The notes under the pieces: model-generated
The model's input: the letters and a program-made list of their open reading frames with translations, nothing else
What the model was told of the DNA's origin: nothing
The model's database searches: none
Shown: piece after piece, positions 1 through 64,000 of the stretch
How positions within the stretch are numbered: position 1 is the stretch's first letter
Layout: every line of letters begins with the position of its first letter
Translations under genes and position numbers: made by a program
Source of the DNA: Aspidiotus rigidus
Lineage: Eukaryota > Arthropoda > Insecta > Hemiptera > Diaspididae
DNA: 64,000 nt
Reading direction: 5' to 3'
NCBI GenBank assembly: GCA_035079385.1
Contig: JAVHKY010000035.1
Span: forward strand, 2,666,001-2,730,000

Positions 1-35
1 TATTATTTGTTTTTATTGTTAGTATTCCTGGAAAA

Positions 36-451
36 ATGAATTTCACAAATGAAGAAGAAAATTGTGATTTGAATCATTTAAGAAAACAAAAAAGGTCTGT
101 TTCTGAGCTTGATGACCTTCTAAAAAGTAACAAGAATTGAATCTAGAGAGTTGTAGAGAATACAAAATGAGAAAAAAATTACAAGACCAAAAAACTGAAC
201 ATTCAAAAAAGTTGAATCGTGAAAAAAGTAGAAAGTATAGAGCAAAAAAAAAGTTATTGCAATTAAATAAGAATGTATCAGTAGAGCTACCTGGTCATGA
301 AAACATTGATGTAACTGAACATTCAAAAATAATGTCAGAAATTTTGAAAAATAATTGTGAAGAAAATTTAGAAAAGAAGATAAAATTGACTCGTGAAAGA
401 ATTCGGAAATGTAGAGCCAAGAAAAAGTTATTGCAATCATATAATTTTTAG
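36..451 (+). pseudogene. basic-repeat ORF pair, probable transposon remnant
   Basis: Two short reading frames lie next to each other: 36-140 (34 codons, acidic start) and an open frame running to a stop at 449-451. The second encodes a very basic peptide with a repeated unit: R-x-x-x-R-K-Y/C-R-A-K-K-K-L-L-Q occurs twice, about 55 residues apart. Similar basic repeats occur ahead of the replicase/helicase in some arthropod mobile elements, but no helicase or transposase is visible here, so this is only an inference. The two frames overlap by a few bases and look like one frame broken by a shift. I do not recognise a cellular gene. Confidence 0.3.
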
Positions 452-699
452 TGAATGAATAATGAATGTTATTAATTATATTTCACGTTCAATTTGTCTA
501 AAAATGTCTGCGTTTTTCTGTACGTTTTGTTTCTTGAAAACCGAATAATAAGGAATTTTGCCTTTTTGTCACCGAATTTCAGAATTTTTTAGCCCCGAAA
601 ATCCGTTCTCTACTCATGAATTACGTTCCAACTTCTTACGTTTTTTCAACTTTTTTTGTCGATACTTCTTCTAGTTAACCTTGATACTCCTAATGTTTG

Positions 700-872
700 T
701 CCTACAAAACGAAAGACACAATACTTACGTGCGGGGGTAATATTAAAGAAGGGGGGTTGTTGGTAAATAAAAAACTCAAGCGAAAAATTTGATTACCTCG
801 TCGGGATTCGAACCCGAGACCCTTCGCTTGCCGGGCGACTGTTCTAACCGCTTTGTCCTACAGTTGAAACGT
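700..872 (-). mobile_element. tRNA-derived SINE, copy 1
   Basis: On the minus strand the copy begins with a tRNA-like head. An A-box-like segment (AGCGGTTAGAAC) is followed by a near-perfect B box (GGGTTCGAATCCC). A body then ends around 700-740. The same head and body recur on the plus strand at 8094-8265, including the shared GACGAGGT-ATCAAATTTTT and TTTACCAACAACC blocks just after the B box. Two dispersed copies with pol III promoter boxes and a shared tRNA-unrelated body indicate a SINE family rather than a working tRNA gene. Confidence 0.7.
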
Positions 873-1550
873 CGGTGTTAATAAAATTCATGTGGGAGGA
901 AAAGCCCTCTTTTTCTTTCTCTTTTAATAGAACAATTTGAATGTTCTTAAATAAATTAATGTGTTCCCCTTTTATGCCATTTTTCAATCCATAGCATTTC
1001 TTTTTTTTTTTTTAATTTTTGCGAATTAAGTATTTTCGAAGAATTTCTTACGATAAGAATTTTTATGCGAAGAATTGTCCTAGACCCGACTGTAATACAA
1101 GCCGTGTTGGGTGATAAGATGAAAAAATAATTTAACAAAGACGTGAAACGTCAACGAAAAAATTTTTGTACTCGTAATCGTAAAATATATACCTACTAAG
1201 GAGTCATTATCAGACGAAATACAAGTACAGAGTAAAAAAAGATAATATATTGTGTAATGTTCGGACGTTACTGACAAGAAAATTTTTGTAGGTAGGTGTC
1301 TACAAAGTTCATATCGATGGAAGCAAGCCTATACAACGACATTATTGCTTGCTATACTGATGGTGAAGCAATTGCTAACAGAGGTTAATATGTAGAGAAA
1401 AATTTAATATTGTTTGTCACACGCGACACTCCAATATGATGGCGAATTCTAAAAAGCTTTCGCATTCCTTCCCATCTTGTTTGATGTCGCCGGAAGAAAT
1501 AGTGAGTGAATCATAACTTTTAAATTTTATTTTCAGCAAAGTGCTTCTTT

Positions 1551-1551
<1 letters not shown>
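873..1551. other. AT-rich intergenic DNA, nothing recognised
   Basis: No reading frame with coding character, splice-site pairing or RNA-gene motif was found. The short minus-strand frames here are low-complexity. Confidence 0.5.

Positions 1552-1587
<36 letters not shown>
1552..1587. repeat. (GA)n microsatellite
   Basis: An uninterrupted GA dinucleotide run of about 36 bp. It creates a Ser-Leu repeat in an otherwise meaningless minus-strand frame. Confidence 0.95.
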
Positions 1588-1591
<4 letters not shown>

Positions 1592-1699
1592 ACAAACTTC
1601 CTAATTAAAAAAAAAAGTGATGAAATAAAAATTATACCTATAGAAAAATAAAACCAGCAATTGAAAATAATATTCCCACCTCCTGAGACACCTGAAATC

Positions 1700-2085
1700 A
1701 ACTATAGAGTACTATCAATTACGTATACACAAAAATTTATGTATAAATCAACAATAAATTTAAAAAAATGAAGTCACCAAGAGTCTCGCAGCATACTTGA
1801 TTAAGACCAGAAAATTTTCCTCAATTCATTCAAACTCGAGGTTTTCACTATCAAGTGTGACTAAATAATAATGAAAAATGAAAAAAATTAAGCTGAGTGG
1901 CTCAATTCTCGATCACCTCTGATTATAGGCATTCTCCTTAAATCAACAATAAACTACTATCAATTACGTATGCACGAAAAAATGATGTATAAAACAATAA
2001 TAAAATATTTTAAGAATGAAGTCACCAAGATAATCTCGCAGCACACTTGATGAAGACTAAAAAATTGTCCTCAATCATTCTCTCA
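1700..2085. repeat. diverged tandem duplication, about 240-bp period
   Basis: Segment 1705-1830 recurs diverged at 1945-2080. The shared landmarks, in the same order, are CTATCAATTACGTAT, ATGAAGTCACCAAGA, TCTCGCAGCA and the CCTCAAT blocks. No coding potential is evident. Confidence 0.7.
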
Positions 2086-3249
2086 AGAAATTCAATGCTC
2101 TAGGTGCTATGGGAAGCGAGATACAAGGGTACTAAATTTCCAGGTAGGAAAAATGAATAAAATATTATTGAAAATAAAATTCAATTAACCCTTCGGCAAC
2201 CCGAGCTAATAGCTCTTTGAGCAGCTTGTAGCTCGTTAATTAAAAAAAAAAAAAAAAAAATGAACCTGTTAAATAAAAGTACTTCATCACAATACTTGTA
2301 CTGATAACAAAGTAAAAGGACCGGAGAACCCGCTTCTCGTAATGTAAGCAGCTACTCGCGATAGCGAGAGATTTTTCAAAAAATTGAAAGTTTCTCGAGA
2401 ACTACAAAAAAATTGCCGGTGCACATCTTCAGATATAATACTTCAATATGGCCAAGTTACAAGAAAATCCACCGGGTAGTTTCGGAGGAGTTCCGCGGAC
2501 AAAAAGTCTTACATATAATATATGAAAGGAAACCTGAAATTTTTTATGCTAGTACTAATCTAGGACCTCCAAAACTTCGAGAAATTTCATTGCCCCCTCC
2601 CCCTATCTACCTTGCAACGGGTGTAATACCTCACTTTTATAGGTAGAAAAGTCGGTAAAATTTGGGCTCAATGAAAAAAAGTCCTCAGGCAAAAAATGTA
2701 CTCGATTCTCGTTGTAAGTTCAATTATAAGCTTAAAAATTTTTTCGGAAATATCTCGCAAAATCAAGCTCCAATTAAAAAAAGTTTTGAACAAAAAGTAC
2801 TCCTCGTGCAATTTGCTATGGAATGAATTATCTCAACTTTCTCCGAAAGTTGGTAAAAGGTTCCCAGCTTTTGGAAGCAAATTTAGCTTTTTCAAATATC
2901 TTGAAAAATGGAGCTCCAATGAGAAGAAAATTAAAGAAAAAAAAATTTTCTGAGAAATTTTCTTCAAAATTTACTATCTGTATTTTGTTTCAAAGTACGC
3001 TGAAAGCTCCGAGCTATGCGTTGAGTTGGTGCCCTTGATTGCCTCTTCATTCGGGTTCATTGTGGTTTGAAGATCTTATTTTGTATTTTGATGAGGAAGG
3101 GTAAATTAGGTATTAAGCGATCCTTGAGGAAGAATTCTCAACAGAAAAAAGATTGTGCGTTTGTTCATTTGAACATGAGAGTTGCTACATTGAGTAAGAG
3201 GCGGTCGAAGTAGGATAAAAATTCAATAAAACAAGAAAATGTGAGTTAA
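2086..3249. other. intergenic DNA, nothing recognised
   Basis: AT-rich sequence with short spurious frames (for example 2413-2646) that show no domain, no splice partners and no codon bias. It includes a poly-A run at about 2240. Confidence 0.45.
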
Positions 3250-3480
3250 TCCGGAGAACAATAGAAAATTGTACGTATAAGCAATAAATTTAGTCAAAGC
3301 ACTGCAGAGAACTGTAAAACAGATGGGGAGAACTATAGAAAATTATAAGTAAGCAATCAATTTATTCAATGAACTGTAGAAAACTGTCAAACTGAGGGGG
3401 AGAACAATAGAAAATGTATTATGTAAAAGCAATAAATTTGGTCCCGGACCAAGAGAGAGCCGTGTAATAAACAGAAGGTA
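3250..3480. repeat. three-copy tandem repeat, about 70-80 bp unit
   Basis: The block GGAGAACTATAGAAAATT / GGAGAACAATAGAAAATG, followed by AAGCAAT(C/A)AATTTA and AACTG(T)A, occurs three times in a row, starting near 3255, 3332 and 3400. Copies differ by substitutions and small indels. A fainter fourth start is visible near 3486. Confidence 0.65.
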
Positions 3481-4008
3481 ATTAGAGGAGAGAACAATAG
3501 ACTATTCACAATCAGACCATGGAAACAATAGACCAACAAACAATCCCTTTAATATGCTTATGTGCTAATGAACTACAACCCCTTTCAAAGGCCACCCCTC
3601 AAATATGCTAATGAGTAGAACGCTGTTAATCAAATCTTTGAATATGCAAATTTCTTTAGAACCAGGCTTTTATAATTACTACCAACCATGAATTGTTCTA
3701 TTATTCGGGCCAGAAAGATTATAGGTTCGCTAGCATTGATTGAAGAAGAACACTGATAGTGAAAATGGGACAAACGAGAAGTTTAATATAGCGTAAACGA
3801 TTTTAATGTGTTTTCAAAAAAATAACTTGAAAATGAAATTGATTAAGAAGAGGTTAAAGACAACACAATATTGTTGCTAATAAAATTTTCTTTCAAGTCA
3901 GGTAGTTTTTTTTTAAAGCCGAGAAATTTTTTCTTCTCATAAGAGCACCACTTCATCGTTGTTCTTTGCTCCATCCGAATGTTTGGAATATTTTGCTTCC
4001 GATTACAG

Positions 4009-7000
4009 CGTCAGTTTTCTGTGACCAAAAATGGGATCCAAAACATTCTGGAAAATGGCAAGGATCACCTGGTGTCGAAAATATCGGATAATTCCTCAAA
4101 TCCTGTTGACGGCGAAAATCATAATGGTAAGTAAGGAAATATCGTCCACCATCGTCGTTTGTTTACTTCGGAGGAGACATTTTTATGATTGTCGACCTTT
4201 TCTATTTTGTTCTTCTACGTATAATTTTATTTTACTTTCTCGAACATCACTTTCAGTGTCTTCCAATTCTCTTTCACTAATTTCTCCAAGTCAATGTAGG
4301 TACCTACTGTAGGAATCTTCAGGCTAAATCTTGATCCTCAACCCTTGGGAAGAAGTCCAATATCAAAACTAGAAAAAAGTTAATTAAATTAAATATCATC
4401 TAGATTTCTTATCAGTTGAGAAATCTTATCAGTGTGTCACAAAAAAGAGAGATAAGACTGACCAGTCGATAAATTGATATTTCTCGCAACAAATCGCTTG
4501 TGTATGTTTAACCTGTACTATTTTAAGGGATTAAATAGGAGTGCCGGATTTCTCTGGCCCAAAAAAGAAAGAACCAATATAAAAAAAAGTTAGTTTAATT
4601 GTTGGAAAGCGCCATCAATAAGAATGAAAAATCAAGTCCAAATAGATAACTTTTCCAGTTTTTAAATAGAACATTTTCTTAGGTAAGCCAGATTGGAGAG
4701 GCTGAATCAACTGTGGAAAATTGTGCCAGGTCTTGGGCAAAATTTTTGGTGATACCAACCATATTGGCCCTCTAAAATTACGGATTGTAGTTTTTAAGAC
4801 TGACAACGATCTCAGGAAGATGAAATCAATATGCGCTCATCTTGTTTGTCCTTCGCTATTACATTTTTGTCTTAGTATGCATCATTTTTGTTGAATGATG
4901 GAAAAGTTTCCGCGGAGGTAGGCAAATCAAAATCTTAGAATTATCGGTAGTTTCTTTTAGAATTTTAGCAATTCTAACAGTAGAACGGAGGGAATAATAG
5001 AGTGGAGGACAAGCTAGGAAAACAAGAAACATAACAGTTGAGCCAAAAGCGGAACTTTCCTGATTTATCTCGGCCTGTCTGTTTTATTTTTCAATAACTT
5101 TTTCCCTTCATCTAAATTCAAACATAGTGTTAGAGATATGATATTCATTTCACATTGGTGCAGGATCAAAGGATACTACCCAGGATTGCCACACTTATGG
5201 ACACATTGAACTCGTAGAACCCGTATTTCATATGGCATTCATTACAGAAACAATGGCAATCCTTGAAAGCATCTGTTTTCACTGTTCGAAATTGCTCGTA
5301 AATCCGGTAAGTCTCAAGAAATTACTCACGAATGTCAGGACCATTTGGAGGTACATACTAGCGTTAGCGATCTACCTGTAATTTCACAGTTCGCGTTCGA
5401 GCTCTATCCGTCATTCACTGCTAGCGTTGCGTTCGTTCTACCTAAATGTTGCGATCTACAGCGACAGACAGCGTGCTCTATAGTTTGTGAACCTTCGTTA
5501 CCCAGAAAGCACCAAGCTAAGGTCGGCTCACGCGGACTTCCAAAAATCAACGTAGTGAGGGGTTAGGTAGGAAGTTTGATTGCATAGTAGCTTTTTTCAT
5601 ATTGATCCGGATTATCGTTTCTCCGCATCTTAATGGTCAAGATGAAGTGGTAGGAGTGTAACCCTATCCGGCCCGCCTAGTCCATCAAGATATGTATCGA
5701 AAGTGCTACTGAGCTAACTCCGCCTTTCTACTGAACTTCCTGTAAAGGATTTCCAAAACTCATTCGAATACACCTGTAATTGTACTCCTACTCGTGCCAC
5801 CTAACTCACGGTCACGCGCGCTCCAAGCCTTAGACTGTTCCCTCACGCATTGGTACTATTTATCCAAATTCCCATACTCTTTCTTCTTGGAACCAGCTCA
5901 GAGCATTGCCCCAATAATCACTTTTGTAGAACTATCTGGTCGTCTCGACCCCTTCAGCTATCCACGTAAAGTTGGATCTCCGCCAGCCAATCGATAGCTG
6001 GCTGGTGCCTGCAAACCTCAGCAATATCAATATTGCTAATGATTGACTGCAAAATGTTGGGAGCTCTCAGCTCTAACGGTCGGTGCGATGGTCTGCCCAT
6101 TCGTCAGAGTGTAGACCGAATAAACCTGATATTCTCTTTGTATCACCCTACTCCTCATTGGAAGGCTAACTTACAGAATTTCAGTAGAGCGCAAAAGCTA
6201 GTAGCCCCAATTTGGATTTAAGTACTTTATAAACAATGATTAATATTATTCCTTAATCTTCAATAGAGTCATCCTGCAGTGAAGAAAATTTTGTTGGAAA
6301 CCAAAGGTCAACCTCGCCAACGGCTAGTTTACATCCATGATTTATGCAAAGCTCAAAGTACTTGCAAAAGTGACAACACAAACTTTCTTGATGGTGAAAA
6401 ATTGGAGCAGGTAATACCTAATGTATCTCAAAGTATGACTTCACAAAAAGAAAAATAACAACTTACCCTCGTGTACGTGCAACACTCATCTTCGGCCCGA
6501 GTAGCCAACTTACGAAGTTAATAAAAATTTCTCCCTTATTCTAATATGGCGAACATATCTTCTTGAGACACATGAGCGGTAGTTTACCATTTCGTTACTC
6601 CCTTGAGAGCAAGAAAATCGGAATTTCCCTCTAATCAAAATGTATGGAGTCTTCCACCATACGAACCATAGTTGAGAAATAAGGTGAAAAGCCCGTCCAA
6701 CGTAACAAAATTTTATTGCAGAGTAGATAGAGGATAATGGCTGTACAGTACCAGAATGCTACTCTACAACGCGACCGGTTTCAAACAGATCTAAGCCGAT
6801 CATCATCAGGGCTGAGGAAATACTATAAAACTGATGGAGCGAACAAGAAAAAAAAACCTGTCTCACGAACCCTACACGTTATGGTGGAACACTTGCAGGA
6901 AGGGTCGAATCTTTCTCCTGACACTATCTCGGTCGAAAATAATAGGGACGTCTATAAGTTTCCAGATGGCCTCCCCATGGGAGGACCCCTTTCCGCTTTC

Positions 7001-9092
7001 GTGACTGACGTCTTCATGGACTGGATGTAGGTTGAAATTCTGGATGAGTCTGCGCTACCCAAGTCTGTACAATTCTGGGCTAGGTATGTCGACGATATCA
7101 TTTGCGTATGGCGAGGATCGGACTCTGACTTACAAAATTTCTTTCACCGTCTTAATTCTTATCACCCTTTCATCTCATTCACCATTGAAGTCGGTCAATT
7201 ATTTAGACCTCACAATCTCTTTATTCGAACGGTTGAACTTTCTCCACACTGACTTCGCCGTTTATCGTAAGAATACCTCCACTGAAGTTTCGATTCACTC
7301 AGCCGCCCTTCACCCGGCGACCCACAAAATGGCTCCCATAAACTCCGCGGTTCATAGGCTTGTCTCACTTTCTCTTTCAAGTCAAGCTTTTGAGTCTGAA
7401 GTTGACAACAACGAACGCATCGTCAAGATCAACGAATTAACTGTCGATGTCCGTGCCTCCTTTCATAGGCAAACCCTCTCAAGATTTGGCTGCCAAACTT
7501 CGCCGCTTTGGATATCGTACTCTCTATCTACCAAACTTATCTCCCTCAAAGACCACACCCCTAAGATGGATACAGCGGGCGTTTATAAAGTATCCTGTGG
7601 CGAGTGTCCCTCAATATACATTGCGCAAACCAGAAGGAAGCTTGGGCAGCGGTTAAACGAGTACCGGACAACTAATACAGCAGTCTCAGCCCATTGCGCG
7701 CAAGAAGGCCACGACTCCCGAAGACTGACTATCTCACTAATACATGCATGCAAGAAAAGCGCTTATTTCTTCCCTCTAATCAGTGCGAACTTGAACAAAA
7801 AAGAAAAAATTAAGCTCACGCTCGTTGATAGCCTCCATAGTCATATGTCCTAAAAAAACAATTTCCAAACACGGTCTTCAGAAAATTTGAGGTACTCAAT
7901 GAATGGACTTTTTGACTAGCCCAAAGAAAAAACCAAGCATGGAAGGTGAAAAGTCGCAATATGGAACTGCGCATCAACCTAATGGAACTGGTTGAATTTT
8001 TTGCCTTTCCCCCTTCTTTACCAGATAATGGTTTCTCACATTTGTAATCTAAATCTGGTTTAAGGTTATTGCAGGAGATGATTCGCGGAAGATTCGATCG
8101 CCTTCGTAGCTCAGCGGTTAGAGCAGTCGCCCTTCGAGCAAAAGATGTCGGGTTGGATCTCGACGAGGTGATCAAATTTTTCACTCGAGTTTTTCATTTA
8201 CCAACAACCTCCCTCCTTTATTCTTCTTCGTTATGCAACATAACAATAATCCTACCGCACGTCCCGAGATATGGCACAGATAATACAAATTTCTAAGCAT
8301 AATAAAAATCTCACGTGTTCTCATTGCGGTAGATATTTTTGAGTCTCGAGTCATTGAACCGGGATTCTGCGATTATTGCACAGTTTACACAATCTTACAA
8401 AGTTGTACCTTGGAACTGCGCATCAAACTATACATAACAGAACTGGTGGAATTTTTTGCCCTCCCCCAACCTGTGCTCAAAGATGAATATGTGGATTTTC
8501 TTATTTTTACGACTCCTTTCCCAAATCTTAGTATCATCTCTCTCATACATGTATTTTTTCTATAAATGGAGAATTTATTGTTATAGAAAAGCACACAAAA
8601 TTGCAATGGCTGTGGACAGTGTCAACCAATTTTCAGTCGGGTCGGCATGGAAATCAAGGCAGAGTGGATCATTGAAGACGGAAGAGAGGTCGAGAAGATC
8701 TCCTTGAGCGCCGAACAAGTTTTCCAAATATTCAAACGTATCAGAGAAAAAGACTGTAATATCTTAGGCCTAGATCCTTGTATTGCTAGGCCAGAGTGGA
8801 TGATTGTTACTGTAGTGCCAGTTCCTCTTTTTCTTTCATCGCAACAGCGTGATAAAGTTAGTTGAGTGGTCTTGAATAAAATACTACAGGATGGACATCG
8901 GATTTATCAGTTTTCAATTGCTCTTCTCTAGGTGAATTTCACAAAGAAAATAAATAGCGTAATAAATTCCAATAATGAATTGCAAAAATTGAAAAAAAAT
9001 GGAGCTACGACACTTGTGGTCAGAGAGAATTTAAAGAAATTACAATTTCACGTTGCAACCATGGTTGAAATTGATGGCCCTGAATTGCCCGA
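4009..9092 (+). CDS. RPB1-like (RNA polymerase II largest subunit) N-terminal fragment, 5 exons
   Basis: Five exons join without a stop and with matching phases: 4009-4126, 5164-5306, 6267-6410, 8587-8856 and 8932-9092, about 278 codons. The translation follows RPB1 from its N-terminal segment into the clamp. Visible motifs include GHIEL-EPVFH, C-x-x-CSKLLV, KGQPR-R, DLCK, the GCG-QP zinc segment, ARPEWMIVTV-PVP and the INSNNEL / LQFHVATMV block. The first zinc-binding CxxC is missing and the CPGHFGH motif is shortened, so this is a divergent paralogue and not the working Pol II subunit. The initiating exon was not found, and the catalytic two-thirds of RPB1 is absent. The last exon ends in a good donor (GTAAGT at 9093), and its frame is the same as that of the NRPS 61 bp downstream. 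It could be a truncated pseudogene or a captured 5' end of the NRPS gene. Confidence 0.72.
5307..6266. other. intron of the RPB1-like gene
   Basis: Bounded by GTAAGT at 5307 and CAATAG ending at 6266. The 60-75 codon frames inside it (for example 5345-5566 and 5794-5997) have no recognisable domain. Base composition is less AT-rich than the flanks, so an old inserted element is possible, but I identified none. Confidence 0.5.
6737..7853 (+). mobile_element. decayed Penelope-like retroelement (RT + GIY-YIG end)
   Basis: Plus-strand frames hold recognisable pieces of a Penelope-like element in the right order. At about 6900-7030 there is a reverse transcriptase B-type motif (GLPMGGPLS, then FMDWM). 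At about 7076-7120 a shifted frame reads RYVDDI, the catalytic YxDD. At about 7195-7370 lie the NYLDLTI and VYRKNTST / HPATHK blocks. At about 7570-7650 a GVYKVSCGEC-SIYIAQT-R segment begins the GIY-YIG endonuclease. Stops and frameshifts separate the parts, so it is dead. It lies in the RPB1-like intron 6411-8586. A hammerhead-like motif is present in antisense at 6767-6816. Confidence 0.8.
6767..6816 (-). ncRNA. hammerhead-like motif of Penelope type
   Basis: On the minus strand the sequence reads CTGATGA, a short stem region with GATC..GATC, then GAAAC. This is the core layout (CUGANGA - helix II - GAAA) of hammerhead motifs reported in Penelope-like elements. Helix II is weak here and catalysis is doubtful. 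Confidence 0.3.
7961..8013 (+). repeat. dispersed repeat, copy 1
   Basis: GGAACTGCGCATCAA, then GGAACTGGT(T)GAATTTTTTGCC and a C-rich end. It recurs at 8410-8466. The pair brackets the SINE copy at 8094-8265. Confidence 0.6.
8094..8265 (+). mobile_element. tRNA-derived SINE, copy 2
   Basis: It opens with a good A box (TAGCTCAGCGGTTAGAGC) and a B box degraded to GGGTTGGATCTCG. It then shares the body of the minus-strand copy at 700-872, down to the CCGCACGT block near 8258. It sits inside the RPB1-like intron 6411-8586. Confidence 0.7.
8410..8466 (+). repeat. dispersed repeat, copy 2
   Basis: Second copy of the element at 7961-8013, with an 8-bp insertion in the middle (ATACATAAC region) and the same GGAATTTTTTGCC(C/T) ending. 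Confidence 0.6.
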
Positions 9093-9153
9093 GTAAGTAC
9101 TGACAACAATTTTTTTTTATCAAAATCAAATAAACAGTAGAATAGTAGGTACA

Positions 9154-12100
9154 ATGATCCAAACAATTAGTTTCAGGAAAGGATCCAAATTGACAAATAC
9201 ATCGGAATTGGATCGGAGATCACTACTGTACAAGTGGAACCATACAGCGCTGACCTACCCGTCTGGAGTTCTCTGTATTCACCAACTATTCGAAATGCAA
9301 GTAGAACAAGTTGGACACGCTACTGCTGTGGTTTACAAAGGTACAAAACTTACCTATAACGAGCTTAATAACAAAGCAAATCAGCTGGCTTATTATTTGA
9401 TCCAGAAAGGTGTGATTCCGGAAATGCGAGTCGCACTATGCGTTGACCGGGGTCCATCGCTGATTGTGGCGTTGCTTGGTATCTTAAAAGCCGGTGCAGC
9501 ATACGTACCATTAGATCCCGCTTATCCCGGGCAACGATTGACTGATATATTGAATGACGCAACTCCATTTTGCCTGATAGTCGACACAACGGGACGGACT
9601 GCGCTCAAATCTCATAAAATGTCAACTGTAGACCTAGACAAACCTCTTCCCACCAAATTAGGTACTCACAATCCACCACCCGATGAACTGCACTTGACAC
9701 CTGCAAATATAGCGTATGTGATTTACACCTCAGGCTCAACCGGAGTACCAAAAGGAGTGATGGTTGAGCATCGACAAATAGTACGCTTGTTCAGTGTAAC
9801 ACGAGAAGTATTTTCGTTCGACCAAAATGATATATGGTGCTTATTCCATTCCTACTCCTTTGATGTTTCCGTTTGGGAGATATGGGGGGCATTAAGTAAT
9901 GGAGGACAATTAGCAATAGTACCTTACAGTACTAGTCGTTCCGCCATTGACTTTTACAAATGGATTTGTACTTCTGGCGTTACCATCCTTAATCAAACTC
10001 CTACGGCTTTTAGGACTTTTTTGCAAGGAAAAGAATTCTGTTCAGAATCTGATCAACTAAAATGGGTGATTTTTGGAGGTGAGGCGTTTAATGCTCAGAT
10101 TTTGGCCGATTGGAATGAGAAATTTCCACAACGTAAAACGATGCTTGTAAATATGTATGGTACTACAGAAACGACAGTTCATGCTACTATTCATCAATTG
10201 AGTGCATCTGAGTGGAATACTTCAATTGGACGACCTCTTTCTGACCTTTGTATTTATATCTTAGATGAGAATAGAGAATTTGTTCCATCAGGTTGCCAAG
10301 GGGAAATTTACATTGGTGGTGCAGGTGTAGCCCGTGGATATCTAAATAAACCTGACCTGACTGTTAAAAATTTCCTGCTTGACCCCTTCAGTGAGATACC
10401 AGGTGCTAGATTGTACCGTACTGGCGATCAAGGATGTTTCATGACGAATGGAAACATTACTTATTTAGGACGTTTAGACCAACAAATAAAAATTCGGGGT
10501 TTCCGTATTGAGCCAGCAGAGATAGAAGCACGACTTTTAGAACACCCCAAAGTTAAACAAGCAGTTGTGATGTCCAAAGGTTCTGGTATAAACAAACACT
10601 TAGTTGCCTTTGTGATATCAGATGAACAATCAGTGACAACCCAGGAATTACGGAACCACCTGCTAGCAGCCCTACCCAATTATATGGTTCCAGCTGCTTT
10701 TGTGAATTTGAAAACTTTGCCCCTGACTGTCAACGGAAAACTAGATGTAAAAGCTCTTTCCACTTTTCGAGACATTTCCTTTGCACACCAAATGTATGAA
10801 AAACCTGAGGGCTTTAGAGAAGAGACTCTAGCAGCCATTTGGAAAAGTCTTTTAAATACTGATAAAGTTGGCCGGCATGATAACTTTTTTGTTCTTGGCG
10901 GTAATTCTTTACATGTAGGTGAAATGTTAGCTCAGTTACACCAGTCTGAACTAAGTACTAGTGTTGAAGCGATATTCAACAGCCCAAATTTATCAGCCTT
11001 GGCAGAAAGAGTAGGAAATTATCATCCTGTATATGTTCCTCAAAACTTGATACAACCTGATAGTACAGAAATTGTCCCAGGAATGCTGTCATTGATTACT
11101 CTCTCTCAATGTGACATAGATAGAATTGTAGCGAGTGTCTCAGGAGGTGTATCCAACATCCAGGATATTTATAGTTTGACCCCATTACAGCACGGTATGC
11201 TATCGCATCACATGAATAATAAGAAAGGGGACCCTTATCTCTTAAGGACTTTTATGAGATTCAGTGAGAGGAATGCACTGGATAGTTACACTGCAGCACT
11301 CCAGAAAGTTATTGAACGACATGATATTTTGCGCACAGCTTTTATTTGGGAAGAGCTCCCTGAACCAGCGCAGGTAGTCTGGCGTAAAGTTCCTTCCGTA
11401 CTCACAGAGTGCTCATTTCAGAATTTATCAGGAAAAGCCATCAGTAATCTTGAGAACCAGTTTGATCCACAACACTACCGATTAGATTTGACAAAAGCAT
11501 CTTTACTTCATCTAATTGTCGCCCCACTTACTTCTGGCGGCTGGGAGGCAGTACAACTATACCACCACTTGATTTGGGATCATTTTACTGAGGAAATGGT
11601 TGATATTGAAATTCAGGCAATATCTATGGGCCAAGAGAAAAACCTAATGCCTTCTATTCCATTCCGAAATTGTGTAGCTCAATCACTCCTAGATATCAGC
11701 TCTGAAGAACATACCAAATTCTTCAGTGATATGTTATCTGATATTGACGAGCCAACATTGCCATTTGGTTTAAGAGATATTCATCTGAGCGGCGCTGAAG
11801 TCACTGAAGTAGAATGTCTATTGCCTCCGACCCTGAACAGTACCTTACGTTTGCAAGCTCAGCACTTACAAGTTAGCTTAGCCAGTTTATGTCACCTGGC
11901 TTTTGGAAGAGTACTTTCCTGCGTTACTGGATTAAGTGCCGTTGTTTTTGGAACTGTATTGTTAGGACGCTTGCAAAATGGAGGAAAAAATACAAGAGCG
12001 CTAGGTTTATGGATGAATACATTACCCTTCCGACTGGATATAGATCAAACAACAGTTGAATCGTCCGTGCGTGAAACACACATCCGTCTAAGCAATTTAC

Positions 12101-15100
12101 TAGCTCATGAATATGCTCCACTGTCAATGGCTCAACGATGTAGTAATATCCCATCAAATACACCGTTGTTCAGCGCAATTCTTAATTTTCGACATAATAA
12201 TCTCTCTGCAAAACTGTCTCTTCCGGGAGTAGAGGTTATGGGATTTGATGAGAGAACAAATTATCCTCTGATGATCAGTATAGAAGATAATGGCAATAGT
12301 CTGGGTATAACAACACAAGTGATTGCTCCATTATCAGGAAGAAGAATTACCACCTATATGCGTGAAGCACTATTGTCTCTATCTGATGCACTTATTAATT
12401 TGCCACATCAAAAAGTACAAGAATTGAATGTTTTGCCTTGGCCAGAGCGTACATTGCTCACTGAAACCTGGAACCATCGCATAATATCAAGCAGTTCTCC
12501 TTGCCACTGTATACACCAATTATTTGAAGCTCAGGCAGAACAGAATCTACAAGCGCTCGCAATAAAATCTGAAAAAAAAATATTGAGCTATTTTGATCTA
12601 AACTCCCAAGCCAACCAACTAGCAAATTACCTAATTCAACTTGGAGTGAAGCCTGACACCAAAGCAGCAATATGTATGATGCGCGAGACAAATCTGGTGG
12701 TGGCAATTCTGGGTGTACTAAAAGCAGGAGGGGCATATGTACCCCTAGATCCGGTACACTCAAGTAAACGCTTGAATACCATATTGAATGATGCTGAACC
12801 AATGTTACTGATAACAGATGCAACTGGTCTCGAAGCTCTTGGAACTCATAAAACTTATCAAGTACCAGTAATTAATATGGATCAACCTCTGCCAACAAGT
12901 CTGACCACAGGAAATCCACAAAGGAAGAATCTCGATCTTATACCATCTCATCTTGCCTATGTTTTTTATACCTCAGGTTCAACTGGAACCCCTAAAGGCG
13001 TCATGGTTGAACATCGACATGTTAGTAGGCTATTTCATACTACTTCTTTTGAATTTAAGTTCTCTAATAAGGATAAATGGTGTCTATTCCACTCATTTTC
13101 ATTTGATCTTTCTGTTTGGGAGATATGGGGGTCTTTACTATATGGTGGTCAACTAACTATTCCTTCTCTCGACATTATTCGATCTACCTTCAGTTTTTAT
13201 GACTGGATTTGTACCTCTGGTATTACTGTATTGAACGAGACCCCTTCTGCATTCAGAATGTTAATACAAGCCAAAAATGATAGTTCTAAATCTGACATGC
13301 TGCGTTATATAATAATAGGAGGAGACGTTTTTGACTCATTGATTGTGAAAAAGTGGTTTGAAAAGAATTTAAAGAATCCCACTATTCTCTACAATGCATA
13401 TGGTCCGACAGAAACGACAGTTCATACCACTTTTCACAGAATTGAGCCATCAGACTATAACACGGTATCAATTGGGCGACCCCTTCCTGACCTGAAAATC
13501 TATTTACTAAATAACTTGAAGGAACCTTTACCAATTGGTGCTGAAGGTGAACTCTATATTGGCGGTGCTGGAGTCACTCGTGGCTACCTTAATCGCCCGG
13601 AGCTTACAAGAGAGTTCTTCCTTACAGATCCATTCAGTGAACTTGGCTCCCGGATGTATCGTACAGGTGACAAAGCTTACTATCTACCCGACGGTAATCT
13701 AGTCTTTGTTGGACGCGTTGACCATCAACTCAAGATACGTGGTTTCCGCATAGAACCTGCTGAAATAGAAAAGAGCTTAGTAGAACATTCTCACGTTAAG
13801 GAGGCTGTCGTGATAGCAAGAGATAAAAATTTAGATAAACAGTTAGTAGCCTATATTGTAATGGAACACGATTCATTCACTGCACAGGACTTACGGAATC
13901 ATTTGATCACAAGATTACCCGATTACATGATTCCAACTGCATTTGTATTCTTATCGGCCCTACCTCTCAATTGTAATGTTAAGCTAGATCGCCGAGCCCT
14001 ACCAGAACCAGGCGAACATGCCTTTGCTCATCAAAAATATGAGGCGCCACAGGATGCGATAGAAGAAAAGTTGGCTGCTATATGGAGTGACATTCTCAAA
14101 AGAAAACAAGTTAGTCGACATGATAATTTCTTTGCACTTGGCGGACACTCTTTATTAATCATGAAACTGATGTCTCTACTGCGACAGTTTGACTTGACAA
14201 CATCTGTCCAAGCTGTATTTGAGACTCCTACTCTGGCTCTTCTAGCACAAACTATCAAGGATTATCAACATTTTGATGTTCCACCTAATGTAATTCAACC
14301 TGACTGCACGACCATCACTCCCGATATGTTACCTCTAATTTCACTCTCGCAGAAGGATATTGATTTAATTGTTTCACAAGTCTCCGGCGGAGTTTCTAAT
14401 ATTCAAGACATTTATAGTTTGGGCCCCTTACAAAACGGCATACTCTTTCATCATTTGAATGTTACTGAGGGAGATCCCTATCTCCTATCATATCAAATTC
14501 AATTTAGCAATGAAGTGGTATTTAATAAGTATACAGATGCTCTTCAGAAAGTAATTGAACGTCACGATATTTTGCGAACAGCCTTTATGTGGGAGGGCTT
14601 ATCTGAACCTGCGCAGGTGGTATTACGACAAGTAGAACCGGTTCTGTCGAAGGCAAAATTAGTAAATTCTGAAGAAAATATACTTGTACAACTAAAAAGC
14701 CTATATCATCCCCGTCACTATTCACTGAACCTGAATCAGCCTCCATTGATACGTCTTGTCGTTGCTGAAACATCAGAAACCAATAGGTTCGCCATACTAC
14801 TTCTGCACCACCTTCTTTGCGACCATTTTACCATGGACATTTTACAAGCTGAAATTAAAGTAATAATCAGCGACCAACAAGATGAATTACAACCTCCTAT
14901 CCCTTATCGAAATCTTGTGGCTCAGGCATTCCTAGGAGACAATCCTGAAGAGCAGAAAAAATTCTTCAGTAAAATGCTGGCTGGCATTGATGAACCAACT
15001 TTACCTTTTGGTCTCAGCAATATTAATCTGGACGGAACAAATATTACGGAATCATTCTGCCAGCTACCTCAATCATTCTATGAGAGGTTATGCATTCAAG

Positions 15101-18100
15101 CCCAACGATTAGGGGTTAGTTTAGCTAGCGTGTGTCACTTAGCCTATGGATTGGTACTTTCTTCAATAAGCGGGCAAGATGTAGTAGTGTTTGGAACCGT
15201 CTTATTTGGTCGAATGAAAGATGGAGGAGGCAGTAACAATGCAATTGGGTTGTGGATTAATACTCTACCAATTTGTATAAATATAGATCAGACTGATGTT
15301 GAAACTGATGTACGTGATGCACAAGCGAGGTTGAGCGCTCTGATGTCTCATGAACATACATTACTAAGTTTGGCTCAACGATGTAGTCGGATACCATCTG
15401 GTATGCCACTATTCAGTGCACTACTAAACTATCGCCATAACAAAGGTTTCAAGGAGGTAAATATTCCAGGAGTAGAATTTCTAGGTGGTGAAGAGCGTAC
15501 AAATTATCCACTGACATTATCAGTTGAGGACTATGGGAATGGATTAGGATTTACAGCACAAGTAGTTCAACCACATTTGCCTGAAAGAATATGTTCTTAC
15601 ATGCGGGAGGCTTTGTTATCCATAATGCTTGCTCTAGAAACTAAATCTCAAGAACCTATACAAACATTGAATATTTTATCATACTCTGAAAGAATTCTTC
15701 AAATTGAAACCTGGAATGAAACTCCTGCACATCATCACCCCTCTAACCTCTGTCTTCATGAGTACTTTGAAGTTCAGGTCGACTTGAATAACTATGCACC
15801 GGCACTAGAATTTGAGGGTGCCACTTTGAGCTATATGGAGGTTAATACCCGCGCAAACCAATTGGCTCATTACCTCCTTGATCGCGGTGTAAGGCCAGAT
15901 ACAAGGGTCGCAATTTGTGTGTCTCGTTGTCCAAATCTTGTTGTGGCCCTACTGGCCGTTTTGAAAGCTGGTGGTGCGTACGTACCACTTGATCCTGCTT
16001 ATTCCAGTAAAAGATTGATGAACATTCTGCATAATTCTGAACCATTGCTTCTTCTAGTGAATTCAGCTGGTATGGATGCCTTGGGAACATCAAGTATCCC
16101 TTTTATTAATATGGACATAGACCTTCCTCAAGACTTACCAACATCTAATCCTCAGCCAAAAAATATCAATCTAACGTCAGCAAATCTTGCGTATGTGATT
16201 TACACATCAGGTTCAACAGGAGATCCAAAGGGTGTTATGGTAGAACATCGTAATGTAACCAGGCTCTTTCATACAACACGGGCAAATATTGATTTTAGTA
16301 GTGTGGATAAATGGTGTCTTTTTCACTCATTTTCATTTGATGTCTCTGTATGGGAGATCTGGGGAGCCTTAGTTTATGGTGCGTCATTAGCTATTCCTCC
16401 TCTGAATATGATCCGAGCTACCGAATATTTTTACAATTGGCTTTGTGCTTCTGCGATTACTGTATTAACTCAGACACCTTCTTCATTCAAAGCCTTTTTA
16501 CAAGCTATGGAAAGTGACTCAAAATTTGATATTTTGCGTTACCTAATATTGGGAGGAGAAACTATAGACCCATTGGTTGTTAATAAGTGGTTTCACATGA
16601 ATAGAAAAAAGTCCACTGTACTATACAATTTTTATGGACCTACCGAAACGGTTGCTTTTGCCACTTTTTACAAAATCGAACCTCTAAATCACACAATTAT
16701 ATCGATTGGACGACCTCTTCCTGACCTTATAATATATTTACTAAATAACTTGGGTGTTCCCGTGCCGATAGGAGCTGAAGGTGAAATATATGTTGGTGGT
16801 GCTGGAGTCGCCCGAGGGTACCTCAACCAGCCTGAGCTTACATCAGCTTATTTTCTTCCTGATCCATTCGGTCATCCTGGTTCCCGGATGTATCGTACAG
16901 GTGATAGAGCTTACTATCTACCAGATGGTAATCTTGTCGTTCTTGGGCGCATAGACCATCAACTTAAAATACGTGGTTTCCGTATTGAACCCGCTGAAAT
17001 AGAGAAGAGCTTAGTAGAACATCCTTACATTAGGGAGGCAACTGTGACAGTTCGAGAAACGAAGTTAGATAAACAGTTGGTAGCTTATGTGGTAGCGGAT
17101 GAAAATTCTCTCAATGCACGTGACTTAAGGAATCATTTGATCACAAGATTACCCGATTACATGATTCCAACAGCATTTGTATTATTGTCAGCCTTACCTC
17201 TCAATTGTAATGGCAAGCTAGACCGTCGAGCTTTACCCGATCCAGATGAAAATTCTATCGCTCATCAAATATATGAAGCACCGCAGGGCGAAGTAGAAGA
17301 AAAGTTGGCTGCTATATGGAGTGACATCCTTAGAAAGAAACAAATTAGTCGACATGATAACTTCTTTGCACTTGGCGGACACTCATTATTAATAATAAAA
17401 TTGATGGCGCAACTACGACATGTTGGTCTAGATACAAGTGTCCAAGCTGTATTTGAAGCACCCAACCTTGCTGCTATGGCAAAAACTATCAAGAATTATC
17501 AAGCCTTCGACATTCCACCGAACCTAATTGAACCTGACTGCAAAACCATCACTCCCGACATGTTGCCTCTCATTTCACTCTCGCAGATGGATATTGATGT
17601 AATAGTATCACAAGTCCCAGGTGGAGTTTCCAATATTCAAGACATTTATAGTTTGAGCCCCTTACAAAACAGCATTCTCTTTCATCATTTGAATGTGACT
17701 GAGGGAGATCCCTATCTATTTTTATCCAAACTCCATTTTAGTAATCAAGTGGCATTCAAGAATTATAAAGATGGTCTTCAGAAAGTAATTGAACGTCATG
17801 ATATTCTTCGGACAGCCTTCTTGTGGGAGGAACTGAGTGAACCAGCACAGGTGGTATTCCGACAAGTAGAATCAGTTCTGGTGAGAGCAACCTTACCAGA
17901 TTCTACAAATGATGTCCTTGAACAGTTGACAAGGATGTATAATCCGCGTCACTATACTTTGAACTTGAACAAACCTCCTTTGATACGTCTTGTTGTGGAG
18001 CAGGGTTCTATCTCTGATTGTTACGCCATACTTCTTCTACACCATCTTCTTTGCGACCATTCTAGCCTGGAAGTCTTACAAGCTGAAATTAAACTAATAA

Positions 18101-21100
18101 TCCGCGACCAACAAGATGAATTACAACCTCCTATCCCTTACCGAAATCTTGTGGCTCAGGCATTCCTAGGAGACAATCCTGAAGAGCAGAAAAAATTCTT
18201 CAGTGAAATGCTGGCTGGCATTGATGAACCAACTTTACCTTTTGGTCTCGGCAATATTAATCTGGACGGAACAAACATTACGGAGTCATTCTGCCAGCTA
18301 CCTCAATCATTCTATGAGAGGTTATGCATTCAAGCCCAACGATTAGGGGTTAGTTTAGCTAGTATGTGTCACTTAGCTTATGGTTTGGTACTTTCTTCAA
18401 TAAGCGGGCAAGATGTAGTAGTGTTTGGAACCGTCTTATTTGGTCGAATGAAAGATGGAGGAGGCAGTAAGAATGCCATTGGGTTGTGGATTAATACTTT
18501 ACCAATTTGTATAAATATAGATCTCACTGATGTTGAAACTGATGTACGTGATGTACAAGCGAGATTGAGCGCTCTGATGTTTCATGAACATACATTACTG
18601 ACTTTCGCTCAACGATGTAGTCGGATACCACCTGGTATGCCACTATTTAGTGCACTACTAAACTATCGCCATAACCAAGATTCCAAGGAGATAAATATTC
18701 CAGGAGTAGAAATTCTAGGTGGTGAAGAGCGTACAAGTTATCCACTGACATTATCAGTTGAAGACTATGGGAATAGATTAGGATTTACAGCACAAGTAGT
18801 TCAACTACTTTTGCCTGAAAGAATATGTTCTTACATGCGGGAGGCTTTGTTATCCATAATGCTTGCTCTAGAAACTAAATCTCAAGAACCTATACAAACA
18901 TTGAATATTTTACCATACTCTGAAAGAATTCTTCAAATTGAAACCTGGAATGAAACTCCTGCACATCATCATCCCTCTAACCTCTGTCTTCATGAGTACT
19001 TTGAAGTTCAGGTCGACTTGAATAACTATGCACCGGCACTAGAATTTGAGAGTGCCACTTTGAGCTATATGGAGGTTAGTACCCGCGCAAACCAATTGGC
19101 TCATTACCTCCTTGACCGTGGGGTAAGGCCAGATACAAGGGTTGCAATTTGTATGTCTCGTTGTCCAAATCTTGTTGTGGCCCTTCTGGCCGTTTTGAAA
19201 GCTGGTGGTGCGTACGTACCACTTGATCCTGCTTATTCGAGTAAGCGATTGATGAACATTTTGCATAGTTCTGAACCATTGCTTCTTCTAGTGAATTCAG
19301 CTGGTATGGACGCCTTGGGAACATCAAGTATTCCTGTTATTAATATGGACGTAGACCCTTCTCAAGACTTAGCAACATCTAATCCTCAGCCAAAAAATCT
19401 CAACCTAACGTCAGCAAATCTTGCGTATGTGATCTACACATCAGGTTCTACAGGAGAACCTAAGGGCGTCATGGTAGAGCATCGTAATGTAACAAGACTC
19501 TTCAATGTAATACGCACAACTTTACATTTTAGTAAAGAGGATAAATGGTGTCTTTTCCACTCATTTTCATTTGATGTCTCTGTATGGGAGATATGGGGAG
19601 CATTACTTAATGGTGGTCAATTGACTATTCCTTCTCTGAACATGATTCGGTCTAACTTTCATTTTTATAACTGGATTTGTTCTTCTGGGATCACTGTATT
19701 GAACCAGACCCCTTCCGCATTCAGAACACTGTTACAAGCTAAAAATGATAGTTCTAATTGTGATATTTTGCGTTATTTAATAATAGCAGGTGATGTACTC
19801 GATCCAGTGGTTGTTAATATGTGGTTTGAAACGAATGTTGTAAGTCCCACTACATTATACAATTTTTATGGTCCCACTGAAACGGTAATTTTTGCCACTT
19901 CTTATAAAATTCAACCTTTAAAATACAATATAATATCAATTGGGCGGTCTATTCCCGACCTTAAAATATACCTACTAAATAGAGTGAGGAACCCTGTACC
20001 GATAGGTTCTGAAGGTGAAATTTATATTGGCGGTGCGAGAGTAGCCCGGGGATACCTCAATCGCCACAAGCTAACATCACAATATTTTTTTGCTGATCCA
20101 TTCAGCAGAACTGGCTCCCGGATGTATCGTACAGGTGACAGAGCTTACTATCTACCAGATGGTAATCTTGTCTTTCTTGGACGCATGGACCATCAAATTA
20201 AAATTCGTGGTTTTAGAATTGAACCTGCTGAAATTGAGAGGAGCTTAGTAGAACATCCTTACGTTAGGGAGGCAACCGTCACAGTTCGAGAGAAAAATTC
20301 AGATAAACAGTTGGTAGCCTATGTAGCAGCGGATCACGATTTGCTCCATGCACGGGACTTAAGGGATCATTTGATCACAAGATTACCTGATTTTATGATA
20401 CCAACAGCATTTGTATTATTATCAGCCTTACCTCTCAATTGTAATGGTAAGCTAGACCGTCGAGCTTTACCCGATCCAGATGAAAATTCTATCGCTCATC
20501 AAATATATGAAGCACCACAGGGTGAAGTAGAAGAAAAGTTGGCTGCTATATGGAGTGCCCTACTTGGAAGGCAAAAAATTAGTCGATACGATAATTTCTT
20601 TGCACTTGGAGGACATTCACTATTAGTTGCAAAGTTATTGGGACAATTGCACCAGTCCGGACTGAGCACTGATGTTCAAGCAATTTTTAATTCTGCAACA
20701 TTCGCTTCCATGGCGGATACCATTGTTTACTACAAATCTTTCACCATTCCACCTTATTTTATACAGTTAGATAGCGCTGAAATCACACCAGAAATGTTAC
20801 CGCTTATCTCCCTGACTCAAAGTGATATAGACATTATTGTTGCGCAAGTTCCTGGAGGTATATCTAACATTCAAGATATTTACGGTCTGTCTCCATTACA
20901 GCAAGGTATATTGTTTCATCACTTGATCTCCAAAAAAGGAGATCCCTACATGCTCATTACCCATCTCAAATTTGTTGATCAAAGAACTCTTGATCTGTAT
21001 GCTAGTGCTCTTCGGAAAATTATACAACGACATGATGTATTACGCACTGCTTTTATATGGGAAGGAATCAGCAAACCAGCTCAAGTGGTCTGTCGACATG

Positions 21101-24100
21101 TCCCATCAACATTGACTCATATTACACTTGATGCACCTGATGAATCAGTTATGAAAGAACTGATAACTCGTTTTGATTCGCAACATTATCGTTTGGATTT
21201 AACACAACCTCCTTTGTTACGGTTGATTATTTCGCCACTCAGTGATGGTGGCTGGGCAGCAGTTCAGCTGTTTCATCATTTGATTAGCGATCAATCCACT
21301 TCCGAAAAGCTCTTGATGGAACTTAATTTGATGATAACCGGAAGAGAAAATGAACTGACATCATCCATTCCCTTCCGTAACCTCGTGGCTCAGTCGCTAT
21401 GTGATCTTAGGGCAGAGGAACGCACTCAATTTTTCAGTAAAATGCTAGGGGACATAGAGGAACCAACATTGCCCTTTGGTTTGAGTGACATTCATTTGAA
21501 TGACAATGAGGTGAGTGAAGCCATGTGTATGTTGTCTAAGACCTTGAATGATAGTTTGCGCATGCAAGCAAAAAGGTTGCAAGTCAGCCTTGCTAGTTTG
21601 TGTCATTTGGCATTTGGACAATTCCTGTCCTGCGTTAGTGGTTGTGAAAATGTAGTGTTTGGAACAGTATTATTAGGTCGCTTTCAGCATGGAGACAGAA
21701 ATGAAGGTGCCTTTGGGTTGTGGATCAATACACTACCATTTAGAGTGAATTTGGGGAAAAAAACCGTTGATATGTCAGTCCGTGAGACACATTCTTTATT
21801 AAGTGCCCTACTGTTCCATGAACATACACTACTTGCAATGGCACAACAATGTAGCCGTATACCTGCTTCAATGCCTCTGTTCACTACAATATTTAACTAC
21901 AGACATCATCGACCCCCTTCAGAAATATCATTTCCTGGAATTGAGGTTCTTGGAGGAAGAGGGCGAACTAACTACCCACTAGCATTATCAGTGGAGGACT
22001 ATGGTAATGGCTTAGGGTTGACAGTTCAGGTTGTTCCCCCAGTTTTGGGCAAAAAAGTATGTTCCTACATGGAAGAAGTACTGAAATCGCTTGCTGATGC
22101 TCTTACCCATTTACCGAGTCAATCAATTGAAACTTTATCTGTGTTGCCACAATCTGAGCGTTTATTGCATCTACAAACTTATAACGAATCCACAAGTGAT
22201 TATCGGTATTCCAATTATTTTATGCATCAATTATTTGAAGCAAATGTTGAAGATGATGGTTCAGCTCCTGCTATAGAATTTGAAGGTCAGATATTATCGT
22301 ACAAAGAGTTGAATTTTCGAGTCAATAAACTAGCTCATTTTCTTATCAAGGAGGGAGTCAGACCAGATACAACAGTAGCATTGTGTGTGAGTCGAGGTCC
22401 AACAATGATTATTTCATTGTTAGCTATTCTGAAAGCTGGAGGAGCTTATGTTCCCCTTGATCCAGTTCATTCAAGTAAGCGATTAATCAATATTCTAAAA
22501 GATTCTGAACCATTTTATCTACTGGTTGATGATTCTGGTCGAGATGCACTTGGTCCTTGCAATGTTCCAATGGTCAATTTAGATGAACCCTTATCCATCA
22601 ATCTAAACGCAAACAATCCACGACCAGATGAGGTAGGTCTCAGGTCAGGCCATCTTGCCTACGTAACTTATACATCAGGCTCAACTGGAGTACCTAAAGG
22701 AGTAATGGTTGAGCATCGTCAGCTGACAAAACTCTTTGATGTCACTCACGAGAAATTTGAATTTAGCAAAGAGAAAAAATGGTGTCTTTTCAGTTCTATT
22801 TCCTTTGATGTTTCTGTATGGGACGTATGGGGATCACTTGGGTATGGTGGTTCATTAGCAATCGCTCCTTTCAATACCATCCGTTCTCCTCCTAATTTTT
22901 ATGAATGGATTTGTGATTCTAATATCACTGTTCTTTCCCAAACACCTTCTGCCTTTAAAATGTTTCTACAAGCTAGAAACAATAGTCTACAAAGTGACGT
23001 ACTACAATATATCTTTATTGGAGGTGAGGAACTGGACTTGCGTGTATTTAAAAGATGGTTTGAGTTGTATTCAGACAGATCAACTATTCTAATGAATATG
23101 TATGGAAATACAGAAACAACAGTTCAGGCTATTTGTCACGAGGTAAGATCATCCGATGATAGTAATATAATCGGACGACCACTCTACGATGTAAAGGTTT
23201 ACCTCTTGGACACACAACTCAGACTAATACCTTTAGGTGCTGAGGGGGAGCTCTATGTCGGAGGGGCTACAGTTAGCCGAGGCTATCTCAACAATCCAGA
23301 CCTAACAGGGGCATATTTTTTTTCTGACCCATTTATTGGACATTCTGACGCACGAATTTACCGTACTGGTGATAAAGCACGTTACATGTCAGATGGAAAT
23401 CTCATTTATTTAGGACGAATTGACGGTCAGATAAAGTTGCGAGGTTTTCGCATTGAACCTGCGGAAATAGAAGCCCTCCTGTTAGAATGTAATGCTAATA
23501 TAAAAGAAGCGGTTGTGGTTGCAAAGGGTAATGACGTAGATAAACATCTGATAGCTTACCTAGTGTTGGATACAGATTCACTTACAGCTCAAGATCTGAG
23601 AAACTATCTAATTACATTACTACCTGACTACATGATACCAAGTGCATTTGTGCGTTTAACCGCCTTGCCCCTCAATCCAAATGGAAAACTTGACCACAAA
23701 GCTCTTCCACCACCAGATTATGAGGCTTTTGCTCGCCAGGTGTATGAGGCACCGTCAAATGAGATCGAGGAGAAATTATCTTTTATCTGGAGTTCTGTGC
23801 TGGGTGTTGAGCGCATTAGTCGTCATGATAATTTCTTCGAACTTGGTGGGAATTCTGTGTTTGCCATGCAGTTTGGCAGTCGTGCAATGCAGTATGGTCT
23901 AAAAACGCGTACTGGCGATTTATTCCGTCATCCAATAATGAGAAATCTCGCTCTATTTGAGGCTGACCGCACTGGGCATCTACGCGTGGACTACGCGATT
24001 CCGGCTCGTCGTTTCGGTAGTCAGTCCCCTCTATTTTTTGTACCCGCGGGCACCGGAAATCATTCTTACGCCTTCTCATTAACGCATGACATAGACAGCA

Positions 24101-24870
24101 ATTTCCCTGTTTATCTTCTACCATGGCCAACGCTTGAAGAAAATTTACCACAAAGTATGGAAGAAATGGCCAACAGAATGATTCGTATAATGAAAAGTGT
24201 TCAAGCCAACGGACCATATGCTATTGCTGGGTATTCCTCTGGTGGTATTCTTGCGTATGAAATAGCTCAGCAGCTCACGAGCGGTCAATATGATCATCAT
24301 ACCGTTCAGTTTGTAGGATTGATCGATACGTACCCTCCGTACATTAAAATGGCGCTCGAGGATACAGAGTTCTTCCTCAATTTTATTATAAAGAGTAATG
24401 TTTTTCCAAAAATCGTTAATGACTCAGCTTGGTGGGACTCCATCAGCGAAATGGATCTTGCTGAAGTTATTGATGAAATAAAAAAGATTAGCGTTGAAAT
24501 GAAAATAATAGATATAGAAAGAGATATTCGACTGTGGAAACAGATTTACTCATATGGAAAAATGGTAGAGTCTTATAAAATAGATACCTTGTCACTTCCG
24601 GTGAATTTATTCAAAGCAACAGAGTTCGACGAATTCACTCCTGGCCATGTTCGTTTACAAGGTAAGCTACAAGATGATATGAAGAAGCGAAAAGAGATAT
24701 TTCGCATGTCGAAGTTGGGCTGGGAAATGTACTTTCCATCGACAAATATTCGCGTCATTTCCATAAAAGGAAATCATATAACGATGATGGAAGACCCAAA
24801 AATGAGGAAAGATTTAGGTGCAAAAATTAGTGAAGCACTGGTGGATAGTCACGTGCTTTTGGAAGGATAA
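9154..24870 (+). CDS. five-module non-ribosomal peptide synthetase (A-PCP-[C-A-PCP]x4-TE)
   Basis: A single 5,238-codon frame without introns. Domains (residues): A1 42-540, PCP1 Ser585, C1 ~668-1105, A2 1119-1610, PCP2 Ser1666, C2 ~1755-2185, A3 2200-2690, PCP3 Ser2744, C3 ~2833-3262, A4 3278-3770, PCP4 Ser3822, C4 ~3911-4340, A5 4357-4850, PCP5 Ser4901, TE ~4950-5238. Every A domain has YTSGSTG-PKG, YRTGD and RGFRIEPAEIE. TE has GYSSG (Ser5028), Asp5058 and His5208. Each C domain has the N-terminal HHx5GD of dual E/C domains (His685, 1766, 2844, 3922) and a central HHxxxD (His804, 1885, 2963, 4041). Predicted product: a five-residue peptide with D residues 1-4, released by TE. A1 reads DVWNIGMVHK, one change from the threonine code. 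Family resemblance is to proteobacterial NRPSs, so horizontal transfer is inferred. The ATG at 9154 is the first clean start, but upstream exons are in frame. Confidence 0.95.
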   Translation: MIQTISFRKGSKLTNTSELDRRSLLYKWNHTALTYPSGVLCIHQLFEMQVEQVGHATAVVYKGTKLTYNELNNKANQLAYYLIQKGVIPEMRVALCVDRGPSLIVALLGILKAGAAYVPLDPAYPGQRLTDILNDATPFCLIVDTTGRTALKSHKMSTVDLDKPLPTKLGTHNPPPDELHLTPANIAYVIYTSGSTGVPKGVMVEHRQIVRLFSVTREVFSFDQNDIWCLFHSYSFDVSVWEIWGALSNGGQLAIVPYSTSRSAIDFYKWICTSGVTILNQTPTAFRTFLQGKEFCSESDQLKWVIFGGEAFNAQILADWNEKFPQRKTMLVNMYGTTETTVHATIHQLSASEWNTSIGRPLSDLCIYILDENREFVPSGCQGEIYIGGAGVARGYLNKPDLTVKNFLLDPFSEIPGARLYRTGDQGCFMTNGNITYLGRLDQQIKIRGFRIEPAEIEARLLEHPKVKQAVVMSKGSGINKHLVAFVISDEQSVTTQELRNHLLAALPNYMVPAAFVNLKTLPLTVNGKLDVKALSTFRDISFAHQMYEKPEGFREETLAAIWKSLLNTDKVGRHDNFFVLGGNSLHVGEMLAQLHQSELSTSVEAIFNSPNLSALAERVGNYHPVYVPQNLIQPDSTEIVPGMLSLITLSQCDIDRIVASVSGGVSNIQDIYSLTPLQHGMLSHHMNNKKGDPYLLRTFMRFSERNALDSYTAALQKVIERHDILRTAFIWEELPEPAQVVWRKVPSVLTECSFQNLSGKAISNLENQFDPQHYRLDLTKASLLHLIVAPLTSGGWEAVQLYHHLIWDHFTEEMVDIEIQAISMGQEKNLMPSIPFRNCVAQSLLDISSEEHTKFFSDMLSDIDEPTLPFGLRDIHLSGAEVTEVECLLPPTLNSTLRLQAQHLQVSLASLCHLAFGRVLSCVTGLSAVVFGTVLLGRLQNGGKNTRALGLWMNTLPFRLDIDQTTVESSVRETHIRLSNLLAHEYAPLSMAQRCSNIPSNTPLFSAILNFRHNNLSAKLSLPGVEVMGFDERTNYPLMISIEDNGNSLGITTQVIAPLSGRRITTYMREALLSLSDALINLPHQKVQELNVLPWPERTLLTETWNHRIISSSSPCHCIHQLFEAQAEQNLQALAIKSEKKILSYFDLNSQANQLANYLIQLGVKPDTKAAICMMRETNLVVAILGVLKAGGAYVPLDPVHSSKRLNTILNDAEPMLLITDATGLEALGTHKTYQVPVINMDQPLPTSLTTGNPQRKNLDLIPSHLAYVFYTSGSTGTPKGVMVEHRHVSRLFHTTSFEFKFSNKDKWCLFHSFSFDLSVWEIWGSLLYGGQLTIPSLDIIRSTFSFYDWICTSGITVLNETPSAFRMLIQAKNDSSKSDMLRYIIIGGDVFDSLIVKKWFEKNLKNPTILYNAYGPTETTVHTTFHRIEPSDYNTVSIGRPLPDLKIYLLNNLKEPLPIGAEGELYIGGAGVTRGYLNRPELTREFFLTDPFSELGSRMYRTGDKAYYLPDGNLVFVGRVDHQLKIRGFRIEPAEIEKSLVEHSHVKEAVVIARDKNLDKQLVAYIVMEHDSFTAQDLRNHLITRLPDYMIPTAFVFLSALPLNCNVKLDRRALPEPGEHAFAHQKYEAPQDAIEEKLAAIWSDILKRKQVSRHDNFFALGGHSLLIMKLMSLLRQFDLTTSVQAVFETPTLALLAQTIKDYQHFDVPPNVIQPDCTTITPDMLPLISLSQKDIDLIVSQVSGGVSNIQDIYSLGPLQNGILFHHLNVTEGDPYLLSYQIQFSNEVVFNKYTDALQKVIERHDILRTAFMWEGLSEPAQVVLRQVEPVLSKAKLVNSEENILVQLKSLYHPRHYSLNLNQPPLIRLVVAETSETNRFAILLLHHLLCDHFTMDILQAEIKVIISDQQDELQPPIPYRNLVAQAFLGDNPEEQKKFFSKMLAGIDEPTLPFGLSNINLDGTNITESFCQLPQSFYERLCIQAQRLGVSLASVCHLAYGLVLSSISGQDVVVFGTVLFGRMKDGGGSNNAIGLWINTLPICINIDQTDVETDVRDAQARLSALMSHEHTLLSLAQRCSRIPSGMPLFSALLNYRHNKGFKEVNIPGVEFLGGEERTNYPLTLSVEDYGNGLGFTAQVVQPHLPERICSYMREALLSIMLALETKSQEPIQTLNILSYSERILQIETWNETPAHHHPSNLCLHEYFEVQVDLNNYAPALEFEGATLSYMEVNTRANQLAHYLLDRGVRPDTRVAICVSRCPNLVVALLAVLKAGGAYVPLDPAYSSKRLMNILHNSEPLLLLVNSAGMDALGTSSIPFINMDIDLPQDLPTSNPQPKNINLTSANLAYVIYTSGSTGDPKGVMVEHRNVTRLFHTTRANIDFSSVDKWCLFHSFSFDVSVWEIWGALVYGASLAIPPLNMIRATEYFYNWLCASAITVLTQTPSSFKAFLQAMESDSKFDILRYLILGGETIDPLVVNKWFHMNRKKSTVLYNFYGPTETVAFATFYKIEPLNHTIISIGRPLPDLIIYLLNNLGVPVPIGAEGEIYVGGAGVARGYLNQPELTSAYFLPDPFGHPGSRMYRTGDRAYYLPDGNLVVLGRIDHQLKIRGFRIEPAEIEKSLVEHPYIREATVTVRETKLDKQLVAYVVADENSLNARDLRNHLITRLPDYMIPTAFVLLSALPLNCNGKLDRRALPDPDENSIAHQIYEAPQGEVEEKLAAIWSDILRKKQISRHDNFFALGGHSLLIIKLMAQLRHVGLDTSVQAVFEAPNLAAMAKTIKNYQAFDIPPNLIEPDCKTITPDMLPLISLSQMDIDVIVSQVPGGVSNIQDIYSLSPLQNSILFHHLNVTEGDPYLFLSKLHFSNQVAFKNYKDGLQKVIERHDILRTAFLWEELSEPAQVVFRQVESVLVRATLPDSTNDVLEQLTRMYNPRHYTLNLNKPPLIRLVVEQGSISDCYAILLLHHLLCDHSSLEVLQAEIKLIIRDQQDELQPPIPYRNLVAQAFLGDNPEEQKKFFSEMLAGIDEPTLPFGLGNINLDGTNITESFCQLPQSFYERLCIQAQRLGVSLASMCHLAYGLVLSSISGQDVVVFGTVLFGRMKDGGGSKNAIGLWINTLPICINIDLTDVETDVRDVQARLSALMFHEHTLLTFAQRCSRIPPGMPLFSALLNYRHNQDSKEINIPGVEILGGEERTSYPLTLSVEDYGNRLGFTAQVVQLLLPERICSYMREALLSIMLALETKSQEPIQTLNILPYSERILQIETWNETPAHHHPSNLCLHEYFEVQVDLNNYAPALEFESATLSYMEVSTRANQLAHYLLDRGVRPDTRVAICMSRCPNLVVALLAVLKAGGAYVPLDPAYSSKRLMNILHSSEPLLLLVNSAGMDALGTSSIPVINMDVDPSQDLATSNPQPKNLNLTSANLAYVIYTSGSTGEPKGVMVEHRNVTRLFNVIRTTLHFSKEDKWCLFHSFSFDVSVWEIWGALLNGGQLTIPSLNMIRSNFHFYNWICSSGITVLNQTPSAFRTLLQAKNDSSNCDILRYLIIAGDVLDPVVVNMWFETNVVSPTTLYNFYGPTETVIFATSYKIQPLKYNIISIGRSIPDLKIYLLNRVRNPVPIGSEGEIYIGGARVARGYLNRHKLTSQYFFADPFSRTGSRMYRTGDRAYYLPDGNLVFLGRMDHQIKIRGFRIEPAEIERSLVEHPYVREATVTVREKNSDKQLVAYVAADHDLLHARDLRDHLITRLPDFMIPTAFVLLSALPLNCNGKLDRRALPDPDENSIAHQIYEAPQGEVEEKLAAIWSALLGRQKISRYDNFFALGGHSLLVAKLLGQLHQSGLSTDVQAIFNSATFASMADTIVYYKSFTIPPYFIQLDSAEITPEMLPLISLTQSDIDIIVAQVPGGISNIQDIYGLSPLQQGILFHHLISKKGDPYMLITHLKFVDQRTLDLYASALRKIIQRHDVLRTAFIWEGISKPAQVVCRHVPSTLTHITLDAPDESVMKELITRFDSQHYRLDLTQPPLLRLIISPLSDGGWAAVQLFHHLISDQSTSEKLLMELNLMITGRENELTSSIPFRNLVAQSLCDLRAEERTQFFSKMLGDIEEPTLPFGLSDIHLNDNEVSEAMCMLSKTLNDSLRMQAKRLQVSLASLCHLAFGQFLSCVSGCENVVFGTVLLGRFQHGDRNEGAFGLWINTLPFRVNLGKKTVDMSVRETHSLLSALLFHEHTLLAMAQQCSRIPASMPLFTTIFNYRHHRPPSEISFPGIEVLGGRGRTNYPLALSVEDYGNGLGLTVQVVPPVLGKKVCSYMEEVLKSLADALTHLPSQSIETLSVLPQSERLLHLQTYNESTSDYRYSNYFMHQLFEANVEDDGSAPAIEFEGQILSYKELNFRVNKLAHFLIKEGVRPDTTVALCVSRGPTMIISLLAILKAGGAYVPLDPVHSSKRLINILKDSEPFYLLVDDSGRDALGPCNVPMVNLDEPLSINLNANNPRPDEVGLRSGHLAYVTYTSGSTGVPKGVMVEHRQLTKLFDVTHEKFEFSKEKKWCLFSSISFDVSVWDVWGSLGYGGSLAIAPFNTIRSPPNFYEWICDSNITVLSQTPSAFKMFLQARNNSLQSDVLQYIFIGGEELDLRVFKRWFELYSDRSTILMNMYGNTETTVQAICHEVRSSDDSNIIGRPLYDVKVYLLDTQLRLIPLGAEGELYVGGATVSRGYLNNPDLTGAYFFSDPFIGHSDARIYRTGDKARYMSDGNLIYLGRIDGQIKLRGFRIEPAEIEALLLECNANIKEAVVVAKGNDVDKHLIAYLVLDTDSLTAQDLRNYLITLLPDYMIPSAFVRLTALPLNPNGKLDHKALPPPDYEAFARQVYEAPSNEIEEKLSFIWSSVLGVERISRHDNFFELGGNSVFAMQFGSRAMQYGLKTRTGDLFRHPIMRNLALFEADRTGHLRVDYAIPARRFGSQSPLFFVPAGTGNHSYAFSLTHDIDSNFPVYLLPWPTLEENLPQSMEEMANRMIRIMKSVQANGPYAIAGYSSGGILAYEIAQQLTSGQYDHHTVQFVGLIDTYPPYIKMALEDTEFFLNFIIKSNVFPKIVNDSAWWDSISEMDLAEVIDEIKKISVEMKIIDIERDIRLWKQIYSYGKMVESYKIDTLSLPVNLFKATEFDEFTPGHVRLQGKLQDDMKKRKEIFRMSKLGWEMYFPSTNIRVISIKGNHITMMEDPKMRKDLGAKISEALVDSHVLLEG

Positions 24871-25115
24871 AATGAAAAAGAAATAATATCGGTAGATGAG
24901 TTGTTTAGAGAGCTATTTGCGTTGATAAAATATTGAAAAAATTACATTATATTTTCTTATATTTGTGGACCGATCGATTCTTTCGATTACATCATTGCAC
25001 GAACTATATGTTTGAAATTTCAACTGCTCTGTGATTGGTAGTGATATATTTCGAAATTGCTGTAAAATATTGTAGGTAAAAATAAGTTGCCAAAAAATAG
25101 AACACAGAAAAAATG

Positions 25116-25125
25116 AATAAATAAA
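25116..25125 (+). terminator. polyadenylation signals after the NRPS
   Basis: Two overlapping AATAAA hexamers lie about 246 nt after the NRPS stop, followed by A-rich and G-rich DNA. They fit a eukaryotic 3' end. Chance occurrence in AT-rich DNA cannot be excluded. Confidence 0.4.
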
Positions 25126-25155
25126 ACAAAAAGAGGAGACTTCTAGATGCTTTTT

Positions 25156-25313
25156 CAGGCGCAGATCCAGACGATCACTTTGAAAAAGGACACAGGACTT
25201 TTTTTTTTTACATTTTCTTCAAAACTACAGATTTTTGTTGTTTTTTTTTTTGGGGGGGGGGGAGGGCGGAGACATGTTCCCTATGTCTCCCCCCCCCCGT
25301 GGATCCGCGCCTG
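25156..25313. mobile_element. hAT-type MITE with G- and C-homopolymer core
   Basis: Terminal inverted repeats CAGGCGCAGATCCA (left) and TGGATCCGCGCCTG (right) differ at one position. The flanks share CTTTTT (25150-25155 and 25314-25319) as a likely target duplication. The ends resemble hAT TIRs of the CAG..GGATCC kind. Inside, a G-run and a C-run with GGAGACAT / ATGTCTCC arms would fold into a hairpin. No coding sequence. Confidence 0.65.
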
Positions 25314-26619
25314 CTTTTTTATTGTCTGATTCACAAACTTCAATGAAAAACGATACGTATGCCTTCTTATTCTTAACTTACACGATTCATTTTTTCATCT
25401 TTGAATGAAAGTTTCAGTTGAAATTCCCTCACACATTGCTGACACATGATGATCCAATCTTCTCATTTTCACGTTCTTATTATCACTCAATTCATACATA
25501 AGGGATTATAAGAAGGAGTACGGGTTGTCAGACTGCTCTTTTTAGGAGAAGGAAGTTCCCTCTTGTCGTTGTATACCGGTACTCTTGTTTTTGGAGGCGC
25601 AAGTGACTGCATAGTATGCCATAAATTGGAGACAAGTGACCTCATTCACTGTGCGGAAGCGACTAGCATAGGTACATGTGGAGGTTCTTCTTTACCTATG
25701 TTACTCACAGTTACAATGGTTTTACAGGGTGGTAGGTCCCATCCTGTTCTGCACCGAATAGAGTAGTTACTATCTCCATCACCAGGAGCGTAGCATCGAC
25801 TCTAGTTAGAACTCGTCTCCTCAAGTCTTAAGGTTTTACGCTTTGTGAGTGTGGTAAGGCAGCATTTATCTAAAATTTTAAAGAAGTAAGATGATTCCCT
25901 TGCTTTCTTCAGACGTCCCGCTGATGTGATCTCGTGAATTCGACAAATGATAAACCTATTACTTACTAAATAAAATCGAAAAATTAGACACCGACGGGGT
26001 TTGGGCAAAGTAGGCGCCACAGAGGCGTATGAAATCATTTCCCTAATCGGTAGCGTCGACATGTAGTTCGTGGAGATCAGCATAGCACATGATAGACTCA
26101 CCGCAATAGTCCGCGGAAGTTACGCTGCAGTAGCTTCTGAGTTGGCGAATAGTACGACGGCCGTATGGCAGGACTGCGGTATCTTGTCCACTTTGTCGTT
26201 TCAGGTCCGTATTCTCGTCAATAATTTTATTTTCTCCGGTACCTAAGATTCTGTGAGATATTTCCTGTGAAATATTCAGAGGGGGGGGGGGGGGGTGATA
26301 TCGTCTTAAACCTCGCTTCTATCGACCCCGTCCGGACACAAAGCATCGGTAACAAGATTACATATCCAGAAGTGTTTTTATTTATTTACCTCAGTTCATA
26401 ACAAACTTTCAATAAGTTTATAAGTCTCCTCTTTTAGTTCTTAGAAATGTATTCACAATTTCTCTTACCGATATATCACTTAGCTACACTTGCATCGCCC
26501 AGGGAATGGCACAATAAAACAACACAAAATGAAACATGCTTTTTTCGTTATCGTACAATTTTACTTTTATTTTTTTTTTAGTAATTATTTTGGTGAGTTA
26601 AAGTAGGATCAATCTTTTA
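25314..26619. other. intergenic DNA, nothing recognised
   Basis: Mixed-composition DNA with short unsupported frames (25563-25766 +, 25802-26101 -) and a G-homopolymer at about 26281-26296. No splice partners or domains were seen. Confidence 0.45.
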
Positions 26620-27015
26620 TTCACTAATGATGGTTACAGGGTTTTTATAGTTTTGACTTCGATTTTCATTATTTGGTTCCAAGGTATAATTTAAGAGAAT
26701 TAGACAAATTCATAAACTTGGTAATTTTATTGTTTTGTGTTAGGTATCAATAAAACGTTATCTATAAGCGAGTAAACAATTACTTTCAAAAATTCGCATT
26801 GACAATATGTTTAATCATTGATGATATTCATAGTTTTTATGTTTTGATTTCGATTTTCATCGATATTAGTCATTCTGGTATCAAAAGATAATTTAAGAAT
26901 AGCCTATTAATTCATATCTAAAGTTTATATAATTTTCTTTTCATGTTTGCACAAATAAAGTGTTATCGATTAAGCTCATGTTCATTTACTCGAAAACATT
27001 CGTGTTGAAGATATT
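26620..27015. repeat. diverged tandem duplication, about 190-bp period
   Basis: Segment 26620-26810 recurs at 26812-27015. Both contain TAGTTTT-A--TTTTGA-TTCGATTTTCAT, then GGTATCA/ GGTATAATTTAAGA, ATAAA-(A/G)TGTTATC, then A-TTACT---AAAATTCG and ATAT. Divergence is high and no coding sense is evident. Confidence 0.6.
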
Positions 27016-27542
27016 CTTCTTTTGTTTAGAGAGAACGTTGTTTTATTATTTTAAATTTTGGTCTAATTGTAACGACATCATTGAACAAAGAGAATCTACT
27101 TAAGTGGAAGAATTCGTCTCACCGATTTAAGAGGAAAAAACAAAAAACAAGTGATTTACAACGACAATCTGAAGTAAAATCAATTGTACAGGTCCAAGAT
27201 CAGTTGAAATCACTTGAAAGAGACAAAAAGAAAAGAAAATCTTCAACGTGGTAATTTATAAAGTCATTTGAGTGGAACAACTATTTTTTTTTTTTCATGA
27301 AATTATCGGAGCTAAATATGTAACAATATTGTTTTTGGAAAACTACTCGTAGCTACCGCTAAAAGTAAAACAGCCTAGCCGTCGCATCGTCAACTAGATT
27401 TTTTTTTCTATCTTCATTTTAACAAACATTTTAGCTGCAGCGGTTATTTACTCGGACAACGTCTTACGGCGATGTTGAAAATATTATCTAGATGACCAGA
27501 ATAAAGAAGGCAGAATGCATTGCAAAAAAAAAAAAAAAAGAG

Positions 27543-27849
27543 GATAATTATCACAATTTTAAAAAAATTTTATCGACATTTCGACACAGGCTGGGTGTCG
27601 TCATCAGGAGAAAATAGAAAATGTACAAAAAATTACAAGAAAATAACATGAAGGAACGAAAAATGTTGGAGGTACTCGTCACTCGTTAGGGAAGATAGAA
27701 TAGATTAATTTCATATTTTATGTTTTGTATTTTTATCGTCTTGTCTCCTCTTGTAATTTTTTTTTAGTTGATTTTCCGTTTCTTCCTGATGATGACACCA
27801 CAACTGTGACGAAACGTCGATAAAAATTTTTAAAAATTGTAATAATTAA
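27543..27849. mobile_element. inverted-repeat element with paired hammerhead-like ends (Penelope-derived)
   Basis: Left arm 27543-27609 and right arm 27784-27849 are imperfect inverted copies. Each is an AT-rich end (AATTAT-ACAATTTT...TTTTATCGAC) followed by a hammerhead-like core. The plus-strand core at 27784-27822 reads CTGATGA ... GACGAAACGTCGATAAA. The minus-strand core at 27571-27609 reads CTGATGA, a GACAC..GTGTC helix and GAAATGTCGATAAA. About 175 bp of non-coding DNA lies between them. The arrangement resembles the terminal repeats of Penelope-like elements reduced to a non-autonomous form. Confidence 0.55.
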
Positions 27850-28990
27850 ATTCGTTTTATACTTTTTTTTTTTTTTTTTTTTTCTGTAATATATTGATTC
27901 TGTATGTATCATCGCATTACAAAAATATCTCCAGTTCTTATTTTATATTTATTATATTTTCAAACTGGAAGCCAAATGAAATTTCCAGAAAAAAAAAAAA
28001 GCTAGGCTAATGTATTATAATTATAAGACTGGTCAACAAAATATATCTTATTAAATGAGTGGCTTGCTCTTCGGGAGAATGATGGATTATAAAATGAAAA
28101 GAGATAAAGGCTACGAGGTAGATAGTCAAAACTTTACAAATAAATATTTTTTCACATAAATGTGCGGAAAAAGCCTATTTTTCTTCTCATAGTTTTGCAC
28201 AAATAAAAGTCGTAAAATTTGATGAAACATCAGCGACGGTTCCATTCATATGTCCAACAAAATTCACAAAATAAACGAACCAAATGTTTCTGACGTACTG
28301 TAGTGCATTTTAATTTCTATTTTTGTTGTAAAAATATTTTATCACCTACCTACTGTATTCATTTTATGCTATAAGATAATAGTTTTATTGCATTATTGAA
28401 AATGAAATGTCCTATAAACCATTCTTTTTCTCAACTTTGATTTTAATTTCCTTTTTCCTGGGTAGGTACATTTGTTTTCTGTCCATAAAGCTTCTTTTTT
28501 TTTTTCTTCGAATGTGTATGTAATATATGAAAAGTTATCATTCAGAGTATCGTACTGTGACGTCTTAGTCAATCAGCATGAAAATGGATTTATCCATCAC
28601 AATATCAATGAGATTCTTTATATCCAAATTCCCCATGAGAAGATAAAAGAAGAACATATGAAAAAAAAAAATAAGTTGATACTTTATCCATGTTTCAAGG
28701 ATATCAGAAGTTGACATCATTTTTCGATAAAAAATCTATAACTTCTGAATTATTTTTCAGTCATCAAAATGAGGAATGATCCGATTATCTTGAGCATTTC
28801 ATACCCTGGATGGACAAATGGATCCTGAATTTTGGGTAACTTTTTCTCACAGTTATAGGTATTTAATTATAATTATATTTCATTAAAAACACAGTCTCCT
28901 TGTGGAGTCAAGACGGTATTAAAAATTTTTCGAAAAAATCGTTTACGACTCTGTCGTATTTTGTATACGGTAAGTTATAATACAAATAAA
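27850..28990. other. AT-rich intergenic DNA, nothing recognised
   Basis: Poly-T and poly-A tracts and short frames only (for example 28472-28714), with no domain or splice evidence. Confidence 0.45.
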
Positions 28991-29028
28991 TCGCCAACGT
29001 TTCGGTAACATAATTACCATCGTCGGGG
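28991..29028 (-). ncRNA. hammerhead-like motif, isolated copy
   Basis: On the minus strand: CCGACGAT, a perfect GGTAA/TTACC helix with a TTATG loop, then GAAACGTTGGCGA. The layout equals the paired motifs at 27571 and 27784, with U4 of the core changed to C. Confidence 0.35.
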
Positions 29029-29289
29029 GGTAAGCGATGTACATACTGAAGTACATTACACTCGGCTTCAAGAATTTAAGATGAATCCAAGAATACAAGC
29101 TGAGCAGGAATAAATAAATCACAGTGATTGTAGCGGCGTACATATTTCAGAGTCAACGGTTTGCAGGTAATGTGTAAGGAATGTGAGGGAGAATCTCTTA
29201 ATCCTGCGCCCCCGTCTTCGGGTATTTTTCTCAACTTCAATGTTTCAAAAACCTCCTATGGTCTATGCTTCTTCTATCGCGGAGGGTGG

Positions 29290-30040
29290 AAGTCGATTTT
29301 TGACATGACCAGAGAAAAATTATGCGTGAACAATGACGTTCAGTCATAATTCTTTGAGAAAATTTTTCTGAATTGAGCAGATTTCTCCAGTCAGGACATA
29401 TTATGAGGCAGTGGGTAGTATTCAGCCAAAATTGAATGGCAACGATTTTCCTAGAGGCACAAGGATATATGACAAGACAAAAATTATGTGTGAACAATGT
29501 AGTTCAGTCATAATTATTTGAAAAAATAGTTCCCAATTGTGCAGATTTCTTCAATCATGGAAAATGATGGGGCAGTGGGTAGTATTTAGCCCAAATTTAT
29601 TGGCAACAGTTTTCCTAGTGGTATATTGACCAAAGATGTTGCAAAAAAACGAGAACAAAAACAAATCACAAAAATTAACGAAATTGTTTGGGCCAAAATA
29701 ACAAAACCAAATTCAGTAATGAAAACAAAAATAATTCCGTTCCCACAGAAAATTTTGGAAAAAGGAAATCCGAAAACAAAATTGGAGACGTCTGAGCAAG
29801 ATCAATGCATTTTGCACAAAAACAAAAACAAGTAACAAAAATATCAAAATTTCTTTGGGCTGAAATAAGGAAACAAAATTCACTAAGAAAATAAAAGTAA
29901 TTTCCTTTCAACAGAAAATTGCAAGATAACAAAAATAAATACCAAAAGGTAATTCAAGGGCAAATTATGAGGCAGTGGTTACTATTCAGCCCAAATTGAC
30001 GGCAACAATTTTCCTAGGGGTACAATGACATGACAAGAGG
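29290..30040. repeat. interrupted tandem repeat, about 170-bp unit
   Basis: Unit 1 is about 29300-29470 and unit 2 about 29471-29636. A truncated third unit lies at about 29960-30040, after a ~320-bp insert. Shared blocks are GTGAACAATG, TTCAGTCATAATT, GCAGATTTCT, ATGAGGCAGTGG-TA-TATTCAGCC and GGCAAC-ATTTTCCTAG. The insert carries an A-rich frame (29626-29835) with no domain. Confidence 0.65.
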
Positions 30041-30340
30041 ACAATGAAATTTCATCCCAATGAAATTCCTGAAGAAACTAGGATAAGAAACTGAAGGCAA
30101 AAGTGATCATGAAATAGCTGGAAGGAAGAAAAATTCATTCTCCTTGAGGTAGCACTCCGAGGCCGAGCAAATATGGTAAGCGAGAAGCCGAGAACAATAC
30201 AATGACGCATGTAGTAGTTCCTATACTGTTATTGATACTAATTATCCACAAGATGCAACAACAAACACTTTATGTTATTAAAATCAATTATTCCTACAAT
30301 TGAGCAATAAAAATATACAAATAAAATATGCGATCATAGT

Positions 30341-30473
30341 CTGTTCACGTTAAGAAAGGATAGAAGTTCTTACCTTGAGTCTTGAGCTTGAGAACGGAAC
30401 GCCGAAGGTAATTTTCTACCGTTCCCGTTCCGTTCTTGAGGTATGAACTTCTATCCTTGCTTAACGTGAACAG
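30341..30473. mobile_element. palindromic MITE-like element
   Basis: An almost full-length inverted repeat. The arm beginning CTGTTCACGTTAAG at 30341 pairs with the arm ending CTTAACGTGAACAG at 30473 over more than 35 bp, and GAACGGAAC / GTTCCGTTC pair further in. AGT flanks both ends. No coding capacity. Confidence 0.6.
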
Positions 30474-31082
30474 AGTTTATGCATTCCGCGTCGGGGCCCC
30501 AAAAGAGTCGCCCTCTACATTTACTATGGCGGTCATTTGTGGAAACTTCGTCCACGACACTAGCGCGTCTACAGTAGTGGCCTGCTGATGCTGCAGCGGC
30601 ACTGACTGGCGCATGATTCTTTTTTTCTTTCCCCTTGCAAAAAAAAAAATAATAATAATACCACTTGATATTGATAAAGATATCATGAGCTTGGGCTGAG
30701 CGTGAGCTAAGCTGCTAAGCTCGCGTCGCGTCTTCAGAAAGTTGAAGAGAGGCCAGAACTTTGTCTCTGTGGAACTGCTGCAACTTTATTCGTCACGATT
30801 GATAAACTACCTATGTCATTGTTTAGTCTTCACTAAAGACAAAATCTAACGCTTTCTAGCGTTGGACTAGTTGTCACTTGTCACTCGTCTGTCGCATAAT
30901 CAGTCAATTTTTGCCATAAACTATTTTGTTTCAGTTATTGAATAACAACTTTGTATATTCTTCTTATTATAATTAATTAATATTCTAGTCAGTACTGCTC
31001 TATTCATATATAAACTGTTTAATCAAGTTTAACTTGACGTAATAATTTAGAATCTATCGAGTTCGCTATTGCTGTTTGAAAC
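30474..31082. other. upstream region of the RNase T2 gene
   Basis: About 600 bp with no gene. It presumably holds the promoter and 5' UTR of the RNase T2 gene, but I see no clear core-promoter element to name. Confidence 0.4.
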
Positions 31083-32258
31083 ATGAAGAAATCTATCGTA
31101 ATGCGCAATATTTACGTTTTGCTTACGTCTCCAAACTTTCAACAGGTTATTGAACTCTTTTTTCTTCCGCAGCTCATTTACAATCCAAACGTGACGTCTA
31201 AAACCGTTTTGGGATCAGAAGATTGCTGGGCAAACCGATTACTCTCATTTTGGCTCTTTCGATACGCTTGCATTATACTGAGTTGTGTATCTGTCCTTAT
31301 TCTCTCCTACCGATATTATGCTCCCAGATTCCGTACCAAGTGAGTATAGTTTGGATAATTGACGAATTATTTTTTAAAGTACCTAATTTGATGATTTTAT
31401 TTGTAGTAATTCTCTAGCGCCCGTGATTCCGTCGTGGGACTTCCTACTCTTCACACAATCTTACCCAATTAGTTGTTGCATATGGTATGAGATGACGAGA
31501 CACCGGCGGAATTGTTATTTAGGGCGAGATGAGCACGCGTGGACTGTTCATGGAATTTGGTAATTTCCTTACATTTCAAGAATTAATCTTTAATCTCATG
31601 ATTATATTCAAATTTCAACGTTCAAGGCCGACGAAAGCAAACACGGAAGGACCATCTGATTGTAGTGAAATACCTTTCAATGAAACCGCTCTAGAACCTA
31701 TCAAAAATGAATTACGTGAACACTGGCCTTCGATTTACCATAACGATACGGCTTTCTGGGCCCACGAATGGGAGAAACACGGTACATGCGCTATCGAGGA
31801 CCAAATGTTCAATTCCGAATTCACTTATTTTCAGTTGGGATTGCAATGGAATCAACAATATGACCTGAAAAATATTTTGAACGAGGCTGGAATTACTCCA
31901 AGTAATACGAATTCATATTCACTTTCCCAGTTTCATGATACTATTCGTAAAAAATTGGGTAAAACTGCGCACTTGAATTGCTACTATTATAAGGTTATTA
32001 TTCTGGTGTTGCTTGTACCAAGCTTCAAGCATTTTATTCGACTCATCCAAAAAAGTAGCAATATTATCTAAAGTATTATTTTTGCATTAGGATCTAGATA
32101 TCTACATCATTCAAGAAATAAGTTTATGTATCGCAAAGGATCTAACCCTTCTCGACTGTGATGAGCTGTACACAGTGCATGATAAAACCTGTGTTTCCGA
32201 AGAGATTTTGTACCCGGATGCACTGAACCTCGCCGAATTAATCAAACGTAAAGACTGA
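31083..32258 (+). CDS. ribonuclease T2, 4 exons
   Basis: Exons 31083-31339, 31407-31559, 31627-31993 and 32091-32258 close in phase to 314 residues. Family T2 enzymes cleave RNA through 2',3'-cyclic phosphate intermediates in lysosomes or outside the cell. Both active-site blocks are present: CAS I reads TVHGIWPT (His134, split by the second intron) and CAS II reads HEWEKHGTC (Glu184, His188). Extracellular-type cysteines follow. The N-terminus carries a hydrophobic run at about residues 54-77 that would act as a signal anchor. A later ATG at 31101 is an alternative start. The donor at 31994 (GTTATT) is weak, but the joined frame matches the family. AATAAA lies 35 nt after the stop. Confidence 0.9.
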
Positions 32259-32292
32259 TTTATAATGTACGGATAGATGTAACTTTATTTAT

Positions 32293-32298
32293 AATAAA
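32293..32298 (+). terminator. polyadenylation signal of the RNase T2 gene
   Basis: AATAAA 35 nt downstream of the stop codon at 32256-32258. Confidence 0.5.
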
Positions 32299-33985
32299 TT
32301 TAAAAAATATTTATATGTACGTATATTTTTTCTACTTTGGGATTTTTAATTGCTGTGCATAAAATATTGATAGAATCAATTAATTATTTTAGTGATGAAA
32401 GATAGCTATGATTATATTATATTGCTCGAGACATCATTCTCATGAGTAATTATGACAACAAAATGAATTTTTTGGTTCAAAGTTAATTCATATTTTTCAA
32501 TATCTGTCAAACTCGCAGAAGACGTTGAACTTTTGATTCGAAATCAAGAAATTCATCGTAAATTTTTCTCTTTCTCTGGCAAGATTAAATTTTAGGTTCC
32601 TATTTTGTTCCTAAGTGAGTCATAATTTTATTCAGATTTTATCATTTTTATGCAGTTGGATCGTATACGGATAAATTGTGGTATTGTACTTAATTGTTTT
32701 CAAATTTTCGTAATATATCATGTGTGAATTCTGTCTAACATTTTCATCAGTTTTTTTTTTTTTTTTTTTTTTTTCCAATTCGTATTTTCTAATTCTATAA
32801 GTTTGTACCTACCTGACCTAAATTGACAACCCAATGGTTTCCCCGCATCTCGCCACTGATTGTTTTACTAACGAGCGGTAGGGAAAAGAATTTTTCCGAA
32901 AATTGTCAAACGAAATTTATTGATTACGTAAGAAGTCTCCTACAAAAAATGAAACAGGTACGTTGGCAACTAGCAACAAATAACGGGGATCAGGTTGCCT
33001 TTTGATCTGAGTTATTTCAAAGTGTCCCTATAAGACTGTAATAACACGTGGCTTGGTTTGGGAAATGGAGACAAAATTTTTTTATTTAAATTACTCGAAT
33101 ACTAAGATTGATAAGCTGCGGGAAGCTCACTTCCTAGATAGTAGCAGCGAACATGGGAAGTCATGAGGATAGTGTTGTCGACAAGTGGACAAAATACGAT
33201 AAATAACCGATTAAAGGACTTGATTCACGGCGCTGAGTCGAGATTGTATATTTTATATGCATGATTAGTTCTCTGTCTCTCATCGTCTCATATAGTGTGA
33301 TAAATAATATTGTCCTCGATTCAAATGACGTTTAATTATCTCGGGTATGGTTCATCCGATTAAAATGATATTCACAGATTTGAAATTAGCGGGGGTGTCA
33401 ATTCCATAATTTATTTAAAATTGGAACCAATCACTAATTTGTGCATTTATGAGAGAACAGCTGATCGACCGTTATTTTAATGCGCTGTATTTTCCGTAAT
33501 TAAATGGCTACCATGTTTGTATGAGCGAGGATGCACACCGACAATTGTTTGGAATTGTGTACGTACGTCCATTGAAATCGAGAGCAGATACGTATGTTCC
33601 TAAATGTGGATCCAATGGATGAATTATAATTCGGTACGCTGTTTGTATTTGCCTGAACTATTAACCCTTTTGAAGAATTAACTTGAATTATCTTGTACAA
33701 TCAGCTGAATAATTATTTTTTCAAAGAACATACAATAAATAATTTTTGACATCAGTCTTCCACGTAGAAATATACAGCATCACCTCCAAGCCTCGCTTCG
33801 AGTCCTTTGAACATCTTATTGTACTCTCATCCGAATAACCTACAAAGAGTTTTGGTTTCGCGCCTTTTTGTAAATGGTGAGTTGAATGTGACAAGAGTTC
33901 GCATGTGCATCAGCATCACCTGTTATCAGTAACAGTCCGATAATCGCCCTAGTAGAATTTTAATCGATCGAACACGACATATAAA
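32299..33985. other. intergenic DNA between RNase T2 and NSE4 genes
   Basis: AT-rich, with a poly-T run at 32751-32774. Short frames such as 32823-33005 and 33500-33700 have no splice support. The proximal 100 bp before 33986 is the likely NSE4 promoter and 5' UTR. Confidence 0.45.
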
Positions 33986-35341
33986 ATGGATGTAAATCGT
34001 ATAAATCAGTTGAAGGAAATACACCGAAGAGCTATTGAATTGAGTATGATTGTATATATTCCTGAAAAATTAATGGCTTATTCTCAGTCTGTATTTCAAC
34101 CATTATTCTGTTGTGGTTCTAGCGCAGAGTAGAATCTTACGAAAAGAAGATTTGAAAACCATCCGTAAACTTTGGGCCGAGCAGGAAAAATGTTTGGCCG
34201 AGGCCGAGAAATCGGGAAGTAAGTAAACACTCACAAGAAAACAGATAATCTTTTTCTGAGCTCGAATAATATGGTTCTCATTTTCATGATACCTTCACCA
34301 AAGATCCGAGCGTTCAAGAGATGATCTTGGACCTCAAGATTATTCTCTCCACCGGCTCGTACGTGGGTCACCATATTCGAGAACTTCAAGCCAGCGCAAC
34401 TCAGTTCTGTCCGAGGGATTACGCGGATAAGCTGGTAACTTATTGCTGAATTTTTGTGTGAGTTTCATCCGTACTCGATATTTATATATTTATCTATCTT
34501 GTAATATTTTACAGCTCGCTAAATTTACTGTCGACGGAGAGGTAGATTGGTGGCAAGTCTCTAGAGACGCAGTTCGAATAGTCAACCGAGCACCGGGCAT
34601 TCCTATGCTCGTGGGTACTTTTTCGCCCAGCAACGATGAAATTCAAACAGCGGCCAAAGAACGGCAAAAAAAGACCACGCGAGACTCGAGAGAGAAACAC
34701 ACTCTGGCTGAAAAGCAAAGCGCTGACAAAGTACGATCGAGTTTTGTTGTGGATAAGTCGTATATCTCCTACAAATTGGAAATTAATTAATTTCCTTTTT
34801 CAAATTCTAGATAGATAATATCAAAGAAGATAGTGATTCAGTGGATTTTAAAGTCAAGCATATTCTGAGGATTCTTCGAAAACTGTATGAACGGAACGGG
34901 AAACCGATCTCTTTTTATCGATTCGTTTTACATCCTCAAAATTTTACGACGACAGTCGAAAACATTTTCTATATTTCGTTTATCATTAGAGATGGTCTAG
35001 CAAGCTTAGGTTTGTATACTTCATGTATCTTAATCTTTGTTTCGAAGTAGGCCGATTGTTTTTCTATAAAACAGACTTGCGACTTCTTTAGATCTGACTT
35101 CCAACGATGAATTGGTGATATTTCCTTTGGAGGAGAAAGACGAAAAAAAAGAAAATCCAGCCAGCAAACACCAAATGGTTTTTTCCATCACTATGGATGA
35201 GTGGCAAGTGCGTATTCTATCCAGTTACGTATCGTATTTTATTGCTATCAAACGAGTACAGTTCGATTATTTTCAAAAATATTGTTTTTCTTTCAGGAAT
35301 TAGTTACTGAATATGACGTCCGAGAACCACTTATTCAGTAA
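33986..35341 (+). CDS. NSMCE4: NSE4, kleisin subunit of the SMC5/6 complex, 7 exons
   Basis: Exons 33986-34043, 34123-34218, 34304-34434, 34515-34730, 34811-35009, 35092-35207 and 35297-35341 join in phase to 286 residues. NSE4 bridges the SMC5 and SMC6 heads in the nuclear complex that acts in DNA repair and replication-fork processing. The C-terminal part is diagnostic: F-RFVLHPQNFTTTVENIF, then SFIIRDGLA, and a closing TMDEWQ-LV---DVREPLI, which match the conserved Nse4 C-terminal winged-helix region. The N-terminal helical segment (INQLKEIHRRAIEL) fits the SMC6-binding part. A charged linker lies between. The length is slightly short for the family. Confidence 0.88.
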
Positions 35342-35648
35342 CGCCGTGGTCCTTCTTTACTTCTCTGTCATTTGATATTCTCCTTTTATAATGTGTACAT
35401 ATTATTTTCAAGTATCATTACTTTCATATCCTCCCCGAGTTGAATTTGTATTTATTTTATATGACGTAAGATTCGTTTTTTATACCCTAGTGTTAGTTAA
35501 AGCATTGCTATTTTTATATCATTTGAATTTTTGTGTAGGTACAGTCTTTCTTAAGATTTTGTGATTGAATATTTTACGATATTAACCTTTTTCTTCCTAT
35601 TTATTGAGATTATTGTTGTTAGATTTTTTCCAAATGTTAAAAAATTCA

Positions 35649-35654
35649 AATAAA
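35649..35654 (+). terminator. possible polyadenylation signal of the NSE4 gene
   Basis: AATAAA about 310 nt after the stop. It is one of several AT-rich candidates. Confidence 0.3.
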
Positions 35655-37133
35655 TTCTACCTATGATGTTTCAGGAATGTAAAATATAAGAGATTTGAAA
35701 GGAAAGGAATTCGTACGCTTGCGGCAGATTCAATATGATTTCAGAAAAATACGTGAAGTGTCGCTTGATTCTGATATTTCAATTTAGAGGTACATTGAAA
35801 CAAATGAAATTTTCTCTCTCATCCCGGACTTATTTCGCAACTATAGCGAGGCTTCAAATATTCGTACCACCAAAGGTGAGGGCTTCATTTTTCCAAATAT
35901 TAAACAACTCTCAACCCTTTACAAAAAGACTATTTTCCAATTTTCTATGCGAAAAGAAAAAGAAAGCTCATATTCTTCATTTTATGTATTATTGTATGTA
36001 TTAATGATGATAATAATAACTATAATTAGTTGTCCACAAAGGAAAAACGACTCTTAAAATGAATAAAATAACAATAACGTCTCGAATTATATTTTGAGAA
36101 GCAAGCAACCGTAACTTACACCGGGTTCGTGTAAGTCGTCTTTGCGTATCGATTTTATCGACAATCACAACAATAACGTCACAATTTTATTCTTGTAGAA
36201 CTGGACCAGTTCGGTAAATTCTTGGAAAACAATAAAGTATGTAAATAGATGGTATCAATAATCGTTAGTAATGACAGAACGAATAATCTAAATTGAAGAA
36301 GAGGTATAAATCAAGGAAAAAAAGTAAGAGCTGTTTTTTGTTTTTGAAAAAATATCACAACGCGAATTTACAACTGATAGTACACGGAACAAAAAAGTAT
36401 TCTGAGTATCTTATATTAGAGGAAAATTTGTAAATGTAATTCGTACAACCTTTGCGATGAGACCAAAAAATAACCTCTTTACGAACTAATTTGTAGCTCT
36501 GTTCGATTGTCCACAAAGAGTTAAAACGTTTTGACACCGAGTAACACCTTTAGTCGGGTTGGTTGTTCGATTGGTTCCCGAGGCTACTCCAAAGTTTGGT
36601 GTTGAATGTTTCATTTGATCGTAGTTGACACTGGTGCTGAAAATTTCAACCTTTGACACCGGGTTTTGCTTGTTGACTACTTTGTTTTCCTCACAAGTTT
36701 TTGAAAACGTAACGTTCATTTTGTTCATTGAAAAACTAACACTTTAGTTTATACTTGACGTAATGATGACGTAATTTTCGAGTTACACTTGAATTATACC
36801 AAAAATACTTCGGTATGGATAATCGAACAGAGCGATTACGACTTCAGTACACTACTACACTGAAATATCGGATTATCGTTGACTATCAACGGAATCCAAT
36901 CGATTGAAAAAGAAATCTAAAGTATGAATTCAGTTTTTTTCGTATCGTTCAGATGTGTAACAAATTCTCGCGTGAAATCTCTCTTCTCCCTTAAGACTAG
37001 AATTGAGAACAGTGTATGGAATAAACATTAACGTGAACTATTGTAAAACTGCAACAAAACTAAGAGGAAACAAAAAACAAAACCAACAAACACACTTAAA
37101 CAAAATTCAACACAAAAACGAAAGAAACAAAAA
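35655..37133. other. intergenic DNA, possible minus-strand exon
   Basis: Mostly non-coding. The minus-strand frame 36486-36728 (80 residues, Asn/Thr-rich with three Cys) has slightly coding-like composition but no recognised domain and no clear splice partner. Confidence 0.35.
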
Positions 37134-37373
37134 ATGGTACAACTTACGAAAGTCAAAAAACGAAATCGAATTTCTATGAACAAGAAAAGAAAAAAATGGA
37201 CTAGAAATGGAATGCGCCGTCTCGATTTCTCACACGCCAACAAAAATTTAAAAATTCAAGCAAGAACTAAAATACCTTTTCAGTTGAAAAACAGAAAACA
37301 GGTAACTGGACGAGATCACTTAACACTAGAAGCAGCCTATGAGAAGGTGCAAAAAAAAGCGAGCGAACGCTAA
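37134..37373 (+). CDS. hypothetical small basic protein
   Basis: A 79-residue frame with ATG at 37134, after an A-rich, T-poor leader. It is very rich in Lys and Arg, with a KKRNR--MNKKRKKW segment that resembles a nuclear or nucleolar targeting run, and a more ordinary C-terminal half (HLTLEAAYEKVQ). I do not recognise a family. It may be a genuine small gene, an exon or a chance frame. It lies tail-to-tail with the minus-strand gene at 37696-38869. Confidence 0.3.
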   Translation: MVQLTKVKKRNRISMNKKRKKWTRNGMRRLDFSHANKNLKIQARTKIPFQLKNRKQVTGRDHLTLEAAYEKVQKKASER

Positions 37374-37695
37374 AGTTCAATCTTATCAAAATATCGTAGA
37401 AATAAACTCGTTTATGGCTTCAAGATGAAGAAACTAAATGCTCGTTTTCTTCAGAGCTTTTTACGTGTAAACGTCGGACCTCGGATAGAGAACGGAACGA
37501 CGTGGGTGGAATCAATGAAAACGTACTATGGCATCTTCTTTCTGTGAACACGATATAATCAGTATTACCAATTGAACCCAATATTAAAAGGAATTGAAGC
37601 AGATAATCAATGCCCCCGTTTTTTCCAGATCAAGGATGTATTCTCAAAATATTCAATGAGACAACAACTACAATTTTCATGTTACTATTAGAGGA
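37374..37695. other. intergenic DNA, nothing recognised
   Basis: No coding or structural signal was found. If the minus-strand gene upstream uses the donor at 37798-37799, further exons of it could lie here. Confidence 0.35.
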
Positions 37696-38869
37696 TCAAA
37701 TACTATCAAATGGTGAAACGGGAATCTTAAATGTATTTCTCGGATGATTTTGGTAAATAACAATCAATAAATAACTAAATTTTTGAACTAAAAAGATACC
37801 TTTAGCTTCCGCACTGGAAGAACGATGTACACGTTTTGGAATACTGAGATTGGGCGAAATAACGCCTGACGACGAATCTACCAAAGAATCACCTGAAATG
37901 TTTAATCCAATATGAATTAATTGAACCAAATGTACATAATTCGATACGATAAGGGACATAAAAAGTTGAACATACGAGAATAATGATACGATCTGTAGTT
38001 CGTCTTCATTCCCAGACTTTCCTAAAAGATTTAGAAAAGTTTACTATTAGAAAAAATGAGTGAGATGATTCACGACAAGAAGTCTGCTTATGCGTACCTG
38101 ACTAGAATTTTCGAAACGGAAAATAGGCGACCTTGGCCAAGTAACAGGAGGTGGACTCCGAACCATATGCTTATGGAATTCAGGTATGGTCAATGGATCG
38201 ACATCCACATTAAGGGTCTGTGAAGAAGATACAATTTTCAGAAACAGAATTTCAACTAGTTTTGTTTTCAATGTATTGACATTACCGTAGGTATTATACT
38301 AGCGCTGTCATTTTCAGATTCTCCAACCAAGCTGTCAACCAAGCTTTCTCTACTGGCGAGTACCTGTAAAATAAGACATTAGTAAGAGGAAGAAACTCTT
38401 GCGTATATTAAAAGACTCAATTCTTTGAAATTGATCAAACCTTCAAGAATGGATCATCCTGTCGCGATAATCGTAACGCTTCCATATCCATATCAATATT
38501 TTTGTTTCGAGAAGGTATGGAAAGAGCAGGCGATGGCGGATAAGGAGCGATGAAGGTATCTTTCGGAGACATGGTAGTTGGCAGACACGTTACGCTACAA
38601 CTCAGATACTTATTTCCTTCTATGACGAAATTGAATGACACATTAATGAATTAACTCTCCGTAAGTCGTAGATCATATGGGTAGTTTATCAAAAACTAAC
38701 CTTCCACAGATTTACCATTACACATTGGAACACAATTTTGCTCGTTGTTTCGGAGACACAATTTCTTCCACTTGAAGAATTTCGTGAGGAAGGAAATGGG
38801 TGACTTTTGAATATCGTGTTTATCTAGACTTTTATTCTCTATGTTTTGTAGCATGACACTACACGACAT
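37696..38869 (-). CDS. uncharacterised Ser/Pro-rich protein, 6 exons
   Basis: Minus-strand exons 38701-38869 (ATG at 38867-38869), 38441-38619, 38286-38363, 38098-38217, 37976-38021, and a last one from 37892. They join with good GT-AG sites and matching phases. The last exon either runs to the stop at 37696 or is spliced at a GTATCT donor after 37800 into exons I could not find. The protein starts with a Cys- and Lys-rich segment, then is Ser/Pro-rich with acidic patches (DMDMEALRLSRQDDPF, ESENDS) and short SP sites, suggesting a disordered phosphoprotein. I do not recognise the family. Exon edges near 38098 are uncertain by one base. Confidence 0.5.
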
Positions 38870-39279
38870 AATCGAGTAGTTCTAGAACAACGGCAAGATG
38901 AGTTTCCTGTCCGAACCATTCGAAATTCAAAGTTTCAGAGGTTTTACCAAGCCAGCTAGATGGTAGCGAAAAAGAAATCTTTAGTAGAAATATAGACAAT
39001 GGAAACGTATAACTTATCGCAGCTGCGGTATAAACTCACTTTAGAATGACTCCACGAAGTTACATTTGGATTAGTTGACAGAGCTGCATTTCCCATTATA
39101 ACACGCAGGAATTGCATTCGTGAAATCTGTTTTTTTTTCTTCGAACCATTTCCAGCATCTTATTCAATTCATTATAGAATTTGAGTTTCAGCGTAAATTG
39201 CGAGAGAAACTGAGTTTGACAATGTTTCAGAAACGCTACATGCGCAGACAGGTTCTCTGAGTCATAGTCGTAACACTCC
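38870..39279. other. upstream region of the minus-strand gene
   Basis: No protein-coding signal. It probably contains the promoter or leader exon of the 37696-38869 gene. Confidence 0.35.
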
Positions 39280-39416
39280 TATGCTCTGTCCGCAAATAGA
39301 ATGGGTCGCGTAAACAAACCCGCGAACCGCTTCCTCGCATCGTAATCAATTTTTTTTGCATGAAAGCGGGTCGCGGGTTTGTTGACGTGACCCATTCTAT
39401 TTGCGGACAGAGTATA
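39280..39416. mobile_element. long inverted repeat (MITE or hairpin)
   Basis: Arms 39280-39328 and 39368-39416 are inverted copies with only a few mismatches over about 49 bp (CTCTGTCCGCAAATAGAATG... and its complement). They are separated by a 39-bp loop containing a T-run. No open frame. It lies in the intergenic space between two divergently transcribed genes. Confidence 0.7.
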
Positions 39417-40005
39417 ACACGCAAATGAGGCGAAAAATTAACAAGCCACCAGGCCGCTGCATGCTGCAAGCTGCCACATGAGGAGGGTTCTGGCAGAATG
39501 GGGTTCGTCCCATGAGAAATACATTGTGCGGACGCTCTTTTGCCAGATACATCCTCACATGAGAACTCTCACTCACGTCTAGTCACCTACTCAGGCTTTC
39601 ACGCCCAGAGGCTCCTGATTGCAGGCTGGCCTCGCACTAGTAGCGCTACCAAAGATTTGCGAGAGTACTAAGTGGTTTGTTATCAGTGGTTATCAGTATT
39701 ATTTTTTTTGGTTGGTTGGTTGGTTTGGTTTCATCGTTTACTTAAGCGTTTGGTTTCAGTAGCACTCCGGAATTTTATCGACGAGTTCTGCGTTGCGTGT
39801 TTGTAAAAATAAAAAATTTTAATCGTTAATTATATCATTGAGTTACCCGTTTCAACTTTCAGTAGTTCGATTTCCGCTATATTGTTTAGGATACCTCCGT
39901 GATTTCTGCTGAGCGTCGAGGAAATATAAAAGTGCTTGCCTTGCGTTAATTCGTTAATAAGAAACTTTCTTACTTGTAGTTATTTGTTATTGGAAAAACG
40001 AAACA
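39417..40005. other. upstream region of the BTB gene
   Basis: About 590 bp without a coding frame, including a (TTGG)n-like stretch near 39708-39732. It is the likely promoter and 5' UTR of the BTB gene. Confidence 0.4.
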
Positions 40006-43000
40006 ATGTCAGAATTTGTCATGGTTTTCAACAAGGATTCTTACGTAGAAACCGCTACAAAGAATTTTAAAGCTTTCTTAGACGGCGAGCTGTACATCGA
40101 TTTAATATTTGTGTGCAGAAATAATCGAAAAGTTGGAGCTCATCAAATTGTCATGGGCTGTATAAGCAAATTATTTTACAGCGTAATTATCGTACCAAAA
40201 TAAGTTAAAGAAGATACTTTCTCGGCCCCAGTCGTGATTGAATCTAATTCTGTCTATTTTTATTTTTTCAGATGTTTCTAGAGAACGTGAACTCAGTGAA
40301 AGAAAAGGTAATACATGTATACGTTCCTGATATTAGAGCGAAAATTATGAAGCGCATATTGGATTTTGTCTACTGCGGTAAGGCGTTGTTGAGTAAAAGC
40401 GAATTGGACGAATTTAATGAGGATATTAAACTATTGGGAATGCCTTTGGATGTTCTCACTTCATCGAACGAAGTACGATATTGATATTTCACTCTTGTGT
40501 GTACTGGCTTTTGAAAACTAAATTTATTTATTCACAAACAGCTAGGAAAGACCGCTGACAAGTCATCAAAAAAGACGGCCGACCCAACAAATCCAAGTGA
40601 ACCCGTTCCCAATCCAAGAGTAGAGTCGACTCCTCGCCCCTCGGTATGATATTCAACGCATTTAGGATAAATATCTGTTATTTGTGATATCAACTCTTTG
40701 TTCGTTTTCATCAGGTATCCACTCCAGTTGCAAATAATTGTGAATCTGTCACTTCTTGTAAGTAAATTAGAGAACATCGGTCGGAAGAATGTGTATGAAG
40801 TATGATGGATCACTCTATTTTTCTAGAGAGCAACTTTTTCAAAGTTCTGAAGTTTTCATCCGTAATAAATCTTAAAAATTAGAGAAATCCAGAAAAAATG
40901 GAAATATGACTTGGTTTCTCACCCTTCTTTCAGCCCATATTCTAAAATTCATCAAGTAAGGTCCAAAGTTTGTTTTGTTTGCTTCATTCCTATGATAAAT
41001 GCGTTTGAAGACAGGATTGGAACTTCAATAATTAAAAACGAAAAGAAAGAAAGAAAAAAATATAAGGAGATGTCATATTTGGAGAGTTTTATTCAATTTT
41101 GATGACTATTATCGCTTTTTCAAGTTTCATTCAAAGATATGATTGTCTGAAGAAAGAAGAAGAAAAAAGATAATTTGTTGAGTTTTTTCTTCCGAGTTAT
41201 TATTTCTGTGAAGAAAATCAAGTGTTAAACAAGAACCATAAAAAAGTTGATTTCGAATGTCGACAAAAAAAAGTTTTTGAATGTAAATTGAATTCAATCG
41301 CTTCATTATCTCTAAAACTGACGATTCTAAAATAAGGATAAGGTAATTGAATAATGAAAATTGATGTTTGAGGAAATGCATTTCACTATGGAGGAATACG
41401 TGACGAGTAATAGAAACTTTTACTGACACGAGTTATGACAATACGTTTGTACAAAAATCAATTGACTCGAAGTCTCAGTTCTTATTTGTTTAATGTTAGT
41501 CAACTTTTTATGGTTAATGGTTACTTCAGTACACGTTTTTTCGATTCATTCTTAAGGGCTCTCATACTAGGTTGTAATTTGTTGGCTTACTATTATTTTT
41601 TACAAATAGCGTCAAGTGCTTCCATTCCTACATTGCCTCCTGATATCCCACTTACTAGGCCAACTCGTAATCTCTCTTCACCTTCTATGAGTATGAAGAC
41701 ACCACCACCGCCAGGATTCCCAATGATTGTTGAAACCCGTAGTGAAAATGCTGGTAAGGTTTATAATGTGTTAACATCTTCAAATTTCGTTTTTAAAAAC
41801 TTCTATCATCTTTCGTCTACTCGTTTGTTTGTAGAATACAATTCTAAAGCGAGTACATTAACGGATATCGATAGTTCGAATAACGGAAACATTTCACAGA
41901 GTAAGTACAAATTGAACAAAATTCAAGTTCAACCGATGTTCAAAGAATTCGATCAATCGAAGAGCTACTTGACTTTCAATGAACCTTTGTTCAGATTACA
42001 GAATGAGCTTTTATAAGAGTTAATTTTGAATGAAGTGAGGGTTTGACATATTCAGTCTTTTAATACAATTTTCTGGATGTGCGTCCGGACGAAACTTGAA
42101 AAATGTTGACTTTTGAGTCAAATATGATCTAGTAGATCTTCCTAGCTTATTGATCAAAGTAGCTTTCCCCGGTAAGCTTGATAATCTCGACTTGACTTCA
42201 TGCCCCTGATCCCGATCAACTTCAATGTACGTAGGGACTATTCTGATGATGTCGTAGGCTGGACAGCACTAATTCACACCATTTTAAGATATCTAGAATG
42301 GGCGTCAACAGAGGGGGTGACCTGAATAAATGAGAAGGCGAACAAATATTGCTTTCTGAGACAATATACAACCTAGCAGACTTAGTGGTGTATCTAGCAG
42401 AAATCTCCAAAAACTAAAAAATTTGTTTTAGAGTATTAAAATTACAGACGAGAGCAAAGTGTTGCATAATGAAACAAAACCCTCCTTGATCTGGCTAAAT
42501 AACTTCGTGCGCCGTACATTTATATCGACAAAATTAGGCCAGAAAGTAGAGGGAGGGTGAGTTGCCTCCACCCCTTCCGAGCGCTCAATGATCTCAATCT
42601 GATTTTGCTCCACTGATCCCAATCGATCTTGACCTACGCAGAGACGATTTTGGAATGCGACCTGAATAAGATAGGGGAAGAATGGGAGGGAGCATAAGCT
42701 ATGAGATCTAAAGCGTGATATTTATTTTTTGCTTAACAGCAAAGTGTTGTCTCTTATATTGATTCCCTCCCTTGAGATGAAGATGAAGCAATATCTGTCT
42801 GAAGTATTTCCCTCAGAAGTAAATCAGGTAAAATGGAGCAATATAGGCATGGTAATAAGATTTGACTTATCCTATTATTTTTAGATACGAAACAAATAAC
42901 GCCCCATCGTCCTGTTACGAGAACGTTGTCGCAAGTTCATTCAACAGGTTCGAATATAAGTATGCAGCAAAGTGAGTATTGAATGTGATTTAAATATTAT

Positions 43001-43548
43001 TTCTACCATAAAATTCAATCTCTCTCGCATTCTCTTTCACGTGGTCTCAAAATATTCGTCAGGGAAGTTTCTTTCTATTCTTGCTAGGTTAGTTTTGAAA
43101 ATCTTATGCTCAACAACATTGTCATAGTTATAGAGGTCTCTTTCCCAATTTTATTCCTACGTTTTAATAAATTTCTCAGTTTATGTTAAATATAGTTATT
43201 GAAAATAAAAATTAGCCTATTTTCACTATTTCATATCTATGTACCTCAAAAGAGTCTTGTACCATTCAGATAATACTGATTTTATGAACGCGTCCCTAGG
43301 TGCTTAAATTCTTTATATCATTTTGTTACAGACGATTCGACCAGTAGCCAAAGTCAGCCTGCAGAAAATCTTTCCGATGTAAGTACAAGTACTCAATTAG
43401 GAAAATATCGGACTGTGCAGTAGTATTTATGAAAATTTTCTCTTTTCAGACTAATAGTTCAGGAGCTCGAAAAAGAAGGAAATTAAACAGCGATGATATC
43501 ATCATACTTGACGACGATGACAATGATGACGTTATCACGTTATCATGA
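40006..43548 (+). CDS. BTB/POZ-domain protein with C-terminal SUMO-interaction-like motifs, 9 exons
   Basis: Exons 40006-40182, 40272-40472, 40542-40643, 40715-40757, 41610-41753, 41835-41900, 42885-42971, 43332-43378 and 43450-43548 join in phase to 321 residues. Residues ~15-125 form a BTB fold: FLDGELYIDLIFVC, AHQIVM--ISKLFYS-MFLEN, then VPDIRAKIMKRILDFVYCGKALLS. This is the dimerisation and partner-binding module of many nuclear regulators. The rest is low-complexity Ser/Thr/Pro with a basic RKRRK nuclear signal. It ends with IIIL followed by four Asp and a second VITL, both shaped like SUMO-interaction motifs. No zinc finger or DNA-binding domain follows within this model, although BTB loci in insects often splice to alternative 3' exons. 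A possible extra exon with good splice signals lies at 43861-43899. Confidence 0.8.
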
Positions 43549-44091
43549 CGATCTTATATTAAATAACTATTCAAGTTCTACGCGTGTTGTAAATTGAAGT
43601 TTGTAGTGCGGTAGCTGAGCTTCGACGACGGGATTCGACTGTGGTTTATGATTCCTAGTACCTTCGATTAAAATATTATTAAGTATTTTGTACTTTTGTT
43701 AACGTATTATATTGTCTCCGCTATCCATTAAGTTCAGTTTGTTCAAATCTAGTCTCATCTCATAAGAATCGGGTAAAGATAGCAATCTTTTTACCATAAT
43801 TATATTTATATTCTTTTCGTTAAGTTTTGATTTTCTCTTTGCATACAACTCTCAAAACAGGAGCAATATATTGAGAACATAGGCATTAAAAATACAGGTA
43901 AGTACTGATGACTAAGCACACGTTCAAGTTAACTCGAAAAATAATAAAAGCAATAATCCTAGGATTGAAAATAAACACGTCAAGTTGAGAATTAAAAAGT
44001 AAAAAAATCATACAATTGAGTACCATTTATAGATTTTTATATTATATTTAAAACGGACGAAAGTTAAAAAATTAAAATTTGTAAATAATGA
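43549..44091. other. tail-to-tail intergenic region, possible alternative exon
   Basis: Contains 3' UTR-like AT-rich DNA. A 13-codon open segment at about 43861-43899 is bracketed by AAAACAG and GTAAGTAC and could be an alternative exon of the BTB gene. Nothing else was seen. Confidence 0.3.
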
Positions 44092-47000
44092 CTAGTTTTC
44101 CAAAGATTGAAGTTTGAAGCATCCTTGCGGTAAAGAATCTCGTATCCTTTCTAAATCGTTAACGTCTTTTTCTAGTTTTTGCAATTCTGCATTATACCTC
44201 CGTATTCTTTCAGCCTTTAAAATTTCAAGCATGGAAAGTGAGAAAAAATATCGTTCGATGATCGAAATTTATGAGAATCAACATACCTGATCGTATCGCA
44301 TATTTTTGAATTTTGAAAGTACCTCATCAACCTTGGAATCATCAATTCGTTTCTGCGACGTTTGCAACTTTTCGGTTAGTTTACTCAGGCTGGTTTCGTC
44401 TAGGAGAATAAATACGATACATTTACATCGGAATAAATTTTATATTTTTTCCCTGATCAAAAATATCTCTCATTTTTCTCTCATTTTTACGAGCATCGAT
44501 TCATAATTCGAAAGTAACTTTTGCGCGTTTTTCTACTTCGCGTCAAGTTCGAGAACGGCTATTGAAAATTAGACGTTTTTAAGAATTTGAGATGTCGGTT
44601 TTTGTTTTTGGAAAAATAAACTCTGAACAATAGCGCGCTATTTTGACAAATTTAGGAGTGAATGCGTTCGGGCATTCATAAAACTAACTAAACTATTCGT
44701 TCAATACCGAAAAAATAAGTTCGTAAATTAAATATCATACCAATCTCTGGCAAACTATTTAACTCCTTCAAAATATTTTGGATTTCCTCTTCAGCTTTGT
44801 CAACACTCCTGCGAACGTCAGCCGCATTCGCTTTAGCTTGACCAACTTTCTCTTTCGCCTAAAAGAATAAAATAATGATAAAGCGCCAAAATTGAAAAAC
44901 CTCCAGCTAATGTGTTGAATTCAGCCTTACATTCGATATTGTATCGTGATCTCTAGAGGCGATATCCTTTAAACCTTTCAATTCTTCGAACTTATTCGAC
45001 ACTTGCTCCTTCATTTCGTCAACTTCGGCGCCAAATTTAGATTGTTCCAAAAAAGTAGCTTCTGCTTTTATGCGCAGCGAATACGCGTCCTAAAGGGTAA
45101 AGATTATTTGTAATCCAAAATATACCAATGTTCAAGGCTTTACTTAGTAAATTTGTGAACAAACCTGGGAAGCCTTAGCAGCGTGTACCTTATCCGCTTC
45201 TCCAGCCATAATTCTGGACATATTCGCGCTATTCTGAGCATTCTGCACAGTTTTATCGACGCTCTTCGTTTTCTCTTCTACCTCCTGGATTAGAGCACTG
45301 ATATCGGGTAATTTTTCTTTAGCCTTTTTCGCCTTATCCTTACTTTGTTGCACAGTTTCATTAAATCCTACAAAAGTAAAAATGAATCCCCCTTCTCAAT
45401 CTACCCCGTGAGCTGCGTCAATACTATCAAAAGCATTCTGTCATACCTTGTAGAGTTTTATACGCCTTCTTGGCTTCTTCCAACGTCTTGTTACCCAATT
45501 TAACAGCACCGACGGCTTTTTGGAACGCCGAGTCGACATCCGCCAGTAACTCGTCGGCTGTTTGTTGTTGTTTGCGGCCTCGTTCCAATAAAGTTTCTGC
45601 CGAGGAAAGTTTCTCGTTCAGTTCCGCCATCAGGTTCCTGTTGTCGCTGAACAATTTTTCGACTTGTCCTAGATTTTCGCCGGCCTGTAAATGGGAGCGC
45701 TGGTGTTAGCTCGTGAAGAAATAGGATTCCGAAAATGTTTAAATTAATCATTGCTCACCATTTTTGAAAAGTTGAGCGAATTCTCTTTGATGTTGGTTAT
45801 ATTGATAACAGTGATCGCCTGTATAGAACAAAAACAAGAAAAACAATTTCATTCATATATTGCGAATTTAAATTCTGCGATGAAACTGAATATTCAATCT
45901 CCAAGACAAGAAAAATGAAAATTTCATATAGCAAGGACCTTCCAAGGATAAAACAAAATTCACAAAGATTTCGAGCAAAATGAAAATAAAACAAGATGAT
46001 ACTAAAGGCTGACTAAAAAAAAAAATAAATGAATGATGAAAAGTTCATTCAAGTACTTCAAATATCCTATCACATATTTGGCCCTCTCACATGTTGGAGG
46101 GCACGTTAATGTGAATAAATATACGTTGCGACTCACCATCGAAGTCCCTTTGATGTCGCTTGAATCGGTGACAGGTAAAGTTATGGCTTGAATATCTCTC
46201 AATACTGACAATGAATCATCGTAAGCCGAATCCACCTGACTCTTAACATTCTTTACCGTATCAACGGTCATGTTCAAACGTTCTACCGTGTATATTAGAG
46301 TTGAATTCAACGTCTTTAGCGAATCGCTAGAAAAAATATGAGTTGAAGATCAAATTAATTATAACAGTTGATAGGCTAGTAGACAAGACAGAAGATGACA
46401 AAATAATTCGAACCTAATACTCTTCTGTTTGTTCATGGCTTCAAGGGCTCTATTGTATGCGTCACTGGACAAATTGAACGCATCGTCAGCTAAAGCTTTG
46501 ATCTTCTCGGCTTCTTCTTCTTGTCTGGAAAGAAAAAAAAAAAAAGTCATTTATTTTATGAAGTCGACTATGAATCATCCGTAATGTGATCAGAATATTC
46601 TACATAATCCAAAAAGTTTTTAAGATGGATGAAAGGGTGAATTTCATCGGAATTATTATTTTCGTTCCTCTGACGTATGAAAAAGCAATCGAGGATCTAA
46701 GGAAGATTGTGCTTCATCTTCTGGAACAAGTAGGTATACTTCAAAGACATGAATACTTCATTTTTGTTTCTTACAAGGTGTCAACTTGAAATTTCGTAAT
46801 TTCATGTACAATTTAAGGAGTGCAACTGCAACGAAATGAAAATTTATAGAGCGCCCTTCGGAGACAAGAATGCAAAACCTACTGAACTACTTGAATTGGT
46901 GTCGTCACAATACAAAAATATTCGGGAAAAAAAGGAAGCTTAAAATAACTAAATCTAGCCCTGATAAGCAGAGGAAAGCAGTGGCGTAATCAGAAATTTG

Positions 47001-50000
47001 TGAAGGGTCTGGAAAGAGTGCAAGATTTTTCTGTAATTTCCCTAACATTCTTCAGAGATTGAATAAATAATTTGGAAAAAAGCTTACTTTAGCACAACCG
47101 TTCTGGCGTCCCTTGAAATTTGCGACATCTGCGCATTTTGTACTCCGACCTCGGCGCTCTTGTTGATGGCTCTGAACAAGGCCGATTTTCCATCGGTAAG
47201 CAAGAAGTCTTCGGCATCCTATAAGAAGAGTAAAATAAGAGAACAATATTCCTGAAGAATCGGACTCCATCGAATAATTCGCTGGAAACCTATAGTCCTA
47301 CAAGGAGATCAATTCTTTCAAGGTCAGCTACCTACACTGCCCCCCCCCCTGAATACAAGTGTAATACGAAAGTCCAGGCGAGAGAAGAGAACGGTTTCTA
47401 AAATCCGGAGGATACACTAATAGGTCAGACAATTTCTTACCCCCAACGTTCGACGAGTACCTTCCACCAAATTCTCTGCATCCGTTAGGTTTGATTCGGC
47501 TTTCTGCACGACTTGCAGAGTAGAGCTTGTTAAATTCGCGATCTCATTCGTTGTGTTCTTGATATCGTCGAGACGTTTGTATAAATCGTTCAATTTCGTA
47601 GTAGTAAGCTGACCATCTGGAAAAAATGCGAAATTTTACAATACGATACAGATTGAATTACACGTAGAGAATGGCACTTTCTTCCCAACCTGAACCGGTA
47701 GATTTTTTCGCCGTTTCCGCCAGTGCATCCACTTTGTCGCGAACAAATTTCATCTTTTCATCAAAATCTGCGTCCAATGAAACCGAATCGCTGTTCGATA
47801 TATTCGTAATGGACTCTTCCAAAATGTGCAGTTTTTGGCGATGAGAATTGACCGCATCTCTGACTAGATTGTAGCACGGTGGGCAGTTGATACATCCCCT
47901 CTGTCGATCGTACTTGTTTTCTTTGCATCGATCGCACTTACGTCCTTCGATATTTTCGAAACACTGAAATACGAGAGAAGAAATTAAGAAATTCAATTTC
48001 AAAGACTTGCCAATCATTTTCTCGATTAACTCACCGGACACTGTCCGCGACTGTCACATTGTAAGGAAGCTGATCCTATGCTGTCACAATCACACGTTTT
48101 ACACCCTTCTACAGAGAAACCGTAATAGTAAGGGTAACAGCGGTCGCAATGTAGGCCAGTCACACCCGGTCTACAGTGACACTGTCCCGTATCCACATCA
48201 CAGGTATTGTTCAACGAGCCTATCGGATCGCATCCACATGACTGACAGCCCTGTGAAGACATCGGAAAACTTGACATCGATCCAAGCTAAGTTTTCTTAA
48301 ATTCTAAGAATTGCTCTCACTTGGCCGCTGTTCAAATCGAAAAATCCGGGTTCGCACTCATCGCAATTAGTACCAATCACGTGTGGTTTACATTTACACT
48401 GGCCGGAGAGTTGATCGCAATCTAATTCGCCGTTTTCATGCTCGAGCGTACCCAACGGATGACACAAGCATCGTTTACAATCGCCTTTTCCGGGCGCTAA
48501 AGCGTCTCCGTAATAACCTTCACAAAAAGTGGGAGAGAAATTAGTTTTTGAGGGTCAAGCAAGGATTTAATTTCGTGTGAATATTATACCCGGAAGACAA
48601 TGATCGCAGTGGAAGCCACCCGTATTGTGGATACATTTCAAACATTCACCAGAAGTACGATTACAATTTCCGATCGCATTAGGATCCACGTTCGAATTAC
48701 AGTCACATGATTGACAAATACGAGCAGGTCCGTACACGCCTTTTGGATCTCCGTAGTAACCGTCACTACAAACTTCGCATAATGCTCCTGAAATTAGAAT
48801 GTTCAGTAGTATTACATTACCAAACAACAGGAGAATGAATAAGATGAAGCAAGTTCAATTGGAGGTGTGGTGATATTTGAAAATAAATACTCCGATCAAT
48901 CCAAACAAGTTGTAGACAACAACAAAGTTACTCAAGCTATCAAATCAAAACCTGACCTCGAAACTCGAAGTCTAAAGATAAAGTCAGTCCACTGATGCGC
49001 GATGAATTTCAAGGAACTCCTACCCCACCATACCAAAAGGGGTATCAACTACTTACCACCGTAACCAGTCGGGCATTCCAAACACACGATAGTATCATCA
49101 TCGCCGATTAGCGTACAAGCACCATGATTTGGACAAGGACAAGGCGAACAGTCAACCGGGGTACCCATTAACGCATTTCCGTAGTAGCCGCGGGCACAGC
49201 GATCACAATTATCGCCAGCTGTGTTATGCTCGCAAATACATCGCCCTGTAAAGGTTGTCATTCGATTAGACTGATCAAATTTTGAATCGACCCTTACGGC
49301 GAGAAACAAACCTGTATCCGCGTCGCATATTTTCGCGTGCTTGTTACAGTTACAGGGCACACAAGGGGCGAACGGACCTCCAATAGCTGCGTCGTGTCGG
49401 AAACCAGCCGCGCAAGACTCGCAATATTGACCAATATAACCCTCCGGACAAGTACACATTTCAATCCAGGTTGCCGGTTTTCCTGCGGCGTCTCTTCGAG
49501 CTGTTTCTAAGGCAAAGTCGTCTAACCAACCACTGCCTGAAACATAGGATCATAAGAGCTAATTTTCAAGTGTTTGATGAGGAATATCTCAGTGATGAGA
49601 ATCGTACCTAAAGGAGTGTACGTTCCACGAATTTTTATCGCCGTCACATTCGTCAAGATGCTTATGAAGTCTCGAGTAGATAAGCGAGGAGACCAACCAT
49701 ATATGGGGTTTTCGTGTAGACGAAATCTGTATGTTTGCATCTGAAAGTGATAAATCAGGTCTACTTAATATAAATGAATTCTGAAAGAATGGAAGCATAC
49801 ACACGCTTTGTTCTGATTTTTAAAAAAATGTATACTACCATTCATCAAATTGTTTCTGTCTGATACCAAATACCACTTTAATCCATCATCGTCATTACAT
49901 CTAACTTAACTAAGCCTCTTTTTCTGGCCTAAATTCAATCTACGACCAGAGTTGGAATTATGTAGTTAGTTGAGAGTTTGAAACCAAAAATCAAAGATTT

Positions 50001-53000
50001 TTGAGCCGTAAAAATCAAAAGCAGAAAACCAAAAGAGCAATGTGAGGCGCAAGTCAAGAGCCAAAAGGTTTATATTCAAACTTTTTGAGGGTCGGTTCCC
50101 GACTTCATTACAATTTTTTTCTTTAGCTCGCTTATTTTGAACAAAATGAAAAGAAGTTGGAAAATTTTGATTCTAAAATGTTGAATTTGGAAATAAAGTT
50201 GAGAATCTTGGAGATTTAGTTGCCAACCATTGGAAATACTTTTGGCTCAAAATTTTTTCATCGGCTTCTTTCAACTTCTTAGGCTCAAAGTTCTTCAGCT
50301 GCCAACTTATAGCTTTCAGCTTTCTTCTATTTTCTTCAAAGCCAGCGAGCAAAAAGAAAAGAAGGTTGCAATAAGGTCGGGAGCCGACCCTTACAAAATT
50401 CAAAAAATGAAGCTTCTGGCTTTCAACCAACATTTAAAGTTTTTGATATGGATATGTCTCAGGCTTGGAAATTCTCTTGAAATTTGCGTCATAAAATTGC
50501 GAGTTGGAATCGCGAGACAAATATGATATCACAAGCTGATGGTGTCATGAGTAACCATAACCTACTTTAGAGACTTGAAAAAAATACGTTGATCTTCGCT
50601 AGTTTGGATCCTCTATCCTCAGACATTATTGTACTAGGACTAACATAAAGTACACTGGCTTTTAACTTTCTCTGACTAATCAATGAAGCTAAGTGATCTA
50701 TACTAGGCTATACAGTATGTACACGCTTATGTTAGGCTAAGAAATAGGAATTAAGGAGGACGTCATATTATGGCATTCTAGGCTATAAATAGATTTAGAA
50801 GTTGTTGATATCGATACCGGTATTTAGTTGATATATTGATGTAATCGGTATTATTATGATCGATAAAATGTAAAAGCTTTTTCGATCCCTTCTCAATCCT
50901 ATTTTAGCATAATTATATCAAAAAGTTCTGAATTATTTAAAGGGAAGGCAGACATATTCGTGATTTGTCTGACTTTTTGAGCTTCAAACTCGTCTACGTA
51001 TGGCTTTCAAGCTTTCAGGTAGCTTTCCAACTTTGGTCAAAGACCGCAGAAAAAATAGAAAAATAGAAGCAGAAAGTTGTATTTTTCAAGATTGACAGCT
51101 ATATTTTTAGAGCTCTCTAACTCCGTTTGTCATGCCGGTCATCCGCTAGGAGCGTTAGGATCCGAAAAATCGACAATATGTTCAGAGCGATTTTTTCATT
51201 TAAATTTTTATCTAGTAATTTCTAAATAACTTGGAACCAAAGTAATTTAGGAGAAAAATTGAGTGGACAAAATTTATAGCGCGCAAAATTTGCTACAGGT
51301 CATCTTCTCTCATAAAAATTGATTCAGATCAACTTGAGGATGTACATAGGGTAGGTACAGACTTTCACAAAGAATCAGGGATGCGATGTTTTAAACAAAC
51401 AATGTTTAAAACAGGGTTGCAAAAATTAGGTTTTTTTCAAAAGAACAGAAAACGTGTTTTTTTTTAGTTTCAAACGTTTTTTTTTTGTTTAAAACATGTT
51501 GGAAATTGATAATTTTTCTTCACAGTTCAAAACAGTGTTTTAAACATGTTTAAAACGGCATTAATTTTGTACATATATTTTTGTTGCTTTAAACATAATG
51601 ACCTAGCGCTCATTGCAGAGTTTTTCCAGATTTTTCCCTAGACCTCACGCTTCCTTGTGCGTGAGTACGCGTGACTTTAAATTCATGACGTGCCAGCCAT
51701 GTTTAAAACGTTTCTTTCTCAAATGCCAATGTTTAAAACATGTTTAAAACACTGTTCAAAAGAATTTCGTTTAAAACATTGCAACCCTGGTTTAAACATC
51801 GCAACCCTGGTTTAAAACATGTTTAAAACAAACAAAAAATCAAAATTGTGTTTTAAACGGAAATATGTTTTAAAACGTATTTTTTTTTTTTTTTTTTAAT
51901 TTTTTTCTTTCAATACATTAAAAAACATTAAAAATCTTATTTTTTCCATATTTTCATTATTATTCTTTAATTCGCATGAGGACACAACTGTAGGTGCGCT
52001 AGAGTCGTGCCCGAAAAGGGGATTCGGCAAAAATTGCCATAAACCTGTATAAAACTAAAACAGGCTGTATCTTTGTCAATATTGAAGAATACAAAAAAGT
52101 AGTAAGAGCATTTTTTTATTATTTTCATTCATAGAATAACTTAAAAGAAGAAAAAATTAAGATTTCAACAATTTTCTGTAACATCCCCTTTTCAGGCAGC
52201 TTCCAAAAATGGCCACCACAGTTTTCATAGAGGGCGCCTACTTTGTGTCCTCATGCGAATAACAATGAATATTTGACAATTTTTCCAGGGTTGAAAAGGT
52301 AAACAAAGAAATAGAACGTCGTTTTAATAAACGTTGTGTAAAACAATGTTCAAAACCGATGTTTAAAACATTCAAAATGTATTTAAAACGATATTTACAA
52401 CTCCAAAAATGTGTCCCATTGAAAGGTTTAAAATGGTTTTAAACGATGTTTAAAATATTTAAAATGTGTTTCAAACAATGTATTGAAAACCATCATTTAA
52501 AACCTGTTTTAAACATAAAAATCTGTTTTAAACTAAAAAAAAACATGTTCTTAATGTTTTTTTCTTTTTGCAACCCTGCAACCCCCAAAGAATTGAGTAG
52601 ACGAGGGAGGAAGAGGAAATATGACGAAACAATCTCCTGGCCCGAGCCTCACCAACTTCAGGAAACCAGGGCTGCTTTGCCAATTGTATTGGCTAAAAAC
52701 TTAGCTAGAAGCTAACCCGTCAAATTGATTAGCTTCAGCTATCAACTAACGGCTAATCCAGTCTCATTGGCTAGAGTAGCTAACAGCTAGCTAATTTTGT
52801 GCCAAAATAAAAAGACTAACGGCTCCGGCTGAAAGTGGGGGAGGGGTTCACTCCAATGTGGAGGGGTGAGGTGTGGGGTAGAGAAAATATTAGCCATTAG
52901 CAATTCCAATTTAATGGCTAGTGGCCAAGCTAATAACTAATGTGATTTCATTAGCTAGCTAACGGCTAGCTAATATTGGATAAAAATCGCTCGGCTAACG

Positions 53001-56000
53001 GCTAATTGCTTTGGCTTACCTAAGCAGCCCTGCAGGAAACCTTCCAACCGTTACCCGCACCACCCATCAGGTATCCCCTTCTCATAGCGCGCGATACTAG
53101 CGCTGTTAGTAAAATGCTTTTTACTGATTAGTGTATCTGGATGGAACTAGAGTCAATTATGATCTTGAAACCAGGATTGATGAAAAGGAGAGAATGACAC
53201 CTGATATTTTTCTCCACACAAGGCAAAACTTAAAATTGTCAAGTCCATTCAGTAGTATTACTTTTTATGACCAAAAAACTCTGATCTTAGTTTAATGCGC
53301 AACACTAGCGTCATTGGTGGCGAATACTAAATCCATCATCAATAAAAAAGCATAACTTGGCTGCAACTTACACCAACGCTGGGTAATGGATTTTTCTGGC
53401 CAAAAATGGATTGCGATATAGTCATCCCAGCACCTTCAATAACGATATCTTCGACGGACAACACTGCAGAATTGTCACTGATACGTAGTTTGAACGTCAA
53501 GTCGTGGTTATAGCTGGCACGCTGATCGCCCAAGTAACGCTCTAAACGCCCGAAAAATAGACCGTAAATTTTTTTGGTCTGAATTAAATCCTAAAGGTAT
53601 ACTAGTACTACATACCTGAGGCAGCGAAGTACACCGCCTCAACACTCGGCGTTGATATTTCCAAAACCTGATTGAAGGTATTGTAATTCAAGGTAACGGA
53701 TCTTCCGTCTCTGTATTCTGCTTTCCACTTCTCTGCACCTCTGATAAAATTGCTCTCAGACAAAACTGAAATATGACGAAGAAAATGTTGTTGTACAAAA
53801 TTAATTTTCAAGTATTTTCTCAACTATGAGGTAGAAATGAATTACTTTTGGAGTAACCGGAAGCAGAGTCACATTTTGAAGAATGACCGTAACAGAAGCA
53901 GGGAGTACAGCCAAACTCATTGGCCTCGTCGATGTTGAAATATCCTGGTTTACATCTACACATTCAAGATTTCAAAAAATATAATATACCTAGAGATATT
54001 AAAGTTGCTACAAGACAGAACCAAAATACAAAAACCTCTCGAAGAGAAAACTAGAGCAAAATGGTAAATCTTCTGGCAGAAAGAAAGAATTCTATCTATT
54101 ACAACCTCAAAATTGGGTCTGAACAAGAAAGTGGAGAGCATATTTTCTCCACACAACACTCACTTCGAGCATTGGTTTCCTTCAACATTCTCTTTGCAAT
54201 TACATCTGCCAGTTACCGAATCACAGGCGGTCTGAGTTTGCAAGCTGCCTGCAACGCTGCAGCCACACTCCTTACACCCACTTGGTCCAAAGTCGTAGAA
54301 ATTATTGTCACAGCGATCGCATTTGTCTCCCGTCACTCCGGGCTTGCAAAAGCACTTTCCTTCCCGATTACACTGTAGATTCATCGAGCCTGCAATCAGT
54401 TTGGTATTCATTACGCGGTTCTACGTAGGTATACTTTGAGAGTCATGAAAACGCAAAAAATACTTACCGATATCGTTACATTCGCAAGGATAGCAATAAT
54501 CTTGTCCAACAGGTTGAAAATAATTCACACGGCAACGCTCGCATTTCGGACCATCTCTGTTGCTAGTGCACTCCAGACAATGACCACCATGTCCGGTGGC
54601 TTGGTACAAATCTTTGTCGAAATAGCATCGATTTGAGAAACCGTTGCAATCGCAAGCTGGAAAATCCACGAGGAAGATATTAGCATTAGGAAACGTGAAT
54701 GAATACCCAAATGGAGGCTATAGCTTACGTTGGCAGGCAAAAGGATCATCTTCGGACGCTCTTCTCCAAGGTGCATCATTGTAGAACGGTTGACACTCGT
54801 TACAATCAGGTCCTGTAGTGTAATGTTCGCACAGACAGACTCTCCTTTTCACGCTACCGCTTCCAATTTTATCACAGTGGGCAGCGTGTCCGTTACACTT
54901 GCATCTGAAAGAGAAATACAAAATGAGCTTTTGCAATTTTCCTGATTTTTCCAGATCTTTTGATCTGTCATTGGACAGATACAAGAACTTCATTTGCGTT
55001 TCATCTCAGAAATTCCCTGACTTTTTCAGGTAGCAACCATAAATCAGTGTCAAATACCGATCTTCATTCAAAAGCCATATACTCTAGCCAGTGTTCTTTT
55101 ATTGAGAGAAAAAGTAACAAACCTGGCACCGATATTCAAGTCCGATATGGCGTAAAAATATGACTTCAAACCGGGATCAGCACGCCAGATTTCATCACCG
55201 AGGGTATTCAAACGGTTCAAAGTAATTCGTATGGAAGTAGCGGTGACCCAATCCTGAAATAAGGAAAGTAAAAACATATTCCATTGTTGACTACATTTAC
55301 TAGGTGTTGAAACTCATAAGGACCCTTCCTCACCCATAATTCTGGTCGAAAGCTGTATTCGTTCGCAGACGGGCGACCATCCAAGGTGGGAAATGCAACG
55401 ACAGTGTCACTCATCGGTGAAATATCCGAATATTCGGACGTACAAAAAGCTACGGTTTCGTTAATACCTTTTCTGATGAAATTTCCATCTGGCATATTAT
55501 ACATGTCCTCGCAATTTGCACTAAATTAAAAGAAAACATTCAGTCAGTATCTTTTCAGAGACTTTATATCTGTGTACCTATAAATGTAAGTCTATACAAA
55601 GAAATTACTGACCTGTAATACTGATAAGGAATCCACGGACCATCTTCGGTGGTTTTTTTGTAGATGGCAAAACTATGGGGTCGGGGATTTTTGAATGTTA
55701 GCGTTATGTAGGTAATATCGAATGTTTTTCCTGGAAAAATATCGTAATAGAAGAATAAACGATAGAATTGAAATCTGACGACGAAAATCATTTACCATCA
55801 CTAAAATATCCCAGTCTATTTTTAGAAGTACGTAACGAAATACGAGATGAAAAGTTGTAATGAAAAATGTGGACGTCATTTTAATGACTTCATAGAGGCA
55901 CCAAGATCAGTTTTAGTGGATTTGAAAGTCGATAATTTTCATACAGTTACCTTATCTCGCCAACGAGCCTTCAGCAGAAAAATTCGTTTTCAAGGGGACT

Positions 56001-59000
56001 CAAGAGTTTAAATTCCTTAAAGCCTCATTATTTCTAGAGAGCTTTCAACTTCCCCATTGGATCATGAATCCGGTCGTTCACAGTAATATCATTCCATTCC
56101 CAGGATCAGACAACTAGAATAGTTTTTTTTTTAAAAATAAAATTGGTTGGTGATGAAAGAAGAAGTCGGCCTTTGTGGCTGAGGATGAAGCAACAAACGA
56201 AAGAGGACTAAGTACTTCAAAATGCTATGCAAATGAAATACAGTCATATTACTGAAGCTCACCCGTAAACCGTTGTATCATCATTATAGAGTCGCACAAA
56301 AAAGAGAGTAGATCGTCAAGAATAGTCTTACAGATATTTCCTACTTCAAAACAATATCTCTCTGAGTTTGTAACGTTCAATTCTTCTTGAATATACTACA
56401 GATATGTCAAATATTGTCATATAATTCTGTTTCTTGGTATAAACATGTTAGAAAATGAAAACCAATATTTTATAGTTTATTTTATTCGAGGATATCCGTT
56501 TCCGCTAAAAGATAAAACGATGGACTGGTATGTAGAGATTCAAGTGAATCGACAATCAATTCAAACTTATTTTTAATTTATACACTGTACAGTTTACATA
56601 TTTTCGGGAATAGGCTCTCCTATTCGAGGAATTATTTTCTTTCTTTACTTCTTAAGGGGATCGCACATTACACTTTAATTGTCAAACAATCAATTGAATC
56701 GCATCTAAATTGAAGCGCTATGCTCACCGAAATTTAGGGTAATGTTCACGTGGTTGGGATACTGAATTTCTTCGAACATCGTTTCTGATTGCCACCATGT
56801 AAAAGTGGACGATGAATCCGTCATATAAGCAGTCCTGTGTTCGTGAGACGAATTACACCACTTGCAACCTTGTTCGATACCCTGAGTGTTGGACATTACA
56901 CAATATTGAATAGGTCCACGTTCGCCGCACGTATTTGTAGCTTCTGCCTCCAAACCGAAGGCAGCATTTTCGAATTGTGGAATACATTTCTGAAAATATA
57001 TTTCAAGAGATTATGCCTTCAAGTTTTTATACAAAATTGAGGTGACAAGCATTCGAGCATGACGACATAAAAAAGGAAGCTGATTGAGCAATATTGTTTC
57101 AGGCGCAGCAACGGAGGGGGAGGGTCACATTTTTAGTAATCCTATTTAAAATAAGAAAACATGATAGTTTCAATCGCTGAATCCGTCTTCGAAAACTTGT
57201 CGATTGAGTGCACGTTACTACGAGTAAGAGCAGGGGGGTAGGAGAGAGGTATGAACCCTTCTAAAAAGAACATAATTGGAATAAGGAAGTCAAAGAAAAG
57301 TAGCTCAAGTTCATGTTCTCCGAAATTCTCTCCTCGATTGATCTCGAATATTAATTGCATATACGTACTTAAACAAACTACTCTCGTTACTCGAGGTAGG
57401 ACGAGGGTTTGGTACCATGCCCAAGACTTCTTCTCACAGTCTCTCTACAAGAATAACAGGAATGGTTCGTGGACGTCACCGATTTTCCCAAAAAATTTCT
57501 TTCAGATTTTAATGAACAAAAAGTTCATACTTACAAATAAATATAAGCTTTTCAACATCTTAAAAAAAACTTGGGATACCGTAACTTATTTCTTTGCTAT
57601 ATTTCCAATATTAATAACACAACAATCTTCACTCCCCGTGATTTTCTTATGGGAGCAAGCAAATAGCTTGAAGGAAAAACAGTAGATACTTTTTCCTGAT
57701 TTTGATCGCTGTGACGTCACAGGAAAACATCCCAGTAAGGCTGTAGTCTCCTCAATTCAACTTTTTGTTAGAGAAAATTAATGCTCATTTCTCTTTATTG
57801 CCCAATTTTAAAATATATTGTCAATTAAAAATAATCACCTGACATAATGAAGCTCACTTCAAAAGGGGGAAAAAATCTTCATTGATTTTAATTCATTTTT
57901 GTAACGACCAATAATATTAATCGCGAGAGATTTCTATTTCATCGTAAGTAAACGATGGAATAAACGTGTAGTAGGAAATTTGATGATAATGCTAATTTTT
58001 TCCTCGACTTGCTTTTTTTCTAGATATTCAAATGAACAGACTCGGGCACGACAATTTGTCGACTAAGAAAATTGACGTGCGTATAAGGTAGGCCTAGGTA
58101 CATCCTTCACATAATCAAGCGCTGATAATTCTACCTTCGAGTTCTTATTCGCGAATATTATTGCTACTCTATATCATACAGAATGTATGTATCTGCTAGG
58201 GAATGTTTTGAAGTCATATCATTTCTGCTTTCGTTGGCAGTACAAAAATAAGGAAATAACTTCTTCTATTTCAGTGCGCATTATTTCCTTTTCCCTCCAA
58301 ACTCGTAAAAATAGTGAACATATAGATATGATCGAAGCAACGCATAAAAGACAATACACTTTTATGCCTCTGTTTTCTATCTCTTTAAAAGGAATTCGAA
58401 CTCTAGCTATCTTTAAACACAAGAAGGAAACTGGGAACGTTCGTTAACTACGCTCCAAATGTTCAACAGATGATCTCAGTAAACAGCGGACTGCGGTTAC
58501 ATACAAAAGAAACGCAGCGCGATATCAATGCCGATATATGTAGTATCATCATGTCGAAATTCGTAGGGGTTCGTAAATCGGGTGACTCGAATTGACTTCG
58601 CATGTCAAATTGTAAAGGGATGTCTTTGACAATGACACCTGTAGCACTAATGCGTACACGCGATTTCGACAGGTAACAGGTGTAGATATATTTCTGTTAC
58701 CTATCAACAAAAGCGGTCAATACAATTGATTTTTTGATCGCTCAATTTAATGCCAGAACGCACAAAATAGATCTTCATCAATTATTTTTCAAGATAATTA
58801 ACGAAAGCGATGTTTGGCGTATTCAATAAAGGACAGAATCCCGCGCGAAGTCGAAAGGCATTAAGGAAAAATTATGATGAAATGATTAAATTATATATAT
58901 TCAAGTGCAAGACTCTTTTTTTCCCTTTCTACGAGCATCCTTCTCCAGAAACATGAGTACGAAAAAATTTATATGGAAATAATTAACAAAATAGTGCTTC

Positions 59001-59810
59001 CTCGAGATAATTGAAATACCCTTTTCTGCTGATTTCTTTGACGGTAATTAAATTTTATTCTCTTATCGCATTAAACCGCCGTACAAAGTTCATTGAATTA
59101 TCTGCAACACGAACGATTAGGAGAATGAGACTCATGACACTATCTACAACAAGATAAAAGTAATTCCACTCCCTCGATCGTTGTTTTGTAAATACGTCAA
59201 TTCAACTTTTTACGGCAGAAATCTACCCGGTGAAGTTGAAATTTTCAATCATCAGGAGCTTCAAAAACGGCATACGCCGAAAAAGAAATTCTCTTCTCAA
59301 ATGAACATACGAAACCTACTAATGGTCTATTATTTCTCTTCCTAATTCTCATTCCGTACCTAAATCTTCATTTAATACCTATTATTCTCTGCACATCAAA
59401 ATTTTGAATTTCGTCGTACCTTCACAGTCACAGTCATGGAATTGATGGAATACATTCTTGACCTTAACCCCCAATTCCATGATCGTTAGAACAGACATAT
59501 ACGCCGATTCGATCTTGATTACTGATTAGTTCAGTTGTAGCATTCTCTGAGTTGTAGTTCTGACTTATTAGCAGAGGTTGGCAGGTACTAAAGTTAGCCG
59601 AAGATCAAGTCGCACTTTACGAGGCAAATAACTCAAGTGAGGCGAATAGCTTCTTAAAATTTTAATCCTCACCTGGGCTCTTTTGGACGAGTCGTAGCAC
59701 GGTGTACTCGAACCTTCAAATTGTTGGTCGCTTTCGATGGACCTCAGTCTACATATCCACACAAGAATGATAACTCGTAAGTACTCTACAAAATATCGTT
59801 TCGGCTTCAT
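44092..59810 (-). CDS. LanB2: laminin subunit gamma (LanB2 type), 29 exons
   Basis: Exons, high to low: 59673-59810, 56728-56989, 55613-55730, 55334-55520, 55123-55253, 54729-54904, 54468-54656, 54164-54389, 53846-53955, 53616-53765, 53372-53541, 49608-49740, 49312-49536, 49057-49245, 48590-48787, 48321-48517, 48035-48250, 47690-47963, 47441-47616, 47088-47218, 46414-46524, 46137-46326, 45759-45818, 45447-45684, 45165-45367, 44931-45089, 44741-44858, 44287-44399, 44092-44214. All phases close: 1,636 residues, the usual length. Order: signal peptide, laminin N-terminal domain ([37 protein letters not shown]), LE repeats ([27 protein letters not shown]), one laminin IV domain (exons 53765-49608), further LE repeats, and a long coiled coil ending [13 protein letters not shown] with the terminal Cys that links to the beta chain. 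It is a secreted basement-membrane chain of the alpha-beta-gamma trimer. The gamma-type features exclude a beta chain. Confidence 0.96.
49741..51389. other. laminin gamma intron 11, part without gene
   Basis: Non-coding. At about 49975-50440 the sequence is rich in AAA/TTT with weakly repeated CAAAA / GTTGAAA words and spurious frames on both strands (50173-50433, 50230-50526). No element was identified. Confidence 0.45.
51390..52570. repeat. GTTTAAAAC-word repeat field
   Basis: Dozens of variants of GTTTAAAAC / TGTTTTAAAC, a near-palindromic word, occur with irregular spacing in both orientations. They continue on both sides of the insertion at 51970-52260. The longest clean chains are around 51700-51860 and 52330-52550. 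It lies within laminin gamma intron 11. Confidence 0.8.
51970..52260. mobile_element. MITE with perfect 18-bp terminal inverted repeats
   Basis: The left end ATTCGCATGAGGACACAA is the exact complement of the right end TTGTGTCCTCATGCGAAT. Similarity continues inward (TAGG-GCGC). The 291-bp body is non-coding. It interrupts the GTTTAAAAC repeat field, so it is younger than that field. Confidence 0.8.
52667..53032. mobile_element. hAT-type non-autonomous element with 8-bp target duplication
   Basis: Ends CAGGGCTGCTT and AAGCAGCCCTG are inverted copies. The exact 8-bp duplication CAGGAAAC flanks it at 52659-52666 and 53033-53040, which is the hAT signature. The interior is a field of GCTAAC / GCTAGC words in both orientations. 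No transposase frame. Confidence 0.88.
56990..59672. other. laminin gamma intron 1
   Basis: A 2.7-kb first intron. The plus-strand frame 57251-57685 (144 codons) and 58187-58447 have AT-rich composition without a recognisable domain, so I treat them as chance. No RNA gene or element was recognised. Confidence 0.5.
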
Positions 59811-60450
59811 CGCGAAATTCAGTCTTGGCTACCTTCTGCGCGAACGATGCATTTTATCTGGTTCGAAGGAATACACGATAATTATAAGTGAATGAGGAAG
59901 TGTCGGGTAATAGAAGTTTTAAGCCGGCATTAGAGGACGAGAAATTTTCATAGAACAAAAACGTTTCCCGAAATCGGAAATCCGAGATGATAACACGGAT
60001 CGAATCACAGTTTTATCCTCCACAACATTTTGATACACACGACCAACGAACACGGAGCGTGTACACACACTACACGTTAGAAGAAAAATGCACTGTCTGC
60101 TGTGAACTATGAGGGTGTATCTTGGTGTGTGTAATAACTTATACACACGGACCCGTTCGCATGACGGTAGTAATAAGGCTAGAAACGCGCACATTGTACC
60201 TCTCGTCACACAAGACGAGGAAAGACGAACAAGTTTCCGGACTCTGGGTTAAGATAGAGAGAGAGATTATTATTATCACTATTACTATTACTACGCCAGA
60301 TGAGAAATCTGCGGCACTCATGGATCGTAGATGCGACAGTGAAGAGGACGAGGGCAACGTGACTGCGATCGCATTATAAATCACGTGTTAGCAATCGCTG
60401 CTCGACTACTGTTATAGTCCTAAGCAACATTTCTTTCTCGTCTTTTTCAG
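59811..60450. other. upstream region of the laminin gamma gene
   Basis: Presumed promoter and 5' UTR of the minus-strand laminin gene. Overlapping frames on both strands at 59919-60384 have no domain. An ATT/ACT triplet-like stretch lies at about 60266-60296. Confidence 0.4.
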
Positions 60451-60603
60451 GGAGACATCCAGGCCGTAATGCCATTGGAACAATTTTGTCTCGCTAAGCA
60501 GCTAACTCAGAAAAATCAGACGATTTCATTGATTACTATTGTTGATATCGGTAAATGCAGGAAACCAGGAAGCTGTCAGGAAATCTACTGTTCTTCAAGC
60601 GAG
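60451..60603 (+). CDS. orphan exon of an unrecognised plus-strand gene
   Basis: 51 open codons are bracketed by a strong pyrimidine-tract acceptor (CTTTTTCAG ending 60450) and a GTAAGT donor at 60604. The frame reads DIQAVMPLEQFCLAKQ...DIGKCRKPGSCQEIYC with four Cys in the second half. I do not recognise the family. A nearby ATG frame at about 60320 (MDRRCDSEEDEGN) could be a phase-compatible first exon. No downstream exon was found, so the gene may be broken by the transposon remnant that follows. Confidence 0.35.
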
Positions 60604-60679
60604 GTAAGTTGTGAAATTCAAAATTTTTCATGAACGCGCGGAGAACCCTCTATATAGACCAAAGCAGAAAAAGAGGAGT

Positions 60680-61045
60680 GTTCCAAATCCTGAATTTAAA
60701 AGAACCATTTTCTTTTCAGACGAGGCGTTACTCTATCTAGATGAGCATATCAACACACACAATTCGAAAAGGTATCACAGATCGCTTCTTTTTCAAAGGA
60801 AACTCGGTCAATCAACACAACTAAATAGCAATTTTAGAATTTTTCCCCCTAACTTACCGTTAAGATGTATGACTCATGGCTTGGGCCCACAACGCCGATC
60901 TCTATAAGGATTTAAATGATAATTTCTCAAATAGATGGATTGGTAAATACGGACCAATTATGTGGCTCACCAATATAGCCCAGATGTAACTGTCTGTGAC
61001 ATTTTTATACGGGGATATCTGAAGGATCATGTCTACTCAATTACC
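60680..61045 (+). pseudogene. decayed mariner/Tc1-type DDE transposase fragment
   Basis: Three blocks occur in the order seen in mariner-like transposases but in shifted frames: FFSDEA----DEHINTHNSKRYH (about 60708-60770, the second catalytic Asp), RWIGKYGPIMW (about 60934-60967), and a DFFLWGYLK-like remnant (about 60999-61035). Frameshifts and stops show that it is dead. No TIRs were identified. Confidence 0.65.
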
Positions 61046-63110
61046 ATCCGCAATATTGACCATACTATTACTCTTGTTGAGGATTGCCCACGTCTGGTCG
61101 GAAAAAGTATTGACATTTTGTAGGCTCTTCTTTTGATACTTGAGCAGAAACACTCATGAAAATTCTGACTATCAGCATGATAAACCATACCAAATAATAA
61201 TCACTTGAGATTTCAAGTGGTCATCAAGAGCCAAACCCTCGAGCTAGAATGGTCGGATTATACAAAACATACCGAAAGCTAGCGCGGCCTACGAGAGAAG
61301 GAAATGGTAAATTCGATGTCATTCCTAGGAGGTCACTCTTTCGATATGATGTTCCAGTTGCTGGATTTGACTATTTGAAAAATCCTTTAAGACCAGAATG
61401 AGTCTAGGAACAAAATCGCTGAATGCCACAAGATAGTCAGTCATGGGACAGAGAGACGACCCAAGAGATTCTAGATAAATGGAGCTAGAGAGAGACTTGA
61501 GCTAAGCATTGTACGGATAAAGACTGAATTCGGATAATGTTGACTTTAATCGGATGAAGTTGACATTAGCCGAAAGGGCGAGGAAAAATCATTGCGGAGG
61601 ACATTCTTTGGGTAGAGTGTACATTATCCGCCTTACTACGGACGACAGATAGTGTCTAATTTGTGCTACATACATCCGCTCTGAAGTGCAGCTGAAAATC
61701 AATTCGTACCCTATAATTTCGAAGTCGAAGAAGGGGGATGTCGACATTGCTGTATTAACGAGACAAAACATTGCAAACTTAGTTTGTAAAAATTAAAAAA
61801 CAGTATTTTTGAAGAGCGTGGGGTTGCTAAGGAGAGTTGTACCCCTCTAGCCCAGAAAATCAACCTGGACTCAAATAAGTCGTTCCCATCTGCATCACTT
61901 AGTGATACGCTGAGAATTCACGTACTTGAATAATTTGACGGAGTATGATTACATCCGAAAAGTGCCTTCTTTGTCATTGTTTCTGTCTGTGAGCAGTTTT
62001 ACATGCTAGGGACGTACTCTTAATTATATTTATTATGACGTTCTGTACATTTAATGGGTATTCTTCTCTATCTTTTCTATTTATAGAAATATTTTAATCA
62101 CTCTAGGCCTACTTCAATGTTTAATTGTTTGTAGCAGTACTTCTGTATTTGCAGACCACCGATTGAATTATTCAACTGATATACATTTTTGATTTAATTC
62201 TCTCTTTCTTATAGCAATATTATTCAACCACCATTGGCTCTAGCCAATATTTCTGGATATAGTCCAAAAACTGGAAATTTTTCTTTCTGTTGACTTAATC
62301 CAGTTTATCTAGTTAATGTTGATATTCCTCAGGTCAGGTTAACATTAGCTGAATATTGGCCTTTACCCGCGGACCCGAATTTATCCCATGTAGGAAATTC
62401 GAACATGTACCATTACTCACTCATTTCTTCCTTCTTCCGTGATTAAATATTTCCTCTCTATGTTCAAACTTATTTGTCAAAGGTCAGGCAGTAGATTCTG
62501 GCTAAACGCATCAGCATCGTTATAGCTTTTCTATCATTTATGTATAATTTGAAAGAAAACTATCTCATTTTATTGATTGATAAATTTTTCTCACCTTGAA
62601 TCGTTTTAGCTACGATGTGAGTTCATCTAAAAATTGATTTTTGGGTTCTGTGCCCCAAGGTTTGAACTTGGTTGAGAATAATGATTCTATAAGGAGGTCC
62701 GAGGTGTTTTCAATGCATTTTTAACAGACGTCGAGAATGAAATTTCATAGAGTAACGTCTCAAAATTTTACAAATCCGTTGCGCCTGCAATTTCAAATAT
62801 TACAGGAATACACATATGACATTCCTTGTTGTACTCGGCGAGTTACTTTCTGTCACTGAAATATTGCCTGCTACCGGTATTCTCGGACAACGTGGCACTA
62901 GATTATTTTTTGTACCAATACTATAGCATCACCATTATGCATATAATTATACAAAGTAATTCAATAGATAGACCTATATCAGAAAAGTGTAACGTTTTAT
63001 TGTCGCATAACTAGAATGTATAGTACATCACACGTACTCGTAACAAAGTATATTTCGCTAACATATACGAGCAAATGGAAAATATGCGCGGGAATGTCGA
63101 ATTAAAAATT
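61046..63110. other. intergenic DNA, nothing recognised
   Basis: AT-rich DNA with several short frames and no domain, RNA-gene box or clear repeat. Confidence 0.45.
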
Positions 63111-63151
63111 CGTTGAAATACATAGTACATAATTATTCAAGTATTTCAACG
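63111..63151. repeat. short perfect inverted repeat
   Basis: CGTTGAAATAC (63111-63121) and GTATTTCAACG (63141-63151) form an 11-bp stem with a 19-nt loop. Confidence 0.7.
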
Positions 63152-63189
63152 AGCAAGGTAACACGTATTGTACTAACATAGAATGTAAT

Positions 63190-63253
63190 GTGAATTGGGA
63201 TAAAAATATTCGCTCTTCATGTTAATCAATTCTTTATTTTTATCCCAATTCAC
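63190..63253. repeat. 19-bp perfect inverted repeat (hairpin)
   Basis: Arm 63190-63208 (GTGAATTGGGATAAAAATA) is exactly complementary to 63235-63253, with a 26-nt loop. Size and shape suit a small-RNA precursor or a tiny MITE. Confidence 0.75.
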
Positions 63254-64000
63254 AAAGGAAAGCTGAAATCATTACAAACAAGTATTGTGATAAGAATATT
63301 ATACAAATTCAAGAGGCTAGTTGGGTAGTTGGGTAGTTAAAATCAATAATAATTTACGTAATAATTTATACATAGCATTAAAATAAGACTAATATTTTTT
63401 CTTCTTTTCTTCTCGATTCAATTTAAAATTTTCAAACTAAACGCAAAAGAACTCAAAGAAATGAGAAACTAAAACTACAGCCCGATGAGAGTAGTGGGCC
63501 TTTCAAAGAACATACACGCAGTCTTTCGCCACTAGAAATAAAGGTAATACCTACTGATAATTAATATAAATCTAAAATATATCACAGCCATCATTAATTA
63601 GCAAAATTTTAACACTGTACATTGTATTTCTCATCGAGAAGAACGGAGAATCTATGACATAGGTAGGTAAAATAATATTCAAAAAATAAAAACCGCATCA
63701 TACATCATAAAATCACAATTGAAAAAAAAAAAAAAAAAAAAAAAAAAAGTACGATGCAGGAAAACATAAAGCTAAGCCACACTAGAACAAATTCCGCAAC
63801 AGTATTATAAAAGTCTTTTGTAACCAAAATGACAAGGAACTTTTTAGAATACAATAATGAAGATTTAAAGAGAGAGAGAGAAAGAAAGAAAATGAGAAAA
63901 GGAACATACACTAGATAAAACATTTCAATAATGATCGGTGACTGGAATGTTAAATTAGACGATGTCCTCACGGGAAAAAAAACTGGATAATAGAACACTA
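63254..64000. other. AT-rich window end
   Basis: Contains a 27-bp poly-A run at about 63722-63748 and a GA-rich stretch at 63872-63900. No gene was seen. The poly-A run could be a retroposed tail, but no body was identified. Confidence 0.45.

Follow-up and report, generated by a model that had tools for sequence, protein, structure and literature searches.

Multi-module peptide synthetases (NRPSs) have been described in the genomes of bdelloid rotifers, nematodes and springtails, and the main text of PMC10531068 suggests a horizontal origin for them. These animals belong to other taxa than the one studied here, and the likeness to the present locus is one of description. The survey reported there covered 1059 animal genomes and found NRPSs in 86 species, spread over 7 phyla, which fits the rarity in animals that a preliminary description of this locus had claimed. 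The main text of the survey makes no mention of midge, Contarinia, Sitodiplosis, Diptera, Bradysia or Cecidomyiidae. Among the papers listed by full-text literature searches, no report of a scale-insect or gall-midge NRPS was seen; supplementary gene tables may list one. The main text of PMC8455502, on midge toxin genes, has no NRPS terms, that of PMC12510726 contains neither 'peptide' nor 'synthetase', and that of PMC10158165 does not contain 'peptide synthetase'.

The window analyzed here, 64,000 nucleotides of the scale insect Aspidiotus rigidus, holds a single open frame of 5238 codons that runs from ATG to TAA on the plus strand with zero internal stops. The runner-up frame in the window (ATG, GTG or TTG start) has 273 codons. 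The order of domains is A-T-C-A-T-C-A-T-C-A-T-C-A-T-TE, giving five adenylation (A), five carrier (T), four condensation (C) and one thioesterase (TE) domain. The features of the frame, with the evidence for each in parentheses, are as follows.

9154-24870, plus strand, NRPS open reading frame, 5238 aa (ORF, Pfam, motifs)
9274-10758, plus strand, A1, pocket code DVWNIGMVH(K) (window profiles, pocket codes)
10765-11034, plus strand, T1 carrier (window profiles)
11167-12486, plus strand, C1, HHMNNKKGD and HHLIWDH (motifs, window profiles)
12508-14001, plus strand, A2, pocket code DLWNIGAVH(K) (window profiles, pocket codes)
14008-14277, plus strand, T2 carrier (window profiles)
14410-15729, plus strand, C2, HHLNVTEGD, dual E/C motif (motifs, window profiles)
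14848-16167, plus strand, tract with 93-99% identity (120-bp steps) to its copy at 18082-19401, 3234 bp further on (self-comparison)
15751-17235, plus strand, A3, pocket code DVWTIGFAF(K) (window profiles, pocket codes)
17242-17511, plus strand, T3 carrier (window profiles)
17644-18963, plus strand, C3, HHLNVTEGD, dual E/C motif (motifs, window profiles)
18985-20469, plus strand, A4, pocket code DVWNIAFIF(K) (window profiles, pocket codes)
20476-20745, plus strand, T4 carrier (window profiles)
20878-22197, plus strand, C4, HHLISKKGD, dual E/C motif (motifs, window profiles)
22219-23706, plus strand, A5, pocket code DVWSFGMVQ(K) (window profiles, pocket codes)
23713-23982, plus strand, T5 carrier (window profiles)
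23983-24867, plus strand, TE release domain, GYSSGG, closest to midge TEs (46%) (Pfam, motif, tree, identities)
25116-25121, plus strand, possible poly(A) signal (AATAAA or ATTAAA), about 245 bp past the NRPS stop (motif match)

Profiles made from the window itself locate the five A, five T and four C domains, and in this placement no starter C domain precedes A1. With the ORF scanned as two halves, Pfam reports AMP-binding in 3 + 2 stretches, Condensation in 2 + 2, PP-binding in 2 + 3 and Thioesterase in 0 + 1. The core motifs A3, A5, A7, A8 and A10 are intact in all five adenylation domains, where YTSGSTGxPKG, YRTGD, RGFRIEPAEIE and NxKLD are each present 5/5; A2 has NVKLD, retaining the lysine, and the other four have NGKLD. 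All five T domains carry FFxLGG[HN]S with the phosphopantetheine serine, HHxxxD is present in 4/4 C domains, and GYSSGG occurs once, in the TE. The final G of the usual HHxxxDG is replaced by H in three of the window C domains and by Q in one; H is also the most frequent residue at this position in the relatives counted. Frame, Pfam and motifs confirm the intact five-module NRPS of the preliminary description, with its five A, five PCP, four C and one TE. A pseudogene was considered and ruled out by the zero stops, the intact motifs and dN/dS below 1.

Excerpts of PMC1894796 state that dual E/C domains bear an N-terminal HH[I/L]xxxxGD beside the active-site motif. The strict form of this motif is present in three of the four window C domains (C2, C3 and C4), and C1 has M in place of I/L (HHMNNKKGD); the looser HHx5GD is found in 4/4 window and 12/16 midge C domains. 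By motif the four window C domains would be dual epimerization/condensation domains, and their epimerase activity is a prediction. Because all four carry the dual E/C motif, a D-D-D-D-L pentapeptide is predicted. Every A domain would load its own carrier protein, which a host phosphopantetheinyl transferase would have to prime, and each dual E/C domain would flip the upstream residue to D and then condense, after which the TE would release the peptide in linear or cyclic form. The A1 code predicts a threonine-like first residue. A defensive, antimicrobial role of the product is a guess.

Directly upstream of the NRPS, on the same strand, lies a diverged piece of the RNA polymerase II largest subunit (RPB1) in four segments (best PDB chain E = 1.1e-60, residues 73-312; PF04997, RPB1 domain 1, E = 8.6e-44). 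Its predicted exons, and the predicted intron that follows them, are listed here.

5164-5306, plus strand, predicted RPB1-like exon a, AG before 5164 and donor GTAAGT at 5307 (homology, borders)
6267-6410, plus strand, predicted RPB1-like exon b (homology, borders)
8587-8856, plus strand, predicted RPB1-like exon c (homology, borders)
8932-9092, plus strand, predicted RPB1-like exon d, its 3' end coinciding with the last matched RPB1 residue, 312 in the best PDB chain (homology)
9093-9176, plus strand, predicted 84-bp intron, GTAAGT...TTTCAG/G; an alternative acceptor at 9137 gives 45 bp (splice joining)

Exons a-d have AG and GT borders and their joined reading frame stays open; the first codon of exon a is split and needs an upstream exon to complete it. 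The piece is identical to the matched RPB1 stretch at 105/225 positions (47%). Searches of the window did not find RPB1 residues 1-84 and 327-560 or later RPB1 motifs, nor a start-codon exon ahead of exon a, looked for as RPB1 residues 1-84. Judged by homology, the piece is a fragment and not a polymerase gene, the catalytic core and the remaining domains having been looked for in the window and not found. When drift without selection to 50% identity was simulated, 1/300 runs kept zero stops (mean 6.8 stops), so the piece was probably translated during much of its divergence; present-day translation is not implied, and the RPB1-like conservation might predate the fusion. Between exons b and c, reverse-transcriptase-like and GIY-YIG-like frames at 6731-7853 look by eye like a Penelope-like element; Pfam gave no match on 7032-7850.

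The last donor, GTAAGT at 9093, coincides with the end of the RPB1 homology, and exon d lies 61 bp from the NRPS ATG. On paper, a splice from 9092 to 9177 keeps the frame into the NRPS, as does the alternative acceptor with the exon resuming at 9138, and the translation of exons a-d joined to the NRPS has 5470 or 5483 letters, counting the sole terminal stop. Gaps in the laminin gene of the same window served as a yardstick; they measure 59-90 bp in 10 of 15 adjacent segment pairs and are longer in the other five, so that an 84-bp intron would be ordinary and one of 45 bp short. These features suggest that the NRPS is likely spliced onto the RPB1 fragment, yielding a predicted RPB1-NRPS chimera whose expression would be driven by the promoter and 5' exons of the duplicated RPB1 piece. 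It is possible, with a lower probability, that the NRPS instead stands alone as an intronless gene starting at 9154 and that the RPB1 exons are an unrelated, dying duplicate. The ATG at 9154 carries A at -3, which makes an own start feasible, and the merely 47% identity of the RPB1-like piece, the earlier and later RPB1 parts not found in the window and the mobile-element-like sequence seen by eye in an intron of the fragment all speak for such a gene. They are opposed by the four exons with open frame and AG/GT borders, by a phase that fits into the NRPS (a chance of one in three), by a GTAAGT donor placed where RPB1 homology ends, and by the 61 bp, which is scant space for a promoter. Under the preferred reading of a predicted chimera, the term intronless used in the preliminary description holds for the NRPS frame and probably not for the gene, to which the exons of the RPB1 fragment splice in frame on paper.

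The same description had placed spliced animal genes on both sides. To the right this is borne out by a multi-exon laminin gamma gene and an RNase T2 coding frame (31529-32071, PF00445, E = 1.4e-34); to the left it is so only in part, the RPB1 piece being a fragment (residues ~73-312). The laminin gamma-1 gene lies on the minus strand at 47.7-57.0 kb, and its 16 coding segments join into a 1007-residue product identical at 68% to that of the mealybug Planococcus citri, 62% to that of the orthopteran Anabrus and 61% to that of an aphid. One gap of 3646 bp separates coding segments at 49.7-53.4 kb, and 10/15 gaps are below 100 bp. A 31-row laminin tree groups the window gene with P. citri and two further sequences (support 99), with aphids outside; P. 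citri is the sole named scale insect in that tree, and the long window branch (0.3) hints that the host belongs to another family than P. citri. A gall midge as host, to which the NRPS matches had pointed, was rejected on this placement of the laminin gene beside a mealybug. A weak BTB/POZ-like frame at 39961-40200 scores 17.1 bits against a Pfam cut-off of 20.5. Soon after the NRPS, at 25252-25298, a G-run and a C-run form an inverted pair that by eye resembles a mobile-element remnant; inverted repeats 3' of the NRPS are short ones only. Rfam gave nothing at gathering threshold over the window.

G+C across the NRPS is 0.38-0.42, inside the range of the other kilobases of the window (0.29-0.44), third-position G+C is 0.316, and codon usage is weakly like that of the laminin gene (r 0.33). 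Eight translated stretches were scanned with Pfam; four matched nothing, and outside the NRPS no bacterial-type family was found. A symbiont contig fused to an insect scaffold during assembly would explain the bacterial-looking gene architecture. Such an artifact is very unlikely, given RPB1 exons that stop 61 bp short of the ATG and whose frame carries on into the NRPS, the G+C values of the gene and its third positions, the lack of a bacterial-type family in the stretches scanned around it (half of them without any match), and closest kin in the C, A and TE trees that are insect proteins.

Relatives were retrieved in two protein searches (5.8 billion proteins) with query residues 600-2200 and 4400-5238, and the 199 obtained come from the best 120 of 1128 and the best 120 of 1125 scored. 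Among the matches listed, the named animal relatives are four gall-midge proteins. The best 120 of 1128 in the first search include Sitodiplosis LOC129569885 (54%), LOC129568840 (54%) and Contarinia LOC116341514 (51%), along with bacteria up to 52% (Mycetohabitans P0056) and fungi to 49% (Basidiobolus P0007); the best 120 of 1125 in the second include Sitodiplosis LOC129573419 (45%). Across the 199 relatives, window A1-A5 are 56-59% identical to the best midge domain and 52-54% to the best other, and the window TE is 46% identical to the best midge and 37% to the best other. The corresponding values for the C domains are 54.0% midge versus 52.6% other for C1, 52.3% versus 52.7% bacteria for C2, 51.8% versus 52.1% bacteria for C3, and a tie at 53.0% midge and 53.0% other for C4. 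Pairwise identities of the C domains thus fail to separate midges from bacteria; the A and TE sequences are closest to midges.

For matches that cover 80% or more of a window A, C or TE domain, identity reaches at most 59.3% to any of the 199 relatives and 54.3% to a non-midge relative. With nothing retrieved above 59.3% and a long stem below the insect clade, the recent acquisition first offered as one option for this gene, taken as transfer from a bacterium, is not supported and was set aside. Scanned with the N-terminal 1740 residues, GTDB yielded a single match, at 24%; the patterns for that scan were drawn from nothing but the query, and more distant bacterial kin may have been missed. 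Viral contigs scanned with the C1 domain contained no relative, and a viral vector was set aside on this one scan.

Trees of the C and A domains, as proposed in the preliminary description, place the NRPS domains with gall midges, not bacteria. The first C set had 109 rows from 33 proteins (32 retrieved relatives and the window), and removal of 28/109 rows, near-copies and long branches, left 81 for a tree under a mixture model. In that tree the four window and 16 midge domains form a clade (100/100) in which each group is also recovered (window 99/96, midge 100/98). The set was then enlarged with 24 C domains of eight proteins, chosen to cover the best bacterial matches to C1-C3; in the resulting 90-row tree the 20 insect domains again separate from the 70 others (100/100; the four window domains 98/96). 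An alternative topology, in which the window C domains cluster with bacterial and fungal ones and the midges stay outside, costs 46 log units and was rejected (AU test, p 0.00168; the group tested was chosen after the tree was known). A 122-row A tree of 26 proteins, in which bacteria and others are sampled with 25 of the 199 relatives, unites the five window and 17 midge domains with support of 100, and the window five by themselves with 88. A 52-row A tree built by a careful method gives 100/100 for the union, 99/96 for the window and 100/99 for the midges. In a 15-row TE tree the window TE and three midge TEs form a clade (100/99). Partial insect domains were excluded by length, namely Contarinia C 120-405 and the split A 5768-6233, Sitodiplosis partial C 1-115 of P0010, and the partial A of P0061 and P0155; Streptomyces P0180 contributed no C row.

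In the C, A and TE trees the insect clade contains none of the bacteria sampled, and fungal C and A domains fall outside it. The window C rows have an unusual composition in the C trees, and the insect clade sits on a long stem. Because long stems and odd C composition raise long-branch attraction, the mixture model was used; this caveat for the insect clade must be kept in mind, with the three domain types in agreement.

The insect A domains belong with bacterial and fungal ones in a mostly threonine-type group (45 rows, support 100), within which no donor genus is supported as sister. The gene likely descends from a bacterial synthetase. A synthetase with threonine-type A domains would have entered insects, either in a single event followed by movement between insects or in two events from one donor lineage outside the sample. 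We give an even chance to two independent acquisitions, by scale insects and by gall midges, from a common donor lineage outside the sample, for instance an insect-associated bacterium, with the shared stem being bacterial history. How many transfers took place is the sole point on which this differs from our best explanation. Hemiptera and Diptera are distant orders, the best 120 of each search list no further named insect NRPS (many of these rows are nameless), the window domains and the midge domains are sister groups that each expanded their modules separately, and the non-insect matches include insect- and fungus-associated bacteria (Mycoavidus, Mycetohabitans, Photorhabdus); all of this favors two entries, against which stands the absence of any sampled bacterium from within the insect clade. 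Certain gall midges prey on scale insects, and for this reason shared donors, or direct transfer between midge and scale insect, are a fair question. Parts of PMC8455502 suggest that microbe-to-insect transfer is likelier where the organisms share an environment. Vertical descent from an ancestor shared by Hemiptera and Diptera, coupled with loss from almost all remaining insects, is extremely unlikely. The reciprocal monophyly of the two insect groups is expected under vertical descent, but very many losses would be required, and passages of PMC10531068 name springtails and a mite and, for winged insects, the single-module Ebony alone.

All 22 insect A domains tested form one clade inside the 45-row group of the 122-row tree, and the A domains of one bacterial or fungal protein are mostly scattered across the A tree. 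Among the non-insect A domains of the sister group with a code listed (n = 19), ten have DFWNIGMVH and three more are one residue off. We take DFWNIGMVHK to be a threonine code, the tenth residue K being assumed in all codes. Two Rhizobium A domains in the group have DAFWLGGTF and DAWFLGNVV, and the group is not purely threonine-type. The simplest reading would be that one module type was amplified and that the copies then changed their pockets. Trees of the N-part (98/95) and C-part (100/93) of the A domains recover the window A group; the pocket-core tree (126 columns) does not set the window A domains apart from midges (35/0), so an ancestor may already have been multi-module, with later homogenization of the flanks. 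As an arbiter between amplification and homogenization the pocket-core tree was undecided at that support.

At the offset of 3234 bp, the pocket-coding stretch 16408-16887 is just 69-76% identical, and 16888-17367 is 85-94% identical. Together with the tract at 14848-16167, the alignment points to late homogenization or duplication between modules, a mosaic of similar flanks and diverged pockets. The acquired synthetase would have grown by module duplication or homogenization. dN/dS is 0.316 for A3/A4 (dS 0.37), 0.232 for A2/A3 (dS 1.04), 0.231 for A2/A4, 0.410 for C2/C3 (dS 0.21) and 0.20 for both T2/T3 and T3/T4; deeper module pairs are saturated or almost so in dS. Purifying selection acts between modules, with dN/dS of 0.2-0.4 for the less diverged pairs, in support of the continuing selection claimed earlier. 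The late stretches show nearly zero synonymous change between modules, which implies that the array was reshaped recently, presumably inside the insect genome. A1 of Sitodiplosis LOC129568840 (P0061), DVWSFGMVI(K), has nearly the same pocket code as window A5, DVWSFGMVQ(K), although the two insects belong to different orders, by convergence or as a retained ancestral pocket. Pockets of Contarinia nasturtii LOC116341514 (P0004) are far from the threonine type (e.g., DTLLIGGIG, DAVHCGVVW), and their divergence suggests new substrates in gall midges.

Overall, the best explanation, which we hold with moderate confidence, is a five-module NRPS of likely bacterial descent, likely spliced to an RPB1 fragment, with a predicted pentapeptide product. 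A fuller version, to which we give somewhat less than an even chance, is that one threonine-type module was acquired, that scale insects and gall midges multiplied modules separately, re-tooled pockets and homogenized flanks, and that the scale-insect NRPS fused to a duplicated RPB1 fragment giving promoter, start and spliced 5' exons. A clade shared by scale insects and midges, with one A class, would let assembly-line evolution be followed inside animal genomes, and if the clade holds, module gain, pocket change and homogenization become datable against host trees. The RPB1 junction makes it possible to test directly how a foreign megagene comes to be expressed in an animal, and the enzyme may yield a new peptide made by the insect itself.

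Compared with known systems, the locus is most like the gall-midge NRPSs (Sitodiplosis mosellana LOC129569885, LOC129568840 and LOC129573419; Contarinia nasturtii LOC116341514), which have the same domain classes, fall in the same C and A clade, have A domains from a single class and, where a TE match exists (three of them), share a TE clade with the window. They differ in belonging to another insect order, in being 45-54% identical over the searched regions and in their module numbers, and the Contarinia pocket codes are far more diverged than those of the window. Bacterial dual E/C synthetases (Mycoavidus, Mycetohabitans, Photorhabdus, Xenorhabdus) have the same domain classes, many with a TE, and mostly HHx5GD and HHxxxDH as in the window, but a single such protein has A domains of several classes, against the one class of the insect A domains tested, and the bacterial C, A and TE domains do not fall within the insect clade. 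Excerpts of PMC9893682 hold the bacterial-like NRPSs of Mortierella and Basidiobolus, e.g., CalA, to be eukaryotic genes of bacterial origin, as proposed here, and CalA shares dual E/C domains with the window NRPS; the Mortierella and Basidiobolus C and A domains differ in lying outside the insect clade. An animal NRPS of horizontal origin is of a known kind, and what appears to be new here is the clade of scale insects and gall midges and the predicted fusion to RPB1.
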